From Rhizobium bangladeshense (lineage in GTDB: Bacteria > Pseudomonadota > Alphaproteobacteria > Rhizobiales > Rhizobiaceae), in assembly GCF_017357245.1 (NCBI RefSeq), contig NZ_CP071614.1:124001-188000 (forward strand): a DNA stretch of 64,000 nucleotides, in the 5' to 3' direction. The notes under the pieces were generated by a model, which saw nothing but the letters and a program-made list of their open reading frames with translations, ran no database searches and had not been told where the DNA came from. This document shows, in pieces, positions 1 through 64,000 of the stretch. Positions within the stretch are counted from its first letter, which is position 1, and the number at the start of each line of letters is the position of its first letter. The translations under genes were made by a program, and so were the position numbers.

Positions 1-1029
1 GCCGTCGAGCCGTGGTTGCACGGGGAAGAATTCGAAATTGTCGAAGCCTAGCTTTGCTTCGGGCGACCTGGTCTCGAGCCAGGCGAAATTCGGTACCGCT
101 GCGGCGAGATGAATGGTCGCGGCCGTGCAGACGGGGCCGAGGGGATTGTGCGGCATCAGGTCCACGTAGTGCGCCTCGCTCCAACCAGCGACCTTCATCG
201 CTTCGGTGAGCCCGCCCACATTGCAAACATCGAGCCGGTTGAACTGATGGATGCCTCGCTCGATGTAAGGCAGGAATTGCCACTTGCTGGCAAATTCCTC
301 GCCGATCGCGAACGGGATGTCGGTCATCGTGCGCAGGGATTCGTAGGCCTCTGGTGTCTCGTCTCGTATCGGCTCCTCGAGGAAATCAAGCACGCCACGG
401 CCGAGCTTGTTGCAGAAGCTCGCCGCCTCTGCCACCGACAGGCGATGATGATAATCGATGCCGAGGACGACGTCGTCGCCCATTGCCTCGCGCGCCTTGT
501 TCAGCATCGCTGCGGTAGCGCCGATCGACTCCCGCGGCTCAAAGATGTCCTTGCTGTTTTGCCCGATGGGGAAGAAGCGGATCGCCTGCCACCCTTGTGC
601 TCGGAGTTCGCGGGCGCGTTCGATGGCGACCTCGCCCTCCGCCTCGTCGCCGGTCGAGGCGAAGGTAGGAATGCGGTCGCGCTGCTTGCCGCCCAGCAGT
701 TCGTACGCCGGAACCCCCAGCGCCTTGCCCTTGATGTCGTGAAGGGCAATGTCGATGGCCGAAATCGCCGCCTGCAGAACGCGCCCGCCTTCGAAGTACT
801 GGCTGCGATAAATTTCCTGCCAAATCCGACCAATCTGCATCGCGTCGCGGCCGATGAGAAATTCGCGAAAATGCTCGATCGCCCCGGCCACGGCCTTCTC
901 GCGACCGCTCAAACCGCTCTCGCCCCAACCGAAGATGCCGTCGTCGGTCTCCACCTTGACCAGCATCTGGTTGCGCGTTCCGACCCATACAGGATAGGAC
1001 TTGATCGCCGTGATTTTAAGCTTCGTCAT
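1..1029 (-). CDS. Enolase-superfamily acid-sugar dehydratase (galactonate dehydratase-like), 3' end outside window
   Basis: Translation from ATG at 1029 (GAGGG upstream) stays open for 343 codons to the window edge, so the C-terminus is missing. The N-terminal capping domain is followed by the barrel with the usual ligands of acid-sugar dehydratases: an Asp-x-His pair in GIDYHHR, then Glu in LEEP, Glu in GEEF and the general-base His in MPHNPLG. This set matches the D-galactonate dehydratase branch, which dehydrates an aldonic or uronic acid to a 2-keto-3-deoxy acid with Mg2+. It is the last visible gene of the ABC importer operon 5570 to 1063, so its substrate is probably what that importer carries. 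The exact sugar acid cannot be read from sequence. Confidence 0.85.
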   Translation of the reverse strand, partial: MTKLKITAIKSYPVWVGTRNQMLVKVETDDGIFGWGESGLSGREKAVAGAIEHFREFLIGRDAMQIGRIWQEIYRSQYFEGGRVLQAAISAIDIALHDIKGKALGVPAYELLGGKQRDRIPTFASTGDEAEGEVAIERARELRAQGWQAIRFFPIGQNSKDIFEPRESIGATAAMLNKAREAMGDDVVLGIDYHHRLSVAEAASFCNKLGRGVLDFLEEPIRDETPEAYESLRTMTDIPFAIGEEFASKWQFLPYIERGIHQFNRLDVCNVGGLTEAMKVAGWSEAHYVDLMPHNPLGPVCTAATIHLAAAVPNFAWLETRSPEAKLGFDNFEFFPVQPRLDG

Positions 1030-1062
1030 CCACGCCCTCGTTTCGCACGCATCCGCTTTGTC

Positions 1063-2160
1063 TCAGTTGGCCTTCAGCGCCATTTCTGTTTCGCCGTCGA
1101 ACAGATGCATCCGCTCCTGATCGAACTCGAGCCAAATCTGTTCGTCGGGCGCGACGGCGATTGTCGGCGGTACGCTGACATTGACGAGGGCGCCGGACAG
1201 GAACGCCTGTACGAAGGTGACGTCTCCGGTCGGCTCCACTGTGTAGGCCTTGGCAGGGATGCTTCCAGGCACCGCACTCTTGTGCAGCTTGATCGTCGAG
1301 TGACGTGCGCCGAGCACGACTTTCCTGGTTGTTGCCCTGTCGACCTTCCGGGCGTTGGTTGGCGAAAGATCGAGGCGCCAGCCCTCCGCACTGGTCAACA
1401 CGGTGTTGCCGTTTGCCGTTGATGCCTCCAGCGGGATAAGGCTCATCGCCGGGCTGCCGACGAAGCTGGCGACGAACATGTTCACCGGATGGGCAAAGAT
1501 CTGCGCCGGTGAATCGTATTGCTGCAGGTAGCCGCCGTTCATCACCGCCATCCTGTCGGCCATGGTAACCGCTTCGAGCTGGTCGTGCGTCACGTAGATG
1601 ATCGTCGCCTTGAGGTCCTGGTGAAAACGCTTGATCTCCGACCGCATCTGCACGCGCAACTTTGCGTCGAGGTTGGACAGCGGTTCATCCATCAGGAATA
1701 CCGCCGGATCGCGAACGAGGGCACGGCCCAGCGCCACGCGCTGCTGTTGCCCGCCCGAAAGTTCGCGCGGCTTGCGCTCGAGCAGCTGCGTCATGTCGAG
1801 CACTCGCGCTGCTTCCTTGACTTTCTTGTCGATCTCGTCCCTTGGCAATTTGCGCATCTGCAGCGGGAACGCCAGATTTTTGTAGACCGATTTCTGCGGA
1901 TAGAGCGCGTAGTTCTGGAACACCATTGCGATGTCGCGGTCCTTGGGGTCGAGGTCATTGACCACCCGGTCGCCGATGACGATGTCGCCAGATGTGATGG
2001 GGATGAGCCCCGCTACAAGATTGAGCGTGGTTGTCTTGCCACAGCCTGAAGGGCCGACGAGCGCAACGAATTCGCCGTCGTTGACCGTCAGCGAAACTTT
2101 GTTGACAGCTTTGAAGCTGCCATAGGTCTTGACCAGATCTTTGAGGACCACGTGGGCCAC
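1063..2160 (-). CDS. Sugar ABC transporter ATP-binding protein (UgpC/MsmK type)
   Basis: Cytoplasmic ATPase of a CUT1-type sugar importer, 365 residues. Visible motifs are Walker A GPSGCGKTT, Q-loop VFQNYALYP, signature LSGGQQQRVALGRAL, Walker B FLMDEPLSNLD and H-loop THDQLEA, followed by a C-terminal TOBE/MalK-like regulatory region. I choose GTG at 2160 because AGGGGAG lies just upstream; the same frame is open further upstream, but that stretch only shadows the permease gene. It follows the permease by 11 bases. The final ALKAN has no recognised meaning. Confidence 0.92.
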   Translation of the reverse strand: MAHVVLKDLVKTYGSFKAVNKVSLTVNDGEFVALVGPSGCGKTTTLNLVAGLIPITSGDIVIGDRVVNDLDPKDRDIAMVFQNYALYPQKSVYKNLAFPLQMRKLPRDEIDKKVKEAARVLDMTQLLERKPRELSGGQQQRVALGRALVRDPAVFLMDEPLSNLDAKLRVQMRSEIKRFHQDLKATIIYVTHDQLEAVTMADRMAVMNGGYLQQYDSPAQIFAHPVNMFVASFVGSPAMSLIPLEASTANGNTVLTSAEGWRLDLSPTNARKVDRATTRKVVLGARHSTIKLHKSAVPGSIPAKAYTVEPTGDVTFVQAFLSGALVNVSVPPTIAVAPDEQIWLEFDQERMHLFDGETEMALKAN

Positions 2161-2171
2161 CGGCAACTCCC

Positions 2172-3062
2172 CTAGTGCTTGACTGCGCCTTCGGTGAGGG
2201 CGCGTACGAAGTATCGTTGTAGGACGAGGAACAGGACGACGACGGGCACGCTCATCATGAAGCTGGCCGCCATCAGGCCCGGAAAGTCCGTTGTATTTTC
2301 CGAAAAGAAGCGCTGGATGCCGACCGGCAGAGTCAGCTGCTCGTTCTTGGAGAGGAAGGTGTAGGCGTAGATGTACTCGTTCCACGCGCCGATGAAGGAA
2401 TAGATTGCCGTGGCGATGATTCCTGGCGCCGAGAGCGGCATCACAATCCGGACAAAGGCCTGGAACCGCGTCGCCCCGTCGATGCGCGCCGCCTGCTCGA
2501 GTTGCACCGGGATGTTGTCGTAGAATCCCTTGAGGAGCCAGATTGCCAGCGGCAGGCCGAATGTGAGGTAGGTGAGGACAAGCGATCCGTGCGTGTTCAC
2601 GAGCCCGATCGCGCGCATCAGGATGAAGAGCGGCACGAGAAAGATCACTGCCGGGAACATGTTGCGAAGCAAGACGGAGAAGAACAGAAAGTTCCGGCCC
2701 GGGAAGGTGAAGCGCGAAAACGCGTAGGCCGCAGGAACCGCCACGATCACTGAAAGGATGGTCGTGGCGGTGGACACGAAAAGGCTGTTCCAGAAGAAGC
2801 GCAAGAAGTCCTGGCCGACGCTGTTTTGCGGATCGAGCAGCTTCTGGTAGCTGGCGAGGGTGGGTTGGTCCGGCCACCATTGCGGCGGAAATTGCATGGC
2901 CGCGAAGCCGGACTTGATCGAGGTGCTCAGCATCCAGATCATCGGTAATGCGGTGTAAAGCAGCATGAATACAAGGAATATACGTCCGCCCCACCGCCAC
3001 CCATCGATGCGCATACGGCGATGGGTCAGGGGCCGATGAGTAGTCTCGGCAATTATGCTCAT
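2172..3062 (-). CDS. Carbohydrate ABC transporter permease (MalG type)
   Basis: Inner-membrane permease, 296 residues with about six hydrophobic segments and an N-terminal cytoplasmic tail. The EAA loop that docks with the ATPase is visible as EQAARIDGATRFQAF followed by MPLSAPG. The C-terminus, RYFVRALTEGAVK, is typical of MalG/LacG proteins. Its ATG overlaps the stop of the preceding permease by the ATGA arrangement (3059-3062), indicating translational coupling. It pairs with the MalF-type gene upstream. Confidence 0.92.
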   Translation of the reverse strand: MSIIAETTHRPLTHRRMRIDGWRWGGRIFLVFMLLYTALPMIWMLSTSIKSGFAAMQFPPQWWPDQPTLASYQKLLDPQNSVGQDFLRFFWNSLFVSTATTILSVIVAVPAAYAFSRFTFPGRNFLFFSVLLRNMFPAVIFLVPLFILMRAIGLVNTHGSLVLTYLTFGLPLAIWLLKGFYDNIPVQLEQAARIDGATRFQAFVRIVMPLSAPGIIATAIYSFIGAWNEYIYAYTFLSKNEQLTLPVGIQRFFSENTTDFPGLMAASFMMSVPVVVLFLVLQRYFVRALTEGAVKH

Positions 3063-4018
3063 TTGCTCCCATCCTTCTGCTCGTTGCCGCTCAGTGCACG
3101 GACGTAGAAGTAACCGAGCGACATCAGGATCAAGAACAGCAGCACCGAATAGGCCGATGCCACCCCCCAGCGCTGGCGGCCGAAGGCGAGTTCATAAATG
3201 TGGGTGATCCAGATATGCGATGCGTTCGACGGTCCGCCGCCGGTCATGATCCAGGGGATGATGAAAGAATTGAAGTTGGCAACTGCCAGCAGAAGGATCG
3301 TCACCGTCGAGACATTTCTCAAGTGCGGAAATGTGACGTGCCAGAATCGCTGCCATGCATTGGCTCCGTCGACTTTTGCGGCGCGCAGCAACTGGTCGGG
3401 AACCGTCTGCAGGCCAGCCATCATCATGATCATTGCAAAGGGAAACTCGCGCCAAATATTGACGACGATCAGAGAGGGCAGCACTGTGCTGACGCTGTCG
3501 ATGAAATTCGGCGGCCGGTCGGCCCATCCGAGGCCGACCAGCACCGCGCCGATTATTCCAAAGTCCGAATGGTAGATCCACTTCCAGATATAGGACGCGG
3601 CGACCGCGCTGATGACCCAGGGAATGATGAGGACGGCGCGCAGGACGCCGCGGCCGACAAAGTCACGGTTAAGCGCCAGTGCGCAGGCAAATCCCAGGAC
3701 AAATGCGATCAAAGTGGATGCCAGTGTCCAGATGAGAGTGTTCGAGGTAACCGTCCAGAACACCGGACTTGTGAGGATGGCGATGTAGTTGTCGAAACCG
3801 ACGAAGATTTTGTCCCGGAGCTGCAAGGCGGGCGGTGTATTAAAGAACGACAGCTCGATCGTGTAGTAGATCGGGTAGGCAATGACGATGAGCATTACGG
3901 CGAGCGAAGGCAGCACGTACGCGTAGTCAGCGCGATGCTCCCAAATCTTTCGCAGCGCGCCGGCCCGATCGGGTTGCAGTCTTCGCCGAGCATCGGCCTT
4001 GCCAGTCAAGATCGTCAC
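3059..4018 (-). CDS. Carbohydrate ABC transporter permease (MalF/UgpA type)
   Basis: Inner-membrane partner permease, 319 residues. The first membrane segment follows a basic cytoplasmic tail, and the EAA loop reads LRAAKVDGANAWQRFW then TFPHL. Motifs and length fit CUT1 permeases for mono- or disaccharides or sugar acids. It lies 73 bases after the solute-binding protein gene and overlaps the next permease by four bases. Confidence 0.92.
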   Translation of the reverse strand: MTILTGKADARRRLQPDRAGALRKIWEHRADYAYVLPSLAVMLIVIAYPIYYTIELSFFNTPPALQLRDKIFVGFDNYIAILTSPVFWTVTSNTLIWTLASTLIAFVLGFACALALNRDFVGRGVLRAVLIIPWVISAVAASYIWKWIYHSDFGIIGAVLVGLGWADRPPNFIDSVSTVLPSLIVVNIWREFPFAMIMMMAGLQTVPDQLLRAAKVDGANAWQRFWHVTFPHLRNVSTVTILLLAVANFNSFIIPWIMTGGGPSNASHIWITHIYELAFGRQRWGVASAYSVLLFLILMSLGYFYVRALSGNEQKDGSK

Positions 4019-4091
4019 TGTGCGGTGCCCTTATTCTTCGGAACAAACCGGCTGCAATCGAGGTGCAGCCGGTCAGATCGTCAGGCTTGGA

Positions 4092-5570
4092 CTAGAGTCC
4101 GCCGTCCATCAGGTCTTTGACCTTCTTGGCCGCGTCGTCCGCTGCCTGGTCGACGGTCATGGCTCCGGTCAGGGCATTCTGCAGCATATCGGGGACGATG
4201 ATGTTCATGATCTCGGGGGACTGTGGCAGCGCCGGGAACGGGATTCCGTAAGGCAGCATCGATGTTGTGACATCAAGGAACTTGATACTGTCCAGACGTT
4301 CCTTCATCCATTTGGTCTTGAAGCCGTTAAGGTTGCCCGGGTTTGAGCCGGCGTAGGCCATCTTCAGCGACCATTCGGGGCTCGTCCACATGCAGATGAT
4401 AGCCTTTGCAGCCGGCTCGTCGACCTTGCCGCCCTCGACATATTCGGGCTTCAGGATGTGGATGTTGGAGCCGCCAAACACGACGGCACGCTTGCCATCG
4501 GGGCCGGTCGGAATGAGGCCGTAGCGCATGTTGTCGATGACGGTCTGCGCTTTTTCCTTGTCGCTGCCCGTCGTCTTCTTCTGCAGGTCGAGCATGACGT
4601 TGTAGTCGGACGGGTGCGAGATCATCATGCCGAGCTGGCCAGCGAGGAAGAGGGGCTGGTTGTCGGCCTGCTGGTTGGTGAGCGCCGAAACCGGAACCGA
4701 CTTGTCGCGAACATACATATCGTAGGAGGCCTGCAATGCCGCCTTGCTCTGCGGGCTATTGAGCTGGACTTCTTTATAGGTTGGGTTGGCGGTCGCTTCG
4801 TCGAAGACGCCGCCGCCATAGGCCCAGAGCTGCGGCATGAAGCGGTACGGCGTATTGCCGGCATTCTTGCGAGCCACGAGGCCGTAACCGGCAACGCCAA
4901 GCTTGTCGTGGATCTGCTTGGAATACTTGACGACGTCGTCCCAGGTCGCCGGAGCCTTGTCGGGATCGAGGCCTGCACGCTTGAAGATGTCGGCGTTCCA
5001 GATGAACGCCATCGTCTCGTTGTTGGTCGGGATGCCGTAAGTTACCCCTTCCCAGGTTACGGCCTTCATGGCGCCCGGCCAGAAATCCTCGGTCGAATAC
5101 CCGACATCTTCGGGCTTGAGCGGCTCGAGATAGCCCTTTGCGGCGAACTCGGTGCCGCCCAGGATTTGCAGGCGGACCGCCATGGGCGCTGCATTGCCAA
5201 GGAGCGCGGTCCGGAACTTGTCCAGCAGGTCGTTATAGGTGAGAGCTTGTTCCTCAAGCTGGATGTTTGGGTAGGTTTTGCGGAAGTTCTCGAAGAACTC
5301 CTTATAATACTGGCGCAGGAGGTCGGGGTCGCCCTCGAACACGCCCTGATACCAGAATGTCAGCCGCCCCTTATAGTCGAGGGGGGTGACCTTACCGCAA
5401 TCGGCCGCCGTGTCGAACTCCTGCGTGCCGGCGATGGAGCGCACATATTGCGGTGACCATTGGCTCAAGTCGACCGGCGCGCTGAGCGCAGGCACGGACA
5501 TCAACGATACCATCAAAGCAGTGGATACGGTGCCGCGCACGACGACACCGCCGAGTGAAAGACTCGTCAT
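4092..5570 (-). CDS. Extracellular solute-binding protein of sugar ABC transporter
   Basis: Periplasmic receptor of the importer, 492 residues, in the large CUT1-type binding-protein family. ATG at 5570 has GGGAGGATCC upstream and gives a signal peptide with a hydrophobic core (VSTALMVSLMSVPALSA); the open frame extends another 35 codons upstream without a signal sequence, so I reject that longer form. The mature part has the usual GRLTFWYQG beta strand near the N-terminus and binding-protein features such as YGIPTNNETMAFIWN. As the first gene of the importer operon it is probably induced by the sugar acid under control of the divergent GntR gene. Confidence 0.9.
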   Translation of the reverse strand: MTSLSLGGVVVRGTVSTALMVSLMSVPALSAPVDLSQWSPQYVRSIAGTQEFDTAADCGKVTPLDYKGRLTFWYQGVFEGDPDLLRQYYKEFFENFRKTYPNIQLEEQALTYNDLLDKFRTALLGNAAPMAVRLQILGGTEFAAKGYLEPLKPEDVGYSTEDFWPGAMKAVTWEGVTYGIPTNNETMAFIWNADIFKRAGLDPDKAPATWDDVVKYSKQIHDKLGVAGYGLVARKNAGNTPYRFMPQLWAYGGGVFDEATANPTYKEVQLNSPQSKAALQASYDMYVRDKSVPVSALTNQQADNQPLFLAGQLGMMISHPSDYNVMLDLQKKTTGSDKEKAQTVIDNMRYGLIPTGPDGKRAVVFGGSNIHILKPEYVEGGKVDEPAAKAIICMWTSPEWSLKMAYAGSNPGNLNGFKTKWMKERLDSIKFLDVTTSMLPYGIPFPALPQSPEIMNIIVPDMLQNALTGAMTVDQAADDAAKKVKDLMDGGL

Positions 5571-5753
5571 AGGGATCCTCCCAGGTTTTCTCCAAGCCGC
5601 TCTGCATCGAGGCGAGCGGTCTTGCTCCCAGGCCGTGGGATTCTCCCACCTAATGTATCCCTTCGACCTTATCATACATTTTCATGTCGAAGATTGTCTG
5701 TCAACTGGAGAAATCGTACATTGTTTTGGGAAGTTTCGCATGATATCCGATGA
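5571..5753. promoter_or_regulatory. Divergent promoter region between importer operon and GntR regulator
   Basis: This 183-base region is AT-richer than its neighbours and separates divergent starts at 5570 and 5754. TTGTCTGTCAA at 5694-5704 is a short inverted repeat and contains TTGACA on the minus strand. On the plus strand TTGTCT and TACATT with 17-base spacing could be a promoter for the regulator gene. No strong GntR operator of the TnGTnnnACnA form was clear, so this is a location for the operator rather than a demonstrated site. Confidence 0.4.
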
Positions 5754-6488
5754 ATGCATGTATGGATTGGGGACAGTCTTGGCCGAAACAAGCGAATTCA
5801 AAGCACAGCCCCCGAGGGGATCGACGCTACAGGGGCCTCGAGCGAGGGCGCGTCTGTTTACCAACTGATCAGGGACGACATCATCGAAGGGCGGCTCGCG
5901 GCCAACGAGCGGCTCGTCATCACCGATCTCGCCCGGCGCCACGGCACCTCGACCAACCCCGTGCGGGAGGCTTTGCAACTTTTGCGCGGAGAGGGTTTTG
6001 TCACCTTTGTTCCCAACCGCGGAGCGCGCGTCCGGCCCATCGATCAGGACTTTGTTCGGGATATCTACGAGATCGGCGTTTTGATCGAGCCGTCGTTGAC
6101 GCGCTGGTTCGTGAATATGGCCACGGTGGAGGACATCGCTGAACTCGAACGAATCCAAGGCCTCATTGAAGAGAACAACTTTACCGACACGGTAAGACAC
6201 AGCGAACTGGATACCGCCTTTCATACCGTCATGTACCGGAAGCACTACAACCGTCATGCTGCCGAGCTTTGGTGGAAGCATCGCGAAGTGCTTCGAGCCG
6301 TGAGCCGCCGCTTCGATTTCACGCTTGCCCGGCGTGCAGCGATCCTGAGCGAGCATCGCGAACTTATCGCGCATGTCAAAGCCGGAAGGGCGAACGAGGC
6401 CGCCGAACTTATTGCAAGCCACGTCGAGGGCTCAGGCCGGCACATCCTCGAACACATGCGTGCCCGCAACGCCGCTCGCGCAGGATAG
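5754..6488 (+). CDS. GntR family transcriptional regulator (FadR/FCD type)
   Basis: DNA-binding regulator, 244 residues. The winged helix spans roughly residues 35-100 (VYQLIRDDIIEGRLAA, then the recognition part HGTSTNPVREALQLL). The C-terminal all-helical FCD-type ligand domain follows, with potential metal ligands in HSELDTAFH and SEHRELIAHV. Regulators of this kind usually bind a sugar acid or keto acid. It is divergent from the importer and leads three enolase-superfamily genes, so it probably controls both arms. The first 30 residues are poorly conserved-looking and a later start is possible. Confidence 0.88.
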   Translation: MHVWIGDSLGRNKRIQSTAPEGIDATGASSEGASVYQLIRDDIIEGRLAANERLVITDLARRHGTSTNPVREALQLLRGEGFVTFVPNRGARVRPIDQDFVRDIYEIGVLIEPSLTRWFVNMATVEDIAELERIQGLIEENNFTDTVRHSELDTAFHTVMYRKHYNRHAAELWWKHREVLRAVSRRFDFTLARRAAILSEHRELIAHVKAGRANEAAELIASHVEGSGRHILEHMRARNAARAG

Positions 6489-6541
6489 AATATCCGTCAT
6501 GAATAACGTTACCGCGAACAATTCAGGTAGAGGCAGTTGAG

Positions 6542-7708
6542 ATGAAAATCACCAACGTTCGGCCGTGGCTCATCAGATCGGATGCATCTTATTGGGGAGA
6601 GTTTCTGTTTGTCGAAGTCACGACCGACGAAGGGGTGAGCGGTTGGGGAGAGATCACCACCACGACAAGGCTTGCCAATCGGGCCCTCTGCACAATCTTG
6701 CGGCAGATCGGCGCCGCTTTGATGGGCGAGGACCCGGCGCGCATCGAGTATCTTTGGCACAAGGTTTTCCGTAGCTTCACCTACATGGGCAGCCGCGGCG
6801 CCGCCGTCGAATGCGTAAGCGCCATCGACATAGCCCTCTGGGACATCCGGGGCAAAGTCCTCGGCAAGCCGATATATGAGCTCTTGGGCGGACCGGTACG
6901 CGACCAAATTGCCCTCTACACCCATCCCAACCAGGCCAAGTTTACCAGCAAGGAGGCGGTGGTAAGGGAAATTCGAGACATCGTCGAGTCCGGCCACACG
7001 GCGCTCAAATTCGATCCTTTCCCGTACCAGGGCAGCGCCGCCGATGGACAGCCTCGCGAACAACGAAATGGCTACCTCGATGGCAGCATGACGCGCAGGG
7101 ATGAGCGTGAGGCCGCCGAACTCACTGCTCTGATCCGCGAAACGGCGGGCCCTGATGTCGACATCCTCATCGATGCGCATGGCCGGTTCGACGTTCCCAC
7201 CGCCATTCGCCTTTGCCGCAGTCTCGAGGAAGCCGGTCAGATCGACTGGTTCGAGGAGCCCTGTCCGCCCGAGAGCCTCAACGCTCTCAGACAGGTCCGC
7301 GAGAAGGTCAGCGCCCCTATCTCGTGGGGCGAGCGCGGCCACACGAAATGGGATTTCGTGCCGGTGCTCGAAAAAAGGCTCGCCGACTACATCATGCCTG
7401 ATGTCACCTGGACCGGCGGCATTACTGAACTCAAGAAGATTTCTGCCCTGTGCGAAGCCTACTACATTCCCGTCTCGCCGCATGACGCCGCAGGGCCGAT
7501 CAACGTGGTTGCCGGAGCGCAGGTGATGATGACCGTTCCGAATTTCTACAAGCTTGAAACGTCAGAGTGGAACCTCGGCAAATACGATCACTTGATCGAC
7601 ACACCACTCGATGTTTCCAACGGCAACCTCACGCTTACGCCCAAGCCTGGTCTCGGCGTTGAGATGAACCGCGAATATCTTCAAAACCACGAGATAGAAC
7701 TCGACTAG
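6542..7708 (+). CDS. Enolase-superfamily (mandelate racemase/muconate lactonizing) dehydratase
   Basis: A full-length member at 388 residues. The capping domain starts MKITNVRPWLI and the barrel holds Asp-x-His in IDAHGRF, Glu in FEEPCPP, Glu in SWGERG and a catalytic His in SPHDAAGP. This is the acid-sugar dehydratase pattern, as in galactonate and gluconate dehydratases. An insertion around residues 160-185 (PYQGSAADGQPREQRNG) is typical of the mannonate/gluconate-type branch but does not settle the substrate. It is the first structural gene after the GntR regulator. Confidence 0.86.
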   Translation: MKITNVRPWLIRSDASYWGEFLFVEVTTDEGVSGWGEITTTTRLANRALCTILRQIGAALMGEDPARIEYLWHKVFRSFTYMGSRGAAVECVSAIDIALWDIRGKVLGKPIYELLGGPVRDQIALYTHPNQAKFTSKEAVVREIRDIVESGHTALKFDPFPYQGSAADGQPREQRNGYLDGSMTRRDEREAAELTALIRETAGPDVDILIDAHGRFDVPTAIRLCRSLEEAGQIDWFEEPCPPESLNALRQVREKVSAPISWGERGHTKWDFVPVLEKRLADYIMPDVTWTGGITELKKISALCEAYYIPVSPHDAAGPINVVAGAQVMMTVPNFYKLETSEWNLGKYDHLIDTPLDVSNGNLTLTPKPGLGVEMNREYLQNHEIELD

Positions 7709-7774
7709 CCAACACCGCTCTCGGCCGCCCCAGCGTACGCGGCGATGGGCTCCCCACCAGAACGAGGAAAAGTC

Positions 7775-9136
7775 ATGCCAGAGGCATATTCAGCCGACGA
7801 GGCGCTCAATCGGGTGAACACGCATTCCAAGCCCTCAGACCTTCGCATCACCGACATGCGGGTAGCCGAAATTACCGGAGCGCCGTTCGCCTCAGTGCTG
7901 CTCAAGATTTACACGAACCAGGGCATCGTCGGGCTGGGCGAGGTGCGCGACGGCGCCAGCGCCACCTACGCGCTGATGCTGAAGAGCCGGTTGCTTGGTG
8001 AAAATCCTTGCGACATCGACCGCCTGTTTCGCCGGATCAAGCAGTTCGGTGGCCACGGCCGGCAAGGTGGCGGCGTATCGGCGGTTGAAATCGCCTTGTG
8101 GGACCTTGCCGGAAAAGCCTACGGCGTTCCTATCTACCAGATGCTTGGCGGCCGTTTTCGGGAGAAAGTGCGCCTCTATTGCGATACCGACGCCGCGGTG
8201 GCGAGCGGCACCGCAACCGGAAGGCGCCTCAAGCAGCGCATGGAGCTCGGCTTCACCTTCCTCAAGATGGATCTGGGTCTGATGCAGATCGCTGATGTGC
8301 CCGGTGCGGTCGTCTTCCCTGCCGGTTCACTGGAAGGGTATCGAAGCAGTCCCCTTCGGGGGCCGCTGAAGACCATGGAAGAGCGGCGTATGCGCAACGC
8401 TTCATACGATCTGCATAACGTCCCGCACCCGTTTACCGGCCTGCACTTTTCGGACAAAGGCCTCGATCTGCTCGAGCAATACATCGCCGAAGTCCGCGAG
8501 GTCATCGGCATGGATGTGCCGCTGGCGATCGATCATATCGGCCATATCTCGATGCAGAATGGCATCCGCCTTGCCAGGCGAATCGAGAAATATGTGCCGG
8601 CCTGGCTCGAGGATGTGATCCCATGGCAGTATACCGAGCAATACCGACAACTCCAGGACGCCACCACGGTGCCGATCTGCACCGGCGAGGATATATACCT
8701 TAAGGAGGGCTTCGAGCCGCTGCTGAACAGCGGCGGTGTCTCCGTTATCCACCCTGACCTGCTCTCCAGTGGAGGTATCCTCGAGACCAAGAAGATCGGC
8801 GACATGGCGCAGGACCGAGGTGTCGCCATGGCCATCCACATGGCAGAAAGCCCGATCGCCGCGATGGCGGCCGCACATGTCGCGACCGCGACCGAAAATT
8901 TCATGGCGCTCGAATACCATTCCGCCGATGTCGACTGGTGGGACGATATCGTCACCGGCCTTCCCAAGCCGCTGGTAAAAAACGGCTTCATCACTGTTTC
9001 GGACAAGCCGGGCCTTGGCATCGACGATGTCGTCGACGAGGTGATCTCAGAGCATCTGCAGCCGGGCGTCGCCGGCATCTGGCAACCTACGGATCACTGG
9101 GACGATGAGTATTCCTGGGATCGCACCTGGAGCTGA
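7775..9136 (+). CDS. Enolase-superfamily protein, probable sugar-acid dehydratase
   Basis: A 453-residue member with a longer N-terminus than its neighbours. I choose ATG at 7775, preceded by GAGGAAAAG, over the upstream in-frame start at 7745. The barrel shows Asp in AIDHIGH, Glu in LEDVIPW, Glu in GEDIYLKEG and a His in AIHMAESP. The metal ligands look intact, but the local sequence around the bases differs from the gene at 6542, so the two enzymes probably act on different substrates or steps. The C-terminal tail is rich in Trp and acidic residues ([14 protein letters not shown]), which is unusual for the family. Confidence 0.82.
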
Positions 9137-9150
9137 GGCAACGAAAGAAG

Positions 9151-10350
9151 ATGAAGATCACCGATCTCCGCTGTGCCGTTATCGGCAGACACCCGATTGT
9201 CCGGATCATCACGGACGAGGGCCTCTATGGCCTGGGCGAAGTCGAATTCACCAAGTCATACCTCAAGCCTTTTGTGCTGCATTTTCGTGAGGCGCTGATC
9301 GGCGAGGACCCGACCGACGTCGAAAGAGTAATGCTGAAAATCCGCCAGCGCGGCTCCTTCAAGCCGTACGGTGCGGCGGTGAGCGCGATCGAGCATGCGC
9401 TTTGGGATATAGCCGGCAAGGCCGCCGGCGTGCCCGTCTATAAACTGCTCGGCGGCAAGGTGCGGGACAAAGTGCGCGTCTACAACGGCTCGGTTCGCCA
9501 GAAACGCACTGGCGATCGGCCGGAAGACTACGCCGCTGACGTCAAGTGGATGATGGAGCAGCCCCAGAACTTCTTCATGATCAAGCAAGGAATCTCGTTC
9601 CACTCCAACATGAAGGACAGCATTGAGGACTTCCACTACGGTGTGACGCAGAAGAAGGCCGGTTATCACGGTGCCATGGACCAGGGCGTGATCAGCGAGC
9701 GCGGCTTCAACCATATGCTCGACTGCGTGATCGCGATGAAGGAAGTGCTGGGCGACAAAGTCAGCCTGGCGCTCGACTGCGGCCCGGGCTGGATGCTGCC
9801 CGATGCGATCAGATTTGCTCGCGCGGTGGAGAAGTACAATTTGATGTGGCTCGAGGACATGCTGACAGGAGACTACGTGCCGTGGGTCAACCCGCAGGCT
9901 TATCGGGAGCTGACGACCTCCACCTCGACCCCGATCCATACCGGTGAGCAGATCTACCTCAGGCACAATTTCAAGGAATTGATCGAGACGCAGGCGGTCC
10001 GCGTCATCGGCCCCGACCCAGCCGACATTGGCGGGATTGCCGAGCTTAAATGGGTGGCTGAGCACGCTTACATGCACTCGATCCTGATGGCACCGCACGG
10101 CACGGCTAATGGGCTGCTCGGCCTCGGCGCGTTGATCAACGTCTGCGCCACGTTGCCGGCGAATTACATCGCTTTCGAATATCCCACTGCGTCCGACCCG
10201 TGGTGGGAGGATCTTGTCATCGGCCTGCCGTCGCAGATCGTCAAGGACAGCATGATCGACCTGCTGGAAGCGCCGGGGCTGGGGCTCGACATAGACGCCG
10301 AAGGGGCCAGGAAATATCTGATGGAAGAGGATGCGGGGTTTTTCGACTGA
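9151..10350 (+). CDS. Enolase-superfamily protein with altered Asp-x-His motif
   Basis: A 399-residue member starting 14 bases after the preceding paralogue. The fold signature is clear: IEHALWDIAGKAAGVPVYKLLGG in the capping region (given here in part), then Asp in ALDCGPGW, Glu in LEDMLTG, Glu in HTGEQIYL and His in APHGTANG. The second-strand motif is Asp-Cys-Gly rather than Asp-x-His, so the usual paired base is absent and the chemistry may differ (for example racemisation, or one-base dehydration). It completes the plus-strand arm of this catabolic locus. Confidence 0.82.
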   Translation: MKITDLRCAVIGRHPIVRIITDEGLYGLGEVEFTKSYLKPFVLHFREALIGEDPTDVERVMLKIRQRGSFKPYGAAVSAIEHALWDIAGKAAGVPVYKLLGGKVRDKVRVYNGSVRQKRTGDRPEDYAADVKWMMEQPQNFFMIKQGISFHSNMKDSIEDFHYGVTQKKAGYHGAMDQGVISERGFNHMLDCVIAMKEVLGDKVSLALDCGPGWMLPDAIRFARAVEKYNLMWLEDMLTGDYVPWVNPQAYRELTTSTSTPIHTGEQIYLRHNFKELIETQAVRVIGPDPADIGGIAELKWVAEHAYMHSILMAPHGTANGLLGLGALINVCATLPANYIAFEYPTASDPWWEDLVIGLPSQIVKDSMIDLLEAPGLGLDIDAEGARKYLMEEDAGFFD

Positions 10351-10415
10351 ACCTCCCTCCACCTGCCGTTCCTATCCTGTCGGGCGCCAGGAAATAGTAG
10401 ACTATCTGGCTGTCT

Positions 10416-10712
10416 TCAAATCCCCGAGCCGTCGAGCTGCTCGTCGTCGCCTTCCCAGGGCGAGGGCATCGAGGTGCGGTTGGCCGAGGGCATCGGCATC
10501 CAGCACTTCAACTCCGGCTCGGCATATTCGATGATGTGGCCCGGCGAGGAATCGGACGCGCGCCAGCCTTCTCCGGCGAACTGATCGCCATGCGACCAAT
10601 AGGCGAGGTCGACTTCCGCCGGCCCCTGTTCGGAGGCGCGGATCGTCACCAGGATCCGGCTGCCGTCTCTCGGTGCGCTTGCCATGGGGCGCCAGCGGTC
10701 CGGTTCGTCCAT
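10416..10712 (-). CDS. Small conserved-looking protein of unknown function
   Basis: A 98-residue protein starting at ATG 10712 with an excellent GGAGG site (GCAGGAGGAAAGACG). The open frame continues upstream to 10880, but that extension lacks a ribosome-binding site. The N-terminal RWRPMASAPRDGSRILV is the opening seen in a widespread family of small phage-like and rhizobial proteins, usually followed by a Trp-rich strand, here YWSHGDQFAGEGWRA. There is no signal peptide or membrane segment. Function is unknown. It is divergent from the protease gene at 10948. Confidence 0.65.
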   Translation of the reverse strand: MDEPDRWRPMASAPRDGSRILVTIRASEQGPAEVDLAYWSHGDQFAGEGWRASDSSPGHIIEYAEPELKCWMPMPSANRTSMPSPWEGDDEQLDGSGI

Positions 10713-10947
10713 CGTCTTTCCTCCTGCCTTGCTGCAGCTGCAACTGTCGCCTCGCCGTCGAAAGCGGTCAACCCAAACTTTGTAAGCGCGCTGGTGCAGG
10801 CGATCCCCGGCGTCCCAAAATTGGTGCCGGAGCGTTTTCCCCGGCTTTACCGGCCATCCCATTTGCCGGCCGGTTGCCAAAAAACCACAATTGCCCCACT
10901 TAAATCACTCTAACGACACTTCGGCATAAGAATTGGATTCTCGTTCG

Positions 10948-13041
10948 ATGCGCATAGCCTGTTTTCTTATCGGTGCATTTCTTGCAATTGCACAGTCCGC
11001 CTATGCTGAGGTCGCAGCGCCGCCTGTCTTGAAGCCTCTGGCGCGGCAGGCGCAGGCCGCCGAGTTGAGCGCGCAGTTTCTCTCGCGATACAGCTACAAG
11101 CCGGTCCCGCTCGACGACGCCCTGTCGGCGAGGGTCATGGATCAGTTCATCAAGTCGCTCGATCCCGACCGCATGCTCTTCCTGCAGGCCGACATCGACA
11201 AGTTCATGGCCGACCGCAGCGAGATCGACGATGCCATCGAGCGGCAGGACTTGAAGATCGCGTTTGCGATGTTCAACGCCTATCAGCAGCGCGTGGTCGA
11301 CCGCATGACCTATGCGCGCAGCCTGCTGAAGCAGGGCTTCGATTTCAGCGGCAAGGAAGATTATGCGGTGCTGCGCGAAAAGGCCCCCTGGCCGCAGTCG
11401 AAAGCCGAGAGCGATGATCTCTGGCGAAAGCGCGTCAAGAACGATTGGCTGCGCTTGAAGCTCGGCGGCAAGGACGACGCGGCCATTCGCGAAACGCTCG
11501 ACAAACGCTATGAAAACACGCTCGAGCGCGCCTACAAATTCAAGAGCGACGACGTGTTCCAGTCCTTCATGGATGCCTATGCGACGTCGACCGACCCGCA
11601 CACCGATTATTTCGGCGCGGCCGCCTCTGCCGACTTCAATGTGTCGATGAAGCTGTCGCTGTTCGGCATCGGCGCGGTGCTGCAGGAGCGCGACGATTAC
11701 ACGACGATCCGCGAGCTCGTGCCCGGCGGGCCGGCGCAGCTCTCCGGCAAGCTCGCCGTCGGCGACCGCATTACCGGCGTCGGCCAGGGCAAGGACGGGC
11801 CGATCAAGGAAGTGGTGGGCACCCGCCTCGATGAAGTCGTGCAGATGATCCGCGGCAAGAAAGGCTCCATCGTGCGCCTCGACATCCTGCCTGCCGATGC
11901 CGGCGCCGATGGCGTGCATCGCGTCATCAGCCTGGTGCGCGACAAGATCAGCCTCGATAAACAGGCGGCGAGGAAGACAGTGCTTTCGGTCAAGGCGGGC
12001 GAGGCCACGCGCAGGATCGGCATTATCACCCTACCGGTCTTCTACGAGGATTTCGAAGCCAAGAACAAGGGCGACAAGGATTACAAGAGCGCCAGCCGCG
12101 ATGTCGCCAAGCTTCTTGCCGAGCTGAACCAGGAACAGGTCGACGGCGTTCTCATCGACCTGCGCAACAATGGCGGCGGTTCGCTGGAGGAGGCGATTGA
12201 TCTCACCGGCCTCTTCATCGGCAAGGGCCCGGTCGTTCAGCAGCGCGCCGGCAACGGCAAGATCGACGTCAGGAGCGCCGACCTTGGAAAACCCGCCTGG
12301 ACAGGCCCGATGGGCGTCCTGATCAATCGCGGCTCGGCCTCGGCTTCGGAGATTTTTGCCGCGGCGATCCAGGATTACGGGCGCGGCGTGATCATCGGCG
12401 AACCCAGCTTCGGCAAGGGCACGGTTCAGACCGTCGTCGATCTCGACCAGATCGTCCGCAACAGCAAACCCGAATACGGGGAGCTGAAGGTGACGATCGC
12501 CCAGTTTTTCCGGGTCAATGGCGGCACGACGCAGCTGCGCGGAGTCACCCCTGATATCAGCCTGCCCGGACTGTCTGATCCCGCGAGCTTCGGCGAGACC
12601 AGCTTTGACAATGCCCTGCCATGGGCGGAGATCAAGCCGGCGAAATATAAGCCCGAAGGCGATATCACGGCATTGCTGCCGGCCTTGCAGGGCCGCCACG
12701 AGGCGCGGGTCAAAGACGATCAGGACTTCCAGCGCCTGCTGCAGGATATTGCGGATCTGAAGGCGCAGCGCGAGAAAGGCGTCGTCTCCCTGAATGAAGC
12801 CGAACGCCGCAAGGAAGCGGCGGCTCGTGAGGCCCGTTTCAAGGCGCGGGCCGAAGCCGGCGATGGCGAAAACCTCACCGGAGACGACGGCCTGCAGGCG
12901 GACGAGCGCAGCCTGAGCGCCGATATCGCCATGGAAAATGCTCGCAAGAAGGCCAAGGACATCCTGCTCGACGAGGCCGCCGCCATCGTTGCGGACGAGG
13001 CGGATCTGCAGGGCGGCACCGTAAAGGCAGCCGCGCAGTAG
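10948..13041 (+). CDS. prc: Periplasmic tail-specific C-terminal processing protease (Prc/Tsp)
   Basis: Serine protease of family S41 that degrades periplasmic proteins recognised by their C-termini, 697 residues. ATG at 10948 gives a clean signal peptide (MRIACFLIGAFLAIAQSAYA); a TTG five codons upstream is less likely. An N-terminal helical region (about 30-220) is followed by a PDZ domain (about 225-310) and the S41 core. The catalytic Ser is predicted at residue 465 in GSASASEIF and the Lys at 490 in FGKGTV, with the same 25-residue spacing as E. coli Tsp. A charged helical C-terminal region completes the long Prc architecture. Confidence 0.93.
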   Translation: MRIACFLIGAFLAIAQSAYAEVAAPPVLKPLARQAQAAELSAQFLSRYSYKPVPLDDALSARVMDQFIKSLDPDRMLFLQADIDKFMADRSEIDDAIERQDLKIAFAMFNAYQQRVVDRMTYARSLLKQGFDFSGKEDYAVLREKAPWPQSKAESDDLWRKRVKNDWLRLKLGGKDDAAIRETLDKRYENTLERAYKFKSDDVFQSFMDAYATSTDPHTDYFGAAASADFNVSMKLSLFGIGAVLQERDDYTTIRELVPGGPAQLSGKLAVGDRITGVGQGKDGPIKEVVGTRLDEVVQMIRGKKGSIVRLDILPADAGADGVHRVISLVRDKISLDKQAARKTVLSVKAGEATRRIGIITLPVFYEDFEAKNKGDKDYKSASRDVAKLLAELNQEQVDGVLIDLRNNGGGSLEEAIDLTGLFIGKGPVVQQRAGNGKIDVRSADLGKPAWTGPMGVLINRGSASASEIFAAAIQDYGRGVIIGEPSFGKGTVQTVVDLDQIVRNSKPEYGELKVTIAQFFRVNGGTTQLRGVTPDISLPGLSDPASFGETSFDNALPWAEIKPAKYKPEGDITALLPALQGRHEARVKDDQDFQRLLQDIADLKAQREKGVVSLNEAERRKEAAAREARFKARAEAGDGENLTGDDGLQADERSLSADIAMENARKKAKDILLDEAAAIVADEADLQGGTVKAAAQ

Positions 13042-13174
13042 GCGGGAAGAAAACGGTTGCACCGTGAGGCATGCTGACGCGATTGAAAGCGCGACGACGA
13101 TCTATTTACTGCGATTGTGAAGGGGATGTCGTCACGCTCTGTACCTCCCGGGAGTGCCGCATATCGGTTCCAAT

Positions 13175-13525
13175 TCACTCCCTTGGAGCTGCGATCTGCT
13201 GCTTTATCGCCTGGATCTCTTCGGTAAGCTTGTCGACATCGCTTTGCGATGCGGCTTCTGTCTTGGGGACTTCGATGTTCCCGTAGTCATCACAATCATC
13301 GGGGATAGCGTATCTGAAGCGAAGCTGGGCAGCGCCATCTGTCGCACTGACGACGATCGTACCTGCGCCGCTGATGAGCGGCACGGATATTTCATACATA
13401 TCACCAGGGTTCACATCTAGTTTTTCAAGCTTTTTACCGCCTATGTCGGAATACGGATAATGCCCGTTGCTCACCGTGAGCTCTGTGTATTGTTCTTCGA
13501 AGTGAACTTTCACTCTATATGGCAT
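13175..13525 (-). CDS. Unknown 116-residue protein, last gene of YcaO operon
   Basis: I do not recognise this protein. It has no signal peptide or membrane segment. The first 80 residues look like beta strands (YRVKVHFEEQYTELTV, then YEISVPLISGAGTIVV), and the end is a charged helix (DVDKLTEEIQAIKQQIAA) that could be a short coiled coil. Only one Cys is present. It lies at the 3' end of the minus-strand operon led by the ligase at 22966. Possible roles are modification substrate, immunity or scaffold protein; the sequence does not choose between them. Confidence 0.6.
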   Translation of the reverse strand: MPYRVKVHFEEQYTELTVSNGHYPYSDIGGKKLEKLDVNPGDMYEISVPLISGAGTIVVSATDGAAQLRFRYAIPDDCDDYGNIEVPKTEAASQSDVDKLTEEIQAIKQQIAAPRE

Positions 13526-13550
13526 GGCTGCTCCTCCTCGTTAGATCGAG

Positions 13551-14027
13551 CTAGTCGTTGCTGAGGCGACCATTGCGATGGGCCATTCTAAGGGTGATGG
13601 CGTAGGAGCTGGGCGATCTTTTACCCGGTAGCTGCGAATCCAGAATCAATGTTTTCGCGTCACCCAGGGCTGTCGAGATCTCCAGGATCTGCTCGGCACT
13701 GCCGATGCGCCACATCTGGTAGCCCGGTATTCTATCGAAGCCACAACCCACTGCGGCTTCAGCATTGGGACCTGTGATAATAAAGATCCGGATGGAGTCG
13801 AACCGATAGCAGTGACCGTCGAAGGCGTAGCCATAGGCGAGCACGGTCGATCCGGTTATCTTCGTTGGACCTCCCAGCCTCAATAGCAGTGCCGTTCGAC
13901 CCGGAAGCCCAACGTCCAAGGTGGCAACTTGATTGTCGTCATTCAGGTCTATTCCGTAGAGTATGATCTGGCCCGCCACATAGGGGTAGCCAGAAGGTGA
14001 AGGTGCTGGAACGCTGTCGTCTGCCAT
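13551..14027 (-). CDS. Unknown 158-residue protein in YcaO operon
   Basis: I do not recognise this protein. It begins MADDSVPAPSPSGYPYV and has alternating hydrophobic stretches suggesting a beta-rich fold (GQIILYGIDL, TALLLRLGG, IRIFIITG). Two Cys residues fall in GHCYRF and VGCGFDR. There is no signal peptide. It sits 19 bases after the HEMGH protein gene and 25 bases before the 116-residue gene, so it is probably co-transcribed with YcaO and TfuA. A modified substrate or a protein that binds the product are possibilities only. Confidence 0.6.
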   Translation of the reverse strand: MADDSVPAPSPSGYPYVAGQIILYGIDLNDDNQVATLDVGLPGRTALLLRLGGPTKITGSTVLAYGYAFDGHCYRFDSIRIFIITGPNAEAAVGCGFDRIPGYQMWRIGSAEQILEISTALGDAKTLILDSQLPGKRSPSSYAITLRMAHRNGRLSND

Positions 14028-14046
14028 CGATGCCTCCCGTCGTTGG

Positions 14047-15267
14047 TTAAAAAATGCCGCGCCACCTCATGCAATCTTCGAGCTGATCGAGAAAGGCGAC
14101 CCCGCGCCCGCGGCTGGCGGCCTCGAGGAAGGCTGACGCCGCCGCTTCGAAGGTCAGGCTGTCGGGGTCAAGATATTGCCACGAGGGAACAATCGCCTCG
14201 CCGACGATGTCGCGCGCCTCTTGCAGGGCAGCCTTCACCGCGAAATGCCGCAGTTCATAGGATGCCCCCGGGGTCTGCAGCCCTTCTTCGATCAGCACCG
14301 GCGCCATCTGCCGGCGCAGATCGCTGAACCGCCTCGGATCGATATCCGACAGGCCGCGCTCGAAGAGCAGCGACTGGTAGACCTCGATGAGGCAGTCGAA
14401 AAGGCCTGATGCAAAGGGTTTCGACTGGTCGTGCACCTCGCGGCTGACATCGCCGATGCGAAGCGAGTTGTTGAGTGACCGCAGCTGTTTCTCCTGGCTG
14501 AGCTCGGCGAATTTGTCGAGTTCGTTGTGCAACAGCAGATTTCCGCCGGTGCGGCGCAGCAGCCGGTCGAGCGCCGTGTCGAAGTGCAGCAATCCCAGCA
14601 GCGATATGAAATCGGCGATCGCCTCATGGTAGGAGAAGAAATCGCTGCCGGCGCCGTCGCCTTCGAGAATGCCGAGTTCGCTCAAGAGAATGAGGTGGCC
14701 CATTTCGTGGGCGACCGCGTCGAAATTCAGCGCGAAACAGGAGGCAGGGCGTTTGCCTTCACTCTCACCCAGTTCGAGGAAGCCGAAGCCGGATTGCGCG
14801 TTTTGCCAATGAGGGATGCGCGGAATGATTTCCAGCCGTTCGAGCGTCGGCTGGAAGAACCAGACGAGCGGGCGTGCGAGATAGCTCTCGCAGATGTCGA
14901 GAACGCGGCGGGCGCAGGCATAGCTGTGCGCCGCAAGGAATGCCGGCGAGCCGGGCCCGATGTGATCGAAATGCCCCTCGGCATCCGGCTCGGCCGGTGG
15001 CCTGAGCAGGCCCGGATAGGGCGGGATATAGGGCGCGGCATAGGGCGATTTCGCTTCGACGGGATTGGCCACATAGATCCTGCCGTCGGATGGCCCGGCC
15101 AGGATCGGCCCCGCTGAGGGCCCGATCCACACCACTTCGGGCTTTTCATAGCCGGGAATGAAGGGTGGTTGTGGAAAGACGAGGAAACGCGTGCCCAGCC
15201 GCCGCTCCGAAGCGGCTGCCTCACCTGCGCCCTGCGGATGTGTGATGGCATCCAATGCTGCCCCCAC
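14047..15267 (-). CDS. Thermolysin-like (gluzincin) HExxH protein in YcaO operon
   Basis: A 406-residue protein with a zinc-protease signature: HEMGH at residues 187-191 and YHEAIADF with the third ligand Glu near 215. The HExxH...EAxxD layout and the gap of about 24 residues match the M4/thermolysin group of gluzincins. No signal peptide is seen, so it may act in the cytoplasm, unlike secreted thermolysins. The N-terminal 100 residues are Pro-rich (PYIPPYPGLLRPP). In a RiPP-like operon a protease could remove a leader peptide, but that is inference from neighbours. Confidence 0.65.
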   Translation of the reverse strand: MGAALDAITHPQGAGEAAASERRLGTRFLVFPQPPFIPGYEKPEVVWIGPSAGPILAGPSDGRIYVANPVEAKSPYAAPYIPPYPGLLRPPAEPDAEGHFDHIGPGSPAFLAAHSYACARRVLDICESYLARPLVWFFQPTLERLEIIPRIPHWQNAQSGFGFLELGESEGKRPASCFALNFDAVAHEMGHLILLSELGILEGDGAGSDFFSYHEAIADFISLLGLLHFDTALDRLLRRTGGNLLLHNELDKFAELSQEKQLRSLNNSLRIGDVSREVHDQSKPFASGLFDCLIEVYQSLLFERGLSDIDPRRFSDLRRQMAPVLIEEGLQTPGASYELRHFAVKAALQEARDIVGEAIVPSWQYLDPDSLTFEAAASAFLEAASRGRGVAFLDQLEDCMRWRGIF

Positions 15268-15312
15268 CGCTCGTTGCCCAACGTCAAGCGATCTCGGACT
15301 ATAGCAGTATTA

Positions 15313-16074
15313 TCAGTCATTCGACAATAGCGTGTCTAGCAGATCAAAATACTCCATATCGTTGGCAAATGACTCCGTAAGTTCAAAATCGCCAGGATGG
15401 TGCTCGTTCGATCTGTTGATCTTCGGATCAGCCAGATATTTCAGAAGATTTACCGCATCGACCCGCTTCTGGCTTTCCGCTTCGGCTCTCAGCCAGCCTT
15501 TTAGTGCTTCACGCTGGCAACTGAGTTCCGAGTATTTTTCAGCGGCCGTCAAAAGCCTGGAGAATGATCTTTCACTGAAGTGAAGCGAGCGCGCCATCGA
15601 TTCAAGCTGCCATCTCAAGGGGCTTTCGATCAGCCCCAGGCGTTCGGCCTTTCTGAGCGCCAGCCTGATGTCGATGAGCGCGTCGCCGAGTGCGCGCGAC
15701 CCGAGTGCGGCCGGCGCCATCGGGACGGTGACGTCGGCATCGTCGGCAAGCGGGAACCTGCGATACCATCGAAAGATCAGCCCATGCCCGATCATGCCGT
15801 AGGGGGCGAGTTCGGCGGCCCGAAGCGCGCCGATGCTGGCCGCGCCATGGACCGCCACACCCCGGGCGATCGCCCAGAGGATCTCCTGGTGGCGGACGGC
15901 CGGGCGCTGCGCGAAGGCGCCGTCGATCAGGACGATCGCCGCCGGCGCGTAGCGCGCCACGGCCCGCACGATATCGGCGCAGCCGGCCGGCGGAAGGTAG
16001 ATCGCATCCAGATGAGCCCGGGCATCCGCCTCGGAGAGTGTGGGGCCGAGAAACACCACGATGTCATCGCGCAA
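15313..16074 (-). CDS. TfuA-like protein, YcaO partner
   Basis: A 253-residue protein of the TfuA family. The core is visible as VVFLGPTLSEADA, then IYLPPAGCADIVRAV, VLIDGAFAQRPAVRHQEIL and GAASIGALRAAEL. TfuA proteins partner YcaO enzymes: in thioviridamide-type pathways and in methanogen McrA they are tied to thioamide formation, and one is linked to trifolitoxin production in Rhizobium. I choose TTG at 16074, which has GGAGG six bases upstream and overlaps the end of the YcaO gene by 11 bases; the open frame before it only shadows YcaO. The C-terminal third is helical and charged. Confidence 0.85.
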   Translation of the reverse strand: MRDDIVVFLGPTLSEADARAHLDAIYLPPAGCADIVRAVARYAPAAIVLIDGAFAQRPAVRHQEILWAIARGVAVHGAASIGALRAAELAPYGMIGHGLIFRWYRRFPLADDADVTVPMAPAALGSRALGDALIDIRLALRKAERLGLIESPLRWQLESMARSLHFSERSFSRLLTAAEKYSELSCQREALKGWLRAEAESQKRVDAVNLLKYLADPKINRSNEHHPGDFELTESFANDMEYFDLLDTLLSND

Positions 16075-17212
16075 GATCGGCCTCCGGATTGGTTTCCAGC
16101 GGCGGCGCAACCACCCGCACGACGTGAAGCGGGATCTGATCATCCGCATGCAGAACGACAAGAACGGCCGCCTTGGCGCCGGCCAGCGCCAAGGCCTCGA
16201 CGATCGGCCGGATCGGCCGCTCTTCGCCGGCAGCCCCGTCGTCGCAGAAGGAGCGGCCGCCTCTTGCCAGCTGACCTCGCCAGGCCGCCAGTTCTCCCGC
16301 GTCGGGATAGGCGTAAAGCTCCGTGCTGATATCGTCGCGCGCCGCCGAAATGACGCCGAGGCGGGACTGGCAGGCTTCCAGCAAGGCGCTGGTCAGCGCG
16401 CGATCGTGGCTGACGTCGCAGCCGAAGCCTTCGGCCGGCAGGGGCGCAAAGGGGGCTCTGCTTTCATCCTCCATCACGTGGCACCAGTAGATCGGCAGGG
16501 CGTGCGGCGCCGGGATCTGCCAGATGCCGGTGACGAAACCGGCCTTGGCAAGCCGCTGCAGGATCTGACCGGCGCTGCCGGAGCGAACCGTGCGGCTGTC
16601 GATCTGGAAGCGGTCGAAGAAATGCGGCGTCTTCATCGCCGTGCAGCGCGCCTGCCGCTCGAGGATTTCCAGGCAGGCATGCCGGACGGCGCCAGTCAGG
16701 CTGGTGCCGGCCGCAAGACCCGTCGTATCTCTCGGCAGCCAATGCGGATGCGGCGACGGCATGGTATAGGCGGAATCGACAAGCGCCAGCGGCACCGCCA
16801 TTCTTCGGCCGGAAAGGAGATCGAACCCGTCGATCCAGCCAAGCCTCTCCACGTCTCGCCCGGCGCCAAGATAGGACCAGTCATTCTCCCGGTTCATCGC
16901 GCCGAAGGTCGCGGTGAAGACGCGGTCGGCGGCAATTCGTTCCGAGGCCCATCCCTCCAGCGCTTCCATCAGGCCCGAGATCGCCGCCAGCGGCACGGTC
17001 AGGCCTTTGCCCTGGCTGACGGCGACGGAAAGCGCCCGCGGCCTGACCACCTGGACGACGGGAATGCCGATCCGGTCGAGCTCTGTGACCGAACCGAGCC
17101 GGGTGATGCCGTATTCGCGCCTGCGCGCCAGAATGCGCTGCACCGTCCGCCATGGATCCGCAGGCGAGGCGAGGGGCATGTCGAAGATGGCGTCGAGCCC
17201 CCCGTCGTCCAT
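16064..17212 (-). CDS. YcaO-domain ATP-dependent peptide cyclodehydratase/thioamidase
   Basis: A 382-residue YcaO enzyme, which uses ATP to activate a backbone amide. Family motifs are visible at SGLMEALEG (residues 79-87), ACLEILERQ (about 179-187) and ALLEACQSR (276-284) followed by ISAARDD. The first motif ends in Gly where many relatives have Arg. No fused E1-like or RRE domain is seen, so substrate recruitment would need another protein. The direct pairing and overlap with TfuA favours thioamidation over azoline formation. It begins 11 bases after the cyclase/ATPase gene. Confidence 0.88.
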   Translation of the reverse strand: MDDGGLDAIFDMPLASPADPWRTVQRILARRREYGITRLGSVTELDRIGIPVVQVVRPRALSVAVSQGKGLTVPLAAISGLMEALEGWASERIAADRVFTATFGAMNRENDWSYLGAGRDVERLGWIDGFDLLSGRRMAVPLALVDSAYTMPSPHPHWLPRDTTGLAAGTSLTGAVRHACLEILERQARCTAMKTPHFFDRFQIDSRTVRSGSAGQILQRLAKAGFVTGIWQIPAPHALPIYWCHVMEDESRAPFAPLPAEGFGCDVSHDRALTSALLEACQSRLGVISAARDDISTELYAYPDAGELAAWRGQLARGGRSFCDDGAAGEERPIRPIVEALALAGAKAAVLVVLHADDQIPLHVVRVVAPPLETNPEADLAR

Positions 17213-17223
17213 CGCGCTTCTCC

Positions 17224-20214
17224 CTAAGGCCTCGTCATTTCGGCGAGCGCCCCGCTGGCGCGTTCGACGAGCCAGGCGGCTTTCTGCCCTTCGGCAACCT
17301 GCATCGCGCGCGTCAGATCTCTCCTGATCACCGAGAAAGGCTCGTGCAGTTCGAGCCTCAGTTCGGCGCTGAGGCGATAGAGTTCGGCCAGCCAGAACCG
17401 CTGGCCGCTGCTGCGGCCGACAGTAATCGCATTCCGGATGATGGCGAGCGCCTCGGCCGGCTTGCCGAGCCGCCGCAGCACCTGCGCATGCATGTCGCTG
17501 TGCATCGAGACATTATCGTCCGTCCCCAGTTGCTGCTGCTGCAGCAGACCGTCCTCGAAACGCTCCCGGCCGCGTTCACCGGTCGAGGTCATCAGCTCCG
17601 CCCAGCCGCAATACATGTTGGCGCGCGCCCGGCTGGCGGCCAGCCCGTGCCGCTCGGCAAGGGCCAGCATCCGTTCGCCGAGCGCCTGCACATCGTCGTA
17701 GCGGCTTTGGCAGCGGCGGAGCACGATGGCGTAATAAAGCGCATGCACCATGCTGCCGGCGTGATCGGTCGCGGCCGCCCATTCCAGGCACCGCCCGATC
17801 GCTGTTTCACTCGCCTCGGATTGGTCGAGCAGCAGATAGGAGAGGGCGCTCTCGCCGAGCCCGCAGACCTTCGCGTCATGCCCGCCGAAAAAGGCGCGAT
17901 TCCTGACCGCGCGTTCCGGATCGTAGAGCTGAAGGCCGTCGGCAACGCAATCGAGGCAGAAGCCGTGCTCGCCGGCGTGGAAGCTGGTGGCCCAGCCGCA
18001 ATGATAGGATTGAAGCCTGGTCTCCCGATCCTCGACCGCCTGCATGTCGCCGACGAGAATGCGCGCGCGCGACTGCTGCGTCAGGATGTTCGGCGCCGTG
18101 AACCACCAGCCCCAATAGACCGGGAAATGGTTCGTTCGCACGGCGGGCGGCTGTCTGCGCAGACGCTGCATGGCGCGGGAATAGATCCGGCGCGCGTTCT
18201 CCGATCCCTCGCCTTCGAGGGCGGTCGCCACGACGCCTTGCAATTCGCTGAGGCTGAGGGCGAGCTCGGTGCGCTCGGGGTGGCGGCGGGAGAGGCTTGC
18301 GACCTCGCGCGCACAGAGTTCGAGCGAGACTTTTGCCTCGTGCATGGCAAAGCGCAGCACGCTTGCTTCCGCCGCCGCCAGGGCGAACCGGGCGGCGGCG
18401 TCATGCAGGCCCGCCTCGGCGCATTGCCAGGCGGCGATTGCAGCCGGCAGGCTGGGTTTTGACTCTGCGATCAGCAGATCGGCAATCCGCCGGTGGATGC
18501 GGCGCCGGTCGCTCTTCAGAAGGCTGGCATAGGCGGCCTCCTGCGTCAGCACGTGCCGGAACTGAAAGGAACCGTGGACGACGGCGGAACGCTCGATGAT
18601 TCCCTGCGCAAGCAGCCGGTCGATATCGACGTCGACACTGCGGCGACTGACGCCTTCAAGCAGGTAGACGAGCAGCGAAATGCTGAATTCGCGGCCGATG
18701 ACGCTCGCAATTTGCGCTGCCCGCCGGGCCGAACCGGTGGCCGCGAGTTTGGCCGAAAGCAGATCGTTGAGCGAGGTGACGCTGCCCTCCCGCAGCAGCC
18801 CTTTCCATTCGGAGGGCGACTGGCCCGTTGGCTGCCTGCCGCGGAAGAAATTGGCCAGTTCCTCGGCGTAGAGCGGCATGCCGTCGCATTGATCGAGAAT
18901 GAAATCCGAAAGGCCGGGCGGCGGATGTTCGCCCCAGATCGAGGCAACGAGATCGCGCACCGCGGCAGCGCTCAGCCCCGACAGCTCGATCTCGGTTGCA
19001 ACCGCGAGCGACCGCCGGATTCTCGATGTCTGCACCACGAGGAGCGGCAGCCCGGCGGCGAGCGATCCCAGCCTGTCGATCAGCTCCAGCGTCATGTCGT
19101 CGGCCCAGTGAACATCCTCGAAGACGAGCAGCGTCGGCACGGCGGGCGACTTGCAGGTCAGGATCTCGGCCGCGGCCTCGATCACCTTCCGCCGGAAGGC
19201 GAGTCCGGAAGGGTCGGAGACGCGGATATTGCGCGACGGCGCTGCGGAACGCTCGGTCGTGAAGGTGAGGATCGCCTCGGCGACGCCTGCCTCAATCTCC
19301 CGACCGGATGTCCGAAGCGCCTGCAGCAAGGGCTCACTGTCGCCATCCCTGAGCGCCGAAGCCTCGCCGACCAGCGTCTCGAGGAACGAAAGGAAGGGAT
19401 GCAGCGGCTGGCTCTCCAGGCGCCTGCCGCACTGAAGGACGATGGTCTCATGCGCGGTCTGCCGCAAATGCCCGGCGAATTCGCCGACCAGCCTGGATTT
19501 GCCGATGCCTGCCTCGCCGACGACGGCGATCAGGCTCCCCTTGCCGCGGAGCGCCGAATTCCAGGCGATGGAGAGGGCGGCAAGCTCCTTGTCTCTGCCC
19601 CGGATCGGCCGTTCGGGCTCCCGGGAGGGCGAAGCTTCGGCGGCCGAGCGGCGCCGCTGCTGCGGCCGCCAGAGCGCAACCGGATCGTCGAAACCCTTCA
19701 GCCTTGCCTCGCGCAGCAGGCTGTAATCGAATTTGTGCCGGGTGAGCTGGACTGTGGAATCGGCGACGAGCACCGAATTGGGCTCGGCCTCCGCCTGCAG
19801 GCGCGCGGCCAGCACCGGCGCCGTGCCGACGATCTCATCGCCTTCTGTGGAGAAGACCACCAGGCCGGTGGCAACCCCGATCCGCAGGCGGAACGGCGTG
19901 CGCCCTCTGGCTTTGCTGCCGGTGGCGATCTGCAGCAGCTCAAGGGAGGCCTGCACCGCGCTTTCGGCGGCATCTTCGGACTGCTCGGGAAATCCGAAGA
20001 AACAGCAGCCGCCATCGCCGAGCCGCTGATGAAGAAAGCCTCCGTGCTTGTTGATGATCGTTTCGGCACTCTGATGTAACGCCGAAACCGATCGGAAGAA
20101 TTTCTCCGGCTCGCTGCGCAGCAAAAGCTCCGTGGAGCCGACAATGTCATAGAAGAGGGCGGTAACCTGCCGCCGCTCACCTGTGAACCGAATTCGCGTG
20201 TCGAGCGTTTTCAT
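17224..20214 (-). CDS. Class III nucleotide cyclase / AAA-type ATPase / TPR regulator-like protein
   Basis: A 996-residue multidomain protein. An N-terminal class III cyclase domain carries metal-binding Asp23 (FYDIVGSTE) and Asp67 (LGDGG). In the place of the usual transition-state Asn it has Val134 (APVLAARL), although Arg138 is kept, so cyclase activity is doubtful. An STAND/AAA ATPase follows with Walker A GEAGIGKS near 233-240 and Walker B-like VLVFEDVHW. The C-terminal half is helical and TPR-like. No DNA-binding domain is evident. I take ATG 20214 because upstream codons run into the next gene. Co-transcription with YcaO suggests a nucleotide-dependent switch for the pathway. Confidence 0.8.
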   Translation of the reverse strand: MKTLDTRIRFTGERRQVTALFYDIVGSTELLLRSEPEKFFRSVSALHQSAETIINKHGGFLHQRLGDGGCCFFGFPEQSEDAAESAVQASLELLQIATGSKARGRTPFRLRIGVATGLVVFSTEGDEIVGTAPVLAARLQAEAEPNSVLVADSTVQLTRHKFDYSLLREARLKGFDDPVALWRPQQRRRSAAEASPSREPERPIRGRDKELAALSIAWNSALRGKGSLIAVVGEAGIGKSRLVGEFAGHLRQTAHETIVLQCGRRLESQPLHPFLSFLETLVGEASALRDGDSEPLLQALRTSGREIEAGVAEAILTFTTERSAAPSRNIRVSDPSGLAFRRKVIEAAAEILTCKSPAVPTLLVFEDVHWADDMTLELIDRLGSLAAGLPLLVVQTSRIRRSLAVATEIELSGLSAAAVRDLVASIWGEHPPPGLSDFILDQCDGMPLYAEELANFFRGRQPTGQSPSEWKGLLREGSVTSLNDLLSAKLAATGSARRAAQIASVIGREFSISLLVYLLEGVSRRSVDVDIDRLLAQGIIERSAVVHGSFQFRHVLTQEAAYASLLKSDRRRIHRRIADLLIAESKPSLPAAIAAWQCAEAGLHDAAARFALAAAEASVLRFAMHEAKVSLELCAREVASLSRRHPERTELALSLSELQGVVATALEGEGSENARRIYSRAMQRLRRQPPAVRTNHFPVYWGWWFTAPNILTQQSRARILVGDMQAVEDRETRLQSYHCGWATSFHAGEHGFCLDCVADGLQLYDPERAVRNRAFFGGHDAKVCGLGESALSYLLLDQSEASETAIGRCLEWAAATDHAGSMVHALYYAIVLRRCQSRYDDVQALGERMLALAERHGLAASRARANMYCGWAELMTSTGERGRERFEDGLLQQQQLGTDDNVSMHSDMHAQVLRRLGKPAEALAIIRNAITVGRSSGQRFWLAELYRLSAELRLELHEPFSVIRRDLTRAMQVAEGQKAAWLVERASGALAEMTRP

Positions 20215-20353
20215 TTGGCGTCGCCCCACCACCACGGAAGCCTTGTTCAGGACATCCGATTTATTGCTTGCATGCAAGCTTTTCGTGTGGGGTTGCTGAT
20301 ATATCCGCCGTTTCGCCTCAGCCTGCACCAGCCGGGCGACGCGCGGAACCGGC

Positions 20354-22966
20354 TCAGACCGTCTCTGCCGCCATGGCGCGCCCGCCCGTGCCGCGAGCCA
20401 GAGCCAGCGCGCCAAGCACATCGCGAAGCTCCGCCGCGGTTCTGTTGGCGATGATGCCGACCGCCAGGCCGCCTGATATCGCCAGCAGATGGAAGAGGGG
20501 AGCCGGCAGCAGGCCCGCTGCCTGGGGCATCAGCAGTTCCGGCACGAAACGGTGCAGCAGGTAGATCGGAAAGGCCGAGACCGCGATCAGTGTCACCAGG
20601 CGCCCCAGCCGCACTGGCAGGGGAATGCGCGGCAGGTAGAGAAGCGCCATCAGTGCGGAAAAGATCGTCAGATATTTGACCGTCGTGCCGATCCAGAGCG
20701 TTTCCCAGAAGGCGAGATAACCGAGCACGGCGGCGGCAATGACCGTCAACATGATCCGTTGCGCCGGCTTGCCGGCGAGCCCCGCGCACCAGCCGAACAT
20801 GCCGAGATGCAGCCCCCAGTAGAGGGTGAAAATCTGCCGATTGCCGATATCGAAGACGAACGGCAGCGAAAACCGCGCGGTGACCGCCAGCGCCAGCAGC
20901 ACGAGCGAGAAGGCAAAGGGCCGCGCCCGCGCCAGGCTGCGCACCTGAGGCGCCGCAAAAATCAGCGAGAAGACGAGAAGCGTCTGCGCATAGGCTTCGA
21001 TGAACCAGTAGAGATAGGGAAGCATCTCGTGACGCTCCGGCTCGGCATAGCCGAAATTGCCGGTCAGCGTGATCGAGGCCCAGGGAATGGTGCCCCAGGC
21101 GAGCGCATAAGTGGCGATGATCAGAAAATAGGGAATGAGGACATTGACCGCCGGCCGCAGCGCATGGCTGAAATTGCCTGCGAGGAAATGGCCCGATTGG
21201 AAGCGCGCCAGGCTGAAGCCGACGAGGAGCAGCATCACGCCCGATCCGCCAGGAATGGGCCAGAGCATCTCGTGATGGGTGACGACGAGCAGGATGGCGA
21301 TAGCCCTCAGAACCAGATCGGTCGGCAGCGCCCTCAACTCCGCGCTCCGGCCCGGCGCGGTGACCCGCGGGGCTATATCGAGCTCGGCGATCCGCTTCTG
21401 CTCCCAGCCTTCCGGCAGCTCGACGCCAAGCCGGTCGAGCGCCATCGTCAATTGCAGGAAGCGCAGCGAATCGCCGCCGAGCGAGACGAAGCTGTCGTTG
21501 CGGCTGACCGTGTGGGGGTAGAACACCCCCGCATAGGCATCGAGCACGCTGAGCACAGCCGCACGGCTCGTCTCGCGCGCCGCCAGCATCTCCTCGCCGA
21601 GGACCGCATAGTCGACCTTGCCGGAGGCAAGCCTCGGAAGCTCGCGTCGTACCCTGACGGTAACAAGGCTGGCGGGAAGATGGCTCGCCTCGACCAGCAC
21701 CTGGAGCGCCCGGTTGGCGTCACCCGCATCGGTCACATAAGCCTGCAGCCCGTGATCGTCGCCGACGACGGCGGCTGCGATCCCCGCTTCGGCCAGAACC
21801 TGCTCCATGATGTCGAAGCCGATCCTGAGCCCCGCGACCTTGGCGAAACGGCTTTTGCGGCCGACGATCCGGTAGAAACCGTCCTCGTCGCGCATGGCGA
21901 TGTCGCCGGTCATCAATGCCGCGACCTCGGCCCCCCGCTGAAGATCGGCGCGGTCCGTACCGTAGCCCATCATCACGTTCGGGCCGGCATAAACGAGCTC
22001 TCCGGCAACACCGGCTCGGTCGAGCGGACGCCCGTCATCGCCAACGAGGCTGAGGCTGCCGCCTGGAATGGCGATGCCGATCCGCTCTTCATGGTCGCCC
22101 AAGCTTTCCGGCGGCACGAAGGCGATGCGGGCGGCGGCCTCGGTCTGACCGTACATGACGAAGAAGCGGCCGCCGCTCGCGCGCATATGGTCGCGGTAGA
22201 GGCGGATCAGTTCCGGCGCCAGCCGGCCGCCCGCCACCGTCATGAAGCGCAGCGTCTTCAGCGCCTTCGTCCGGAAACCGGTCTTCTCCATCAGCTCATA
22301 GGAATAGGGCACGCCCGAAAGATTGGTGCAGCCGCTGTCGCCGAGCAGTCTTGCGAAATCCTCGCTGACCACGGAGACGCCGGGAATGAAGATGCTGCCG
22401 CCGGCAACCAGATGCGAATGCAGCACGGAGAGGCCGTAGGAATAGTGAAGCGGCAGGACGAGCGCGGTCCTGTCGGCAGGGGAGAGCTCGAGATAGGAAG
22501 CGATCGAGCGTGCATTGGCGTCAAGATTGGCATGAGACAGGCGAACGGCCTTCGCCAGCCCCGAACTGCCCGATGTCATCAGCAGCAGAGCGAGATCCGG
22601 ATGCAGCGGCCCAGCGCTCTGCCCCGGCCGGCTTTCCTCGACGAGCCGCCAGCGGCCATCGGCCGAGCGGAAGGTGAAGTCCGGCTGAAAGGCTGACAGG
22701 AACTCTCGCCACAGCCTGTCGTCGCAGGGCGGCAGCATGGCCACTGCATGGCCGGCGCGCAAGGCGCCGAGATAGGCGATGATCACATGTTCCGAGAGAT
22801 CGGCCGAAATCGCCACAAGCCGCTTTTCGCCGCGTCCCAGCCGTTCGGCAAAGCGCAGTGTGCGGGTGTTGAGGTCGGCATAGGAGAGCGTCCGTCCATC
22901 GGCGAAGATGAGGGCCGGGCGCTGATCGGCGCGAGCGATTTTAGAAATGAGGTCGGCGGGGATCAT
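20354..22966 (-). CDS. Hybrid adenylating ligase / carrier protein / membrane acyltransferase
   Basis: A 870-residue fusion. Residues 1 to about 460 form an AMP-binding ligase (LLLMTSGSSGLAKAV near 127-141, VMYGQTEAA, TGDIAMRDEDGFYRI). A phosphopantetheine carrier follows (FVSLGGDSLRFLQL, Ser near 500). The last 300 residues are a polytopic acyltransferase-3-like membrane domain (VVTHHEMLWPI, then about ten hydrophobic segments). Such a protein could activate an acid, load it on the carrier and pass it to an acceptor at the membrane. It is the first gene of the YcaO operon. Domain calls are firm; substrate and acceptor are unknown. Confidence 0.82.
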   Translation of the reverse strand: MIPADLISKIARADQRPALIFADGRTLSYADLNTRTLRFAERLGRGEKRLVAISADLSEHVIIAYLGALRAGHAVAMLPPCDDRLWREFLSAFQPDFTFRSADGRWRLVEESRPGQSAGPLHPDLALLLMTSGSSGLAKAVRLSHANLDANARSIASYLELSPADRTALVLPLHYSYGLSVLHSHLVAGGSIFIPGVSVVSEDFARLLGDSGCTNLSGVPYSYELMEKTGFRTKALKTLRFMTVAGGRLAPELIRLYRDHMRASGGRFFVMYGQTEAAARIAFVPPESLGDHEERIGIAIPGGSLSLVGDDGRPLDRAGVAGELVYAGPNVMMGYGTDRADLQRGAEVAALMTGDIAMRDEDGFYRIVGRKSRFAKVAGLRIGFDIMEQVLAEAGIAAAVVGDDHGLQAYVTDAGDANRALQVLVEASHLPASLVTVRVRRELPRLASGKVDYAVLGEEMLAARETSRAAVLSVLDAYAGVFYPHTVSRNDSFVSLGGDSLRFLQLTMALDRLGVELPEGWEQKRIAELDIAPRVTAPGRSAELRALPTDLVLRAIAILLVVTHHEMLWPIPGGSGVMLLLVGFSLARFQSGHFLAGNFSHALRPAVNVLIPYFLIIATYALAWGTIPWASITLTGNFGYAEPERHEMLPYLYWFIEAYAQTLLVFSLIFAAPQVRSLARARPFAFSLVLLALAVTARFSLPFVFDIGNRQIFTLYWGLHLGMFGWCAGLAGKPAQRIMLTVIAAAVLGYLAFWETLWIGTTVKYLTIFSALMALLYLPRIPLPVRLGRLVTLIAVSAFPIYLLHRFVPELLMPQAAGLLPAPLFHLLAISGGLAVGIIANRTAAELRDVLGALALARGTGGRAMAAETV

Positions 22967-23003
22967 GCTCGCGCTTCGGATTGGCAGAAAACTGGCCGAA
23001 GGG

Positions 23004-23031
23004 CGTATAATCCTTGATTATCGCAGTCAAG
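23004..23031 (-). promoter_or_regulatory. Candidate sigma-70-type promoter of YcaO operon
   Basis: On the minus strand CTTGAC (23026-23031) and TATACG (23004-23009) are separated by 16 bases, close to the CTTGAC/CTATAT pattern of rhizobial housekeeping promoters. It would start transcription near 22997, giving a leader of about 30 bases before the ligase ATG at 22966. No other promoter of this quality was seen between 22966 and 13175, which supports one long transcript. Confidence 0.5.
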
Positions 23032-23233
23032 TAATTTGCAGGTGCATATCTGCGCCGCGCCAACTGTTTCGGCCCTGGCACGCGCTGGGAGATGGGTCGC
23101 CACCCCCTCGGCGGCTGTATCACTTCGGCGGCAAGACCAGCCCTGCAGCGCCGGATGGCTGTTCGTTCCAATCCGGGCGCAGCCGATGCCAATCACCATC
23201 GGGCGCGGCGGCGCGTTGACGCTTCCGTAATCA

Positions 23234-23255
23234 CGGCAAGCGCCTTTGCTTGCCG
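23234..23255 (+). other. Perfect hairpin in the leader region of the GGDEF gene
   Basis: Eight-base arms CGGCAAGC and GCTTGCCG enclose the loop GCCTTT. The structure is GC-rich and stable, but only a weak pyrimidine run follows. It could be a terminator for transcription arriving from the left, although no plus-strand gene lies there, or a leader element of the diguanylate cyclase mRNA. Confidence 0.35.
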
Positions 23256-23319
23256 GGCGGCTCTTTTCTCATAGGATTTCTGCGCCATCTCTTGCCGGGG
23301 CAACCAGACAGGGTGCTTT

Positions 23320-24216
23320 ATGGACGAGACAATCGAACAGCTTCTCCATCTTTCCGCACAGACGGAAACGCTGATGGCGGTCTATGATGGCGATGACCGG
23401 CTGCGCTATGCCAACAGCGCCTTTCGTTCGGCCTATTTCATCGAGCCGGAGGAAACGCCGCTCTGGCCGGATCTGATGCGGCGCAATTTCCATCTCGGCC
23501 GCGGCACCGTCATCCGCACGGAGAATTTCGAGGAATGGCTGCGCTCGACGCAGTCGCGCCGCGGCAAGATCGGCTATCGTGCCTTCGAGACGGATCTTTC
23601 CGACGGCCGCTGGCTGTGGATGACGGAGGCAGTGCAGACTAACGGCTGGATGCTGTGCATTGCCAGCGACATCACCCGTCTCAAGGTCCATGGCCGCACC
23701 GTCCGGCAGGATCGCGACCAGGCGATCAAGGCCTCCTACACCGACGAACTCACCGGCGTCGCCAACCGCCGCTTCGTCATGGCGCGGGTCGAAGACATGC
23801 TGGCTTCAGTCCGGCATGGCAGCAGCGGCTGCCTTGCCGTCTTCGACATCGACAATTTCAAACGCATCAACGACCGGCTCGGCCACCACGCCGGCGATCT
23901 CGTGCTGCGCGATTTCGCCCACCGCATCCATCAGAACGTCCGCCGCAACGATTGTTTCGGCCGGGTCGGCGGCGAAGAATTCCTCCTCGTCATGCCGGCC
24001 ACCGGCCCGGAAGACGCCCTTGCCATGGTCGAGCGCATGCTGACGGTGATCCGCTTCTCCCGGCCGCTGCCGGATTCACCCGATTTCAGCTACACCTGCT
24101 CCGCCGGCATCGCCGCGTGTCTGCCGACGGACAGCGCGTCGGAGCTTTACCGGCGTGCGGATCAGGCGCTTTATGACGCGAAGATGAGCGGGCGGGATAG
24201 GGTGCGGGCGGCTTAG
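23320..24216 (+). CDS. PAS-GGDEF diguanylate cyclase (copy 1)
   Basis: A cytoplasmic cyclic-di-GMP synthase, 298 residues. A PAS-like sensor domain (about 15-125, MAVYDGDDRLRYANSAF) leads into a GGDEF domain beginning DELTGVANRRF. The active site is GGEEF, and the product-inhibition site RRND lies five residues before it (RRNDCFGRVGGEEF), so enzyme activity with feedback inhibition is expected. From 23374 to the stop the sequence is nearly identical to 35504-36346 without length change, and its last 400 bases match 33138-33541. The first 18 residues are unique to this copy. Confidence 0.9.
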   Translation: MDETIEQLLHLSAQTETLMAVYDGDDRLRYANSAFRSAYFIEPEETPLWPDLMRRNFHLGRGTVIRTENFEEWLRSTQSRRGKIGYRAFETDLSDGRWLWMTEAVQTNGWMLCIASDITRLKVHGRTVRQDRDQAIKASYTDELTGVANRRFVMARVEDMLASVRHGSSGCLAVFDIDNFKRINDRLGHHAGDLVLRDFAHRIHQNVRRNDCFGRVGGEEFLLVMPATGPEDALAMVERMLTVIRFSRPLPDSPDFSYTCSAGIAACLPTDSASELYRRADQALYDAKMSGRDRVRAA

Positions 24217-24352
24217 GAGAGATACCGAGGTCCGGCCGAGCCAGTCTGGTAGGTGCGCATTCCAGATGCCGCTCTTGAATTGGTCGGGCGTCCTCTGCTA
24301 GGCGTCATCCTGGCTTTGAAAGCCGAACAAGATCCAGCGGGGACCGAGGGAA

Positions 24353-25384
24353 GTGGCGCCAAAGGCAGTGACGCTGATAGACGTTGCGCGCGCCGCGAAC
24401 GTGTCGCGCGCGACCGCCGCCCGCGCATTGAACGGTTACGGCTATGTCGGCGGAGACGCGGCAGAGCGGGTGCTTGCAGCGGCCGATCGGCTCGGCTATC
24501 GCAGCAATCGCGTGGCGCAGGCTCTGCGGCGGGGGCAGTTGCCGCTCATCGGCTTCATGCCGGGCGACATCCAGAACCCGTTTTTTGCCCGGATCGCTCA
24601 TGATGTCGATGTCGATCTGCGCGCCTTTCGCCACAACCTGCTGATCGCCAGCAGCGAAGAGGATCCGGAGCAGGAAGTGGAACTGCTCGAAAGCCTGAGG
24701 TCTCTCAACGTGCGCGGCTTCATCGTCGCGCCGACCTCGGCCGACAACAAGGAGCACCTGGTTCGGCTGGTCCGGGACGGAACGCCCCTCGTCCTCATCG
24801 ACCGCGCCTTGCCGCAGGTTGCCTGTGACAGCGTCACCGTCGACAATGAGGGCGGCGCCCGCGAGGCGGTGAGCTATCTGATCGCCAACGGCCATCGCCG
24901 CATCGGCCTCATTCAGGACGATTCCCGCATCACGACCGCCCGCGGCCGTCTCGCCGGCTATATCCAGGCGCTGCAGGGCCATGGCATCGAGGTGGACGAA
25001 TCGCTGATCATCGTCTCGCGATCGACCGTGGAATATGCGATCGACGCCACCATCCGGCTGTTCAGCCGGCCGTCGCGCCCGACAGCGGTCTTCACCGTCG
25101 ACAGCCTCATGACCCAGGGGGCGCTTCTCGGGCTGCGCTCGATGGGCCTTGCCGTGCCGCATGCCGTGTCCCTGGTCGGCTTCGACGACTTCAACCTCGC
25201 CACTTTCACCGACCCGCAGATCACCGTCGTGGCGCAGCCGATCGCGCAGATCGGCCCGCTTGCGGTGAAGCTGCTGATGCAGCGGATCAACGGCAGCCGT
25301 GAGCCGCCGCACAGGGAGCAGTTCCCGACGCGCCTGGTCGTTCGCGGCTCCGTCTCCCGGCCGTCCCGCACGCCGGGGCGCTGA
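24353..25384 (+). CDS. LacI family transcriptional regulator of the fructosamine-type operon
   Basis: A 343-residue repressor with the N-terminal LacI helix-turn-helix (VTLIDVARAANVSRATAARALN) and hinge, then a periplasmic-binding-protein-like effector domain (GFMPGDIQNPFFARIAHDV; VSLVGFDDFNLATFTDPQ near the end). It starts with GTG at 24353, preceded by GAGGGA. It lies just upstream of, and in the same direction as, the SIS/ABC/kinase operon, so it most likely represses that operon until a sugar-phosphate or fructosamine ligand appears. Confidence 0.88.
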   Translation: MAPKAVTLIDVARAANVSRATAARALNGYGYVGGDAAERVLAAADRLGYRSNRVAQALRRGQLPLIGFMPGDIQNPFFARIAHDVDVDLRAFRHNLLIASSEEDPEQEVELLESLRSLNVRGFIVAPTSADNKEHLVRLVRDGTPLVLIDRALPQVACDSVTVDNEGGAREAVSYLIANGHRRIGLIQDDSRITTARGRLAGYIQALQGHGIEVDESLIIVSRSTVEYAIDATIRLFSRPSRPTAVFTVDSLMTQGALLGLRSMGLAVPHAVSLVGFDDFNLATFTDPQITVVAQPIAQIGPLAVKLLMQRINGSREPPHREQFPTRLVVRGSVSRPSRTPGR

Positions 25385-25490
25385 TCCGCTCGCGCCTCTC
25401 CTGGTCTGCCCGGGACACACTCTTTCCAACATCAGGTGAAATTTCTGCAAAAATTGGCTTGCCATGCCGGCCGGAGCATGCATTAATCCG

Positions 25491-25571
25491 CGTGTGAGAT
25501 CGGTCTCTCATCACTCCCGAGGGGCGGCCGGTCTTTCTTTTGATCTTCGTGTGAGATCGATATCACATTTT
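25491..25571 (+). promoter_or_regulatory. Paired CGTGTGAGATCG repeats, candidate operators
   Basis: The 12-base CGTGTGAGATCG occurs at 25491-25502 and again at 25548-25559. The second copy continues into a near-palindrome TGTGAGATCGATATCACA (25550-25567); the first is followed by the less symmetric GTCTCTCA. The 57-base spacing puts them about five and a half helical turns apart. They lie between the LacI gene and the operon start at 25662, so they are the best candidates for binding sites of that regulator or of a Crp-like protein. Confidence 0.5.
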
Positions 25572-25661
25572 CGAATTGGCGACTGCATGCCGGCGCGCCG
25601 CAGTCTGCCGCCTGAAGTGGGGGACGTGTGCGTGCTTACTACTGACAGACAAGGGACCCGA

Positions 25662-26675
25662 ATGTTGAACTTTGACCAAGCCCGCTTCCTGAAGATCCAG
25701 ACGGGCGCCGTGGCGATTGCGGACTGGATCCGCCCGCTGATGCGCGAACTGCTCGATGCGGGGATCGAGCGGCTTTACTTCATGGGCACCGGCGGCGTGC
25801 AGCTCCTGACCTTTCCTGCGATCGAGCTCGCCGCCCGCCATACGACCTTTCCGGTATCGGCCTGCTTCCCGGCCCAGGTGATCCTCGATCCGCCGGCCGG
25901 CCTCAACGAAAAGGCGCTGGTGGTGATGCCGTCATTGTCGGGCACGACCAAGGAGAGCGTCGCGCTTCTGCCTTTCCTCAAGGAACGCGGCGTGCGCCTG
26001 TTGACGCTCACCGGCCATGCCGACACGCCGCTCGCGCAGCAGGCCGATCATACCTATACCAACTTCGCCGAAGACGACACGTCGTCGGAGTCTTTCTACC
26101 TGCAGACCATGATCATCGTCCTCGCGCTGCTGGCCGAAACCGGCAGGATCGCGAATTTCGACGCGATCGTTTCCGAGCTGAAGAGGCTGCCGGGGCTGCT
26201 CGCAGAGGCCAAGGCCGCCTATGAAGACGAGGCGGCGAAGCTCGCCCAGTCCATCAAGGACGAGCCCTATCATATCTTCACCGCTGCCGGCTCGGTCTGG
26301 CCGGAGGCGCATTATTACGGAATGTGCATCCTGGAAGAAATGCAGTGGATCCGCACGCGGCCCGTTCATGCCGCCGATTTCTTCCACGGCACGCTGGAAC
26401 TGGTCGAGCCGGGCGTCAGCGTGTTCCTGTTCAAGGGCGAGGATGCGCTGCGGCCGCTCGGCGAGCGGGTCGAGCGCTTCGTCCATCGCTACACCGACAA
26501 GGTCTGGATCCTCGATTCCGCGTCTGTCGCCCTTCCCGGCATTTCGCCGCAGGTCCGCAGTCTGATCTCGCCGGTGGTCCTCGCCACCCTGCTGGAGCGG
26601 CTGAGCGCCCATCTCGAAGTGCTGCGCCAGCACCCGCTGACGACCCGCCGCTACTACAAGCGGGTCGAGTATTGA
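25662..26675 (+). CDS. SIS-domain sugar isomerase, FrlB-like fructosamine-6-phosphate deglycase
   Basis: A 337-residue cytoplasmic protein with two SIS phosphosugar-binding domains. The first carries LYFMGTGGVQLL and VVMPSLSGTTKESVAL, and the second FTAAGSVWPEAHYYGM with EEMQWIRTRPVHAADFFHG. The C-terminus HPLTTRRYYKRVEY resembles FrlB-type deglycases, which split fructosamine 6-phosphates into glucose 6-phosphate and an amino acid. I choose ATG at 25662, preceded by AAGGGA; the open frame extends 66 codons upstream through the putative operator. The FrlC- and FrlD-like genes downstream support the role. Confidence 0.8.
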   Translation: MLNFDQARFLKIQTGAVAIADWIRPLMRELLDAGIERLYFMGTGGVQLLTFPAIELAARHTTFPVSACFPAQVILDPPAGLNEKALVVMPSLSGTTKESVALLPFLKERGVRLLTLTGHADTPLAQQADHTYTNFAEDDTSSESFYLQTMIIVLALLAETGRIANFDAIVSELKRLPGLLAEAKAAYEDEAAKLAQSIKDEPYHIFTAAGSVWPEAHYYGMCILEEMQWIRTRPVHAADFFHGTLELVEPGVSVFLFKGEDALRPLGERVERFVHRYTDKVWILDSASVALPGISPQVRSLISPVVLATLLERLSAHLEVLRQHPLTTRRYYKRVEY

Positions 26676-26796
26676 TGCATGCCGCGAGCCTCTTCGCCGC
26701 AGCGGCGAAAGAGGCTCGCCGCTTCTGACCGGCGGATGGCGGACGGTAGGACACCGCGATCTGCCGCACGATCAACAAGCAAAAGGGGAATGAAAC

Positions 26797-28137
26797 ATGC
26801 AACGGTCCATCCACTCCACTGCTGCGATGATTGCGGCAGTATCCGTCATCTCGATGTCCTGGGGAGCCTTCCCGGCAACAGCCTCTGCGGCCGGCGATGC
26901 GCCGGTTGCCGATCCGGCCGCCAAGGTCGACTACAGCGGCAAGCTGACGATCCTGACTAAGTTCGGCCTGCAGCTGCTTTCCCCCTATTTCGTCAATGTC
27001 GCCAAGGCCTATGAGGCGCAGCATCCCGGCGTGAAGATCGAGCTCATCCAGGAGAATGACGACAGCATCAAGGGCAAGACCAAGACCCTGGTCGCCTCGA
27101 ACTCGCTGCCGGACATCTATTTCTCCTGGACGGGGACCTGGGGCGAGAACTTCATCCGCGGCAATCGCGCCGTCGATCTGTCCAAGGTCATCGGGCCGGA
27201 AACCGAATGGGGCAAGACGCTGAGCCCGGCGGCCGTGAAGGCCTTTTCGTATAACGGCAAGTATTTCGGTGTGCCGCTTTATCTCGATGCGAAATTCATG
27301 GGCTACAACAAGAAGATGTTCGCCGATCTCGGCATCGAGCCGCCGAAGGATTTCGACGCGCTGTTGAAGGCGTGCGATGCGCTGAAGGGTTCGGGCGTCG
27401 TTCCGATCGCGATCGGCAACAAGGAATCCTGGCCGCTCGTCCATTATCTCGGGCAGTTGCTGGCCTATAACGTGCCGACCGAGACGCTGGAGCGCGATTT
27501 CAACCCGAAGACGGCGACCTTCAATCATCCCGGCTATATCGCGGCGCTCGGGCAGTACCGCTCGCTTCAGGAGCGCTGCGCCGGCGGCGCCCAGGTCAAC
27601 GGCCTCTCCTACCAGACCGCACTCCAGTCGATGAGCGACAGGAAGGCGGCCATGTACTACCAGGAGATCATCGAGTTCGATCAGGCCGCGACCAAGGAAA
27701 CGGCCCTGAAGCCGGAGGAGTTCGGCTTTTTCAAGCTGCCCGCTCCGAGCGATGCCAAGGGCTCGGTGACGGCGCTCGAAGGCGCGCCGGAGGGTTACAT
27801 GGTCAATGCCAAGGCGAAGAACGTTCCCCTGGCGATCGACTTCCTGAAATTCCTCACCAGCCAGGAAAACGGCAGGACGCTGTCGGCGCCGCCCTATGGC
27901 CAGCCGAGCGCCGTCATCGGCGGCGCGGATAAGACCAGGATCAATCCCAATGTCGCCGAAGGCATGGAAGAGATCGCCAAGGCAAGCTATCTCATGCCGT
28001 GGCTCGACACGGTCAACCATCCGCGTGTCGCCGCTGCCTGGCTTTCCGGCCTGCAGGCCTTCGCCGGCGGCTCCATGTCGGCGGAAGATCTTCTCGCCTC
28101 CGTTCGCAAAGCCGCCGCGGCTGCCGCCAGGCAATGA
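26797..28137 (+). CDS. Extracellular solute-binding protein (frl-like importer)
   Basis: A periplasmic CUT1-type binding protein of 446 residues with an N-terminal signal peptide (MIAAVSVISMSWGAFPATASA). The mature domain shows GKLTILTKFGLQLLSPYF, DIYFSWTGTWGENFI and the hinge-region features usual for sugar receptors. It follows the SIS gene after 121 bases and overlaps the permease gene by four bases. In the frl setting it would bind a fructosamine such as fructoselysine, fructoglutamine or a related opine, which is inferred from context. Confidence 0.88.
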   Translation: MQRSIHSTAAMIAAVSVISMSWGAFPATASAAGDAPVADPAAKVDYSGKLTILTKFGLQLLSPYFVNVAKAYEAQHPGVKIELIQENDDSIKGKTKTLVASNSLPDIYFSWTGTWGENFIRGNRAVDLSKVIGPETEWGKTLSPAAVKAFSYNGKYFGVPLYLDAKFMGYNKKMFADLGIEPPKDFDALLKACDALKGSGVVPIAIGNKESWPLVHYLGQLLAYNVPTETLERDFNPKTATFNHPGYIAALGQYRSLQERCAGGAQVNGLSYQTALQSMSDRKAAMYYQEIIEFDQAATKETALKPEEFGFFKLPAPSDAKGSVTALEGAPEGYMVNAKAKNVPLAIDFLKFLTSQENGRTLSAPPYGQPSAVIGGADKTRINPNVAEGMEEIAKASYLMPWLDTVNHPRVAAAWLSGLQAFAGGSMSAEDLLASVRKAAAAAARQ

Positions 28138-29105
28138 CGATGGCGAGCGTGACGGCAACCCCGACAAGGAACGGTGCCGCCCTGCGCGGCGCCGTCTCCA
28201 ACCGCAGCAGATGGCTGCGGCACGGCCTGCTGCAGCAGCTGGCGGCGTTGCGCTGGGGCATCGTGGCGCTGATCATCGTCGGCTGGTTCGTCTATTATCC
28301 GATCGTCGACAACCTGTTTGTCAGCACGACCACCCAGGATATCTTCACCGGCGAGGTCGATTACGTCGGGCTCGACAATTATCGCCGGCTGCTGGACGAT
28401 CCGGTCGTCTGGCGGGCGCTGACCAATAACGGCCTCTATGCCGTGCTCTCCGTCATCTTCCAGGTCTTCGCCGCCTTCGTGCTTGCCGCCATCATCGAGG
28501 GGCTGAGGAGCCGCGCCTGGCGGAATTTCTGGCGGGCCGTCTATTTCATTCCCTCGGCAATCTCCACCACCGTCACCGGCCTGCTCTTCTATTTCATCTA
28601 CCAGCCCGATATCGGCCTTCTCGACGCCCTGCTGCATCTGCTCGGGCTGCAGAACCTGTCTTACACCTGGCTGGGTGACGAGCGCACGGCGATCTACGCG
28701 ATCATCGCCATGAGCCAGTGGCAGGGCTTCGGCTATTCCACGCTGCTCTTTACCATCGCCATCCAGAAGATCCCGCGCGAACTCTACGATGCCGCCACTG
28801 TCGATGGGGCCGGACCGCTCCGCCAGCTCTTCTGCATCACCTTTCCGCTCACACGCGAAATGACCGGCATGATGATCATCGTCACCATTGCCGGCGCCTT
28901 CCAGGTTTTCAACGAAGTCATGGTGATGACCGGCGGCGGGCCGAACAATTCCAGCCAGGTGCTGGGCACATGGCTCTACGAGCAGGGCTTCAATCAGAAC
29001 GATATGGGCTATGCGGCCGCAATCGGCGTGGTCATCTTCCTCGCCACGCTGACGACAGGCCTGCTCCAGCTCTGGTACACCAAGAGGCGGAGGGTGGAGG
29101 CATGA
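28134..29105 (+). CDS. Sugar ABC transporter permease, MalF type
   Basis: An inner-membrane permease of 323 residues with about six membrane segments. The EAA loop reads ELYDAATVDGAGPLRQLF followed by TFPLTREM. ATG at 28134 overlaps the binding-protein stop in an ATGA arrangement; a second ATG at 28140 is also possible. The open frame upstream of these is only a shadow of the binding-protein gene. No ATPase gene is present in this operon, so a shared MsmK-like ATPase encoded elsewhere is needed. Confidence 0.88.
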   Translation: MTMASVTATPTRNGAALRGAVSNRSRWLRHGLLQQLAALRWGIVALIIVGWFVYYPIVDNLFVSTTTQDIFTGEVDYVGLDNYRRLLDDPVVWRALTNNGLYAVLSVIFQVFAAFVLAAIIEGLRSRAWRNFWRAVYFIPSAISTTVTGLLFYFIYQPDIGLLDALLHLLGLQNLSYTWLGDERTAIYAIIAMSQWQGFGYSTLLFTIAIQKIPRELYDAATVDGAGPLRQLFCITFPLTREMTGMMIIVTIAGAFQVFNEVMVMTGGGPNNSSQVLGTWLYEQGFNQNDMGYAAAIGVVIFLATLTTGLLQLWYTKRRRVEA

Positions 29106-29962
29106 GCGCGGTGGTCATTCCTGCGGGCGCGCCGCTGCGCAACCCCTGGCTGGTCATCGGCAAGGGCGTGCTGATGGCGCTGCTGGTGGCGGCGGGCATT
29201 CTCGTCGTCTATCCTCTGGTCTGGATGGCGCTCGGCGGCTTCAAGTCGAACAGCCAGATCTTCAGCGATCCCTTCGCGCTTCCCGACCGCTGGTCTTTCG
29301 ACAATTACGTCGCGGCCTGGAACCAGGGTGTGCGCAATTTCCTGTTCTCGAGCCTGCTGGTGACCGTCGTTTCCACAATCACCACGGTCTTCATCAGTGC
29401 CTGGACCGCCTATGGCCTGACCCGGACGCAGATGTTCGGCAAGCCTGTTATCGTCGGTTTCGTGCTCGGCGGCATGATGCTCAGCCCGACGGTCGCGCTG
29501 GTGCCGCTCGTGCAGATGATGCAGAGCCTTGGCCTCTACAATACGCATTGGGCGCTGATCATCCTTTACACGGCCTTCCGCGTGCCCTTCACCACCTTCC
29601 TGATCCGCGCCTATATGCTCGATCTGCCGCGCGATCTGGACGAGGCGGCCATGATCGATGGCGCCAGCGAGGGGCAGATCTTCCGCAAGATCATGCTGCC
29701 GCTCTGCCGGTCGATCATCGTCTCCTGCATCATCCTGCACATCCTGTTTGCCTGGAACGAATATATCTTCGCGATGATCTTCACCAACCAGATCGACGTG
29801 CAGACCCTGCCGGTCGGCCTGACCTCGCTGATGGCCAAGCATGGCACCAATTTCGCCGAGGTCTTCGCCGCCATGACCATCTCGGCGCTGCCCATCGTCG
29901 TCATCTTCTTCTTCACACAGCGTTATTTCATCCGCGGCCTCACCGAAGGCATCGGCAAATGA
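29102..29962 (+). CDS. Sugar ABC transporter permease, MalG type
   Basis: A 286-residue partner permease. Its ATG at 29102 overlaps the preceding stop by four bases. The EAA loop is DLDEAAMIDGASEGQIF then IMLPLCRS, and the protein ends in QRYFIRGLTEGIGK, as MalG proteins do. The N-terminal hydrophobic segment (VLMALLVAAGILVVYPLVW) is followed by five more. Confidence 0.9.
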   Translation: MSAVVIPAGAPLRNPWLVIGKGVLMALLVAAGILVVYPLVWMALGGFKSNSQIFSDPFALPDRWSFDNYVAAWNQGVRNFLFSSLLVTVVSTITTVFISAWTAYGLTRTQMFGKPVIVGFVLGGMMLSPTVALVPLVQMMQSLGLYNTHWALIILYTAFRVPFTTFLIRAYMLDLPRDLDEAAMIDGASEGQIFRKIMLPLCRSIIVSCIILHILFAWNEYIFAMIFTNQIDVQTLPVGLTSLMAKHGTNFAEVFAAMTISALPIVVIFFFTQRYFIRGLTEGIGK

Positions 29963-29966
29963 TTTC

Positions 29967-30836
29967 ATGAGGAAACCGGAAGTGCCAAAACTCTCGGCCA
30001 GGCAGCTGATCGGCGCCAATTTCAGCTTTCAGCACTATCCCTTCGAAAAGGTCGCGGAAATCATCCGCGGCTTCGGCTTCGCCGAAATCGAGCTCTGGGG
30101 GATCGCCCCCCATCTCGACCTCTTCCATGCCGATCAAGCCCGCATTGCCTGGGTGCGAGGCATCCTTGCCGACAATGGCCTCTCCACATGGTGTTTCACG
30201 CCCGAGCAGGTCATCTATCCGATCAACATAGCCTCCGGTGACAGGCAGTTCAGGCAGGACAGCATCGACCGCTTGCGCCACGCGGCGGAGATCTGCGCCG
30301 AGCTTGGTGGACGCTACCTGTTCCTGACCACCGGCCGCGGTTTTGAAAGCGCGCCCCGAGAGCGGGCCTGGGAGGATGCGGCCGAGGCGGTGAGGGAGAT
30401 CGCAGGTCACGCTGCCGCCTGCGGCATCCGCTGCCTGCTGGAACCGCTGCAGCGGGTCGAGACGAATATCGTGACCAATGCCGCCGAGCTCTCGTGCATG
30501 CTTTCCGATGTCGGATCGCCCGTCATCGACGTGGTCCTGGATACCGTCGGCATGGCGACGGCAGGCGATACTGTCGAAGATTACCTCCGACTCTTCGGCG
30601 AGCGTCTCGCCCATGTGCAGCTGGTCGACGGCAACCCGGCAGGCCATCTTGCCTGGGGCGACGGCAACCTGACGCTGGGCAGCTATCTGCAGCAGCTCGC
30701 GGATGCCGGATACCGCGGCAAGCTCACCTTTGAGCCCTTCGGCAACGGCTCCTATGCTCTTGACCCCGTCACGACCTGGAGCCGCTGCCTTGAGGGGATC
30801 GCGCCTTATCTCCAGCAGGCAGGGGAGGTCGCGTGA
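29967..30836 (+). CDS. Sugar phosphate isomerase/epimerase, FrlC-like
   Basis: A TIM-barrel protein of the xylose-isomerase-like superfamily, up to 289 residues. The segments EIELWGIAPHLDLF and FTPEQVIYPINIASGDRQF closely follow the pattern of E. coli FrlC, the fructoselysine 3-epimerase. Metal-ligand candidates are Glu in CLLEPLQ, Asp in VVLDTVG and Glu in LTFEPFG. ATG at 29967 has no good ribosome site, whereas GTG at 29982 has GAGGAA seven bases upstream, so the true start may be five codons later. It may epimerise psicosamine-type compounds so that they enter the same pathway. Confidence 0.75.
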   Translation: MRKPEVPKLSARQLIGANFSFQHYPFEKVAEIIRGFGFAEIELWGIAPHLDLFHADQARIAWVRGILADNGLSTWCFTPEQVIYPINIASGDRQFRQDSIDRLRHAAEICAELGGRYLFLTTGRGFESAPRERAWEDAAEAVREIAGHAAACGIRCLLEPLQRVETNIVTNAAELSCMLSDVGSPVIDVVLDTVGMATAGDTVEDYLRLFGERLAHVQLVDGNPAGHLAWGDGNLTLGSYLQQLADAGYRGKLTFEPFGNGSYALDPVTTWSRCLEGIAPYLQQAGEVA

Positions 30837-31690
30837 TGGCGGCGATGAGGCTGATTGCGGTTGGCGACAACTGCCTGGACGTTTACCTCAGCAAGAACAG
30901 CATGGCTGTCGGCGGCAATGCGCTGAATGTGGCGGCGCAGTGGCATCGGCAAGGCTGCGACGCCCGCTATTTCGGCGTTGTCGGCAGGGATGCCGAGGGC
31001 GACGTGATCGCCACAGCGATCGAAGCCGTCGGTCTGCCTGGGGCGGACCTGGAGCGGCGGGACGGCCCCACCGCCGTTACCCTGCTCCTGGAGCAGGATG
31101 GCGACCGCAGGTTCCTGCTTGAAGATCTTGGGGTCGGGCGCAATTACGTTCCGTCTCCGGAGCGCTATGCAGCACTGCGGCGGGCCGACTGGGTTCACCT
31201 CGGCACCAATTCCAGCGCCGAGCTCGTCGAGCGGCTGATCGAGGACCGCATTCGCTTCAGCATTGACGTCTCGACGGCCCACCAGTCACTGGATCTCAAG
31301 GGCGTGCCGCTGGTCTTCGCAGCCGGGCCGGATGAGCCGCATGTGCCGGTCGAGCCCGTCATCGGAGCCTTGAGGGATCGTGGCGCCGCGAGGATCGTCC
31401 TGACCTGCGGCCCGCGCGGCGCCTTCTTTGACGACGGTGCAGAGCTCGTCCATGTGCCGGCGCAAGCAGTCGATGTCGTCGATACCTGCGGCGCCGGCGA
31501 CAGTTTCATCGCCAGCTTTATCGTCGCGCATCTTCTGAAAGGCATGAATGCCGGGGTGGCCATGCGCCTTGCAACCGACGCGGCCGCCGGGACCTGCCTG
31601 CACGAAGGCGGCTTCCCGCAGAGGCTGAGTGCCATTCCCCCGTGGCTCCTGCAGAAATATGCCGACGAAATCTCTGCCGCGGAGGGCTGA
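30836..31690 (+). CDS. PfkB-family sugar kinase, FrlD-like
   Basis: A 284-residue ribokinase-type kinase. The N-terminus RLIAVGDNCLDVY and GGNALNVAAQW match fructoselysine 6-kinases of the FrlD type, and the second PfkB signature DVVDTCGAGDSFIASF holds the catalytic Asp. ATG at 30836 overlaps the preceding stop by one base (TGATG). Kinase followed by FrlB-type deglycase is the standard two-step breakdown of fructosamines after import. The substrate within the fructosamine class is uncertain. Confidence 0.82.
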   Translation: MAAMRLIAVGDNCLDVYLSKNSMAVGGNALNVAAQWHRQGCDARYFGVVGRDAEGDVIATAIEAVGLPGADLERRDGPTAVTLLLEQDGDRRFLLEDLGVGRNYVPSPERYAALRRADWVHLGTNSSAELVERLIEDRIRFSIDVSTAHQSLDLKGVPLVFAAGPDEPHVPVEPVIGALRDRGAARIVLTCGPRGAFFDDGAELVHVPAQAVDVVDTCGAGDSFIASFIVAHLLKGMNAGVAMRLATDAAAGTCLHEGGFPQRLSAIPPWLLQKYADEISAAEG

Positions 31691-31694
31691 CATC

Positions 31695-33101
31695 ATGCGC
31701 TACACGTTGAGACCGCCGGTCCTGGCGCTTGGCGCGGACCGCTCCTTCTGGCTCCAGGACGCCGGTGCCGGCCCCGTCACCACGCCGCTCGCCGGCGATC
31801 AGGCCGCCGATGTCGCCATTGTCGGCGGCGGCTATACCGGCCTCTGGACGGCGCTGCGCCTGAAGGAGCAGGATCCCGGGCTGAAGATCGTTCTGCTCGA
31901 GGCGGATTGCTGCGGGGCAGGGGCATCCGGCCGCAATGGCGGCCAGGTCCATTCCTGGTTTGCCGAGATCGATCTTCTCGCCGCCGTGGTGGGAGAGACG
32001 GAGGCGCTTTCGCTCTGCCGGGCGACTGCCGATGCGATCGACGAGCTGGAGGCCCTGCAGGCAAGCGGCGCGATCGACATGAATCTCAGGCTGGACGGAT
32101 GGCTGTGGACGGCAAGCGCCAGGGCCCAGGAAGGCGCATGGCGGAAGGCGCTTGACATGGCGGAGGCCCGGGGCGAAGCGCGCTTCACCCCGCTCGATGC
32201 CGGCGAGATTGCCCGCCGCACCGGCTCTCGCGCCTCCTACATGGGCATTGCCGAGATGCGGGCCGGAACGGTGCAGCCGGCAAAGCTCGCCGCAGGCCTG
32301 CGCCGGCTCGCTCTCGCGCGCGATGTGATCATCCACGAAAAGACGCCCGTCACCGCGATCGAGTCGGGGGCAGTGATCACGCTGCACACGCCGCAGGGCC
32401 GCCTGCGCGCCGGCCGCGTCGTGCTGGCGGCGAATGCCTGGCTTGCATCCGTTCCCGAGCTCCTGCGCTACATCTATGTGGTCGAAAGCCAGATCGTCGC
32501 CACGCAACCTGTGCCGGATCTGCTTCAGCGCCTGGGGTGGACGGGCGGCGAATCGATCTGCGACGCGCAGGCGCATGTGCTCTATTACCAGCGCACGCCG
32601 GAGGGGCGGGTGATCTTCGGCCGCGGCAGCGGCAAGATCGCCTACGGCGATCGGATCGGTCCCTCCTTCAACCGCGGTACGGAAAAGGGCGCCGACAACA
32701 GGCGCGAGCTGGACCGGGTCTATCCCGAACTGAGAACAGCGAAGATCGAGCACGACTGGTCGGGGCCGATCGACTGCACCGCAGATCACCTGCCGATCTT
32801 CGGCCATCTCACCGGCCAGCCCAATATCTTCTTCGGCATCGGCTTCAACGGCACCGGCATCGCCCAGACGCCCGTCGCCGGCCGCATCCTCGCGAGTCTG
32901 GTTCTCGGCCGGGATGATCAATGGAGCCGCAGCGGTCTTGTCGGACTTGGCAAGCGCAAGAAGCTGCCGCCGGAGCCGATCCGCTATCTCGGCGCCAGGC
33001 TCGTCCGCAAGGCGATCCGCCTTCGCAACGATGCCGAAATCGAGAACCGGCAGGTCAACCCGATCGTCCGCTACATCTCCGAATTGAAGCCCGGCCGCTG
33101 A
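31695..33101 (+). CDS. FAD-dependent amine/amino-acid oxidoreductase (DAO family)
   Basis: A 468-residue flavoenzyme. Its FAD-binding GxGxxG motif is VAIVGGGYTGLWTALRL, followed by the acidic residue in VLLEADCCGAGASGRNGG. The DAO fold ends with the typical FFGIGFNGTGIAQTPVAGRI. ATG at 31695 is preceded by GGAGGG directly after the kinase stop. It could oxidatively split the amino-sugar bond of Amadori compounds or oxidise the released amino acid, in parallel with the kinase route; family membership is clear but substrate is inferred. Truncated GGDEF sequence starts 20 bases after its stop. Confidence 0.82.
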   Translation: MRYTLRPPVLALGADRSFWLQDAGAGPVTTPLAGDQAADVAIVGGGYTGLWTALRLKEQDPGLKIVLLEADCCGAGASGRNGGQVHSWFAEIDLLAAVVGETEALSLCRATADAIDELEALQASGAIDMNLRLDGWLWTASARAQEGAWRKALDMAEARGEARFTPLDAGEIARRTGSRASYMGIAEMRAGTVQPAKLAAGLRRLALARDVIIHEKTPVTAIESGAVITLHTPQGRLRAGRVVLAANAWLASVPELLRYIYVVESQIVATQPVPDLLQRLGWTGGESICDAQAHVLYYQRTPEGRVIFGRGSGKIAYGDRIGPSFNRGTEKGADNRRELDRVYPELRTAKIEHDWSGPIDCTADHLPIFGHLTGQPNIFFGIGFNGTGIAQTPVAGRILASLVLGRDDQWSRSGLVGLGKRKKLPPEPIRYLGARLVRKAIRLRNDAEIENRQVNPIVRYISELKPGR

Positions 33102-33121
33102 CGCGTGGTATTGCGACTGTC

Positions 33122-33541
33122 ATGGGGCGGCCGCCCCGCCACGGCAGCAGGGGCTGTCTCGCCGTCTTCGACATCGATAATTTCAAGCGCATCAACGACC
33201 GGCTCGGCCACCACGCCGGCGATCTCGTGCTGCGCGATTTCGCCCATCGCATTCACCAGAATGTCCGCCGCAACGATTGTTTCGGCCGCGTCGGCGGCGA
33301 AGAATTCCTCCTCGTCATGCCGGCCACCGGCCCGGAAGACGCCCTTGCCATGGTCGAGCGCATGCTGACGGTGATCCGCTTCTCCCGGCCGCTGCCGGAC
33401 TCGCCAGACTTCAGCTACACGTGTTCTGCCGGTATCGCCGCGTGTGTGCCGACGGATAGAGCGTCGGAGCTTTGCCGGCGTGCGGATCAGGCCCTTTATG
33501 ATGCCAAGATGAGCGGGCGGGACAGGGTGCGGGCGGCGTAG
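33122..33541 (+). pseudogene. Truncated GGDEF gene remnant (copy 2)
   Basis: The open frame encodes 139 residues that match the C-terminal part of the GGDEF genes at 23320 and 35354, including the I-site RRND and GGEEF. The PAS domain and the first GGDEF helix with DELTGVANRRF are absent. Homology begins near 33138 and runs to the stop. No ribosome-binding site precedes ATG 33122. Small changes from copy 1 (CVPTDRASELCRR against CLPTDSASELYRR) show it has drifted. It is best read as a recombination or duplication scar. Confidence 0.8.
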
Positions 33542-33589
33542 GACGCTGATGCTGGCTCAGTTCCGCGGGCTCCGAACTCAGCCGCGCCC

Positions 33590-34350
33590 CTAAACATCGC
33601 AGACGATATACTGATGATCGGAGACGCTTCCGGCTGGCTGGACGATGACCGTCGCGGGGCCCAGCCCAGGCGAGCAGATGGCATAGTCCAGCTTCGAATC
33701 ATGAGAAGGCAATGTCGCTGCGTTGGGCGGGCAAATAGTACCGGGCGGCGGCACCGGCCATGCTGCCGGCGACGGAGCGCGGTTGTAGTCGCCGACCGCA
33801 ATCCAGGGCGGAGGTGCCGCAGCCCCCGGGGCCAAGGGGGCGACAGATATGCCGGCCATAAGAGCGGGGGCGTCGGCCCCGCCGCCGCTCAAGGCATGCA
33901 GCGTATAGATACGGCGAATGGCGCCGCCCGTCAGCCTGACTTCAAATCCGATCGCGCCGCGCGATGACGCGGCGCCGGCGGGGGGATGTAGATCAGATGC
34001 GGAGTTTCGATGTTGTCGCGGATGCAGATGCAGAGATTGCAGCGATTGCCGCCCGGATCGGTCTGCAGCCAGAAGACTTTGACGATCAGAGGCGGCCTCC
34101 CGACTGCCCAGCTGCCGATGAACATCAGCGCCGCAGGCGGCGGCGCCAGCCCTCCGAGCCAGGGCGGATAGTTGGCGGGATTGTATGCGGTAAAGGAGCC
34201 GCCGGTCGGCGGAGACGGCCCGGCTTCCTGAATGCAGACGATGTCGGCTGCCACCCTGCGGTCGAGGAAGAATTGTGAAATCACCCCCACGAACTTGCTC
34301 TGGCCCGTCCCCACGTTCGAGCCTTGCATATTGATGCCGACAATCCTCAT
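33590..34350 (-). pseudogene. CdtB-like DNase (cytolethal distending toxin B family), frameshifted
   Basis: Reading from ATG 34350 gives MRIVGINMQGSN, DIVCIQEAG and GGNRCNLCICIRDN. After a run of six C (33980-33985 on this strand) the frame is wrong and hits a stop. In the next frame the gene continues as RGAIGFEVRL, IYTLHALSGGGADA, WIAVGDYNRAP, KLDYAI and VSDHQYIV, ending at 33590. These are the Asn, Glu, Arg, His, Asp/Asn and terminal Asp-His residues of the exonuclease/phosphatase fold, in CdtB order and spacing. One added C in the run restores a protein of about 253 residues. No signal peptide is seen. It may be decayed, phase-variable or a sequencing error. Confidence 0.72.
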
Positions 34351-34425
34351 CGTTACTAACTCAGGTAGTGTTGCAATTAAATGCAATATATGGTTGTTTA
34401 TCTGAAAAGGCAACGGAGGTGATGC

Positions 34426-35328
34426 ATGCGCTCGCTTTATCGGAAAACGCTGTACAGCAGCTGGCCCTTGCCGGCTGATTTGCATTCGGGGGCAACCTCG
34501 GACGCCCCGCCGCCGCCGGTCGGAGGGTTCACTGTCATCAACGGCTTTGACATCCCCATCTATCTCAGCTCCGTGCTCTCGCCCGCAAGCAAGACCTACC
34601 TCGCTCCGGGATATCCCGGTCAGCTGGTCTTCATTCAGGATGATATCTGCATCCTGCAGGCAGCGCAGACGGGCTCCTTTATGTGCTCGATCATAATGCA
34701 AACTGAGGGCGACATCGTCACCGCCAACTACATGCTGCTGACTTCGCCTAATGACATCGGCCCGGTGCCGCAGCCCACAGCAACCATGCTTGTCCCGCCC
34801 GATTCCCCGCGTGTGCTGGTGGGATGCTCGACACTTGCCAACGGCAACGCCGTCCTGCGCGAACAATTCTGGGATCGGCAGGGGGATTCCTGCACCCTGG
34901 CGCCCGGCGAGAAAAAGACGATCACCACCACGGTGACGACCGGCCGGCAGGAGACTTCCACCCACGAAAGCACCTTGGCGGCCAGCCTCGGCATGAACGC
35001 GAACGTCGGTTTCGGCCCGTTCTCGGCAAGCGTGTCGTCCAGCCTGAGCATGACCTCGCGCTCTTTCCAGCAGGTGACCGTGAGCGAGCAGAACACCGCC
35101 TATTTCGCCGACGAGCTGACCAATCCCTATACCGATCAGGCTTGTCTGGTGCTGCGCTGGCAACTGACCGACGTGATCACCATCTTCCAGCCCGACGGCC
35201 CACCCTGCGGCTCAGTGATCATCGGCGAAAGCCCGATCATAACGGAAATGTACGGGATCAATGATCTGCCGCAGACGCTGCCGAGATTAGAGCTTGCGGA
35301 TGAGGATTATGCGCTGATCGCCGATTGA
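34426..35328 (+). CDS. Unknown protein with possible beta-pore-forming hairpin, beside CdtB-like gene
   Basis: I do not recognise this 300-residue protein by name. Residues 163-225 are rich in Ser and Thr with alternating polar and hydrophobic positions (KTITTTVTTGRQETSTHEST, then GMNANVGFGPFSASVSSSL, then FQQVTVSEQNTAYF). This resembles the amphipathic membrane-insertion hairpin of aerolysin/ETX-MTX2-type pore formers. Six or more Cys are spread through the chain. There is no signal peptide. The ATG follows GGAGGTG. It is divergent from the CdtB-like gene with 75 bases between starts, and a role as toxin partner or delivery subunit is inference. Confidence 0.6.
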   Translation: MRSLYRKTLYSSWPLPADLHSGATSDAPPPPVGGFTVINGFDIPIYLSSVLSPASKTYLAPGYPGQLVFIQDDICILQAAQTGSFMCSIIMQTEGDIVTANYMLLTSPNDIGPVPQPTATMLVPPDSPRVLVGCSTLANGNAVLREQFWDRQGDSCTLAPGEKKTITTTVTTGRQETSTHESTLAASLGMNANVGFGPFSASVSSSLSMTSRSFQQVTVSEQNTAYFADELTNPYTDQACLVLRWQLTDVITIFQPDGPPCGSVIIGESPIITEMYGINDLPQTLPRLELADEDYALIAD

Positions 35329-35353
35329 GGGGCGAAGGGCGGGGCGTCTCTCG

Positions 35354-36346
35354 GTGGATTTGTGCTGCGGATCTTCGAGGGAGGTCGTTCCAGCGCCGAC
35401 GACAAGAACGGATGTCCATATTCTGGATTTTGCGGAGGCGGTCACATTTGCGCAAGGTCTTGCCCTTGAGTGGGCGAATATGGTGCGACGGCTGCCCACT
35501 GCGATGGCGGTCTATGATGGCGATGACCGGCTGCGCTATGCCAACAGCGCCTTCCGCGCGGCCTATTTCATCGAGCCGGAGGAGACGCCGCTCTGGCCGG
35601 ATCTGATGCGGCGCAATTTCGAGCTCGGCCGCGGCACCGTCATCCGCACGGACAATTTCGAGGAATGGCTGCGCTCCACCCAGTCGCGCCGTGGCAAGAT
35701 CGGCTATCGCGCCTTCGAGACGGATCTTGCCGACGGCCGCTGGCTGTGGATGACCGAGGCGGTGCAGAGTAACGGCTGGATGCTGTGCATCGCCAGCGAC
35801 ATCACCCGTCTCAAGGTCCATGGCCGCACCGTCCGGCAGGATCGCGACCAGGCGATCAAGGCCTCCTATACCGACGAACTCACCGGCGTCGCCAACCGCC
35901 GCTTCGTCATGGCGCGCGTCGAAGAAATGCTTGAAGCCGCCCGGCATGGCAGCAGCGGCTGTCTCGCCGTCTTCGACATCGACAATTTCAAGCACATCAA
36001 CGACCGCCTCGGCCACCACGCCGGCGATCTCGTGCTGCGCGATTTCGCCCACCGCATCCACCAGAATGTCCGCCGCAACGATTGTTTCGGCCGGGTCGGC
36101 GGCGAAGAATTCCTCCTCGTCATGCCGGCCACCGAGCCGGAAGACGCCCTTGCCATGGTCGAGCGCATGCTGACGGTGATCCGCTTCTCCCGGCCGCTGC
36201 CGGACTCGCCCGACTTCAGCTACACCTGTTCCGCCGGTATCGCAGGGTGTGTGCCGACGGACAGCGTGTCCGAGCTCTATCGGCGGGCCGACCAGGCGCT
36301 GTATGATGCGAAGATGAGCGGAAGGGACAGGGTGCGGGCGGCGTAG
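35354..36346 (+). CDS. PAS-GGDEF diguanylate cyclase (copy 3)
   Basis: Cyclic-di-GMP synthase, near-identical to the gene at 23320 from 35504 to the stop, without length change. The catalytic GGEEF and I-site RRND are intact. The N-terminal 50 residues differ completely and start with GTG at 35354; ATG at 35480 is an alternative start that would leave eight residues before the shared part. The differing 5' end means that this copy acquired different upstream sequence and possibly different expression. Two intact paralogues in one window imply a recent duplication. Confidence 0.85.
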   Translation: MDLCCGSSREVVPAPTTRTDVHILDFAEAVTFAQGLALEWANMVRRLPTAMAVYDGDDRLRYANSAFRAAYFIEPEETPLWPDLMRRNFELGRGTVIRTDNFEEWLRSTQSRRGKIGYRAFETDLADGRWLWMTEAVQSNGWMLCIASDITRLKVHGRTVRQDRDQAIKASYTDELTGVANRRFVMARVEEMLEAARHGSSGCLAVFDIDNFKHINDRLGHHAGDLVLRDFAHRIHQNVRRNDCFGRVGGEEFLLVMPATEPEDALAMVERMLTVIRFSRPLPDSPDFSYTCSAGIAGCVPTDSVSELYRRADQALYDAKMSGRDRVRAA

Positions 36347-36495
36347 GCATGTCGCCAGCGCCGGAGTCAAGTATCAGAAGAGTCAGAGCCGACTTACGAG
36401 TTCTTCCACAGTTAATTGAGTTTCGGCCCTTCACAAGTACAACCATTGAGGTCATTTATTCTTTCGTTGGATCGACGAAAAATTGTGAGCTATCA

Positions 36496-37395
36496 ATGAA
36501 AAAGAAGTCCGATTTCGACCTGTTCTTCGATTTTAACTTCAAAGACTTGAATCAGACCGAATTTGAAAAATGGTTCGCTGATCTGGCTGCCTGTGTGTTT
36601 GGAATGGACTTCGAGCTCGTCAAGGCAGGGGGTAAGAGCGGTGACAAAAAGAGCGACGGGCGCCGAGTTTCCATAGAGACCATCTACCAGTGTTATGCAC
36701 CTGAATCACCGGCCAAATTTGCGAGCAATGCCGCCACGAAAATTGCGGATTCTTTCCCAGAGGTTCTCAGTTTCTGGCCAAAAATGAAGGCATGGGTCTT
36801 TGTGCATAACAATCGTGATGGAGTGCCGACATCCGCGAGCGACAAATTAGAGGAACTCCGTGAGGCATACCCTCAAGTCACTATCTCAGCGGTGTCTCGC
36901 CGATTTTTGAAGGACGAGCTTCACGATAAGTTGTCACTTCAGCAGATGATCGATCTCTATCCCAGGGCTGCGATCGACATTGAAGGGGTCCAGATGGAGC
37001 ACGTTCGGCCTCTGTTGAAGAAGATCATAACCGAATGCGCGAAGCAGTTCGGCACGTTGGAGTTCGGCGAAATTCCAAATGAGGAAAAATTAGAATACAA
37101 CCAGCTAAGTCCGGCGTCGAAGTTTGATATAAGGCGGGCTCGATCGAAAATTGATGTGGTCAGCCGTTTTCTGAATGGTCAGAACAACCCCGCAAATGTC
37201 AGCATAATTCAAACAGCTATGAGAGAGAAATACGCACAACTCATCGGCCTCGGCTACGACCCTGATGAGATCTTTGGAAAGCTCTGCGAGTACGTGCGAA
37301 TCGGTGCGACTTCAGAAGAAGTGGCGGCGTCGCACATTATTGTGACCTACTTCTTTGACTCGTGTGACGTTTTTCAGAACGCTCCGGTGATTTGA
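36496..37395 (+). CDS. ABC-three-component system effector, nuclease-like
   Basis: A 299-residue protein starting at ATG 36496; the open frame extends upstream to 36349 through AT-rich sequence of little coding character. The N-terminal half looks like a restriction-endonuclease fold: FEKWFADLAACVFG, then GDKKSDGRRVSIETIYQCYAP, recalling the D...(E/Q)xK core of Mrr-type nucleases with the final Lys not obvious. The C-terminal half is helical and probably contacts the ATPase. The order effector, small middle protein, DUF2326 ATPase is that of ABC-3C conflict systems. The role in defence is inferred from this order. Confidence 0.68.
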   Translation: MKKKSDFDLFFDFNFKDLNQTEFEKWFADLAACVFGMDFELVKAGGKSGDKKSDGRRVSIETIYQCYAPESPAKFASNAATKIADSFPEVLSFWPKMKAWVFVHNNRDGVPTSASDKLEELREAYPQVTISAVSRRFLKDELHDKLSLQQMIDLYPRAAIDIEGVQMEHVRPLLKKIITECAKQFGTLEFGEIPNEEKLEYNQLSPASKFDIRRARSKIDVVSRFLNGQNNPANVSIIQTAMREKYAQLIGLGYDPDEIFGKLCEYVRIGATSEEVAASHIIVTYFFDSCDVFQNAPVI

Positions 37396-37637
37396 TGCTG
37401 TTGCCGACGAAACACATTAAAACGGAGAACTCGCTCGTCGGCGTAGGAGCGGAGGTTCTTGCGGAGCTTAGCCGACCCAAGACAGTGTCGACCTTATTTC
37501 ACGACACTCAGCTGCGCAGGCGCGAGAATGGGATGGCGACTATTCACTTCGATTGGTTTTTGCTGGCGGTTGATTTTCTTTTTGCGGTCGGTGCCCTTCG
37601 GTTCGAAGCAGGTACATTGAGGAAATTGAACCAATGA
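37395..37637 (+). CDS. ABC-three-component system middle component
   Basis: An 80-residue protein. ATG at 37395 overlaps the effector stop and its own stop overlaps the ATPase start (ATGA at 37634-37637). The opening LPTKHIKTENSLVGVGAEVL and the later FDWFLLAVDFLFAVGALRF are typical of the small middle components that accompany DUF2326 ATPases. It has one hydrophobic stretch that is probably a buried helix rather than a membrane anchor. It probably links effector and ATPase. Confidence 0.75.
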   Translation: MLLPTKHIKTENSLVGVGAEVLAELSRPKTVSTLFHDTQLRRRENGMATIHFDWFLLAVDFLFAVGALRFEAGTLRKLNQ

Positions 37638-39367
37638 TCACCGACATCCACAGTGACCTAGCGAGCTTTCGAACTTTGACATTCACTCCAGGTCTTAACA
37701 TCCTGTTGGCCGAAAGGCACGAGACGTCTGGAGCGCGAGATACCCGTAATGGCACCGGCAAAACCAGCATGGTCGAACTTCTTCACCTGCTCGTTCAAGA
37801 CCGGAAGAATCCTGAGGACGATTTTCACAAAGAGATGCTCGTCGGTCGAACGTTCGGGGCGAGGTTCCGTGAGGAAGGACGAGATTACACGATCTCGCGT
37901 AAAACAAATACCGGCAAGGATCGTGACGAAGCCTCTCTGGACGGCAAAGCAATCGAATTCAAGGAGCTTCGGTCGAAGCTTGCTCTGAAATGGTTTGGGC
38001 TCAGCGATGAGGATTCGAATGGCACTTTTGCGCCGAAATTCGGCGCTCTCTTTGCGTATTTTGTGCGCAAGGCGAGGAACGGGGCTTTCAATAACCCGAT
38101 TCTAAATTCGTCTGATCAAAATGCGTGGGATAGCCAGATTAATCTTGCTTACCTCCTCGGTTTCGATTGGAAGCTCATTCAAAAGCTACAGCTACTTAAG
38201 GAGCAGAAGAAGAAGGCCGACAACCTAGTAGGCATGATAAGAGAAGGGTATTTTTCGAACGGTGCTCTCGATCTCAATAAAATGCAATCTCGCCTTGATA
38301 TTCTAGAAGTCGAGGTGGAGAGGAAGCGGCGCGAGATTGCGTCCTCTGAGGTGATCGACGGCTACAGGGACCATGAGAGAGCAGCTAATGCTTTCGCGAA
38401 TGACATTCGCGAGTTGAACGAAGCCAACCTCAAGGACCTCGATCTTGTTGAGAGCATCAACCTTGCGCTGCAGGAGGTTGAGGATGCAAACCTAGCGGAC
38501 GTGCGTACGATGTACGAGCAAGTTGGAGTATTCTTCCCTGATCAGGTGAAGCGTCGCTTTAGCGAGGTTGCGGAATTTCATCGCAAACTGGCTGAGAACA
38601 GACATATTCAGCTCACTGATGAAAAGCGAAGAGCCGAACAACGAATCAAAGAACGCCGGACGGAGATAGATCGATTTCAAAAGGGATTGAAAGAAAAGCT
38701 CGGGATACTGCAATCTGGCATCGCGATTGATCGCCTGACCCGACTTCAATCGGAACTGCATGCGTTCGAGATCGAGATGGCTGACCTGAATGTGCAGATT
38801 CCGCGCTTGCGGGACGTCGTAGAGGAGCAAGCTCGTTTAAAGCGGCAGATCAGTGAGCAGGTCGAATTGATCGGCCATGATGTCCAAGAACGAGATGAAG
38901 CTCGTAAGTTCGCAGTCCAGGCCTTCGCAGAGGTTTCCCGATGGCTTTATGACATCCCCGGAAACTTGATACTCGGGCGATCTAAAGGCGTCGGTGGATT
39001 AGAAATTGACACTGATATCGTTGGGAAGAAGAGCGGCGGCAAAAGCCATATGCAGGTGTTTTGTTTTGATTGGGTCTTGCTCCAGGCCGCCAGGCGACAA
39101 GGAAAGGGCCCCGACTTCTTAGTGCACGACAGCCATATCTTTGACGGCGTCGATGGTCGGCAAGTTGGTTTGGCGTTAAGTTATGCAAATGACAAAGCAA
39201 AGAAACTTGGGGTTCAATATATCGTCGCGATGAACTCGGATGATTTGGACAAGATAAAAAACGAAGAGATAGCGGGAGGAGAGCCAATTTTTGATCCTTC
39301 ATCTTTCATTATACCTACAAGGCTATCCGATGATACTGGCGGCGGGTTGTTTGGAATAAAATTCTAG
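37634..39367 (+). CDS. DUF2326 SMC-like ATPase of ABC-three-component system
   Basis: A 577-residue ATPase of the SMC/Rad50 type. The N-terminus has FTPGLNILLAER and the Walker A-like RNGTGKTSMVELLH. The middle (about 190-430) is coiled coil (ERKRREIASSE, EKRRAEQRIKERRTEIDRF). The C-terminus carries KKSGGKSHMQVFCFDW and FLVHDSHIFDGVDGRQ, in the positions of the signature and Walker B regions of DUF2326 proteins. It presumably senses invading nucleic acid and gates the nuclease-like effector. Base composition of the three genes is noticeably lower in GC than the surrounding operons. Confidence 0.82.
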   Translation: MITDIHSDLASFRTLTFTPGLNILLAERHETSGARDTRNGTGKTSMVELLHLLVQDRKNPEDDFHKEMLVGRTFGARFREEGRDYTISRKTNTGKDRDEASLDGKAIEFKELRSKLALKWFGLSDEDSNGTFAPKFGALFAYFVRKARNGAFNNPILNSSDQNAWDSQINLAYLLGFDWKLIQKLQLLKEQKKKADNLVGMIREGYFSNGALDLNKMQSRLDILEVEVERKRREIASSEVIDGYRDHERAANAFANDIRELNEANLKDLDLVESINLALQEVEDANLADVRTMYEQVGVFFPDQVKRRFSEVAEFHRKLAENRHIQLTDEKRRAEQRIKERRTEIDRFQKGLKEKLGILQSGIAIDRLTRLQSELHAFEIEMADLNVQIPRLRDVVEEQARLKRQISEQVELIGHDVQERDEARKFAVQAFAEVSRWLYDIPGNLILGRSKGVGGLEIDTDIVGKKSGGKSHMQVFCFDWVLLQAARRQGKGPDFLVHDSHIFDGVDGRQVGLALSYANDKAKKLGVQYIVAMNSDDLDKIKNEEIAGGEPIFDPSSFIIPTRLSDDTGGGLFGIKF

Positions 39368-39547
39368 AATGGACTTTTCTGCCAGATGTTAGGGTTTCTA
39401 ACTGGCGCGATGTAATGCCTAGCAGAATGGGTTGATCTTAGACGGGTGCTGCTGCTCCGCTATGGGCCGCGGCAAAAAAATTTCTACCGTCCTTCCCATT
39501 TTGTCGTTCATTCGCGCAATGTAGTTGAATGGACATGTGGCAAGCTG
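39368..39547. other. Intergenic gap between two defence-type modules
   Basis: No gene is supported in these 180 bases. The frame of the next gene is open back to 39446, but that part has no ribosome-binding site. The gap is the only untranslated spacer of any size between 36496 and 46415, so a separate promoter for the sigma-like/helicase/sacsin trio is expected here. No clear promoter boxes stood out. Confidence 0.35.
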
Positions 39548-40078
39548 ATGGAAGACGATGTCGAACATCTATCATTATTGGAGGTTGGGCGGCTCCTAGG
39601 CCGTCAACGGCAGGCTGATTTGCTGCGCCTTGCCGCCCTCGCGGAGACCTGGGTCCGCGGCAACCCACGTCGCCAAGCATCGGATTTGCTCAATGAGGCG
39701 CTTGCCAGGGTTTTAGCAGGGGACAGGCCGTGGCCCGCTAGCCTTTCTCTCCATGCTTTCCTTTCTCAGGTGATGCGCAGCATTGCCAGCCAATGGCGTC
39801 ATGAGGATATGCGCGAACCGCTTGTCGCGGATCAACTCAGCCAGCACTGCGATGCCGCCATGGAAGATGGCTTCGATTTAGCCGACCTTGCCCACCGCAT
39901 GAGAGCGGCACTCTCAGGTGATCCGGTGGCGACAGGCATTTTCGATCACATCATGACCCAGACGAGCCGCAAGCAGGCGTGCGATGCACTCGGCCTGGAC
40001 GCCACCGGTTACGATACCGCACGCCGCCGGATGACGCGCGCGCTTAGGCGCCGATTCAAACCAGGATGGACCAAATGA
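39548..40078 (+). CDS. Sigma-70-like small protein, first gene of helicase/ATPase trio
   Basis: A 176-residue protein resembling small RNA polymerase sigma factors. A helical region 2-like part (ASDLLNEALARVLAG, then LHAFLSQVMRSIASQW) is followed by a C-terminal helix-turn-helix (TSRKQACDALGLDATGYDTARRRMTRALRRRF). It is shorter and more divergent than ECF factors. ATG 39548 is chosen because the protein then starts with the conserved-looking acidic segment; evidence for the exact start is weak. Its stop overlaps the helicase ATG (ATGA), so the proteins are made together. It may control its own operon or serve as DNA-binding subunit. Confidence 0.65.
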   Translation: MEDDVEHLSLLEVGRLLGRQRQADLLRLAALAETWVRGNPRRQASDLLNEALARVLAGDRPWPASLSLHAFLSQVMRSIASQWRHEDMREPLVADQLSQHCDAAMEDGFDLADLAHRMRAALSGDPVATGIFDHIMTQTSRKQACDALGLDATGYDTARRRMTRALRRRFKPGWTK

Positions 40079-43000
40079 CGACCAGCCGCCCTGCCAATGA
40101 TCAAGTTCTTGCACTTATCGCGGAAAGCATTCTCGAAGCGACCGACGATGAAATTATCGAAACCGCTCGCGCGCACGGCGTTGATGTAGACGCATTGGAG
40201 AGAAAGGTACGAGAGATTATCGCAGCCCGTGTCGCCGAGGTCCAGCCGCCACCATCGCTACGGATCGGCGAGACTGTCGCTTTGCGATCGGATCCCACAC
40301 GAATTGGCGTCATTACTGGGATCACACCAAGTAATCGAGAAACGCGGCTTAACGTGTTCATCGACGGGCGCCTTGAGACCCTGTATTTGAGTCAGGTTGT
40401 ACGGGCAAATCTCGCGCCAGGCGCGGTGCGTGCAACTCTGAGTGAGTTCCATGCACGCCTGACAGCCCTGCAACTTGCCGAACCAAGCATCGCGAATCTC
40501 TATTCGTTGCAGGCAGGTCGTATTGACTTCATCCCCTATCAGTTCCGGCCAGTTCTGAAATTCATACGCGCTGATCGTCCGAGGTTGCTGGTTGCCGATG
40601 AAGTCGGCGTCGGCAAGACTATTGAAGCAGGTCTTCTGCTTCGGGAGTTGCAGGCGCGCCGGCCGCTGCGTTCGGTGCTAGTCGTTTGTTCGAAGGCGCT
40701 TGTGGCGGAAGAAAAATGGCACCGTGAGATGCGTCGTTTCGACGAAGAGTTTGTGACGCTCGGTAGTGATGAGCTTCGATACTGCCTTGATCAGAGTGAT
40801 ATCGAAGGCGAGTGGCCAGACCGTTATTCGCGTGCGATCCTGCCCTTTTCGCTCGTTAATGAGAGGCTATTGCAAGGCTACCCTTTAGGGAGAGGCGGCC
40901 GCGGCCCCGGTCTCAGTACGCTCGACACGCCGCCGCGCTTTGACCTGTTGATCGTTGACGAGGCCCATAACGCACGAAACGCTGACACGAGCTTGCATCA
41001 GGGCCTCCGCATTCTTGCCGACAACGCGGAGGCGGTCGTTTTGATTACTGCGACCCCGGTTCAGCTTGGAACAGGAGACCTGTTCTCGCTACTCAACCTG
41101 TTGCGGCCAGATCTTGTGATTGACCGCCCAACGTTTGAGCGGATGGCCCAACCCAACGAAGCCATCAACGAAGCAATCGCCGCGATTCGCGGGGCAGCCC
41201 CCGGATGGCAGGATGCCGCGATCGGACAAATGAACAAAGCTGCAAGCACCGATTGGGGCCGGGTTATGCTTGCGCCATCGCCCGAGTTTCGCAATCTTAT
41301 CGCAGCGACGCGTGCTGCCACAAGCGATGACGACCGCGTTCGTCTTATCAGGCCCGCCGAGTCGCTTCACAGCTTCGCATCGATGATCAGCCGTACGCGG
41401 CGGCGCGATATTGGCAACTTCACAAGCCGAAAAGCCCGTACCGTTGAAGTGCCTTTTACGCCTGAGCAACAAGCGGTTCATGATGATCTGCTCTCGCTTC
41501 AGCGGGGTATCTATCTACGAACGCATGGGGCAGGTCCACTTGGTTTTCTGATGACAACGATTCGCCGGCAGGCGGCGAGCTCGTTGCACGGACTGGTGCC
41601 CTTCCTCGAGGATATACTAACGCGGCGTCTTACCGATCTCGAACTCGTCGAAATGGACGATGAAGCGTTAGACCACGCCGATGGCGATATTGACGGTATA
41701 CGCGAAGAGATCGCGGCAATCGTCAATCGCGCGCGCGGATTGCCGGATGATGATCCGAAGTTGGCAGCGCTCATTGACATCGTTAGTCAGAAGGGCGGTA
41801 TGGTGAACCGCCGTTTGCTCATCTTCAGTTCATTTCGACATACACTGTTTTACCTCAATGAAGCATTGCGATCGCGCGGTGTTCGCGTAGGGCTTATTCA
41901 TGGTGGAGTCGGCGACGACGATCGGCGGGCGCTGCGCAAGGCATTCGCACTAACGCCGGGGCATCCGGACGCTATCGAAATCCTTCTTTCCTCGGAGGTT
42001 GGATCTGAAGGTCTCGACTTCCAGTTTTGCGATGCGCTCGTGAACTTCGATATTCCTTGGAATCCAATGCGCATCGAACAACGTATCGGCCGAATTGACC
42101 GCTATGGTCAAAGCAGCCAGACGGTCGCGATATATAACTTTGTCACGCCTGGCACCGTAGACTTCGATATCTTCCAGCGTTGCTTGCAGCGTATTGGCGT
42201 TTTCGAACGGTCGATCGGAGGGAGCGAGGCGATATTGGGCGAGATCGCTGGTCGCCTGCAGGCGGTTGCCGACGACTTTCTTCTGACTGAGGTGGAGCGC
42301 CAGGCTCGCCTACAGCAACTTGCCGATAATGAAATCCGCCAGATAATTGAGGCCGACGCGCTTGAGGAGCGGGAAGCAGAACTGTTTGGCGTGCGCATTG
42401 AGCGCACACGCATGAATGATGAGATCGCCGAGGCTTCAAGTCGCTGGCTGGAGCCGGTCGCGATCGAGCGTTTGGTGGGGCTTCACCTAGAGCGGGAGCT
42501 GGACGTCGGTCGTAATCCGATCAGCGGACAGGGTACTGTGAAGAGTCTTCGGCTCGCGGCCGACGCGCGACGACGTCTTGTCCCACCACGTGCACGCGGC
42601 ACGCGCCTTAGCCTGGCTGATCGAGATTGGGAAACATGGCTGCGCGGCGATCAACAAACGCTTGCTTTGACCTTCGACCGAGAGACTGCCAACGAAGACC
42701 GTTCGTTGGCCTTCATCACACCCGTACACCCGCTCACTCAGGCTGCCGCGCGGTCATTTGCTGGCGATGAGGAGGTGGTGGTCACGTTGCGCGTTAAGGA
42801 CCCAGAGCTCACTTTAGGCGATCACCCTTTTGCGATCTATCAATGGCAGATGCGCGGGCTTCGCGAAGATGCGATGCTCGTGCCCGTTGTAGAAGACTCA
42901 ACTGTCGGCGCCGCGTTCATGGATGTGTTTACGTCGGCAGCAGATGCTGCCGACGTGGCGCCTCCGGACAGTGCTACGATTGAAGGGCTTGAAAGCTGGC

Positions 43001-43287
43001 ATCATGACCTTTGGACCCGTCGGCGTGCCGCGCACGTCGCGGAGGCGGCTGAGATCGCGAGATTCCGGCGTGATAGTCTGGAGGCCAGCCATCGCGCACG
43101 TGTCGCAATTTTAGAAGAACAGCTCGCGGCCGCTTCTGAAGATCGTATTCGGCGAATGCGCGCTGGCCAGCTCGCACGCGCGAACGCAGATCGCGGTGAG
43201 GCGCTTGAGGGTCTTGTTGCCGCAGAGCGCCGCGCTGATATCATTCCCCGCCGTGTCGCTTCGGGCACGCTCAGAGTGGAGCATTAA
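40075..43287 (+). CDS. SNF2/RapA-type helicase of a probable defence system
   Basis: A 1070-residue superfamily 2 translocase. Motif I is LLVADEVGVGKTIEAG (near residue 175), motif II LLIVDEAHNARN (near 295), motif III ITATPVQL, and the second lobe has LLSSEVGSEGLDFQFC and MRIEQRIGRIDRYGQ. A small N-terminal region with beta strands (SLRIGETVALRSD) precedes the core, and about 370 residues after it are charged and partly coiled coil. ATG 40075 overlaps the previous stop. RapA-like proteins remodel DNA or RNA polymerase complexes, and relatives occur in several antiphage systems. It is coupled tightly to the sacsin-type gene. Confidence 0.82.
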   Translation: MTTSRPANDQVLALIAESILEATDDEIIETARAHGVDVDALERKVREIIAARVAEVQPPPSLRIGETVALRSDPTRIGVITGITPSNRETRLNVFIDGRLETLYLSQVVRANLAPGAVRATLSEFHARLTALQLAEPSIANLYSLQAGRIDFIPYQFRPVLKFIRADRPRLLVADEVGVGKTIEAGLLLRELQARRPLRSVLVVCSKALVAEEKWHREMRRFDEEFVTLGSDELRYCLDQSDIEGEWPDRYSRAILPFSLVNERLLQGYPLGRGGRGPGLSTLDTPPRFDLLIVDEAHNARNADTSLHQGLRILADNAEAVVLITATPVQLGTGDLFSLLNLLRPDLVIDRPTFERMAQPNEAINEAIAAIRGAAPGWQDAAIGQMNKAASTDWGRVMLAPSPEFRNLIAATRAATSDDDRVRLIRPAESLHSFASMISRTRRRDIGNFTSRKARTVEVPFTPEQQAVHDDLLSLQRGIYLRTHGAGPLGFLMTTIRRQAASSLHGLVPFLEDILTRRLTDLELVEMDDEALDHADGDIDGIREEIAAIVNRARGLPDDDPKLAALIDIVSQKGGMVNRRLLIFSSFRHTLFYLNEALRSRGVRVGLIHGGVGDDDRRALRKAFALTPGHPDAIEILLSSEVGSEGLDFQFCDALVNFDIPWNPMRIEQRIGRIDRYGQSSQTVAIYNFVTPGTVDFDIFQRCLQRIGVFERSIGGSEAILGEIAGRLQAVADDFLLTEVERQARLQQLADNEIRQIIEADALEEREAELFGVRIERTRMNDEIAEASSRWLEPVAIERLVGLHLERELDVGRNPISGQGTVKSLRLAADARRRLVPPRARGTRLSLADRDWETWLRGDQQTLALTFDRETANEDRSLAFITPVHPLTQAAARSFAGDEEVVVTLRVKDPELTLGDHPFAIYQWQMRGLREDAMLVPVVEDSTVGAAFMDVFTSAADAADVAPPDSATIEGLESWHHDLWTRRRAAHVAEAAEIARFRRDSLEASHRARVAILEEQLAAASEDRIRRMRAGQLARANADRGEALEGLVAAERRADIIPRRVASGTLRVEH

Positions 43288-43289
43288 AT

Positions 43290-46200
43290 ATGGGTACCAC
43301 TTTTCACGACTGGCTCGACAACCTCCGCGCTAAGCGTGAACGGTGGGTCTTGGCGAATCATGAGAACAACTTTGATCGTGGTATCTGGAACGCGACGGTC
43401 GATAAATATGCCGACCCTAGCCACTTCATTTTTGAACTCCTCCAGAACGCCGAGGATACGGGAGCCACTTGGGTTCGGTTCGCACTCGAGCCAACCCGCA
43501 TTGTATTTGAGCATAACGGCCGCCCTTTCGACCGTGATGATATTGAGGGCATCACTGGGATCGGAAATACGACGAAGCTGGATGACGGCCACAAGATTGG
43601 TTGCTTCGGGATTGGGTTCAAGTCGGTGTACGTCGTTACCGAGCGTCCAGAAATTCATTCTTTCGTCGAGGATGAGTCCTTGGCTTTTGCGATTGAGAAT
43701 CTTGTCGTTCCCCGTCTCATTGAATCCGGGCATGCGGAGGCCACAACAAGGATCGTTCTTCCGTTGCGAGCCGATCGTGCTGATCTCACGCTGACGCGAG
43801 CGCGGGAGGGTCTCACCGCGTCTGGCGCCCGCTCGCTTCTATTCCTTCGTAATATAAAGCGGCTCGAATGGACCGATGGAGCGCTACGCGGCAGTGCGCA
43901 AGTTACGGATGCCGATGGATCGATCCGTTCGATCCACTCCCATATGCCCGACGGAACCAACCACGTTGATCGCTTCCTGGTGTTAGCGCGCGCCGTTGAG
44001 CACCAAAAGGACCGCAAGCAATATGAAGTTAAGGCCGCGTTTCGGATCAATGGCGCTGGCGACTTGATCCCCGAGGAAGCCCCAACGCGTCTAATGGTGT
44101 TCTTCGAGACCGAAGAGCTCACCGGCTTGCACTTCATCATTCATGGTCCTTTCCAGCTCACCGATAACCGCGGTAACATCAAACGCGAAGATAGCTGGAA
44201 TGCCGGATTGGTTGATGCCATCGCTGGCATGATTGCTGATGCGCTTCCTTCATTGCGCGATCGCGGGATGCTCAAGCGCACCGCCCTCGGTATCTTGCCC
44301 AATGCCTCGGATGAACTCCCAACCACATTCGCACCTATTCTCGATGCGATTATCGCCAAATTTGCCGACGAGGCATTAATCCCGGTTCACGGGGGCGGCT
44401 TTGCGACGACGGCCACCGGGATTCGAGGACCGGCAGACCTCCGCGATCTCTTGGGCGAACTCGGCCTCGCAGAGTTCTGTCAGCGGCCGGATCGTCATTG
44501 GGTCATTGCTGCGCCGAAGAACAGCCGCATCGATACCTTCATTAACACATTAAATCTGGAAGAATTCGGCTTGTCGGGGTTTTTCTCGTCGTTCCGGCAC
44601 GTGCTCGGCGCTCAGCCCCTCGTTCGCGATGGCGACAAGGATTGGCGCCAGCGTGGTCTCAAGTGGTTCAACGCATTGCCTGACGAGCAGCTTCAACATT
44701 TCTATCTCGCATTGGAGGCGGCGTTGAAGGTTCAACGGCCGTCAGTCAACATTTCGGACCTGCAGTTTGTCAGACTAGAGGATGGCCGGCGCCATTCCCC
44801 AAAACATGCCGTTTTTGCCCCGATCGATAGCGACCTAGGCCAGGAGACAGAGCAAGATGAGCTATATCTAGTTAAGAAGAACTTGATCAGGCTTGGTCGT
44901 GGTCGAGGCAAGGACGTTGAAGAATTCCTTCGGAGGATGGGAGTTCGCGATCTTGATGAGCGCGCCTTTCTCACTGCAATCATCCGAACCAAATACAGGG
45001 GTAACGGTCCAAGGCCCAATCGTGAGCAACACTTGCGGCACATGCGTCGATTTGTTCGGTGGTGGAAGGACACAGGAGAGGTGAACCTCTTCAACAACGT
45101 CGCCTTCATTCGAGCGGGAGAAGACGGCGCTTACAAGGTTGCCGGCAACGTCTATCTTGGATCGCCTTATCTCGAGTCGGGCCTACAACGCATTTATGAT
45201 GGGGAAATAGCAGGTCGAGATAGGATGGCGTTGTGGGAAGGATACAAGTCGCTTCCTCGTAAGGACCTTTTGACGTTTCTGGAAAAATGTGGCGTGGAGG
45301 ATCGCCTCGTGGTTTGGTCATCCCCGATTCCATTCGGCCATCCAAACTATGGCGAACTTCGACACGGCTGGGGAGGGGCTCGCTTTACCGGAACGGGTGC
45401 TAATTCCGATTATCGCATTGACCAACTTCCCGAGATCCTCGCACGGCAAGACCCGACAATATCAAAGCTGGTATGGGACGCGGCGAACCGGTTCGGCGCT
45501 GCAACCATGGTTGCTAGCTTCTCGCCCAATCAAACCTACCCCGCGCGTAAGCGGCCTTCGTCAATGGCGATCGCTCTACGGGACGCCGCTTGGATTCCGA
45601 CGAAAGACGGGCGACTTCGGAAGCCAAATGAGATTACCCAGTCTGATCTTGCAAAGGGCTATACGGTCGGCGGAAACGAAGATTGGCTGAGGGCCATTGG
45701 TTTCGGAGAGCAGGACCGTCAGCGTAGCGAGCTAGCCAAGGCACGGCGTCAGGCTGCGGAGCTTATCGGCCTTCCGTCCGAACTTGTCGATCAGTTGGGA
45801 AGCCTTTCCTCGGATGCTTTGGCTGCCTTCAGCGCAGAAATGATTCGAACTATCAACAGCCGATCTTTCGAACCGATCGAATTTCCGGAGAGGGAATCTG
45901 GCAATCCTGCGCGAAGGGCTGAGCGGCTCGCTGCGCGCGCACAAGCGGCGCCGACCAAGAGCTCCGAGGTCAGAGAACGCAGCGTGCGTACCAACAATAC
46001 AGAAAGCCGAACGCTCGCGCGGGCATATCTAGAAGATCACTACACGAACCCTGTTGGTGAGATGGTGTGCCAGGGCTGCCACGGAAAGATGCCGTTCAAT
46101 CTTGCCGATGGCTCGCCCTATTTCGAGGCAGTGGAATGCCTGGATTCGCTTGAGAGAGAGCAAGCGGAAAACCATTTAGCATTATGTCCAGTTTGCGCTG

Positions 46201-46415
46201 CGAAGTGGCGCCATGCCAACCCTATAGACGACATTGATCTGCGTGCGAGAATCAGCGCGGCGACAGTGCCGGAGATCACAGTCGAGCTAGCGGGTGAATC
46301 CTCAAGAGTTCGGTTCACTCAGATGCATCTTGATGATCTGCGCACAGTTGCGCGCATCGGTCTGCCGGGTTTCGCGTCAACAGCCGACACGTCTCGGGCA
46401 TCATCTGGCAGCTAA
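43290..46415 (+). CDS. Sacsin/Hsp90-type ATP-binding protein with C-terminal Cys/His motif
   Basis: A 1041-residue protein. The N-terminal GHKL ATPase is clear: FIFELLQNAEDTGATWV (N box), IVFEHNGRPFDRDD (G1) and IGCFGIGFKSVYVV (G2), as in sacsin and No Vein-type proteins. The long middle region has no motif I recognise. Near the end, CQGCHGKMPF (about 927-936) and CPVCAAKWRH (about 966-975), separated by an acidic helix with ENHLAL, form a four-Cys zinc site of HNH-nuclease character. It begins two bases after the helicase stop. A gate-and-nuclease role is inference. Confidence 0.8.
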   Translation: MGTTFHDWLDNLRAKRERWVLANHENNFDRGIWNATVDKYADPSHFIFELLQNAEDTGATWVRFALEPTRIVFEHNGRPFDRDDIEGITGIGNTTKLDDGHKIGCFGIGFKSVYVVTERPEIHSFVEDESLAFAIENLVVPRLIESGHAEATTRIVLPLRADRADLTLTRAREGLTASGARSLLFLRNIKRLEWTDGALRGSAQVTDADGSIRSIHSHMPDGTNHVDRFLVLARAVEHQKDRKQYEVKAAFRINGAGDLIPEEAPTRLMVFFETEELTGLHFIIHGPFQLTDNRGNIKREDSWNAGLVDAIAGMIADALPSLRDRGMLKRTALGILPNASDELPTTFAPILDAIIAKFADEALIPVHGGGFATTATGIRGPADLRDLLGELGLAEFCQRPDRHWVIAAPKNSRIDTFINTLNLEEFGLSGFFSSFRHVLGAQPLVRDGDKDWRQRGLKWFNALPDEQLQHFYLALEAALKVQRPSVNISDLQFVRLEDGRRHSPKHAVFAPIDSDLGQETEQDELYLVKKNLIRLGRGRGKDVEEFLRRMGVRDLDERAFLTAIIRTKYRGNGPRPNREQHLRHMRRFVRWWKDTGEVNLFNNVAFIRAGEDGAYKVAGNVYLGSPYLESGLQRIYDGEIAGRDRMALWEGYKSLPRKDLLTFLEKCGVEDRLVVWSSPIPFGHPNYGELRHGWGGARFTGTGANSDYRIDQLPEILARQDPTISKLVWDAANRFGAATMVASFSPNQTYPARKRPSSMAIALRDAAWIPTKDGRLRKPNEITQSDLAKGYTVGGNEDWLRAIGFGEQDRQRSELAKARRQAAELIGLPSELVDQLGSLSSDALAAFSAEMIRTINSRSFEPIEFPERESGNPARRAERLAARAQAAPTKSSEVRERSVRTNNTESRTLARAYLEDHYTNPVGEMVCQGCHGKMPFNLADGSPYFEAVECLDSLEREQAENHLALCPVCAAKWRHANPIDDIDLRARISAATVPEITVELAGESSRVRFTQMHLDDLRTVARIGLPGFASTADTSRASSGS

Positions 46416-46627
46416 TTTGTGGTGGGAACGGTGTACGGTGGAAGCGTCTCGACTACGGGGTGGACGCAGCAGATCATCATGATGGTGCCAGTTGCCTACG
46501 AGTACGCCCGTTTGTCGGTGGCTTATCGTTACCTGAATCCAGCGAATGAGTACCATTCCCATCGGCGCCCCCTACGATGCCGGGGCGCGCGGGCAATGCA
46601 GCCATTCGCCATATGTTCTGCGGCGAA
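46416..46627. terminator. Convergent gap with GC-rich hairpin
   Basis: Between convergent genes ending at 46415 and 46628, GCGCCCC (about 46565-46571) and GGGGCGC (about 46582-46588) form a strong hairpin with a 10-base loop. No T-run follows on either strand, so it would be an imperfect terminator. No gene is supported in the gap. Base composition changes here from the less GC-rich defence island to the GC-rich transporter operon, marking a likely island boundary. Confidence 0.35.
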
Positions 46628-47440
46628 CTACCCCACCGCCCCAAAATCCGCAGCCAGCACCGCATCCTTCAGCGCCCGCGAATACGCATGCTGCGGATCA
46701 TCCAGCACCGCCCGCGCCCGCCCACGTTCAACAATCTCACCCTTGCGCATGATGATGATATTGTCGCTGACATAATAAGCCGTCGCCAGGTCATGCGTGA
46801 TGTAGATGATCGAAAGCCCGAGTTCGTTTTTCAGCCGGCCGAAGAGGTTGACGATCGCCATGCGCAGCGAGGCGTCGACCATCGAGACCGGTTCGTCGGC
46901 CACCAGCAGGCGGGGCTCGGGGATCAGCGCGCGGGCGATGGCGACGCGCTGCAGCTGGCCGCCGGAGAGTTCGTGGGGGAAGCGGCCCTTCACCTCTTCC
47001 AGCGTCAGGCCGACATGGTGGAGGGCGGCGTCGGCCATCTTCTCCGCCTGCTGCCGGTCCGGCCGCTTGCCGGAGGCGGAGAAGTTGCGGGCGGTCTCGA
47101 AGAGATAACGGTCCACCCGCTTCAGCGGGTTGAAGGCCTCGAAGGGGTTCTGCAGCACCGGCTGCACTTCCTTCATGAAGGCCGTGCGTTCGGCCCTGTT
47201 GTGGATCGCGACGGTCTTGCCGGCAAATTGCAGCTCGCCTTCGGTCGGTGCCGTCTGGCCGAGGATCATCGCCGCCACCGTCGATTTGCCCGAGCCGGAT
47301 TCGCCGACGATCGAGAGGATCTCCGGCTCCTCGCCGAGTTCGAAGCTGACATCCTTCACCGCGGTGATCAGCCGCCGGCCGAGCAGGCCGCCCTGGCGGT
47401 AGATCTTGGTGACATGCGAGAGGCGAAGCAGAGCACTCAA
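46628..47440 (-). CDS. Oligopeptide/oligosaccharide ABC transporter ATP-binding protein (OppF/DppF type)
   Basis: A 270-residue ATPase. It shows Walker A GESGSGKSTVAAM, the Q-loop VLQNPFEAFNPL, signature LSGGQLQRVAIARAL, Walker B LLVADEPVSMVD and H-loop THDLATAYYV. I choose TTG at 47440, preceded by GGGAGATCC and overlapping the OppD stop by four bases (TTGA); the frame is open 9 codons further. It is the last gene of the operon from 54038. Confidence 0.9.
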   Translation of the reverse strand: MSALLRLSHVTKIYRQGGLLGRRLITAVKDVSFELGEEPEILSIVGESGSGKSTVAAMILGQTAPTEGELQFAGKTVAIHNRAERTAFMKEVQPVLQNPFEAFNPLKRVDRYLFETARNFSASGKRPDRQQAEKMADAALHHVGLTLEEVKGRFPHELSGGQLQRVAIARALIPEPRLLVADEPVSMVDASLRMAIVNLFGRLKNELGLSIIYITHDLATAYYVSDNIIIMRKGEIVERGRARAVLDDPQHAYSRALKDAVLAADFGAVG

Positions 47441-48426
47441 ACCGGATCTCCCGTAACCGCAAAACACGCCACCCGCCGTCCAGGCTCGACAGTGACGAGC
47501 GGCGGAACCTTTTGTGAGCAGATGTCCATCCGTTTGGGACAGCGCGGGTGAAACCGGCAGCCCTCCGGCGGCATGGCAAGGTTCGGCGGCCGTCCCTCCA
47601 GCGACGGCCGCGTGGTGGGGTCGCCGATCTTCGGCAGGCTGCCGACAAGGTGCTGCGTATAGGGGTGGAGCGGCATGCTGAAGAGCTTCGGGGTCGGCGC
47701 TTCCTCCACCAGCCGCCCGGCATAGACGATGCCGATGCGGTCGGAGACCGTCGCGTGCACCCCCATGTCGTGGGTGACGAACAGGAAGGACGAGCCCATC
47801 TCGCGCTGGATGTCGCGGATCATCGACAGCACGTCCCGCTGCACGATCACGTCGAGCGCCGTCGTCGGCTCGTCGGCGATGATGAACTCAGGCGTCAGGA
47901 TGGTGGCGAGCGCAATTGTCATGCGCTGGCGCATGCCGCCGGAGAGCTCGTGCGGATAGGCGTCGAGCAGCTGCGGATCGAGCTTCAGCCGCTGCAGGTG
48001 GGTCTCGACCTTTTCGAAAAACACCGGCTTGCTCACCTTCACATGGCGGAAGGCGAAATCGGTGAAGGAATGGCGGATCCGGCGCACCGGGTTCAGCACA
48101 TTCATCGAGCCCTGCATGATGTAGGAGAGGTGGCGCCAGCGCAGCGCCATGCGCTCCTCCGGCGTCATCGCATAAATGTCCTGGGTGCCGCCGCCGAAAT
48201 GGAATTTGACGCTGCCCGAGACGACCCGGAGCGGCGGCCGGATGGCGCCGGCAATGGTCTTGATTAGCGTCGTCTTGCCGCTGCTCGATTCGCCGGCAAC
48301 GCCGTAGACCTCGCCGCGGCCGATGGTCAGGCTGATGTCGTCGACGGCGCGCACTTCGCGATCGACGCCGAAAAGGAAGGCGCGGTAATAGGCTTTCAAA
48401 TTCTCGATTTCGACCAGATTCTCCAT
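47437..48426 (-). CDS. Oligopeptide/oligosaccharide ABC transporter ATP-binding protein (OppD/DppD type)
   Basis: A 329-residue ATPase. Walker A is GESSSGKTTLIK, signature LSGGMRQRMTIALA, Walker B FIIADEPTTALD and H-loop THDMGVHATV. The C-terminal extension has the Cys cluster of OppD/DppD proteins (GCRFHPRCPKRMDIC), which in related transporters binds an iron-sulphur cluster. It follows the OppC-type permease by one base. Confidence 0.92.
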   Translation of the reverse strand: MENLVEIENLKAYYRAFLFGVDREVRAVDDISLTIGRGEVYGVAGESSSGKTTLIKTIAGAIRPPLRVVSGSVKFHFGGGTQDIYAMTPEERMALRWRHLSYIMQGSMNVLNPVRRIRHSFTDFAFRHVKVSKPVFFEKVETHLQRLKLDPQLLDAYPHELSGGMRQRMTIALATILTPEFIIADEPTTALDVIVQRDVLSMIRDIQREMGSSFLFVTHDMGVHATVSDRIGIVYAGRLVEEAPTPKLFSMPLHPYTQHLVGSLPKIGDPTTRPSLEGRPPNLAMPPEGCRFHPRCPKRMDICSQKVPPLVTVEPGRRVACFAVTGDPV

Positions 48427-48427
48427 G

Positions 48428-49285
48428 CTAACTTCCCATCCGGTTCAGCCGGCTGCGCGGATCATTGTATTCGTTCATCGACATGGAGAGCAGGAAGAGC
48501 GCCAGGAAGAGGATGACGATGACGGCGACAGGGGCGGCCACCCACCACCATATGCCCGAGATCAGCGCCGAATGCGCATTGGCCCAGTAGATCATCATGC
48601 CCATGGTCGGCGTCTCGATATCGGTGAAGCCGAGCACCGAAAGGGTGATCTCCATGCCGATCGACCAGATCATGTTGTTCATCGTCGTGGCGAAGACGAT
48701 CGGCAGCACATAGGGCAGGTGCTCCTCCACCAGGATCTTGCGCATCGTCATGCCGGAATAGACGCTCTGGGTGGTAAAGGGCCTGCTCTTCAGGCCGATC
48801 GCCACCGAGCGGATGAGGCGGGCGTCGTAGGACCAGCCGAGCAGGGCCATGATAACGATCAGAGTCGTCCAGGTCATGCTGTCCTTCAGCACGAAATAGA
48901 AGAGGATCAGCAGCGGAAATTGCGGGATCACCATGACGCTGTCGTTGATCGCCATCAGCACCCGGTCGACCGCGCCGCCGGCATAACCGGCCACCAGGCC
49001 GACGACCAGCGAGATGATGCGCGAGAGAATGGCGACGCCGATGCCGAAATAGAGCGTGTTGCGAAGGCCGGTCGTCAGCTGCCAGAAAACGTCCTGGCCG
49101 CGCGATGTCGTGCCCAGCCAGTATTCGCCGTCGGGCGGCATGTCGGGCGGCAGGAGATAGATGTCGCTCGCGCCGTAGGGCGAGAAATAGGACAGGATGA
49201 CCAGCCCGACGATCACGGCAAAGAGCAGCAGGCCGCATAGGAATTCCATATTGTGGCGTGAGAGGTCACGGATGATGGTAAACAT
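48428..49285 (-). CDS. ABC transporter permease (OppC/DppC type)
   Basis: A 285-residue inner-membrane permease. The N-terminal segment (LLLFAVIVGLVILSYFSPYG) and periplasmic loop (YWLGTTSRGQDVFWQL) match the OppC family, in which the LGTDxxGRD motif is usual. Five further hydrophobic segments follow. It starts three bases after the OppB stop, indicating one transcript. Confidence 0.9.
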   Translation of the reverse strand: MFTIIRDLSRHNMEFLCGLLLFAVIVGLVILSYFSPYGASDIYLLPPDMPPDGEYWLGTTSRGQDVFWQLTTGLRNTLYFGIGVAILSRIISLVVGLVAGYAGGAVDRVLMAINDSVMVIPQFPLLILFYFVLKDSMTWTTLIVIMALLGWSYDARLIRSVAIGLKSRPFTTQSVYSGMTMRKILVEEHLPYVLPIVFATTMNNMIWSIGMEITLSVLGFTDIETPTMGMMIYWANAHSALISGIWWWVAAPVAVIVILFLALFLLSMSMNEYNDPRSRLNRMGS

Positions 49286-49288
49286 GGC

Positions 49289-50293
49289 CTATTCCACCTT
49301 GATGCGCGGATCGATCAGAGGGCTCAGCACGTCGATGATGAAGACGGCGGCGGCGACGCCGACGATCGAGAGCGCGCTGAGGCCGAGCACCAGGCTGTAG
49401 TCGCCGGCATGCACCGCTTCGATCAGCAGGTTGCCGATGCCGGGATAGCCGAAGACGATTTCGGTGATGACGGTGCCGTTGAAGATGGCGCCGAGCGACA
49501 TGGCAAGCCCGGTGAATTGCGGCACCATGGCGTTGCGGGCGATATAGGAGCGGAGGATCTTGTTCTTCGGCACTCCGCCGAGTTCGGCGAAGGTGACGTA
49601 ATCATCGGTGATGATGTTGGAGACGAGCGCCCGCATCCCGATCAGCCAGCTGCCGGCGCCGACAAGGATCAGCGAAAGGGCGGGCAGGATGGAATGTTCG
49701 AGGATGTCGAGGACGAGCGCGAAGGAGAGGTCCAGATTGGCGTTCATCTCGTAGCCGCCGGTGATCGGCAGCACCGGCCAGAGATAGCCGAAGACGATGA
49801 GAAGCACGAAGGCGAGGATATAATAGGGTATGGGAAGCAGCGCGATGAAGACCAGGCTCACGCCCTTCAGCACCATGTTCTTGCGGTAATAGCCGGCAAG
49901 CGCGCCGATCGCATTGCCGAGCACGAAGGTGATCAGCGTCGACACCGTCATCAGCCCGATCGTCCAGGGTAGCGAGCGCAGGATGATTGTCGAAACGGGT
50001 GTCGGGAAGGCCGAGAGCGAGGGGCCGAGATCGCCTGTCGCAAGCCGCAGCCAGAAGTTCAGATATTGCTGCCAGATCGAGCCTTCCAGGCCGTAAAGCT
50101 CGCGCAGCGACTTGCGCATCAGCTCGATCGCATTGGGGTCGGACTGACCCATCTGGGTGATGGCGCCTATGCTTTCTTCGACCGGGTCGATCGGGGTCAG
50201 GTGGGTGACGAAGAAGGTGATCGTCACGCCGAGAAAGACGACGAGCAGAAACTGACCAAACCGCTTCAGCACAAAGATCAGATAGGACGTCAT
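49289..50293 (-). CDS. ABC transporter permease (OppB/DppB type)
   Basis: A 334-residue permease from ATG 50293; the open frame goes 22 codons higher but without a ribosome site. It opens with YLIFVLKRFGQFLLVVFLGVT, the OppB-type first membrane segment, followed by THLTPIDPV, where the family has a conserved Pro near the membrane. The cytoplasmic loop with RALVSNIITDDYVTFAELGG carries the ATPase contact. It lies 118 bases after the binding protein gene. Confidence 0.9.
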   Translation of the reverse strand: MTSYLIFVLKRFGQFLLVVFLGVTITFFVTHLTPIDPVEESIGAITQMGQSDPNAIELMRKSLRELYGLEGSIWQQYLNFWLRLATGDLGPSLSAFPTPVSTIILRSLPWTIGLMTVSTLITFVLGNAIGALAGYYRKNMVLKGVSLVFIALLPIPYYILAFVLLIVFGYLWPVLPITGGYEMNANLDLSFALVLDILEHSILPALSLILVGAGSWLIGMRALVSNIITDDYVTFAELGGVPKNKILRSYIARNAMVPQFTGLAMSLGAIFNGTVITEIVFGYPGIGNLLIEAVHAGDYSLVLGLSALSIVGVAAAVFIIDVLSPLIDPRIKVE

Positions 50294-50411
50294 AAGGCGG
50301 AGGTTCCTCTCTGTTTTCCTTTCCGGAAAGGATCGACGAGCATGGCAACCGAGGCGCATGCCCGCCGATGAGGGGGCCGGCGCGATGGCTTGCGCGCCGG
50401 CGTTGGGAGGG

Positions 50412-52316
50412 TTATTGCGGCTGAGCCGGCTTCAGCTTGACCATCATCAGCCGCGAATTCGCCCAGTTCGGAACCGGATCCGTATAGGGATCCTTGATCG
50501 TCGGATATCCGGTCCAATAGGTCGTATCCATCGAGGTGAAGACGTTATAGGACATCAGCGGGATCGTCGGCATTTCGCGGGCGACCAGCTTCAGATACTC
50601 CTTGCCGAGCTCCATGCCCTTCGGATCCTCGGGACCGATGGCGCGGATGCTCTCGATGATCTTGTCGAGCTCCGGATTGGACCAGCGCTGCCAGTTGCGC
50701 GGCGGCTGGTTTTCACCCTTCTTCGCCACGAACTGCGAGTGCCAGCTTTCGAGGAAGAAGGAGAGGTCGGGATCGCCGCCCCAGGTTTCGACGCTCCAGG
50801 CGATCGCCACCTCGAAGTCGCCGGGTTGCAGCGCCGTCTGCCAAAGTTTGGCGGCGGGCACGGCTTTGGCGTCGATGCCGAATGCGGCCCATTGCTGTGC
50901 GATAAGGGTGCCGGCCCGGGTGAAGACGGAGCGCGTATCGCCCTCCACCGTCATACGGATCCGGAACGGCTGGCCGTCGGGCGTCATCCACTTGCCGCCG
51001 GTTTTCTTGAAACCGGCCTTCTCGAGAAGCTCGGTCGCCGCCTGCGGATCCGGTTTCCACCAGCCATAGCCGAAGGCGTCGCTGATCGCCTGCGGGTCGG
51101 TCGGGATCTGGTCCTTGAACTTCGGCTGCTTGCGCAGGATATCGGCAATCTGTTGTCCGATTGTGGGATCATAAGGCTTGATCTTGCGCTTGCCGGTATC
51201 GATCTCGAAGTCCTTCAGCCAATCCTGCATCGGCGCCTGATAGTCCTTCATCGTGGCCGCCGTCGGCGGCACGCCGAGCGCCGAAAGTGTCGCAGCGCCA
51301 CGGTAGCTCGCCATGTCGACCGCCTTGATGTCGATCAGCAGGGCCAGCGCCCAGCGCACATCGGCCTTGTCGAAGGGCGGATTCTGGGTGTTGAAGATCA
51401 CGGCCGGCAGTGTCGGATCCGGATGGGCGAAGGGGAAGCCCGGGAACCAGGTTTCGACCGTCTTGGATTTCTCCTTGAGGGTGAACATGCCCTCCGGCGT
51501 ATTGTCGTGAATGATATCGAGATTGTGCTCGAGCTGAGCGATGGTGCGTTTATCCGGCGGGCCGGGATCGACATAGGTTACATATTTCGGGCCCGGCTCG
51601 CCAAAGCGCGCAAGCGAGGTCCGCTGCCAGTCCTCACGCTTTTCCCAGGTATACCACTGGCCCTGGGGATCGTAGGACTTGAGCTTGTAGGCGCCGAGCG
51701 AGACCGGATTGGCGAAATCGTAGCGGAGCGGATCCTCCACCTTCTCGAAGACATGCTTGGGCATGATCCAGGCGCCGTTCCAGCGCACCGTGAAGATCGC
51801 ATGGAAACGCGAATTCGGCTTCTTCAGCTTGAAGACCACGGTCTGCGGATCGGTCGCCTCGACGCTTGCCACCTGCACGGTGAAGGCCGCACTCCAGACC
51901 ATGCCGGGGTGGTCCATCTGCGTCTTGACGGTATAGACCACGTCATCGGCCGTGAATTCCACGCCGTCGCTCCAGTAGAGCCCCTTGCGCAGCTTCACGG
52001 TCATCTCGGTGAAGTCGGCATTATATTGCGGCTTGTCGGCGGCGAGCGAATTATCCCAGGCTGCGCCGCCAAGCCCCTGTTCCGGGTCGATATACCAGAG
52101 CGTATCCATGGTCAGCTGCTGCAGGCCGGTGGAAACACCGCCGCCGCCATTGACCCAGATGTTGAACCAGCCGGGATTCTTGATCGTCCCTTCCGGATTT
52201 TCAACGATGAGCGTCTCCTTGCGCGGCAAGGAGGTGTATTCCTGGGCTCCGGCCACTGCGGTCAGGCCGATGGTGGCCAGCACGAAGCCGAATGCAAACC
52301 TCTTCCACTTTTGCAT
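50412..52316 (-). CDS. Extracellular solute-binding protein family 5 (OppA/DppA type)
   Basis: A 634-residue periplasmic receptor with a signal peptide (FAFGFVLATIGLTAVAGA). Family 5 features are MTVKLRKGLYWSDGVEFTA, WNGAWIMPKHVFEKVED and, towards the end, WSNPELDKIIESI. It is longer than most peptide receptors; enlarged members are often oligosaccharide receptors in plant-polymer loci. GGGAGGAG precedes the ATG. Linkage to a GH51 arabinofuranosidase suggests arabino-oligosaccharide binding. Confidence 0.88.
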   Translation of the reverse strand: MQKWKRFAFGFVLATIGLTAVAGAQEYTSLPRKETLIVENPEGTIKNPGWFNIWVNGGGGVSTGLQQLTMDTLWYIDPEQGLGGAAWDNSLAADKPQYNADFTEMTVKLRKGLYWSDGVEFTADDVVYTVKTQMDHPGMVWSAAFTVQVASVEATDPQTVVFKLKKPNSRFHAIFTVRWNGAWIMPKHVFEKVEDPLRYDFANPVSLGAYKLKSYDPQGQWYTWEKREDWQRTSLARFGEPGPKYVTYVDPGPPDKRTIAQLEHNLDIIHDNTPEGMFTLKEKSKTVETWFPGFPFAHPDPTLPAVIFNTQNPPFDKADVRWALALLIDIKAVDMASYRGAATLSALGVPPTAATMKDYQAPMQDWLKDFEIDTGKRKIKPYDPTIGQQIADILRKQPKFKDQIPTDPQAISDAFGYGWWKPDPQAATELLEKAGFKKTGGKWMTPDGQPFRIRMTVEGDTRSVFTRAGTLIAQQWAAFGIDAKAVPAAKLWQTALQPGDFEVAIAWSVETWGGDPDLSFFLESWHSQFVAKKGENQPPRNWQRWSNPELDKIIESIRAIGPEDPKGMELGKEYLKLVAREMPTIPLMSYNVFTSMDTTYWTGYPTIKDPYTDPVPNWANSRLMMVKLKPAQPQ

Positions 52317-52529
52317 GAACTCCTCCCTTGAAAGCGATCATGCCGCGGCCGCAAAGGCACGCAGGGGCATGTCGCGGTTGCCGGTTCGCAGAAGCCTGGG
52401 AACTTCCAGGTCTTCGGCGAACCATTTCTCCAGCCCGCCTGCCTCCTCGCAGCCGAGCCGAATATCCCAGAGCATGATGCCGAAAAGTTTCAGCAGTTTT
52501 CGGAAGACATCATGCTCTAACCATCTCAT
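52317..52529. other. Intergenic region with decayed-looking sequence and a rhizobial palindrome
   Basis: A 63-codon minus-strand frame spans 52338-52529, but its first third is only the palindromic repeat at 52469-52518 and there is no good ribosome-binding site, so I do not call a gene. Its second part reads IRLGCEEAGGLEKWFAEDLE and could be a fragment of an older gene. The region separates the arabinofuranosidase from the receptor gene and may hold a secondary promoter. Confidence 0.4.
52469..52518. repeat. Rhizobial intergenic palindromic repeat
   Basis: Perfect outer arms AGAGCATGATG (52469-52479) and CATCATGCTCT (52508-52518) enclose inner arms CCGAAAA and TTTTCGG. The same AGAGCATGATG...CCGAAAA palindrome type is common between genes in Rhizobium. 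It would form a long hairpin in the mRNA between the arabinofuranosidase and the transporter receptor, possibly setting their relative expression by stabilising one part of the transcript. Confidence 0.75.
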
Positions 52530-54038
52530 TCACACCGACAGCCGGACGACGTTATAGGACAGCGGTTTCAGCGCCGCCCGCACCCGTCCGTCTTCGACCC
52601 TTGCGCTCTCGACCTTGGCGGGCACGACCGTTTCCGGCCGCCGCGCCGTGTTGACGGCTTCGAGATCGCCATGGCTCATTTCCACCTGTTCGATCAGGCG
52701 GGCGCCGCCGAAGCCTTCCAGCCGCACGTCGAGATCGAGCGCCGTATCCGGATGGCGGTTGACGGCAAAGAAGGTCAGGCTCCTGCCATCCTCGGAATGC
52801 ACCGCCGAGACGTCGAGATAGGGAACCTCGTTCTCCTCGTCGCTGTCATAGGTCGGGCCGTCGACGACGAGCTGCAGCGCCGTGCCGCGGCCATATCTGG
52901 AGGCGTAGTAGAAGGGATAATAGATCGTCTGGCGCCAGGCGGCACCGCCGTCCTCGGTCATGATAGGGGCGATGACGTTGACGAGCTGGGCGATGCAGGC
53001 GATGCGCACCCGGTCGGAGCGGCGGATGAAGGTATTGAGGATGCCGCCAACCTGCAGCACGTCCTCGAAATTATAGATGTCTTCCAGCAGATGCGGCGCA
53101 TCCGGCCATTCGTCACGCGCCAGGATCTCCTTGTCCTGCTGGTTGGAATGATACCAGACGTTCCACTCGTCGAAGGAAATGCCGATCGTCTTCTTCGAGC
53201 GCTTCTTCGCCTTGATGTAATCGATCACGCCGCCGATGGTGGTGATGTAGCGGTCGAGCTTCGTCGCCCGGGCAAGGTAGTTCAGCGTGTTCTTCTCGCG
53301 GTTGGCGAAATACATATGCAGCGAGATGTAGTCGGCGCTGTCATAGCACTGGTCGAGAACCTCAGCCTCCCATTGAGGATAGGTCTTCATGTCGGAATTG
53401 GACGAGCCGCAGACGACGAGCTCGAGCGACTTGTCGAAGCCGCGCATGGCTTTCGCCGTCTCGTCCGCCAGCCGGCCATATTCATAGGCCGATTTGTGGC
53501 CGACCTGCCAGGGGCCGTCCATCTCGTTGCCGAGGCACCAGAGCTTGACATCATGCGGATTGGACCAGCCGTGCTTGCGGCGCAGGTCCGACCAGTAGGT
53601 GCCGCCGGGATGATTGCAATATTCCAGGAAATTGCGGGCGGCATCGAGACCGCGCGATCCTAGATTCACGGCGAGCATCGGCTTGGTATTGGCCTTCTTG
53701 CACCAGTCGACGAATTCGTTGACGCCGACCTGGTTGGCTTCGCGGGTGCGCCAGGCAAGGTCGAGGCGAACCGGGCGCTCCGACCGCGGGCCGACGCCGT
53801 CTTCCCAATTATAGGCCGAGACGAAATTGCCGCCGGGATAACGGCAGTAAGGCGTGTCGAGCTCACGCACCAGGTCGAGCACGTCGCGTCGGAAGCCGTC
53901 TTCATCAGCGGTGGGATGTCCGGGCTCGTAGATTCCGCCGTAGATCGCTCTGCCGAGATGCTCGAGAAACGAGCTGTAGAGCCTGGCGTCAATGGTCGCG
54001 ATGCGAAAATCGCGGTGGGCAACGACATTCGTCTTCAA
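52530..54038 (-). CDS. GH51 alpha-L-arabinofuranosidase
   Basis: A 502-residue cytoplasmic glycosidase that removes terminal alpha-L-arabinofuranosyl units. The acid/base Glu is in CLGNEMDGPW (near residue 172) and the nucleophile Glu in ISFDEWNVWY (near 291). PYCRYPGGNFVSAYNWEDG is the usual GH51 N-terminal signature, and a C-terminal beta domain follows. I choose TTG at 54038, four bases after GGGAGGATCC, over ATG 54062, which lacks such a site. No signal peptide is seen, so it would act on oligosaccharides brought in by the adjacent importer. Confidence 0.92.
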   Translation of the reverse strand: MKTNVVAHRDFRIATIDARLYSSFLEHLGRAIYGGIYEPGHPTADEDGFRRDVLDLVRELDTPYCRYPGGNFVSAYNWEDGVGPRSERPVRLDLAWRTREANQVGVNEFVDWCKKANTKPMLAVNLGSRGLDAARNFLEYCNHPGGTYWSDLRRKHGWSNPHDVKLWCLGNEMDGPWQVGHKSAYEYGRLADETAKAMRGFDKSLELVVCGSSNSDMKTYPQWEAEVLDQCYDSADYISLHMYFANREKNTLNYLARATKLDRYITTIGGVIDYIKAKKRSKKTIGISFDEWNVWYHSNQQDKEILARDEWPDAPHLLEDIYNFEDVLQVGGILNTFIRRSDRVRIACIAQLVNVIAPIMTEDGGAAWRQTIYYPFYYASRYGRGTALQLVVDGPTYDSDEENEVPYLDVSAVHSEDGRSLTFFAVNRHPDTALDLDVRLEGFGGARLIEQVEMSHGDLEAVNTARRPETVVPAKVESARVEDGRVRAALKPLSYNVVRLSV

Positions 54039-54248
54039 CGGATCCTCCCGTTTATGTATCAAGAATTTTGTTTTCTTGCCCCTAACTTGATATCAGGAAT
54101 GTCGTGATGTCAACCAAATCGCCGATTTAATCATACAAATGCAGATCCGACAGAAAGATGTTCGGATTCAATACCTTGGTAAAATTTAGCGGCTGCTGAA
54201 ATTCGAAATAAATGCGATTTTCAAATCAGGATATCCGATACTATAAAA
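54039..54248. promoter_or_regulatory. AT-rich promoter region upstream of the arabinofuranosidase
   Basis: This AT-rich stretch lies between the regulator stop (54249) and the arabinofuranosidase start. On the minus strand TTGACA (54108-54113) is followed after 15 bases by TATCAA (54087-54092), or after 17 by TCAAGT. A short palindrome TGATATCA overlaps the downstream box and could bind the regulator. I did not find a second full copy of the operator at 55186. Confidence 0.4.
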
Positions 54249-55172
54249 TCAGACATGCAGCCGCATGATGATGTCGCGGCCGTGATTGCCGAAGCCGCGG
54301 CCGAAGATGTTCACGCCACCGGTATGGCCGGCATTCTCGGCGATGCCGACCCGCAGCCGGATCGACGAATGCTGGCCGAGCGCCAGATCGCTGAGCGTGA
54401 CATTCGAGGCCGCCACCCCGTCGATGAAGGTGCCGCGCGTCGAGATCCGCCAGGTCTTCATCATGCCATATTGCGAACCCTCGAGCTTCCACCAGGCCGG
54501 CGTGAAGGCGCCGCGCTTGTCGCCGTAATCGCCCGGCGACGTCCATGTGCCGATCGCCATGCCGTTGACCCAGAGGGTGATGTCGGATGGCCAGTCCGGA
54601 TTGGTGCCAGGCACCTCGGACGACAGCTCCAGCGCAAATTCGATGGCGCGTATATCCTTGTTCAAGACCTTGGCATTGTTAGGAAATTTATACTCGACAT
54701 AGCCGCGGCCGAACCAGACGAGGCCGGCCTGCATGCGCTGCGGATCGAGGAAATAATCGGGCACATCGAGCGGGCCGATGACGCTCTCGGTGGAGCAGAG
54801 ACCGCAGGGCGCGTGCACGTCGCAGCTCGTATAGAGCCCCACAGGCATCTCCACCTCGATGATATTGTTGGCCCTCTGTGCCGCGCTTTCCTCGAAACTG
54901 ATCAGGATCTCGCTATAGACCGCCGAGCAGATCTTCTGGTTCCCCTTGCGCGCCTTGGCGAGCCGCGAATCCACCAGCCCCGCATCTTCCAGGATCTGAA
55001 TACCGGTCGCGACGGTGGATTGCGGAAGGGAAAGCGCCTGGGCGATATCGTTGATGTTGAGCGGCCCCTTGGCGCAGAGCAGCTTCAAAATCTCGATCCG
55101 CGCCGGCGCCGAAAGCGCCCGTATCGCCTCCCCATTCTCGCCGGCAGCGATCGTCAAAAACGAACGTTCCAT
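54249..55172 (-). CDS. ArsR-type regulator with large C-terminal sensor domain
   Basis: A 307-residue protein. The N-terminal 80 residues are a winged helix of ArsR type (ALSAPARIEILKLL, INDIAQALSLPQSTVATGIQ). The C-terminal 200 residues are beta-rich and hold a Cys cluster, TSCDVHAPCGLCS (Cys117, 123, 126), then a jelly-roll-like end (GVNIFGRGFGNHGRDI). Regulators of this form occur next to glycoside hydrolase loci in rhizobia and may sense sugars directly. The perfect inverted repeat at 55186-55215 lies 14 bases before its start and is probably its own operator. Confidence 0.8.
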   Translation of the reverse strand: MERSFLTIAAGENGEAIRALSAPARIEILKLLCAKGPLNINDIAQALSLPQSTVATGIQILEDAGLVDSRLAKARKGNQKICSAVYSEILISFEESAAQRANNIIEVEMPVGLYTSCDVHAPCGLCSTESVIGPLDVPDYFLDPQRMQAGLVWFGRGYVEYKFPNNAKVLNKDIRAIEFALELSSEVPGTNPDWPSDITLWVNGMAIGTWTSPGDYGDKRGAFTPAWWKLEGSQYGMMKTWRISTRGTFIDGVAASNVTLSDLALGQHSSIRLRVGIAENAGHTGGVNIFGRGFGNHGRDIIMRLHV

Positions 55173-55185
55173 CAGTTCCCCATGG

Positions 55186-55215
55186 TTTTCCGATAAAATG
55201 ATGTATATCGGAAAA
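55186..55215. promoter_or_regulatory. Perfect 10-base inverted repeat, operator of ArsR-type regulator
   Basis: TTTTCCGATA (55186-55195) and TATCGGAAAA (55206-55215) are exact reverse complements separated by 10 bases, giving arm centres two helical turns apart, as fits a dimeric winged-helix protein. It sits 14-43 bases upstream of the regulator ATG at 55172, a position suited to autorepression. Confidence 0.7.
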
Positions 55216-55498
55216 TATGATACGGCAAGGGGGAGGGAACGGTTTGAACGATTTTGCGATCGGCAAGCAGGTCTGGCATCGGCTGCCGATGCGGAATGTC
55301 GAACTCATCGCGCCCCGCCGCGGCGGGAAGCGCATCGGCGAGGTTGCGTAATACCGGCTCCTTGATCGCAAGTGCCGTATTGCGATGTGCGAAGGTGATC
55401 GGCTGACCACCCGACGGACCCGGTCCTTGTAGAAGATGCTGGTGCGTCCCTGAGATGATCGCACCGATGCCTCGGCTAGGTTGCGGCAGAGAAGCGCT
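55216..55498. other. Intergenic region with possible gene remnant
   Basis: No gene is called between the operator and the stop at 55499. On the minus strand one frame reads GGQPITFAHRNTALAIKEPV and then DEFDIPHRQPMPDLLADRK, which looks protein-like but has no start or ribosome-binding site and may be a remnant of a deleted gene. The opposite strand shows nothing. Confidence 0.35.
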
Positions 55499-56218
55499 TC
55501 ATTCGAAGCGGAAGTCGGAAAGGTCGACCGATACGATCAGCGGCGCTGCCAGAGGTGTATTGTTCGAGCCGCGCGGGAAGATGCGCATCCTTGATGGGAG
55601 AGAAATTCCGTCGATCTCGACGTAATCGGTGAGATAGCGTGCAGCGGCATTGCGACCTTGGATGTCCACTTCATAGTAATGCCGGACCAAAAGCCCCTCG
55701 GGATTGAAGTAGAACGTCTGTGCCCTGCTATGGGTGGCGATATCGTCCGGGAAGCAGACGTGCAGACGGCGCCAGGTCTCTCCGTTTTCCTGCCAGGGCT
55801 CGATCTCATCAGAGACGACACCCGGCCGCTTCAGGATGAAGGGTGAGGTCAAATAGGTCCACATTGTGTAACCGGCAAAGTATGCCACTTGTGGATTGCT
55901 CCAGTGGGTTTCCATTTCATAACCTTCGAAGGAACTCCGTGGATCGACGAGTTCTTCGACGACGGCCCCGTCAGGAGTCCCTATCGCCACACGGCTCGGT
56001 GTGAACACGGAATGGTTCATGGTCGGGGCAAAGGGCCAATGCGAAACGCGTTCGTCCCTGAGGTCCACGCGAACATGACAATCTTCCAGGACCGTGGGCT
56101 TGCCTTTTAGGCCCCAGAGAATGCCCCCCTGATGCAGCTTCGCCGTCAGCGATGAAAAGGCGTTGAAACGGTCGAAGCCGCCGTGCGCCCGAGTGGCAAG
56201 ATCGACGAGATTGGTCAT
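55499..56218 (-). CDS. Unknown 239-residue protein, paralogue of 56646-57365
   Basis: I do not recognise the family. The protein opens LVDLATRAHGGFDRFNAFSS and has many beta-strand-like segments, with conserved-looking GGILWGLKG, DPRSSFEGYEMETHW, QVAYFAGYTMWTYL and the end RIFPRGS...VSVDLSDFRFE. No signal peptide or membrane segment is evident. It shares all these blocks and its exact length with the gene at 56646, so the two arose by duplication. The layout resembles lipid- or sterol-binding beta proteins, but this is only an impression. It overlaps the stop of the HbpS-like gene by four bases. Confidence 0.7.
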   Translation of the reverse strand: MTNLVDLATRAHGGFDRFNAFSSLTAKLHQGGILWGLKGKPTVLEDCHVRVDLRDERVSHWPFAPTMNHSVFTPSRVAIGTPDGAVVEELVDPRSSFEGYEMETHWSNPQVAYFAGYTMWTYLTSPFILKRPGVVSDEIEPWQENGETWRRLHVCFPDDIATHSRAQTFYFNPEGLLVRHYYEVDIQGRNAAARYLTDYVEIDGISLPSRMRIFPRGSNNTPLAAPLIVSVDLSDFRFE

Positions 56219-56643
56219 GATATCTTCCTGTCTGTTCTGTCCTTGAATGCTGCCACGGCGGCTTCTGCGATCGCGACATCCTGTTCGATGCGGCCACCGC
56301 TAATGCCGACAGCCCCGATGATGCTCTCTCCCGATCGCACCGGAAGTCCGCCGCCGAGAATGACGTATTTGCCGCCGGCCACATTGTTCACGGCGAAGAG
56401 AGGCTCTCCAGGCTGGATCATCGGGACGAAGGTTGCTGACGGCGCCTGGAAGGCGCGCGCTGTGTGCGCTTTTCCAACTGCGAGGTCGAAGCCTCCTGGC
56501 CATGCATCATCCATCCGCGCGGCGGCGATGAGATTGCCGCCCTGGTCGAGGACGGCAATGGTCGCCTTGACGCCAATTTCCCTGGCGCAAGTTTCAGCGG
56601 CGGCGATCATGTGTCGCGCGGCGCTTAGTTCAAGAAGCGTCAT
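56215..56643 (-). CDS. GlcG/HbpS family heme-binding-like protein
   Basis: A 142-residue protein of the HbpS/GlcG type, with typical EIGVKATIAVLDQGGNLIAA, GKAHTARAF and GGLPVRSGESIIGAVGISGG. Relatives bind haem or cobalamin-like ligands, or act as accessory proteins in catabolic operons; their biochemical role is often unclear. It lies between the two paralogous 239-residue genes and overlaps the upstream end of one of them (ATGA). Confidence 0.85.
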   Translation of the reverse strand: MTLLELSAARHMIAAAETCAREIGVKATIAVLDQGGNLIAAARMDDAWPGGFDLAVGKAHTARAFQAPSATFVPMIQPGEPLFAVNNVAGGKYVILGGGLPVRSGESIIGAVGISGGRIEQDVAIAEAAVAAFKDRTDRKIS

Positions 56644-56645
56644 GT

Positions 56646-57365
56646 CTAACGGAGCTCAATGTCGGAGATGTCGATGGAGACGACCAGGGGTTCGGCAAGG
56701 CTGCTGCCATCCGGCTGGCGTGGATAGATGCGGCGTTCGGTGGGGAACCTGATGCCCTGCACCTCGACGTAGCCGCCGATGTAATGCGCTCCCGGCGTGT
56801 CGCCCGCGATTTCGACGTCGTAGTCGTGCCGCTTCAGAAGACCTGCCTCGTCTACATAGAGCGTTTGGACCGCGCTATGAGTGGCGACCGCGTGCGGAAA
56901 CGTCACCTTCAGCCGATGCCATGTCTCGCCTTTCTCTTGCCAGTCGCCAGCCTCTTCGCTGACGACGCCGGGTGCGGCGAGCAGGAAGGGGATGTTGAAA
57001 TAGGTCCACATGGCAATGCCTGCGAAATATGCGAGCTGCGGTTCCGACCACGGGGTCTCCAGCTTATGACCTGCGAAGGAGCTGCGCGGATCGGAAAGAT
57101 CCTCCAGAACCTTGCCGGACGAATCCTTGAGTGTAACGCGACCCGGTTCGAAGCGGCTGCTCTTGCCCTCCGGTCCGAACGGCGCATGGGAGGCCCATTC
57201 CTCACCAAGGCCGACGGTGACATTGGTCTCGTCGAGCTTGCCGCCGTGACCCTTCAGTCCCCAGAGAGCACCGCCTTGGCTCAGGTGAGCGCGCAGGGTG
57301 GAAAACTTCTTCCAGGTCTCGAGACCGCCATGAGCGTCGATGATCTTCTTTGCGAGAGCATTCAT
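56646..57365 (-). CDS. Unknown 239-residue protein, paralogue of 55499-56218
   Basis: Same length and block pattern as the gene at 55499: IDAHGGLETWKKFSTLRAHL, GGALWGLKGHGG, DPRSSFAGHKLETPW, QLAYFAGIAMWTYF, and the ending RIYPRQPDGSSLAEPLVVSI. I do not recognise a family name. It starts 24 bases after the hydrolase stop and precedes the HbpS-like gene by two bases. Keeping two copies suggests hetero-oligomers or two related ligands. Confidence 0.7.
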   Translation of the reverse strand: MNALAKKIIDAHGGLETWKKFSTLRAHLSQGGALWGLKGHGGKLDETNVTVGLGEEWASHAPFGPEGKSSRFEPGRVTLKDSSGKVLEDLSDPRSSFAGHKLETPWSEPQLAYFAGIAMWTYFNIPFLLAAPGVVSEEAGDWQEKGETWHRLKVTFPHAVATHSAVQTLYVDEAGLLKRHDYDVEIAGDTPGAHYIGGYVEVQGIRFPTERRIYPRQPDGSSLAEPLVVSIDISDIELR

Positions 57366-57389
57366 TATGGTTTCCTTTCAATTCGATTG

Positions 57390-58220
57390 TCACCTGTCGA
57401 GGAAGGTCTTCACATGCGCGACGAAGGTTTGCGCATATTGGAAGAGGGCGCCGTGTCCGGAATCCGGGTAGATGATCAGGGTGGCGTCGCTCATCGCCTT
57501 GAACATCTCGTAGGCATTGACCGATGGAAACATCGTGTCATCGCTGCCATGGACGATAAGCGTCGGCTGTTTGATCGCCTTCAGCAACCCGTGATCGGGA
57601 TCCTGTTCAGCACACCATGCGATGATCGATCTCGCCTGCGGCTCGCTTATGGCTTCGCCGCTGTCGGGATCGCGGTCCTGCGTTCTGGCCAGCGCTCGGT
57701 TGACGAACGCCTCACCTGCGAGCTGGCTCTTCTTCGACGACGTGAAAAACAGCGGTAGCCGGACATCTCGTGCGTTCTTGGCGAGAGCGCCCTCGACGAC
57801 CTGCAGAAGATGCTCTTCGCCGCCTCTGGGCGCGCTTCCCGCGACGATCATCTTGCGCACCTTTAACGTGGCGCGCGACGCCATGATCTGGGCGAGAAAT
57901 CCGCCGAGCGAGAAGCCCAGAAGATCGACCTCGTCGAAGCCCAGAGCTCTTATGAAAGTCTCGGCATCGGCCGCCTGCTGCCCGACATTGTCCGGGACAG
58001 TGCCGGAGGAAGCGCCAACACCAGCGTTGTCGAACACGATAATGTTCCGGTCGGTCGCCAACCCGTTGACGACTGCCGGGTCCCAGGAATCAATCGTCCC
58101 CGTAAAGTGTTGCAGCAAAATGAGCGGCGTTCCGGTATCCGGGCCGAGACGGCGATAGGCGAAGCGAATTCCGCCTGTTTCGAGATATTCCGTTGGTGCA
58201 GTTTCCAGGGAAACAGCCAT
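57390..58220 (-). CDS. Alpha/beta-fold hydrolase
   Basis: A 276-residue hydrolase. The nucleophile elbow is GFSLGG (LLGFSLGGFLAQIM), the oxyanion region LILLQHFTGTIDSWDP, the acid Asp in IVHGSDDTMFPS and the His in YPDSGHGALFQ. This makes a complete Ser-Asp-His triad of the haloperoxidase/esterase type. Its substrate is unknown. It is part of the minus-strand cluster from 59335, probably under HxlR control. Confidence 0.88.
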   Translation of the reverse strand: MAVSLETAPTEYLETGGIRFAYRRLGPDTGTPLILLQHFTGTIDSWDPAVVNGLATDRNIIVFDNAGVGASSGTVPDNVGQQAADAETFIRALGFDEVDLLGFSLGGFLAQIMASRATLKVRKMIVAGSAPRGGEEHLLQVVEGALAKNARDVRLPLFFTSSKKSQLAGEAFVNRALARTQDRDPDSGEAISEPQARSIIAWCAEQDPDHGLLKAIKQPTLIVHGSDDTMFPSVNAYEMFKAMSDATLIIYPDSGHGALFQYAQTFVAHVKTFLDR

Positions 58221-58351
58221 TTCACTTCCTTTCAGCGTGGAGGATTGGTAGCGGCCGGTGATAGCGCCGCCGGGGATGGGCTCTGCGCCATGGCAGGGCG
58301 AGGCTCCTGCATGTCGTCTCGGAGGAATGGTGCCGGCCCCTCATCGGTCGG

Positions 58352-59335
58352 CTATCGGCTGACATCGACCAGGGTTCGCCCGCGGACATGGCCTGCCAGC
58401 ATCTGGCTTACCACCTCGGGCACATCGGCGAGGCCAACCTCGGACACGGTCGAGGCAAGCTTCCCGAGATCGAGATCGGTGGCAAGGCGCTGCCACGCCC
58501 GCTCGCGAACGGCTCGAGGGGCGTATACTGAATCGATGCCTGCCAGCATTACCCCACGAAGGATGAAGGGAAGCACGCTCGCCGGAAGATCCCTGCCGCC
58601 GACAAAGCCACAGGTCGTGACAACGCCCGCATAGGCTGTCTGTGCCAGGATGTTTGCCAGCGAGCGCCCACCCACTGCATCGATCGCCCCGGCCCAGCGC
58701 TCCGTTGAAATCGGGGGTCCCCCGGCGGAGAGTGTCGACCTGTCGATCAATGAAGTTGCTCCGAGTCCCTTCAGGTAAGGCGCCTCGCTCGGCTTGCCGG
58801 TAGAGGCGACCACGCGGTAGCCGAGCTTCGAAAGGAGCGCGATGGCAATCGAACCTACGCCACCGGAGGCACCGGTAACCAAAATATCGCCACGCGCAGG
58901 CGAGATGCCGCCATGCTCAAGCGCAAGCACGCTTAGCATCGCGGTGAACCCGGCGGTCCCGATCGCCATCGCATCGCGCGTCGAAATCGATTGCGGCAAC
59001 TTCACGAGCCAGTCGCCGGGAACTCGTGCCCTCTGGGAGAACCCGCCGTGATGCGTCTGGCCGAGGCCCCACCCGGTCGCGACGACCTTGTCGCCGGGTG
59101 AATAGCGCGGATCCAGAGAAGTTACGACCGTTCCGGCGAAGTCGATACCGGTTATGAGCGGAAAGGTTTTGATGATGTCATGGCCGGCCAGCGCAATGGC
59201 GTCCTTGTAGTTCACCGTCGACCACTCGACAGCGACCGAGACCTCGTCCTCGGTCAGGAATTCATCCGAAACCGTCTCTACGGTGGCAGTCATGATATCA
59301 CCGCTCTGCCTTGCGACAATTGCTTGAAAAGACAC
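58352..59335 (-). CDS. Medium-chain NADPH-dependent oxidoreductase, AcuI/YhdH type
   Basis: A 327-residue zinc-independent MDR enzyme. The core shows NYKDAIALAG, PLITGIDFAGTV, the nucleotide-binding ILVTGASGGVGSIAIALLSKLGY and SVYAPRAVRERAW, following YhdH and acryloyl-CoA reductase AcuI. I choose GTG at 59335 (GAGGAAG upstream) because the resulting SFQAIVARQ matches the usual N-terminal strand, whereas ATG 59293 would remove it. It is the first gene of the cluster and is divergent from the HxlR regulator, a common arrangement for electrophile-response reductases. Confidence 0.87.
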   Translation of the reverse strand: MSFQAIVARQSGDIMTATVETVSDEFLTEDEVSVAVEWSTVNYKDAIALAGHDIIKTFPLITGIDFAGTVVTSLDPRYSPGDKVVATGWGLGQTHHGGFSQRARVPGDWLVKLPQSISTRDAMAIGTAGFTAMLSVLALEHGGISPARGDILVTGASGGVGSIAIALLSKLGYRVVASTGKPSEAPYLKGLGATSLIDRSTLSAGGPPISTERWAGAIDAVGGRSLANILAQTAYAGVVTTCGFVGGRDLPASVLPFILRGVMLAGIDSVYAPRAVRERAWQRLATDLDLGKLASTVSEVGLADVPEVVSQMLAGHVRGRTLVDVSR

Positions 59336-59414
59336 TCCGCGCTTCCTCGCTCGTGGACACGGTGCCATTTAAGCCGATCTGGAAGTCGTTGAAAGAATGC
59401 ACAATTACAGCCTA

Positions 59415-59434
59415 TACTATCATGGATGTAAGTA
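59415..59434. promoter_or_regulatory. Candidate HxlR operator
   Basis: In the 120-base divergent region, TACT (59415-59418) and AGTA (59431-59434) bracket a partly symmetric core ATCATGGAT. The TACT-N12-AGTA form resembles sites of HxlR-type thiol/quinone sensors. It lies 22 bases before the regulator ATG and upstream of the reductase gene, so it could control both directions. Confidence 0.4.
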
Positions 59435-59455
59435 AGGCGCTGAGAGGCAGCTGAG

Positions 59456-59857
59456 ATGAGACCGAAGCGTTTGGAGCCCAAGAGCGGCTGTGCTGCTGAA
59501 TTGACGATGTCGGTGATCGGCGGACTTTGGAAGCCCACAATCCTCGTCAACTTGCTCATGGGCAAGAAGCGGTTCATGGAACTGTGCCGCCTGATACCGG
59601 ACGCCACGCATCGGGTGTTGACGCTGCAACTGCGTGAGCTCGAAGCCGACGGATTGGTGACACGCCGCGTCTTTGCGGAGGTTCCGCCGCGTGTGGAGTA
59701 CGAGGCGACCGAGCTGGCAAGATCGGTCGCACCAATTCTGGCGAGTCTGCGCGACTGGGGAAACGCATTCCGAGACAATCAGCAGAGGCTCCCCGAACTT
59801 GAACCCTATTGCCCGGCAGAAGAGTTGGAGGCGGCGACCGCCTCGGCAGCAAGCTGA
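59456..59857 (+). CDS. HxlR family transcriptional regulator
   Basis: A 133-residue winged-helix protein. It shows the HxlR pattern CAAELTMSVIGGLWKPTILVNLL, then RFMELCRLIPDATHRVLTLQLRELEADGLVTR and EVPPRVEYEATELARSV (quoted in part). Cys12 sits just before the first helix, where redox-sensing members such as YodB and HypR keep their sensor Cys; Cys46 and Cys122 are also present. It is divergent from the AcuI-like gene and probably represses the whole 59335-55499 cluster in the absence of an electrophile or quinone. Confidence 0.88.
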   Translation: MRPKRLEPKSGCAAELTMSVIGGLWKPTILVNLLMGKKRFMELCRLIPDATHRVLTLQLRELEADGLVTRRVFAEVPPRVEYEATELARSVAPILASLRDWGNAFRDNQQRLPELEPYCPAEELEAATASAAS

Positions 59858-60057
59858 CCCGGAAAGGCTCCCGGCTTTTCGGATTTCGATATGGGAGCCT
59901 CAAGCCGCTCAGACGGAAGACTGATCGAGGACCTCCACCGAATGAAGTGTTGGGGCCGAGTCTCACGCAGCTCCTATCGGTCGACCGAACAGAGGCCGAC
60001 CTTCTGCACGCATTCCAAGGCAAAACCGCTGCGCAATTTTGCGGAGACTGCTTGCCG
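59858..60057. other. Convergent gap between HxlR and PcaR genes
   Basis: Two hundred bases without a supported gene; the genes on either side end towards each other. Short frames exist on both strands but none has a ribosome site. No hairpin with a T-run was found. Confidence 0.35.
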
Positions 60058-60816
60058 TCAGCGGCGCAGCAGCGGCCGCAAGGCCGCCTGCGTTTCCTTC
60101 AGCAGCGGCAGATAGCGCTCCTTCATCTCGGCCGCCGACACGAGGGCGGCCGGGGCGCCGATATTGATCGCCGCGATCGTCTCGCCACGGTCGTTTTCGA
60201 CAGGCACGGCGATCGAGCAGAGGCCGATTTCCAGCTCCTGATCGATGATGGCGTAGCCCTCGGCGCGCACCCGGCGGAATTCTTCGATCAGTTCGTCCGG
60301 ATCGGTCTTGGTATTGGGTGTGTTCTGCATCAGCTCGCTCCTGGCGAGGATGGCGCGCGCCTCGCTCTCTGAAAGGGCTGATAGCAGCACCCGTCCCATC
60401 GAGGCGCAATAGGCGGGCAGGCGGCTGCCGGGGGTGAGATTGATCGACATGACGCGGCGCTGCGCGGCGCGGGCGATATAGACGATCTCGGTGCCGTCGA
60501 GCACCGAGGCCGAGGCGCTCTGGCCGGCCCTTTCCGAGAGAAGATCGAGATGCGGCTGCAACAGCGCCGGCAGCGGCGTTGCGGCAAGATAGGCATGGCC
60601 AAGCCGCAGGATCTTCGGCGTCAGCGTGAAGAACTTGCCGTCATAATCGGCATAACCGAGCTCGGCGAGCGTCAGCAGCGAACGGCGCACGGTGGCGCGG
60701 TCGAGCCCCGTCAGCTTCGCGGCCTCGGCGATCGACAGCCGCTGCCGTGTCTCGCCGAAGGCTTCGATGACTTTCAGGCCGCGGGCAAAGCCGCTGACGA
60801 AATCGGTTTCGCGCAT
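60058..60816 (-). CDS. pcaR: IclR family regulator, PcaR/PobR type
   Basis: A 252-residue regulator. The N-terminal IclR winged helix (FARGLKVIEAFGETRQRLSIAEAAKLTG..., recognition part LDRATVRRSLLTLAELGY) is followed by the ligand-binding domain (MSINLTPGSRLPAYCASMGRVLLS, quoted in part). PcaR-type regulators respond to beta-ketoadipate. ATG 60816 has GGAGGATCG upstream; the frame is open 16 codons further. It is divergent from pcaIJF with a clear palindromic site between them, so it probably activates those genes and represses itself. Confidence 0.85.
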   Translation of the reverse strand: MRETDFVSGFARGLKVIEAFGETRQRLSIAEAAKLTGLDRATVRRSLLTLAELGYADYDGKFFTLTPKILRLGHAYLAATPLPALLQPHLDLLSERAGQSASASVLDGTEIVYIARAAQRRVMSINLTPGSRLPAYCASMGRVLLSALSESEARAILARSELMQNTPNTKTDPDELIEEFRRVRAEGYAIIDQELEIGLCSIAVPVENDRGETIAAINIGAPAALVSAAEMKERYLPLLKETQAALRPLLRR

Positions 60817-60842
60817 GGGTACGATCCTCCACTCTATGTACC

Positions 60843-60885
60843 AGTTTGTGCGATATATGAACAAAAGTCAAATAACGCACAAACT
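60843..60885. promoter_or_regulatory. Long-spaced perfect inverted repeat, candidate PcaR site
   Basis: AGTTTGTGCG (60843-60852) and CGCACAAACT (60876-60885) are exact reverse complements separated by 23 AT-rich bases. They lie centrally between the divergent starts of pcaR (60816) and pcaI (60948). Arm centres are about three helical turns apart, so two dimers, or one tetramer as known for IclR proteins, could bind the same face. Confidence 0.65.
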
Positions 60886-60947
60886 ATCTTGCCGCTGCGT
60901 CTGTAACATTTTATTTCTGATGCAGAGGGCAGGCTGAGGAGATCCCC

Positions 60948-61655
60948 ATGGACAAGACAATCGGCAGCACGGCGGAGGCCGTTTCCGAGATCGGCGACGG
61001 TGCGACCGTGATGATCGGCGGTTTCGGCGGCTCCGGCGCGCCGATCGAGCTGATCCACGCCCTGATCGACAAGGCGCCCAAAGACTTGACTGTCATCAAC
61101 AACAATGCCGGCAACGGCCGCATCGGCATCGCCGCAATGATTGATGCCGGCCTGGTCCGGAAAATGATCTGCTCGTTTCCGCGCTCCTCGGATCCACGCG
61201 CTTTCACCGACAAATATCTCGCCGGCGAAATCGAACTCGAGCTGGTGCCGCAGGGCACGCTCGCCGAACGCATCCGCGCCGGCGGCGCCGGCATCCCGGC
61301 TTTTTACACCCCGACCGGCTACGGCACCGAACTTGCCGAGGGCAAGGTCATCGCCGAATTCGACGGCCGCCATTATGTGCAGGAGCGCTGGCTGAAGGCC
61401 GACTTCGCGATCGTGAAGGCTCGGGTCGGCGACGTCCACGGCAACCTGACCTACAACAAGGCCGGCCGCAACTTCAATCCGCTGATGTGCATGGCCGCGG
61501 CCAAGACCATCGCCCAGGTCTCCTCCATCGTGCCGGCCGGCGGCATCGATCCCGAGCATGTGGTGACGCCGGGCATCTTCGTCGATCGCGTCGTCGCCGT
61601 CCCCGATCCGCAGCAGGAAGAAGAGCTCATTCGAGCCGGAGTAGCCTACGCATGA
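60948..61655 (+). CDS. pcaI: 3-oxoadipate CoA-transferase subunit A
   Basis: Alpha subunit of the enzyme that moves CoA from succinyl-CoA to beta-ketoadipate, 235 residues. It shows GDGATVMIGGFGGSGAPIEL, NNAGNGRIGIAAMI and FYTPTGYGTELAEGK, typical of the A subunit. GAGGAGATC precedes the ATG. It is followed by the B subunit gene with a four-base overlap (61652-61655). Confidence 0.94.
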   Translation: MDKTIGSTAEAVSEIGDGATVMIGGFGGSGAPIELIHALIDKAPKDLTVINNNAGNGRIGIAAMIDAGLVRKMICSFPRSSDPRAFTDKYLAGEIELELVPQGTLAERIRAGGAGIPAFYTPTGYGTELAEGKVIAEFDGRHYVQERWLKADFAIVKARVGDVHGNLTYNKAGRNFNPLMCMAAAKTIAQVSSIVPAGGIDPEHVVTPGIFVDRVVAVPDPQQEEELIRAGVAYA

Positions 61656-62341
61656 CCATCGATATCAGGGACGACATCAAGCTTTCCAATGCGCAGATCG
61701 CCTGGCGCGCCGCTCAGGACATCGCCGACGGCGCCTATGTCAATCTCGGTATCGGCTTTCCCGAAATGGTCGCCCGCTATCAGCCGCCCGGCCGCCAGGC
61801 GATCTTCCACACCGAAAACGGCATCCTCAATTTCGGCGAGCCGCCAGTTGAAGGTGAAGAGGACTGGGACCTGATCAACGCCGGCAAGAAGGCGGTGACG
61901 CTGAAGCCGGGTGCGGCCTTCTTCCACCACGCCGACAGCTTCGCCATGGTGCGCGGCGGTCATCTCGACGTCGCGATCCTCGGCGCCTATCAGGTCGCGG
62001 AGAATGGCGATCTCGCCAACTGGCGGGTCGGCAGCAAGGGCGTGCCGGCGGTCGGCGGCGCCATGGACCTGGTGCATGGCGCCAAGCAGGTCTGCGTCAT
62101 CACCGAGCATGTCACCAAGACCGGCGAGCCGAAGCTGGTGGAGAGATGCACCTTCCCGCTGACCGGCGTCGCCTGCATCACCCGCGTCTATACGAGCCAT
62201 GCCGTCATCGACATCGTCGAGGGGCGTTTCGTGCTGCGCGAGAAGCTCGCCGCCATGTCTCTGGAGGAATTGCAGGCGATGACCGGGGCGCGACTGAACG
62301 TCGATGGGCCGGTGGCCGATCTCGTCGTTCCGAAACTCTAA
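61652..62341 (+). CDS. pcaJ: 3-oxoadipate CoA-transferase subunit B
   Basis: Beta subunit, 229 residues. The catalytic Glu that forms the CoA thioester lies in FHTENGILNFGE, and VNLGIGFPEMVARY and GGAMDLVHGAKQVCVITEH are family signatures. ATG 61652 overlaps the pcaI stop (ATGA); the open frame upstream of it is a shadow of pcaI. Confidence 0.94.
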   Translation: MTIDIRDDIKLSNAQIAWRAAQDIADGAYVNLGIGFPEMVARYQPPGRQAIFHTENGILNFGEPPVEGEEDWDLINAGKKAVTLKPGAAFFHHADSFAMVRGGHLDVAILGAYQVAENGDLANWRVGSKGVPAVGGAMDLVHGAKQVCVITEHVTKTGEPKLVERCTFPLTGVACITRVYTSHAVIDIVEGRFVLREKLAAMSLEELQAMTGARLNVDGPVADLVVPKL

Positions 62342-62351
62342 AGGGAAAGCC

Positions 62352-63557
<1,206 letters not shown>

Positions 63558-63616
63558 GCGCAAACTGAACGCCAAATATTGAGAGGCGCCGCATCTCCGG
63601 ATGAAGGTGTCGCGCC

Positions 63617-64000
63617 TCAGCCCTCCAACGCGCTTTCCTGACGCCGTCGCAGCGAGTTGAAGACGGTTTGGGGAAGCCGTAGTTTGTTATCCTCGGAGAA
63701 ACGCCGGCTCAACGCGTCGAAATCTGCATCTGGATCGGCCGTAATCAAAGCGACCTCGTCAAAGAAATCCAGTTCGGAATGCGAAAGCGTCGCATTCAAT
63801 GCTGGTTGTGCTCCCCAAACATCCCAAGGCAGGACTTCGCGACCGCTGAGAGTGGCGAGATCTCGGATCAGGTTACCGGCGATGAACCACAGACCACGAA
63901 GCTTCTCAAATTCGACGCCGAACAGATTTGGATCGAGTTCTCCGCTGCGGCATCTGCGCCAGGCCTCGGAAGCGGTCAGGAATTGGGCACGCGGCACGTC
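63617..64000 (-). CDS. Unknown protein, 5' end possibly outside window
   Basis: The minus-strand frame is open from the window edge to the stop at 63617, at least 126 residues. A GTG at 63997 could be the start, but the gene may begin further upstream. The sequence GELDPNLFGVEFEKLRGLWFIAGNLIRDLATLS is predicted helical. I recognise no family. It is convergent with pcaF. Confidence 0.55.
   Translation of the reverse strand, partial: DVPRAQFLTASEAWRRCRSGELDPNLFGVEFEKLRGLWFIAGNLIRDLATLSGREVLPWDVWGAQPALNATLSHSELDFFDEVALITADPDADFDALSRRFSEDNKLRLPQTVFNSLRRRQESALEG

Follow-up and report, generated by a model that had tools for sequence, protein, structure and literature searches.

A conserved five-gene cassette within a 64,000-nucleotide stretch of Rhizobium bangladeshense DNA (the window) may well direct the thioamidation and release of a ribosomally made peptide; it would comprise a precursor (P2), a YcaO-TfuA pair (P5 and P4) that thioamidates the P2 tail, a peptidase (P3) that frees the tail, and a protein (P6) that regulates or scaffolds the process. 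In general terms, the operon probably replaces an oxygen of a small protein by sulfur and afterward cleaves that protein. Under this proposal, the folded β domain of P2 would be a leader of unusual size, and the disordered tail at its C terminus would be the core. YcaO, using ATP, and TfuA, delivering sulfur, would turn at least one backbone amide in the tail into a thioamide, and the thermolysin-like P3 would release the tail or its repeat units; the part given to P6 is a guess. We infer that P2 is the substrate, that the tail is its modified part, and that P3 cuts there. Our guess for the modified residue in the window P2 is Gly135 of the sequence PGKRSP, which is conserved as Gly in 80/81.

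All seven same-strand genes reported by the first-pass annotation were recovered as minus-strand ORFs (Table 1), with the starts of TfuA and P6 set by comparison with L144, an annotated near-identical locus. The tight packing it described holds for the five core genes, which overlap or are spaced by 11–45 bp, but not for the ligase gene (P7); correction of the P6 start after L144 leaves a gap of ~139 bp between the two. The order and strand of P6-P5-P4-P3-P2 were identical in 80/80 loci, these being the best 80 of 113 relatives, a set that is biased toward kin of the query, excludes the YcaO-less clade described below, and contains some split genes (YcaO in L057; P6 in L078, L080, L096, and others). 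Pairwise distances covaried (r = 0.97 for P3-P5; r = 0.92 for P3-P2), and the same operon is present in R. johnstonii 3841 (P6, RL_RS31045; YcaO, RL_RS31040; TfuA, RL_RS31035; peptidase, RL_RS31030; P2, RL_RS31025; small protein, RL_RS31020). Two loci were left out of the counts: L140, which has a P2 remnant and no peptidase, and L172, a 1.3-kb fragment. In L121 and L130 the contig ends before P2 or inside P3, and P2 in L168 and YcaO in L169 were not recognized. A neighborhood check for linkage of all seven genes thus returned the five-gene core rather than the seven-gene unit first envisaged: among the best 80 of 113, P7 lies upstream of the operon in 7 loci and a P1 profile matches in 9. For P7, the upstream stretch is too short to judge in L057, L071, and L073, and a weak 48-bit minus-strand match in L084 was omitted.

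Table 1. Features of the operon and its neighbor in the window
Feature	Positions	Strand	Description
P1	13175..13525	-	116 aa; small, fast-evolving accessory protein following P2
P2	13551..14027	-	158 aa, candidate precursor/substrate; β domain (~residues 18-130) and C-terminal tail
P2 tail	13554..13637	-	residues 131-158 (SQLPGKRSPSSYAITLRMAHRNGRLSND); candidate core peptide
P2 conserved hairpin	13773..13853	-	residues 59-85, YGYx5C (Y65-C73); rival modification site
P3	14047..15267	-	406 aa, zinc peptidase (gluzincin), thermolysin/fungalysin fold
P3 zinc site	14611..14709	-	HEMGH (187-191) ... E215, D219
P4 TfuA	~15313..16074	-	~253 aa; PF07812; extent corrected against L144
P5 YcaO	16064..17212	-	382 aa; PF02624
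P6	~17224..20214	-	~996 aa, cyclase-like domain, AAA ATPase, and C-terminal region with weak TPR; extent corrected against L144
P7	20354..22966	-	870 aa, AMP-ligase/carrier/acyltransferase-3 fusion; neighbor, not core

Family matches and locus comparison bear out the original recognition of a YcaO-TfuA pair and place it in one conserved operon with the peptidase. In Pfam, P5 matched YcaO with 145.8 bits and P4 matched TfuA with 126 bits. P4 also matched PDB entry 6xp8 (E = 5e-24), and the sole PDB sequence match of YcaO at E = 0.001 was MJ1094 (6pe3). As judged by alignment with MJ1094, the YcaO domain carries the ATP-motif residues typical of the TfuA-YcaO class, with E83, E86, E182, and E185 kept in 99/99, and TfuA adjoins YcaO, the genes overlapping, in 80/80 loci (best 80 of 113). 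Neither an E1-like partner nor an exporter was recognizable among the seven genes with Pfam and NCBIfam, as noted previously, and the E1-like/ThiF or fused cyclodehydratase of azoline-forming TOMM systems was likewise unrecognized among them. The first-pass annotation held that YcaO-TfuA occurring without the other five genes in most related genomes would mark a chance neighborhood. That yardstick was ill-posed: TfuA occurs in 142/148 genomes of the window's genus and a strong peptidase match in 69, and most TfuA genes in the genus therefore belong to other pairs. (Gluzincin matches below 60 bits were treated as unrelated zinc peptidases; L139 is the one among them that was inspected.)

The assignment of P3 as an HExxH...E peptidase was correct. 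H187, E188, H191, E215, and D219 are invariant in 98/98 homologues, giving the HExxH and downstream Glu of gluzincins (M4/M36), and the predicted structure shows the M36/M4 fold; P3 has no Pfam M4 or M36 match and no visible signal peptide. P6 was originally described as a cyclase-ATPase-TPR protein. The cyclase (66 bits) and AAA_16 (73 bits) domains were confirmed by Pfam, but the TPR match was subthreshold (19.9 bits against 30.1). The Walker A Lys is kept in 86/87. Among the residues that we take to be the two metal-binding Asp and the transition-state Asn and Arg of a class III nucleotide cyclase, the Asp are found in 82/87 and 84/87, the Arg in 85/87, and the Asn, at R-4, in 3/87 (Val in the window), leaving the class III residue set incomplete. 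P6 is proposed to be a STAND-like ATPase whose cyclase domain is largely degenerate.

Most likely, P2 is the missing precursor. It lies directly downstream of P3 in 80/80 loci (best 80 of 113), and near and distant profiles returned 386 and 684 homologues, respectively; P1, P2, and P3 had no family match at E = 0.1 in Pfam or NCBIfam. The AlphaFold model of P2 (pLDDT 79.5) predicts a folded β domain and a disordered tail, the latter being its low-confidence part (block pLDDT 63, 45, and 42). In near relatives, conservation of the tail equals that of the hairpin or is second to it (groups of 19 and 44 of 81 loci, with 18 intermediate loci omitted). Repeats are lacking from the single tail of the window P2 and of its near relatives; tails in distant relatives consist of several near-identical penta- or hexapeptides, such as (VSGAK)n, and are reminiscent of thiovarsolin precursors. 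Tandem-repeat ends were seen in 11/12 distant P2s positioned after YcaO-TfuA-P3. Arg-rich, nonrepeating tails occur in the YcaO-positive loci L131 and L167. Period-5 tails were present in 120/120 listed homologues, which is no independent frequency because the search profile contained tails. Repeat copies vary at synonymous sites and hardly in the peptide (pooled pN 0.036, pS 0.601, ratio 0.06, from 11 arrays, with 8 of 9 L123 units used); the repeat peptides are maintained under purifying selection. Because relatives' P2s end in short repeated peptide units, P2 is the likely starting material, and its linkage, together with the repeated tails of relatives and the selection acting on them, makes it a candidate for the leader-and-core gene beside modifying enzymes that characterizes a RiPP. 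One of the two proteins initially left unassigned is now the best precursor candidate.

Some period-5 tails score as the PF00805 pentapeptide repeat, a structural motif. This was the case for one of three distant P2s scanned (L122; 24.1 bits, cut-off 20.2), and the window P2 had no PF00805 match in Pfam. Besides such scores and the nonrepeating tails of L131 and L167, features that sit less easily with the favored explanation are the length of P2, which is considerable for a precursor, its large folded portion, the single tail of the window P2, and the lack of a recognizable exporter among the seven genes.

No separate small coding ORF emerged as a convincing precursor, in agreement with the earlier observation that none was obvious. 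A search of 11.5–25 kb for ORFs of 20–130 aa with less than half overlap with listed genes left eight candidates, six of which were matched in at least 2 of 11 near relatives. Five of these, at 22941–23303 upstream of the ligase gene, occupy several frames on both strands and were rejected, since this pattern points to conservation of the DNA and not of a reading frame; the sixth (20215–20454, plus strand) lies over the ligase/P6 junction in antisense orientation. This result, together with the 80/80 linkage (best 80 of 113) and the covarying distances, favors P2 as the precursor in the proposed cassette.

One Rhizobium clade keeps the cyclase, peptidase, P2, and repeat tail in 21/21 loci and has YcaO-TfuA in 0/21. 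Repeats therefore do not imply thioamidation, and the latter resembles a module added onto a platform of leader and protease. In a tree built from 40 of the 80 loci and, for the YcaO-less clade, from 12 of 21 (L169 labeled YcaO-positive; L168 and L170 absent), whose deep order is uncertain because of long branches, the YcaO-less loci form one clade among YcaO-positive ones, which makes loss of YcaO-TfuA the simpler reading. Tentatively, and as a possibility rather than an expectation, a folded leader and a thermolysin-like protease may form a platform that frees short peptides from repeat tails, with YcaO-TfuA thioamidation as a removable module: most branches would make thioamidated Gly-containing peptides, and one Rhizobium branch would have lost YcaO-TfuA and, using that leader and protease along with a cyclase, would make SRSGG peptides that stay unmodified. 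If true, this would define a protease-centered class of peptide maturation, of which several hundred members are known. The intact remainder of the operon in this clade, and the PF00805-like tail of a distant P2, also suit an alternative that we regard as unlikely, namely that P2 has a structural or regulatory function and is matured by the peptidase alone, and that YcaO-TfuA targets something outside the operon. Linkage of P5 to P2 and P3 (80/80; best 80 of 113), its covariation with both, and the nesting of the YcaO-less clade argue against it.

Less probable still is that P2 is a folded, McrA-like substrate carrying one thioglycine at Gly66 of the hairpin (YGYAFDGHC), with another role for the tail. 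YGYx5C occurs in P2 in 72/80 loci (best 80 of 113) and 118/120 listed homologues, compared with 0/2780 other six-frame ORFs of at least 150 aa in those loci (5/2780 for the looser [FY]G[FY]x5C), and positions 66 and 67 are Gly in 80/81 and Tyr in 81/81. The YcaO-less clade has Ala at the Gly66 position in 21/21, which counts as one event. The best NCBIfam matches of YcaO and TfuA are McrA-thioamidation models, with scores below cut-off (NF033432 for P4, 177.6 against 235.2 bits; TIGR03266, 117.3 against 365 bits). However, five YcaO-positive loci lack Gly66 (Ala in L054, L128, and L167; Ser in L131 and L137), Thr stands in place of the hairpin Cys in 5/81 near relatives, where C95 is also Ser, and no Cys was found at that position in the distant clade. 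Also against this reading, the motif sits in a predicted β strand of a strand-turn-strand hairpin in the model.

That P1 is the precursor and P2 a helper is highly doubtful. P1 orthologues are 33–40% identical, compared with 67–86% for their core neighbors, and a small protein resembling that of L145 follows P2 in 21/21 YcaO-less loci; yet the P1 profile matches far fewer YcaO-positive loci than P2 (9/80, best 80 of 113), fast-evolving versions possibly having been missed. P7, described earlier as a ligase/carrier/acyltransferase, retains AMP-binding (155 bits) and a borderline PP-binding match (20.8 bits, cut-off 20.8), but its acyltransferase-3 match falls below cut-off (28.8 bits against 31). 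The suggestion that it acylates a RiPP afterward at the membrane is scarcely credible: P7 immediately precedes the operon in the same orientation in the window and its closest relatives, but it is at 7/80 loci (best 80 of 113), is separated from P6 by the gap noted above, and is annotated as two CDS in R. bangladeshense. Of nine full-length homologues, four are at the operon, and four, each in a different genome, lie on another contig or ~830 kb from the peptidase of that genome.

Text searches turned up no account of a cyclase/YcaO/TfuA/gluzincin system and no paper stating what TfuA-YcaO pairs modify in the window's genus. antiSMASH mining recorded more than 500 TfuA clusters in Rhizobium (PMC8120280), and loci of the present type are probably among them; the main text of that study contains no "cyclase" words, and its sole "peptidase" is a legend entry for prolyl endopeptidase. 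For one set of the genus's TfuA pairs, the present analysis points to a specific candidate substrate and a protease partner, and a clade naturally devoid of YcaO offers a comparison.

Among characterized systems, McrA thioglycine formation by YcaO-TfuA in methanogens resembles this operon in its best NCBIfam models, the MJ1094 match, and the [YF]G[YF]x5C of P2; the McrA thioglycine lies within [YF]G[YF]DLQDQC (PMC5589413; PDB 1mro), where the Cys is the +7 residue. However, the scores are under the equivalog cut-offs, P2 is not McrA, and the Cys and Gly are not universal. P6 aligns across the cyclase-AAA-C-terminal part of the TOMM kinase/cyclase fusion TIGR03903 (312 bits for the window protein, whose alignment starts at profile position 282; 426 bits for L124), but scores below the 705.75-bit cut-off and has no kinase match in Pfam, and no fused cyclodehydratase was recognized among the seven genes. 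Burkholderia NHLP clusters include a large Ser/Thr kinase (PMC2887384). Thiovarsolin biosynthesis in Streptomyces (VarA/VarY/VarT) shares adjacent YcaO and TfuA, and TfuA-YcaO precursors there range from nonrepeating to up to five repeats behind a conserved leader (PMC6511847); the repeated core is absent in the window P2 and present in distant relatives. Among the seven genes, three of which have no family, neither a var tailoring gene nor a heme-oxygenase-like, amidinotransferase, or ATP-grasp partner was recognized. In contrast to thiovarsolin, the operon has a large β-domain leader, a zinc peptidase, and a cyclase/AAA protein, and in contrast to M36 fungalysins and M4 thermolysins, P3 is operon-encoded, lacks a visible signal peptide, and is unmatched by the Pfam families. 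The proposed system would extend the RiPP repertoire to a very large leader with an operon-encoded thermolysin-like protease that has no signal peptide.

All seven minus-strand ORFs proposed in the first-pass annotation were found in the window, which is part of a 462-kb contig of a Rhizobium genome; the encoded zinc peptidase (gluzincin P3) is 98.5% identical to its counterpart on Rhizobium bangladeshense plasmid p2. A family search assigned AMP-binding, carrier, and acyltransferase-3 domains to P7, cyclase and AAA_16 domains to P6, YcaO to P5, and TfuA to P4, and matched no family to P3, to P2 (the 158-residue candidate precursor), or to P1 (a small, fast-evolving protein). When a nine-sequence P3 profile was searched against 84,980 species, each represented by a single genome, 113 relatives were recovered and the best 80 loci were kept; the order P6-P5-P4-P3-P2 on one strand was present in 80/80. 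The operon core is five genes, P6 to P2, and the proposal of a seven-gene unit is not supported, with P7 located upstream on the same strand in 7/80 loci (three of the 80 are too short to tell) and P1 detected by profile in 9/80. Full-length P7 homologues were identified in 9 of 41 relatives, 4 of the 9 at the operon; placement relative to the peptidase was compared for 8 of the 9 (G046 left out), and in genomes G001, G008, G009, and G019 P7 is on another contig or ~830 kb from the same genome's peptidase. The ligase-acyltransferase is a single ORF in the window and two annotated CDS in the near-identical locus of R. bangladeshense PLR8-1a. Pairwise distances of the five core proteins co-vary over 81 loci (P3-P5 r 0.97; lowest, P6-P2, 0.86), as expected for joint inheritance. 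The gene set is real and conserved, not a chance neighbourhood. Gene content alone places it among TfuA-YcaO systems, and a thioamide product is predicted.

Strong matches to P3 were present in 69/148 genomes of the genus, 21/397 sampled from the order (22 matches, E <1e-84), 8/385 of the class at E 1e-20, and 8/398 of the phylum at E 1e-15 (one weak, 75 bits), the window's own genome included in each; the distribution in those samples is thus patchy and largely alphaproteobacterial. The genus matches split by score into 44 above 600 bits and 25 at 351-367 bits. Examination of 20 of these 25 loci, together with plasmid locus L145 from R. ruizarguesonis, revealed a cyclase gene, the peptidase, a P2 whose repeats are of the SRSGG type, and a small protein resembling P1, all on one strand, in 21/21. 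Within the 10-15 kb retrieved for those loci, neither YcaO nor TfuA gave a match at E 0.001. In a peptidase tree of 74 rows built by a quick method, the 12 YcaO-less loci used formed one clade (SH-aLRT 100) among YcaO-positive rows, requiring one change; with midpoint rooting, loss of YcaO-TfuA in that clade is the simpler reading. Because the clade keeps P2 and the peptidase, their linkage outlives thioamidation.

The only PDB sequence match of P5 at E 0.001 was MJ1094, and the best match of P4 was the TfuA-domain protein 6xp8. Residues E83, E86, E182, E185, and R186 of P5 are invariant in 99/99 sequences, and E279 is present in 98. Excerpts of PMC8120280 report a preference for Met, His, and Ala in three ATP motifs of TfuA-associated YcaO proteins; P5 has M82, H178, and A280 at apparently matching places. 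Thioamide-forming YcaO proteins of organisms outside high-sulfide habitats tend to rely on a ThiS-like carrier and TfuA, according to excerpts of PMC13063428. ORFs of 664 and 614 aa, SARP/AfsR-type regulator-like by eye, adjoin the genome's two other YcaO-TfuA pairs (L141 and L142).

P2 (13551-14027 in the window) is immediately downstream of P3 in 80/80 loci. Its structure model (pLDDT 79.5, pTM 0.69) comprises a β-rich part and a tail, with confidence dropping to 63, 45, and 42 over the last three residue blocks. Conservation was compared in groups of 19 and 44 loci, leaving out 18 intermediate loci: the tail (residues 131-158) scored 0.78 and 0.64, a hairpin (residues 59-85) 0.77 and 0.81, and the rest 0.41-0.61 and 0.25-0.60, respectively. 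Residues 26-58, between two conserved blocks, are hypervariable (mean identity 0.41 and 0.25); this segment is long and Cys-rich in some relatives, and 19 Cys are present over the whole of the L115 protein. A lone 3' remnant of P2, encoding the C-terminal part, occurs in L140 without a nearby peptidase match. We infer that the tail, a candidate core peptide, is linked to the product.

The modification might instead be an McrA-like thioglycine at the Gly of the hairpin motif YGYx5C. The McrA thioglycine lies within LGFFGFDLQDQC according to excerpts of PMC5589413, and the corresponding stretch in PDB 1mro is GFYGYDLQDQC. YGYx5C occurs in P2 of 72/80 loci and in 0/2780 other six-frame ORFs of at least 150 aa from the same loci ([FY]G[FY]x5C in 5/2780), and Ala replaces the Gly in 21/21 loci of the YcaO-less clade, albeit as a single event. 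However, the Gly is substituted in five YcaO-positive loci (L054, L128, L131, L137, and L167), and the Cys is not retained in the distant clade. C73 and C95 are both present in 76/81 loci and both replaced (Thr, Ser) in 5/81, all Mesorhizobium, and never mixed; this joint change suggests a disulfide or metal pair. A hairpin thioglycine is improbable, and modification of the tail is preferred.

P6 aligns to TIGR03903 (TOMM kinase/cyclase) with a score below the cut-off but, unlike that family, lacks the kinase part. P6 is the genome's top scorer among such proteins; another scores 244 bits, so the likeness is partly generic. The two metal Asp residues are kept in 82 and 84 of 87 sequences, the R-4 Asn in just 3/87, and the Walker A Lys in 86/87. 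The cyclase of YcaO-less locus L145 does contain the Asn, within DGINVAVRL. In Chelativorans locus L109, P6 matches AfsR over its N-terminal part (19.6 bits).

Locations of other features in the window and in related loci
Location	Feature	Content
6542-10350	Mandelate racemase/muconate lactonizing enzyme genes	three paralogues side by side
36349-46415	Likely anti-phage defence island, partly low-GC	PDC-M68A/B pair with ABC-3C C-terminal domain and DUF2326
36349-46415		DrmD-like SNF2 helicase; TmtA/Sacsin-like protein
L144:1804-4415	Ligase-acyltransferase, PLR8-1a	
G000:C3:432000-450000	L141	
G000:C1:3320000-3338000	L142	
G029:C72, ~9495-9641	L140	

The order-wide search yielded a more distant peptidase clade, from which 14 loci (L121-L134) were fetched. 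YcaO and TfuA were present in 14/14, a P6 homologue in 2 (L121 and L124), and a weaker cyclase-like match nearby on either strand in 6; L131 has a cyclase-like ORF by eye, and no cyclase was seen in 5 of the 14, with the Pfam check covering L124 and L125. A P2-like protein is encoded 3' of the peptidase in 12/14, the remaining two stopping at contig ends, and tandem repeats were evident in 11/12, comprising pentamers (SGAKV, SGARV, SGSKV, RGASV, SGSRV, and GGGKV) and hexamers (GRSMMT, SGANLG, and YSGGKA). Copies within an array diverge in codons but retain the peptide (pooled pN 0.036, pS 0.601 for 11 arrays). Three of six class-level loci have repeats of VSGAR, VGRSDL, or GMNV; the others comprise one Arg-rich tail, one tail like that of the near relatives, and one locus without a recognised P2. 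A profile search in which the 8000 best candidates were scored identified 684 P2 homologues, including Ruegeria and Leisingera; a repeat detector reported tails of period 5, with 3 to 9.6 copies, in 120/120 homologues among the matches listed, the search having used a profile that itself contained tails. The published parallel for these tails is thiovarsolin, a TfuA-YcaO precursor family whose members, in excerpts of PMC6511847, range from non-repeating up to five repeats.
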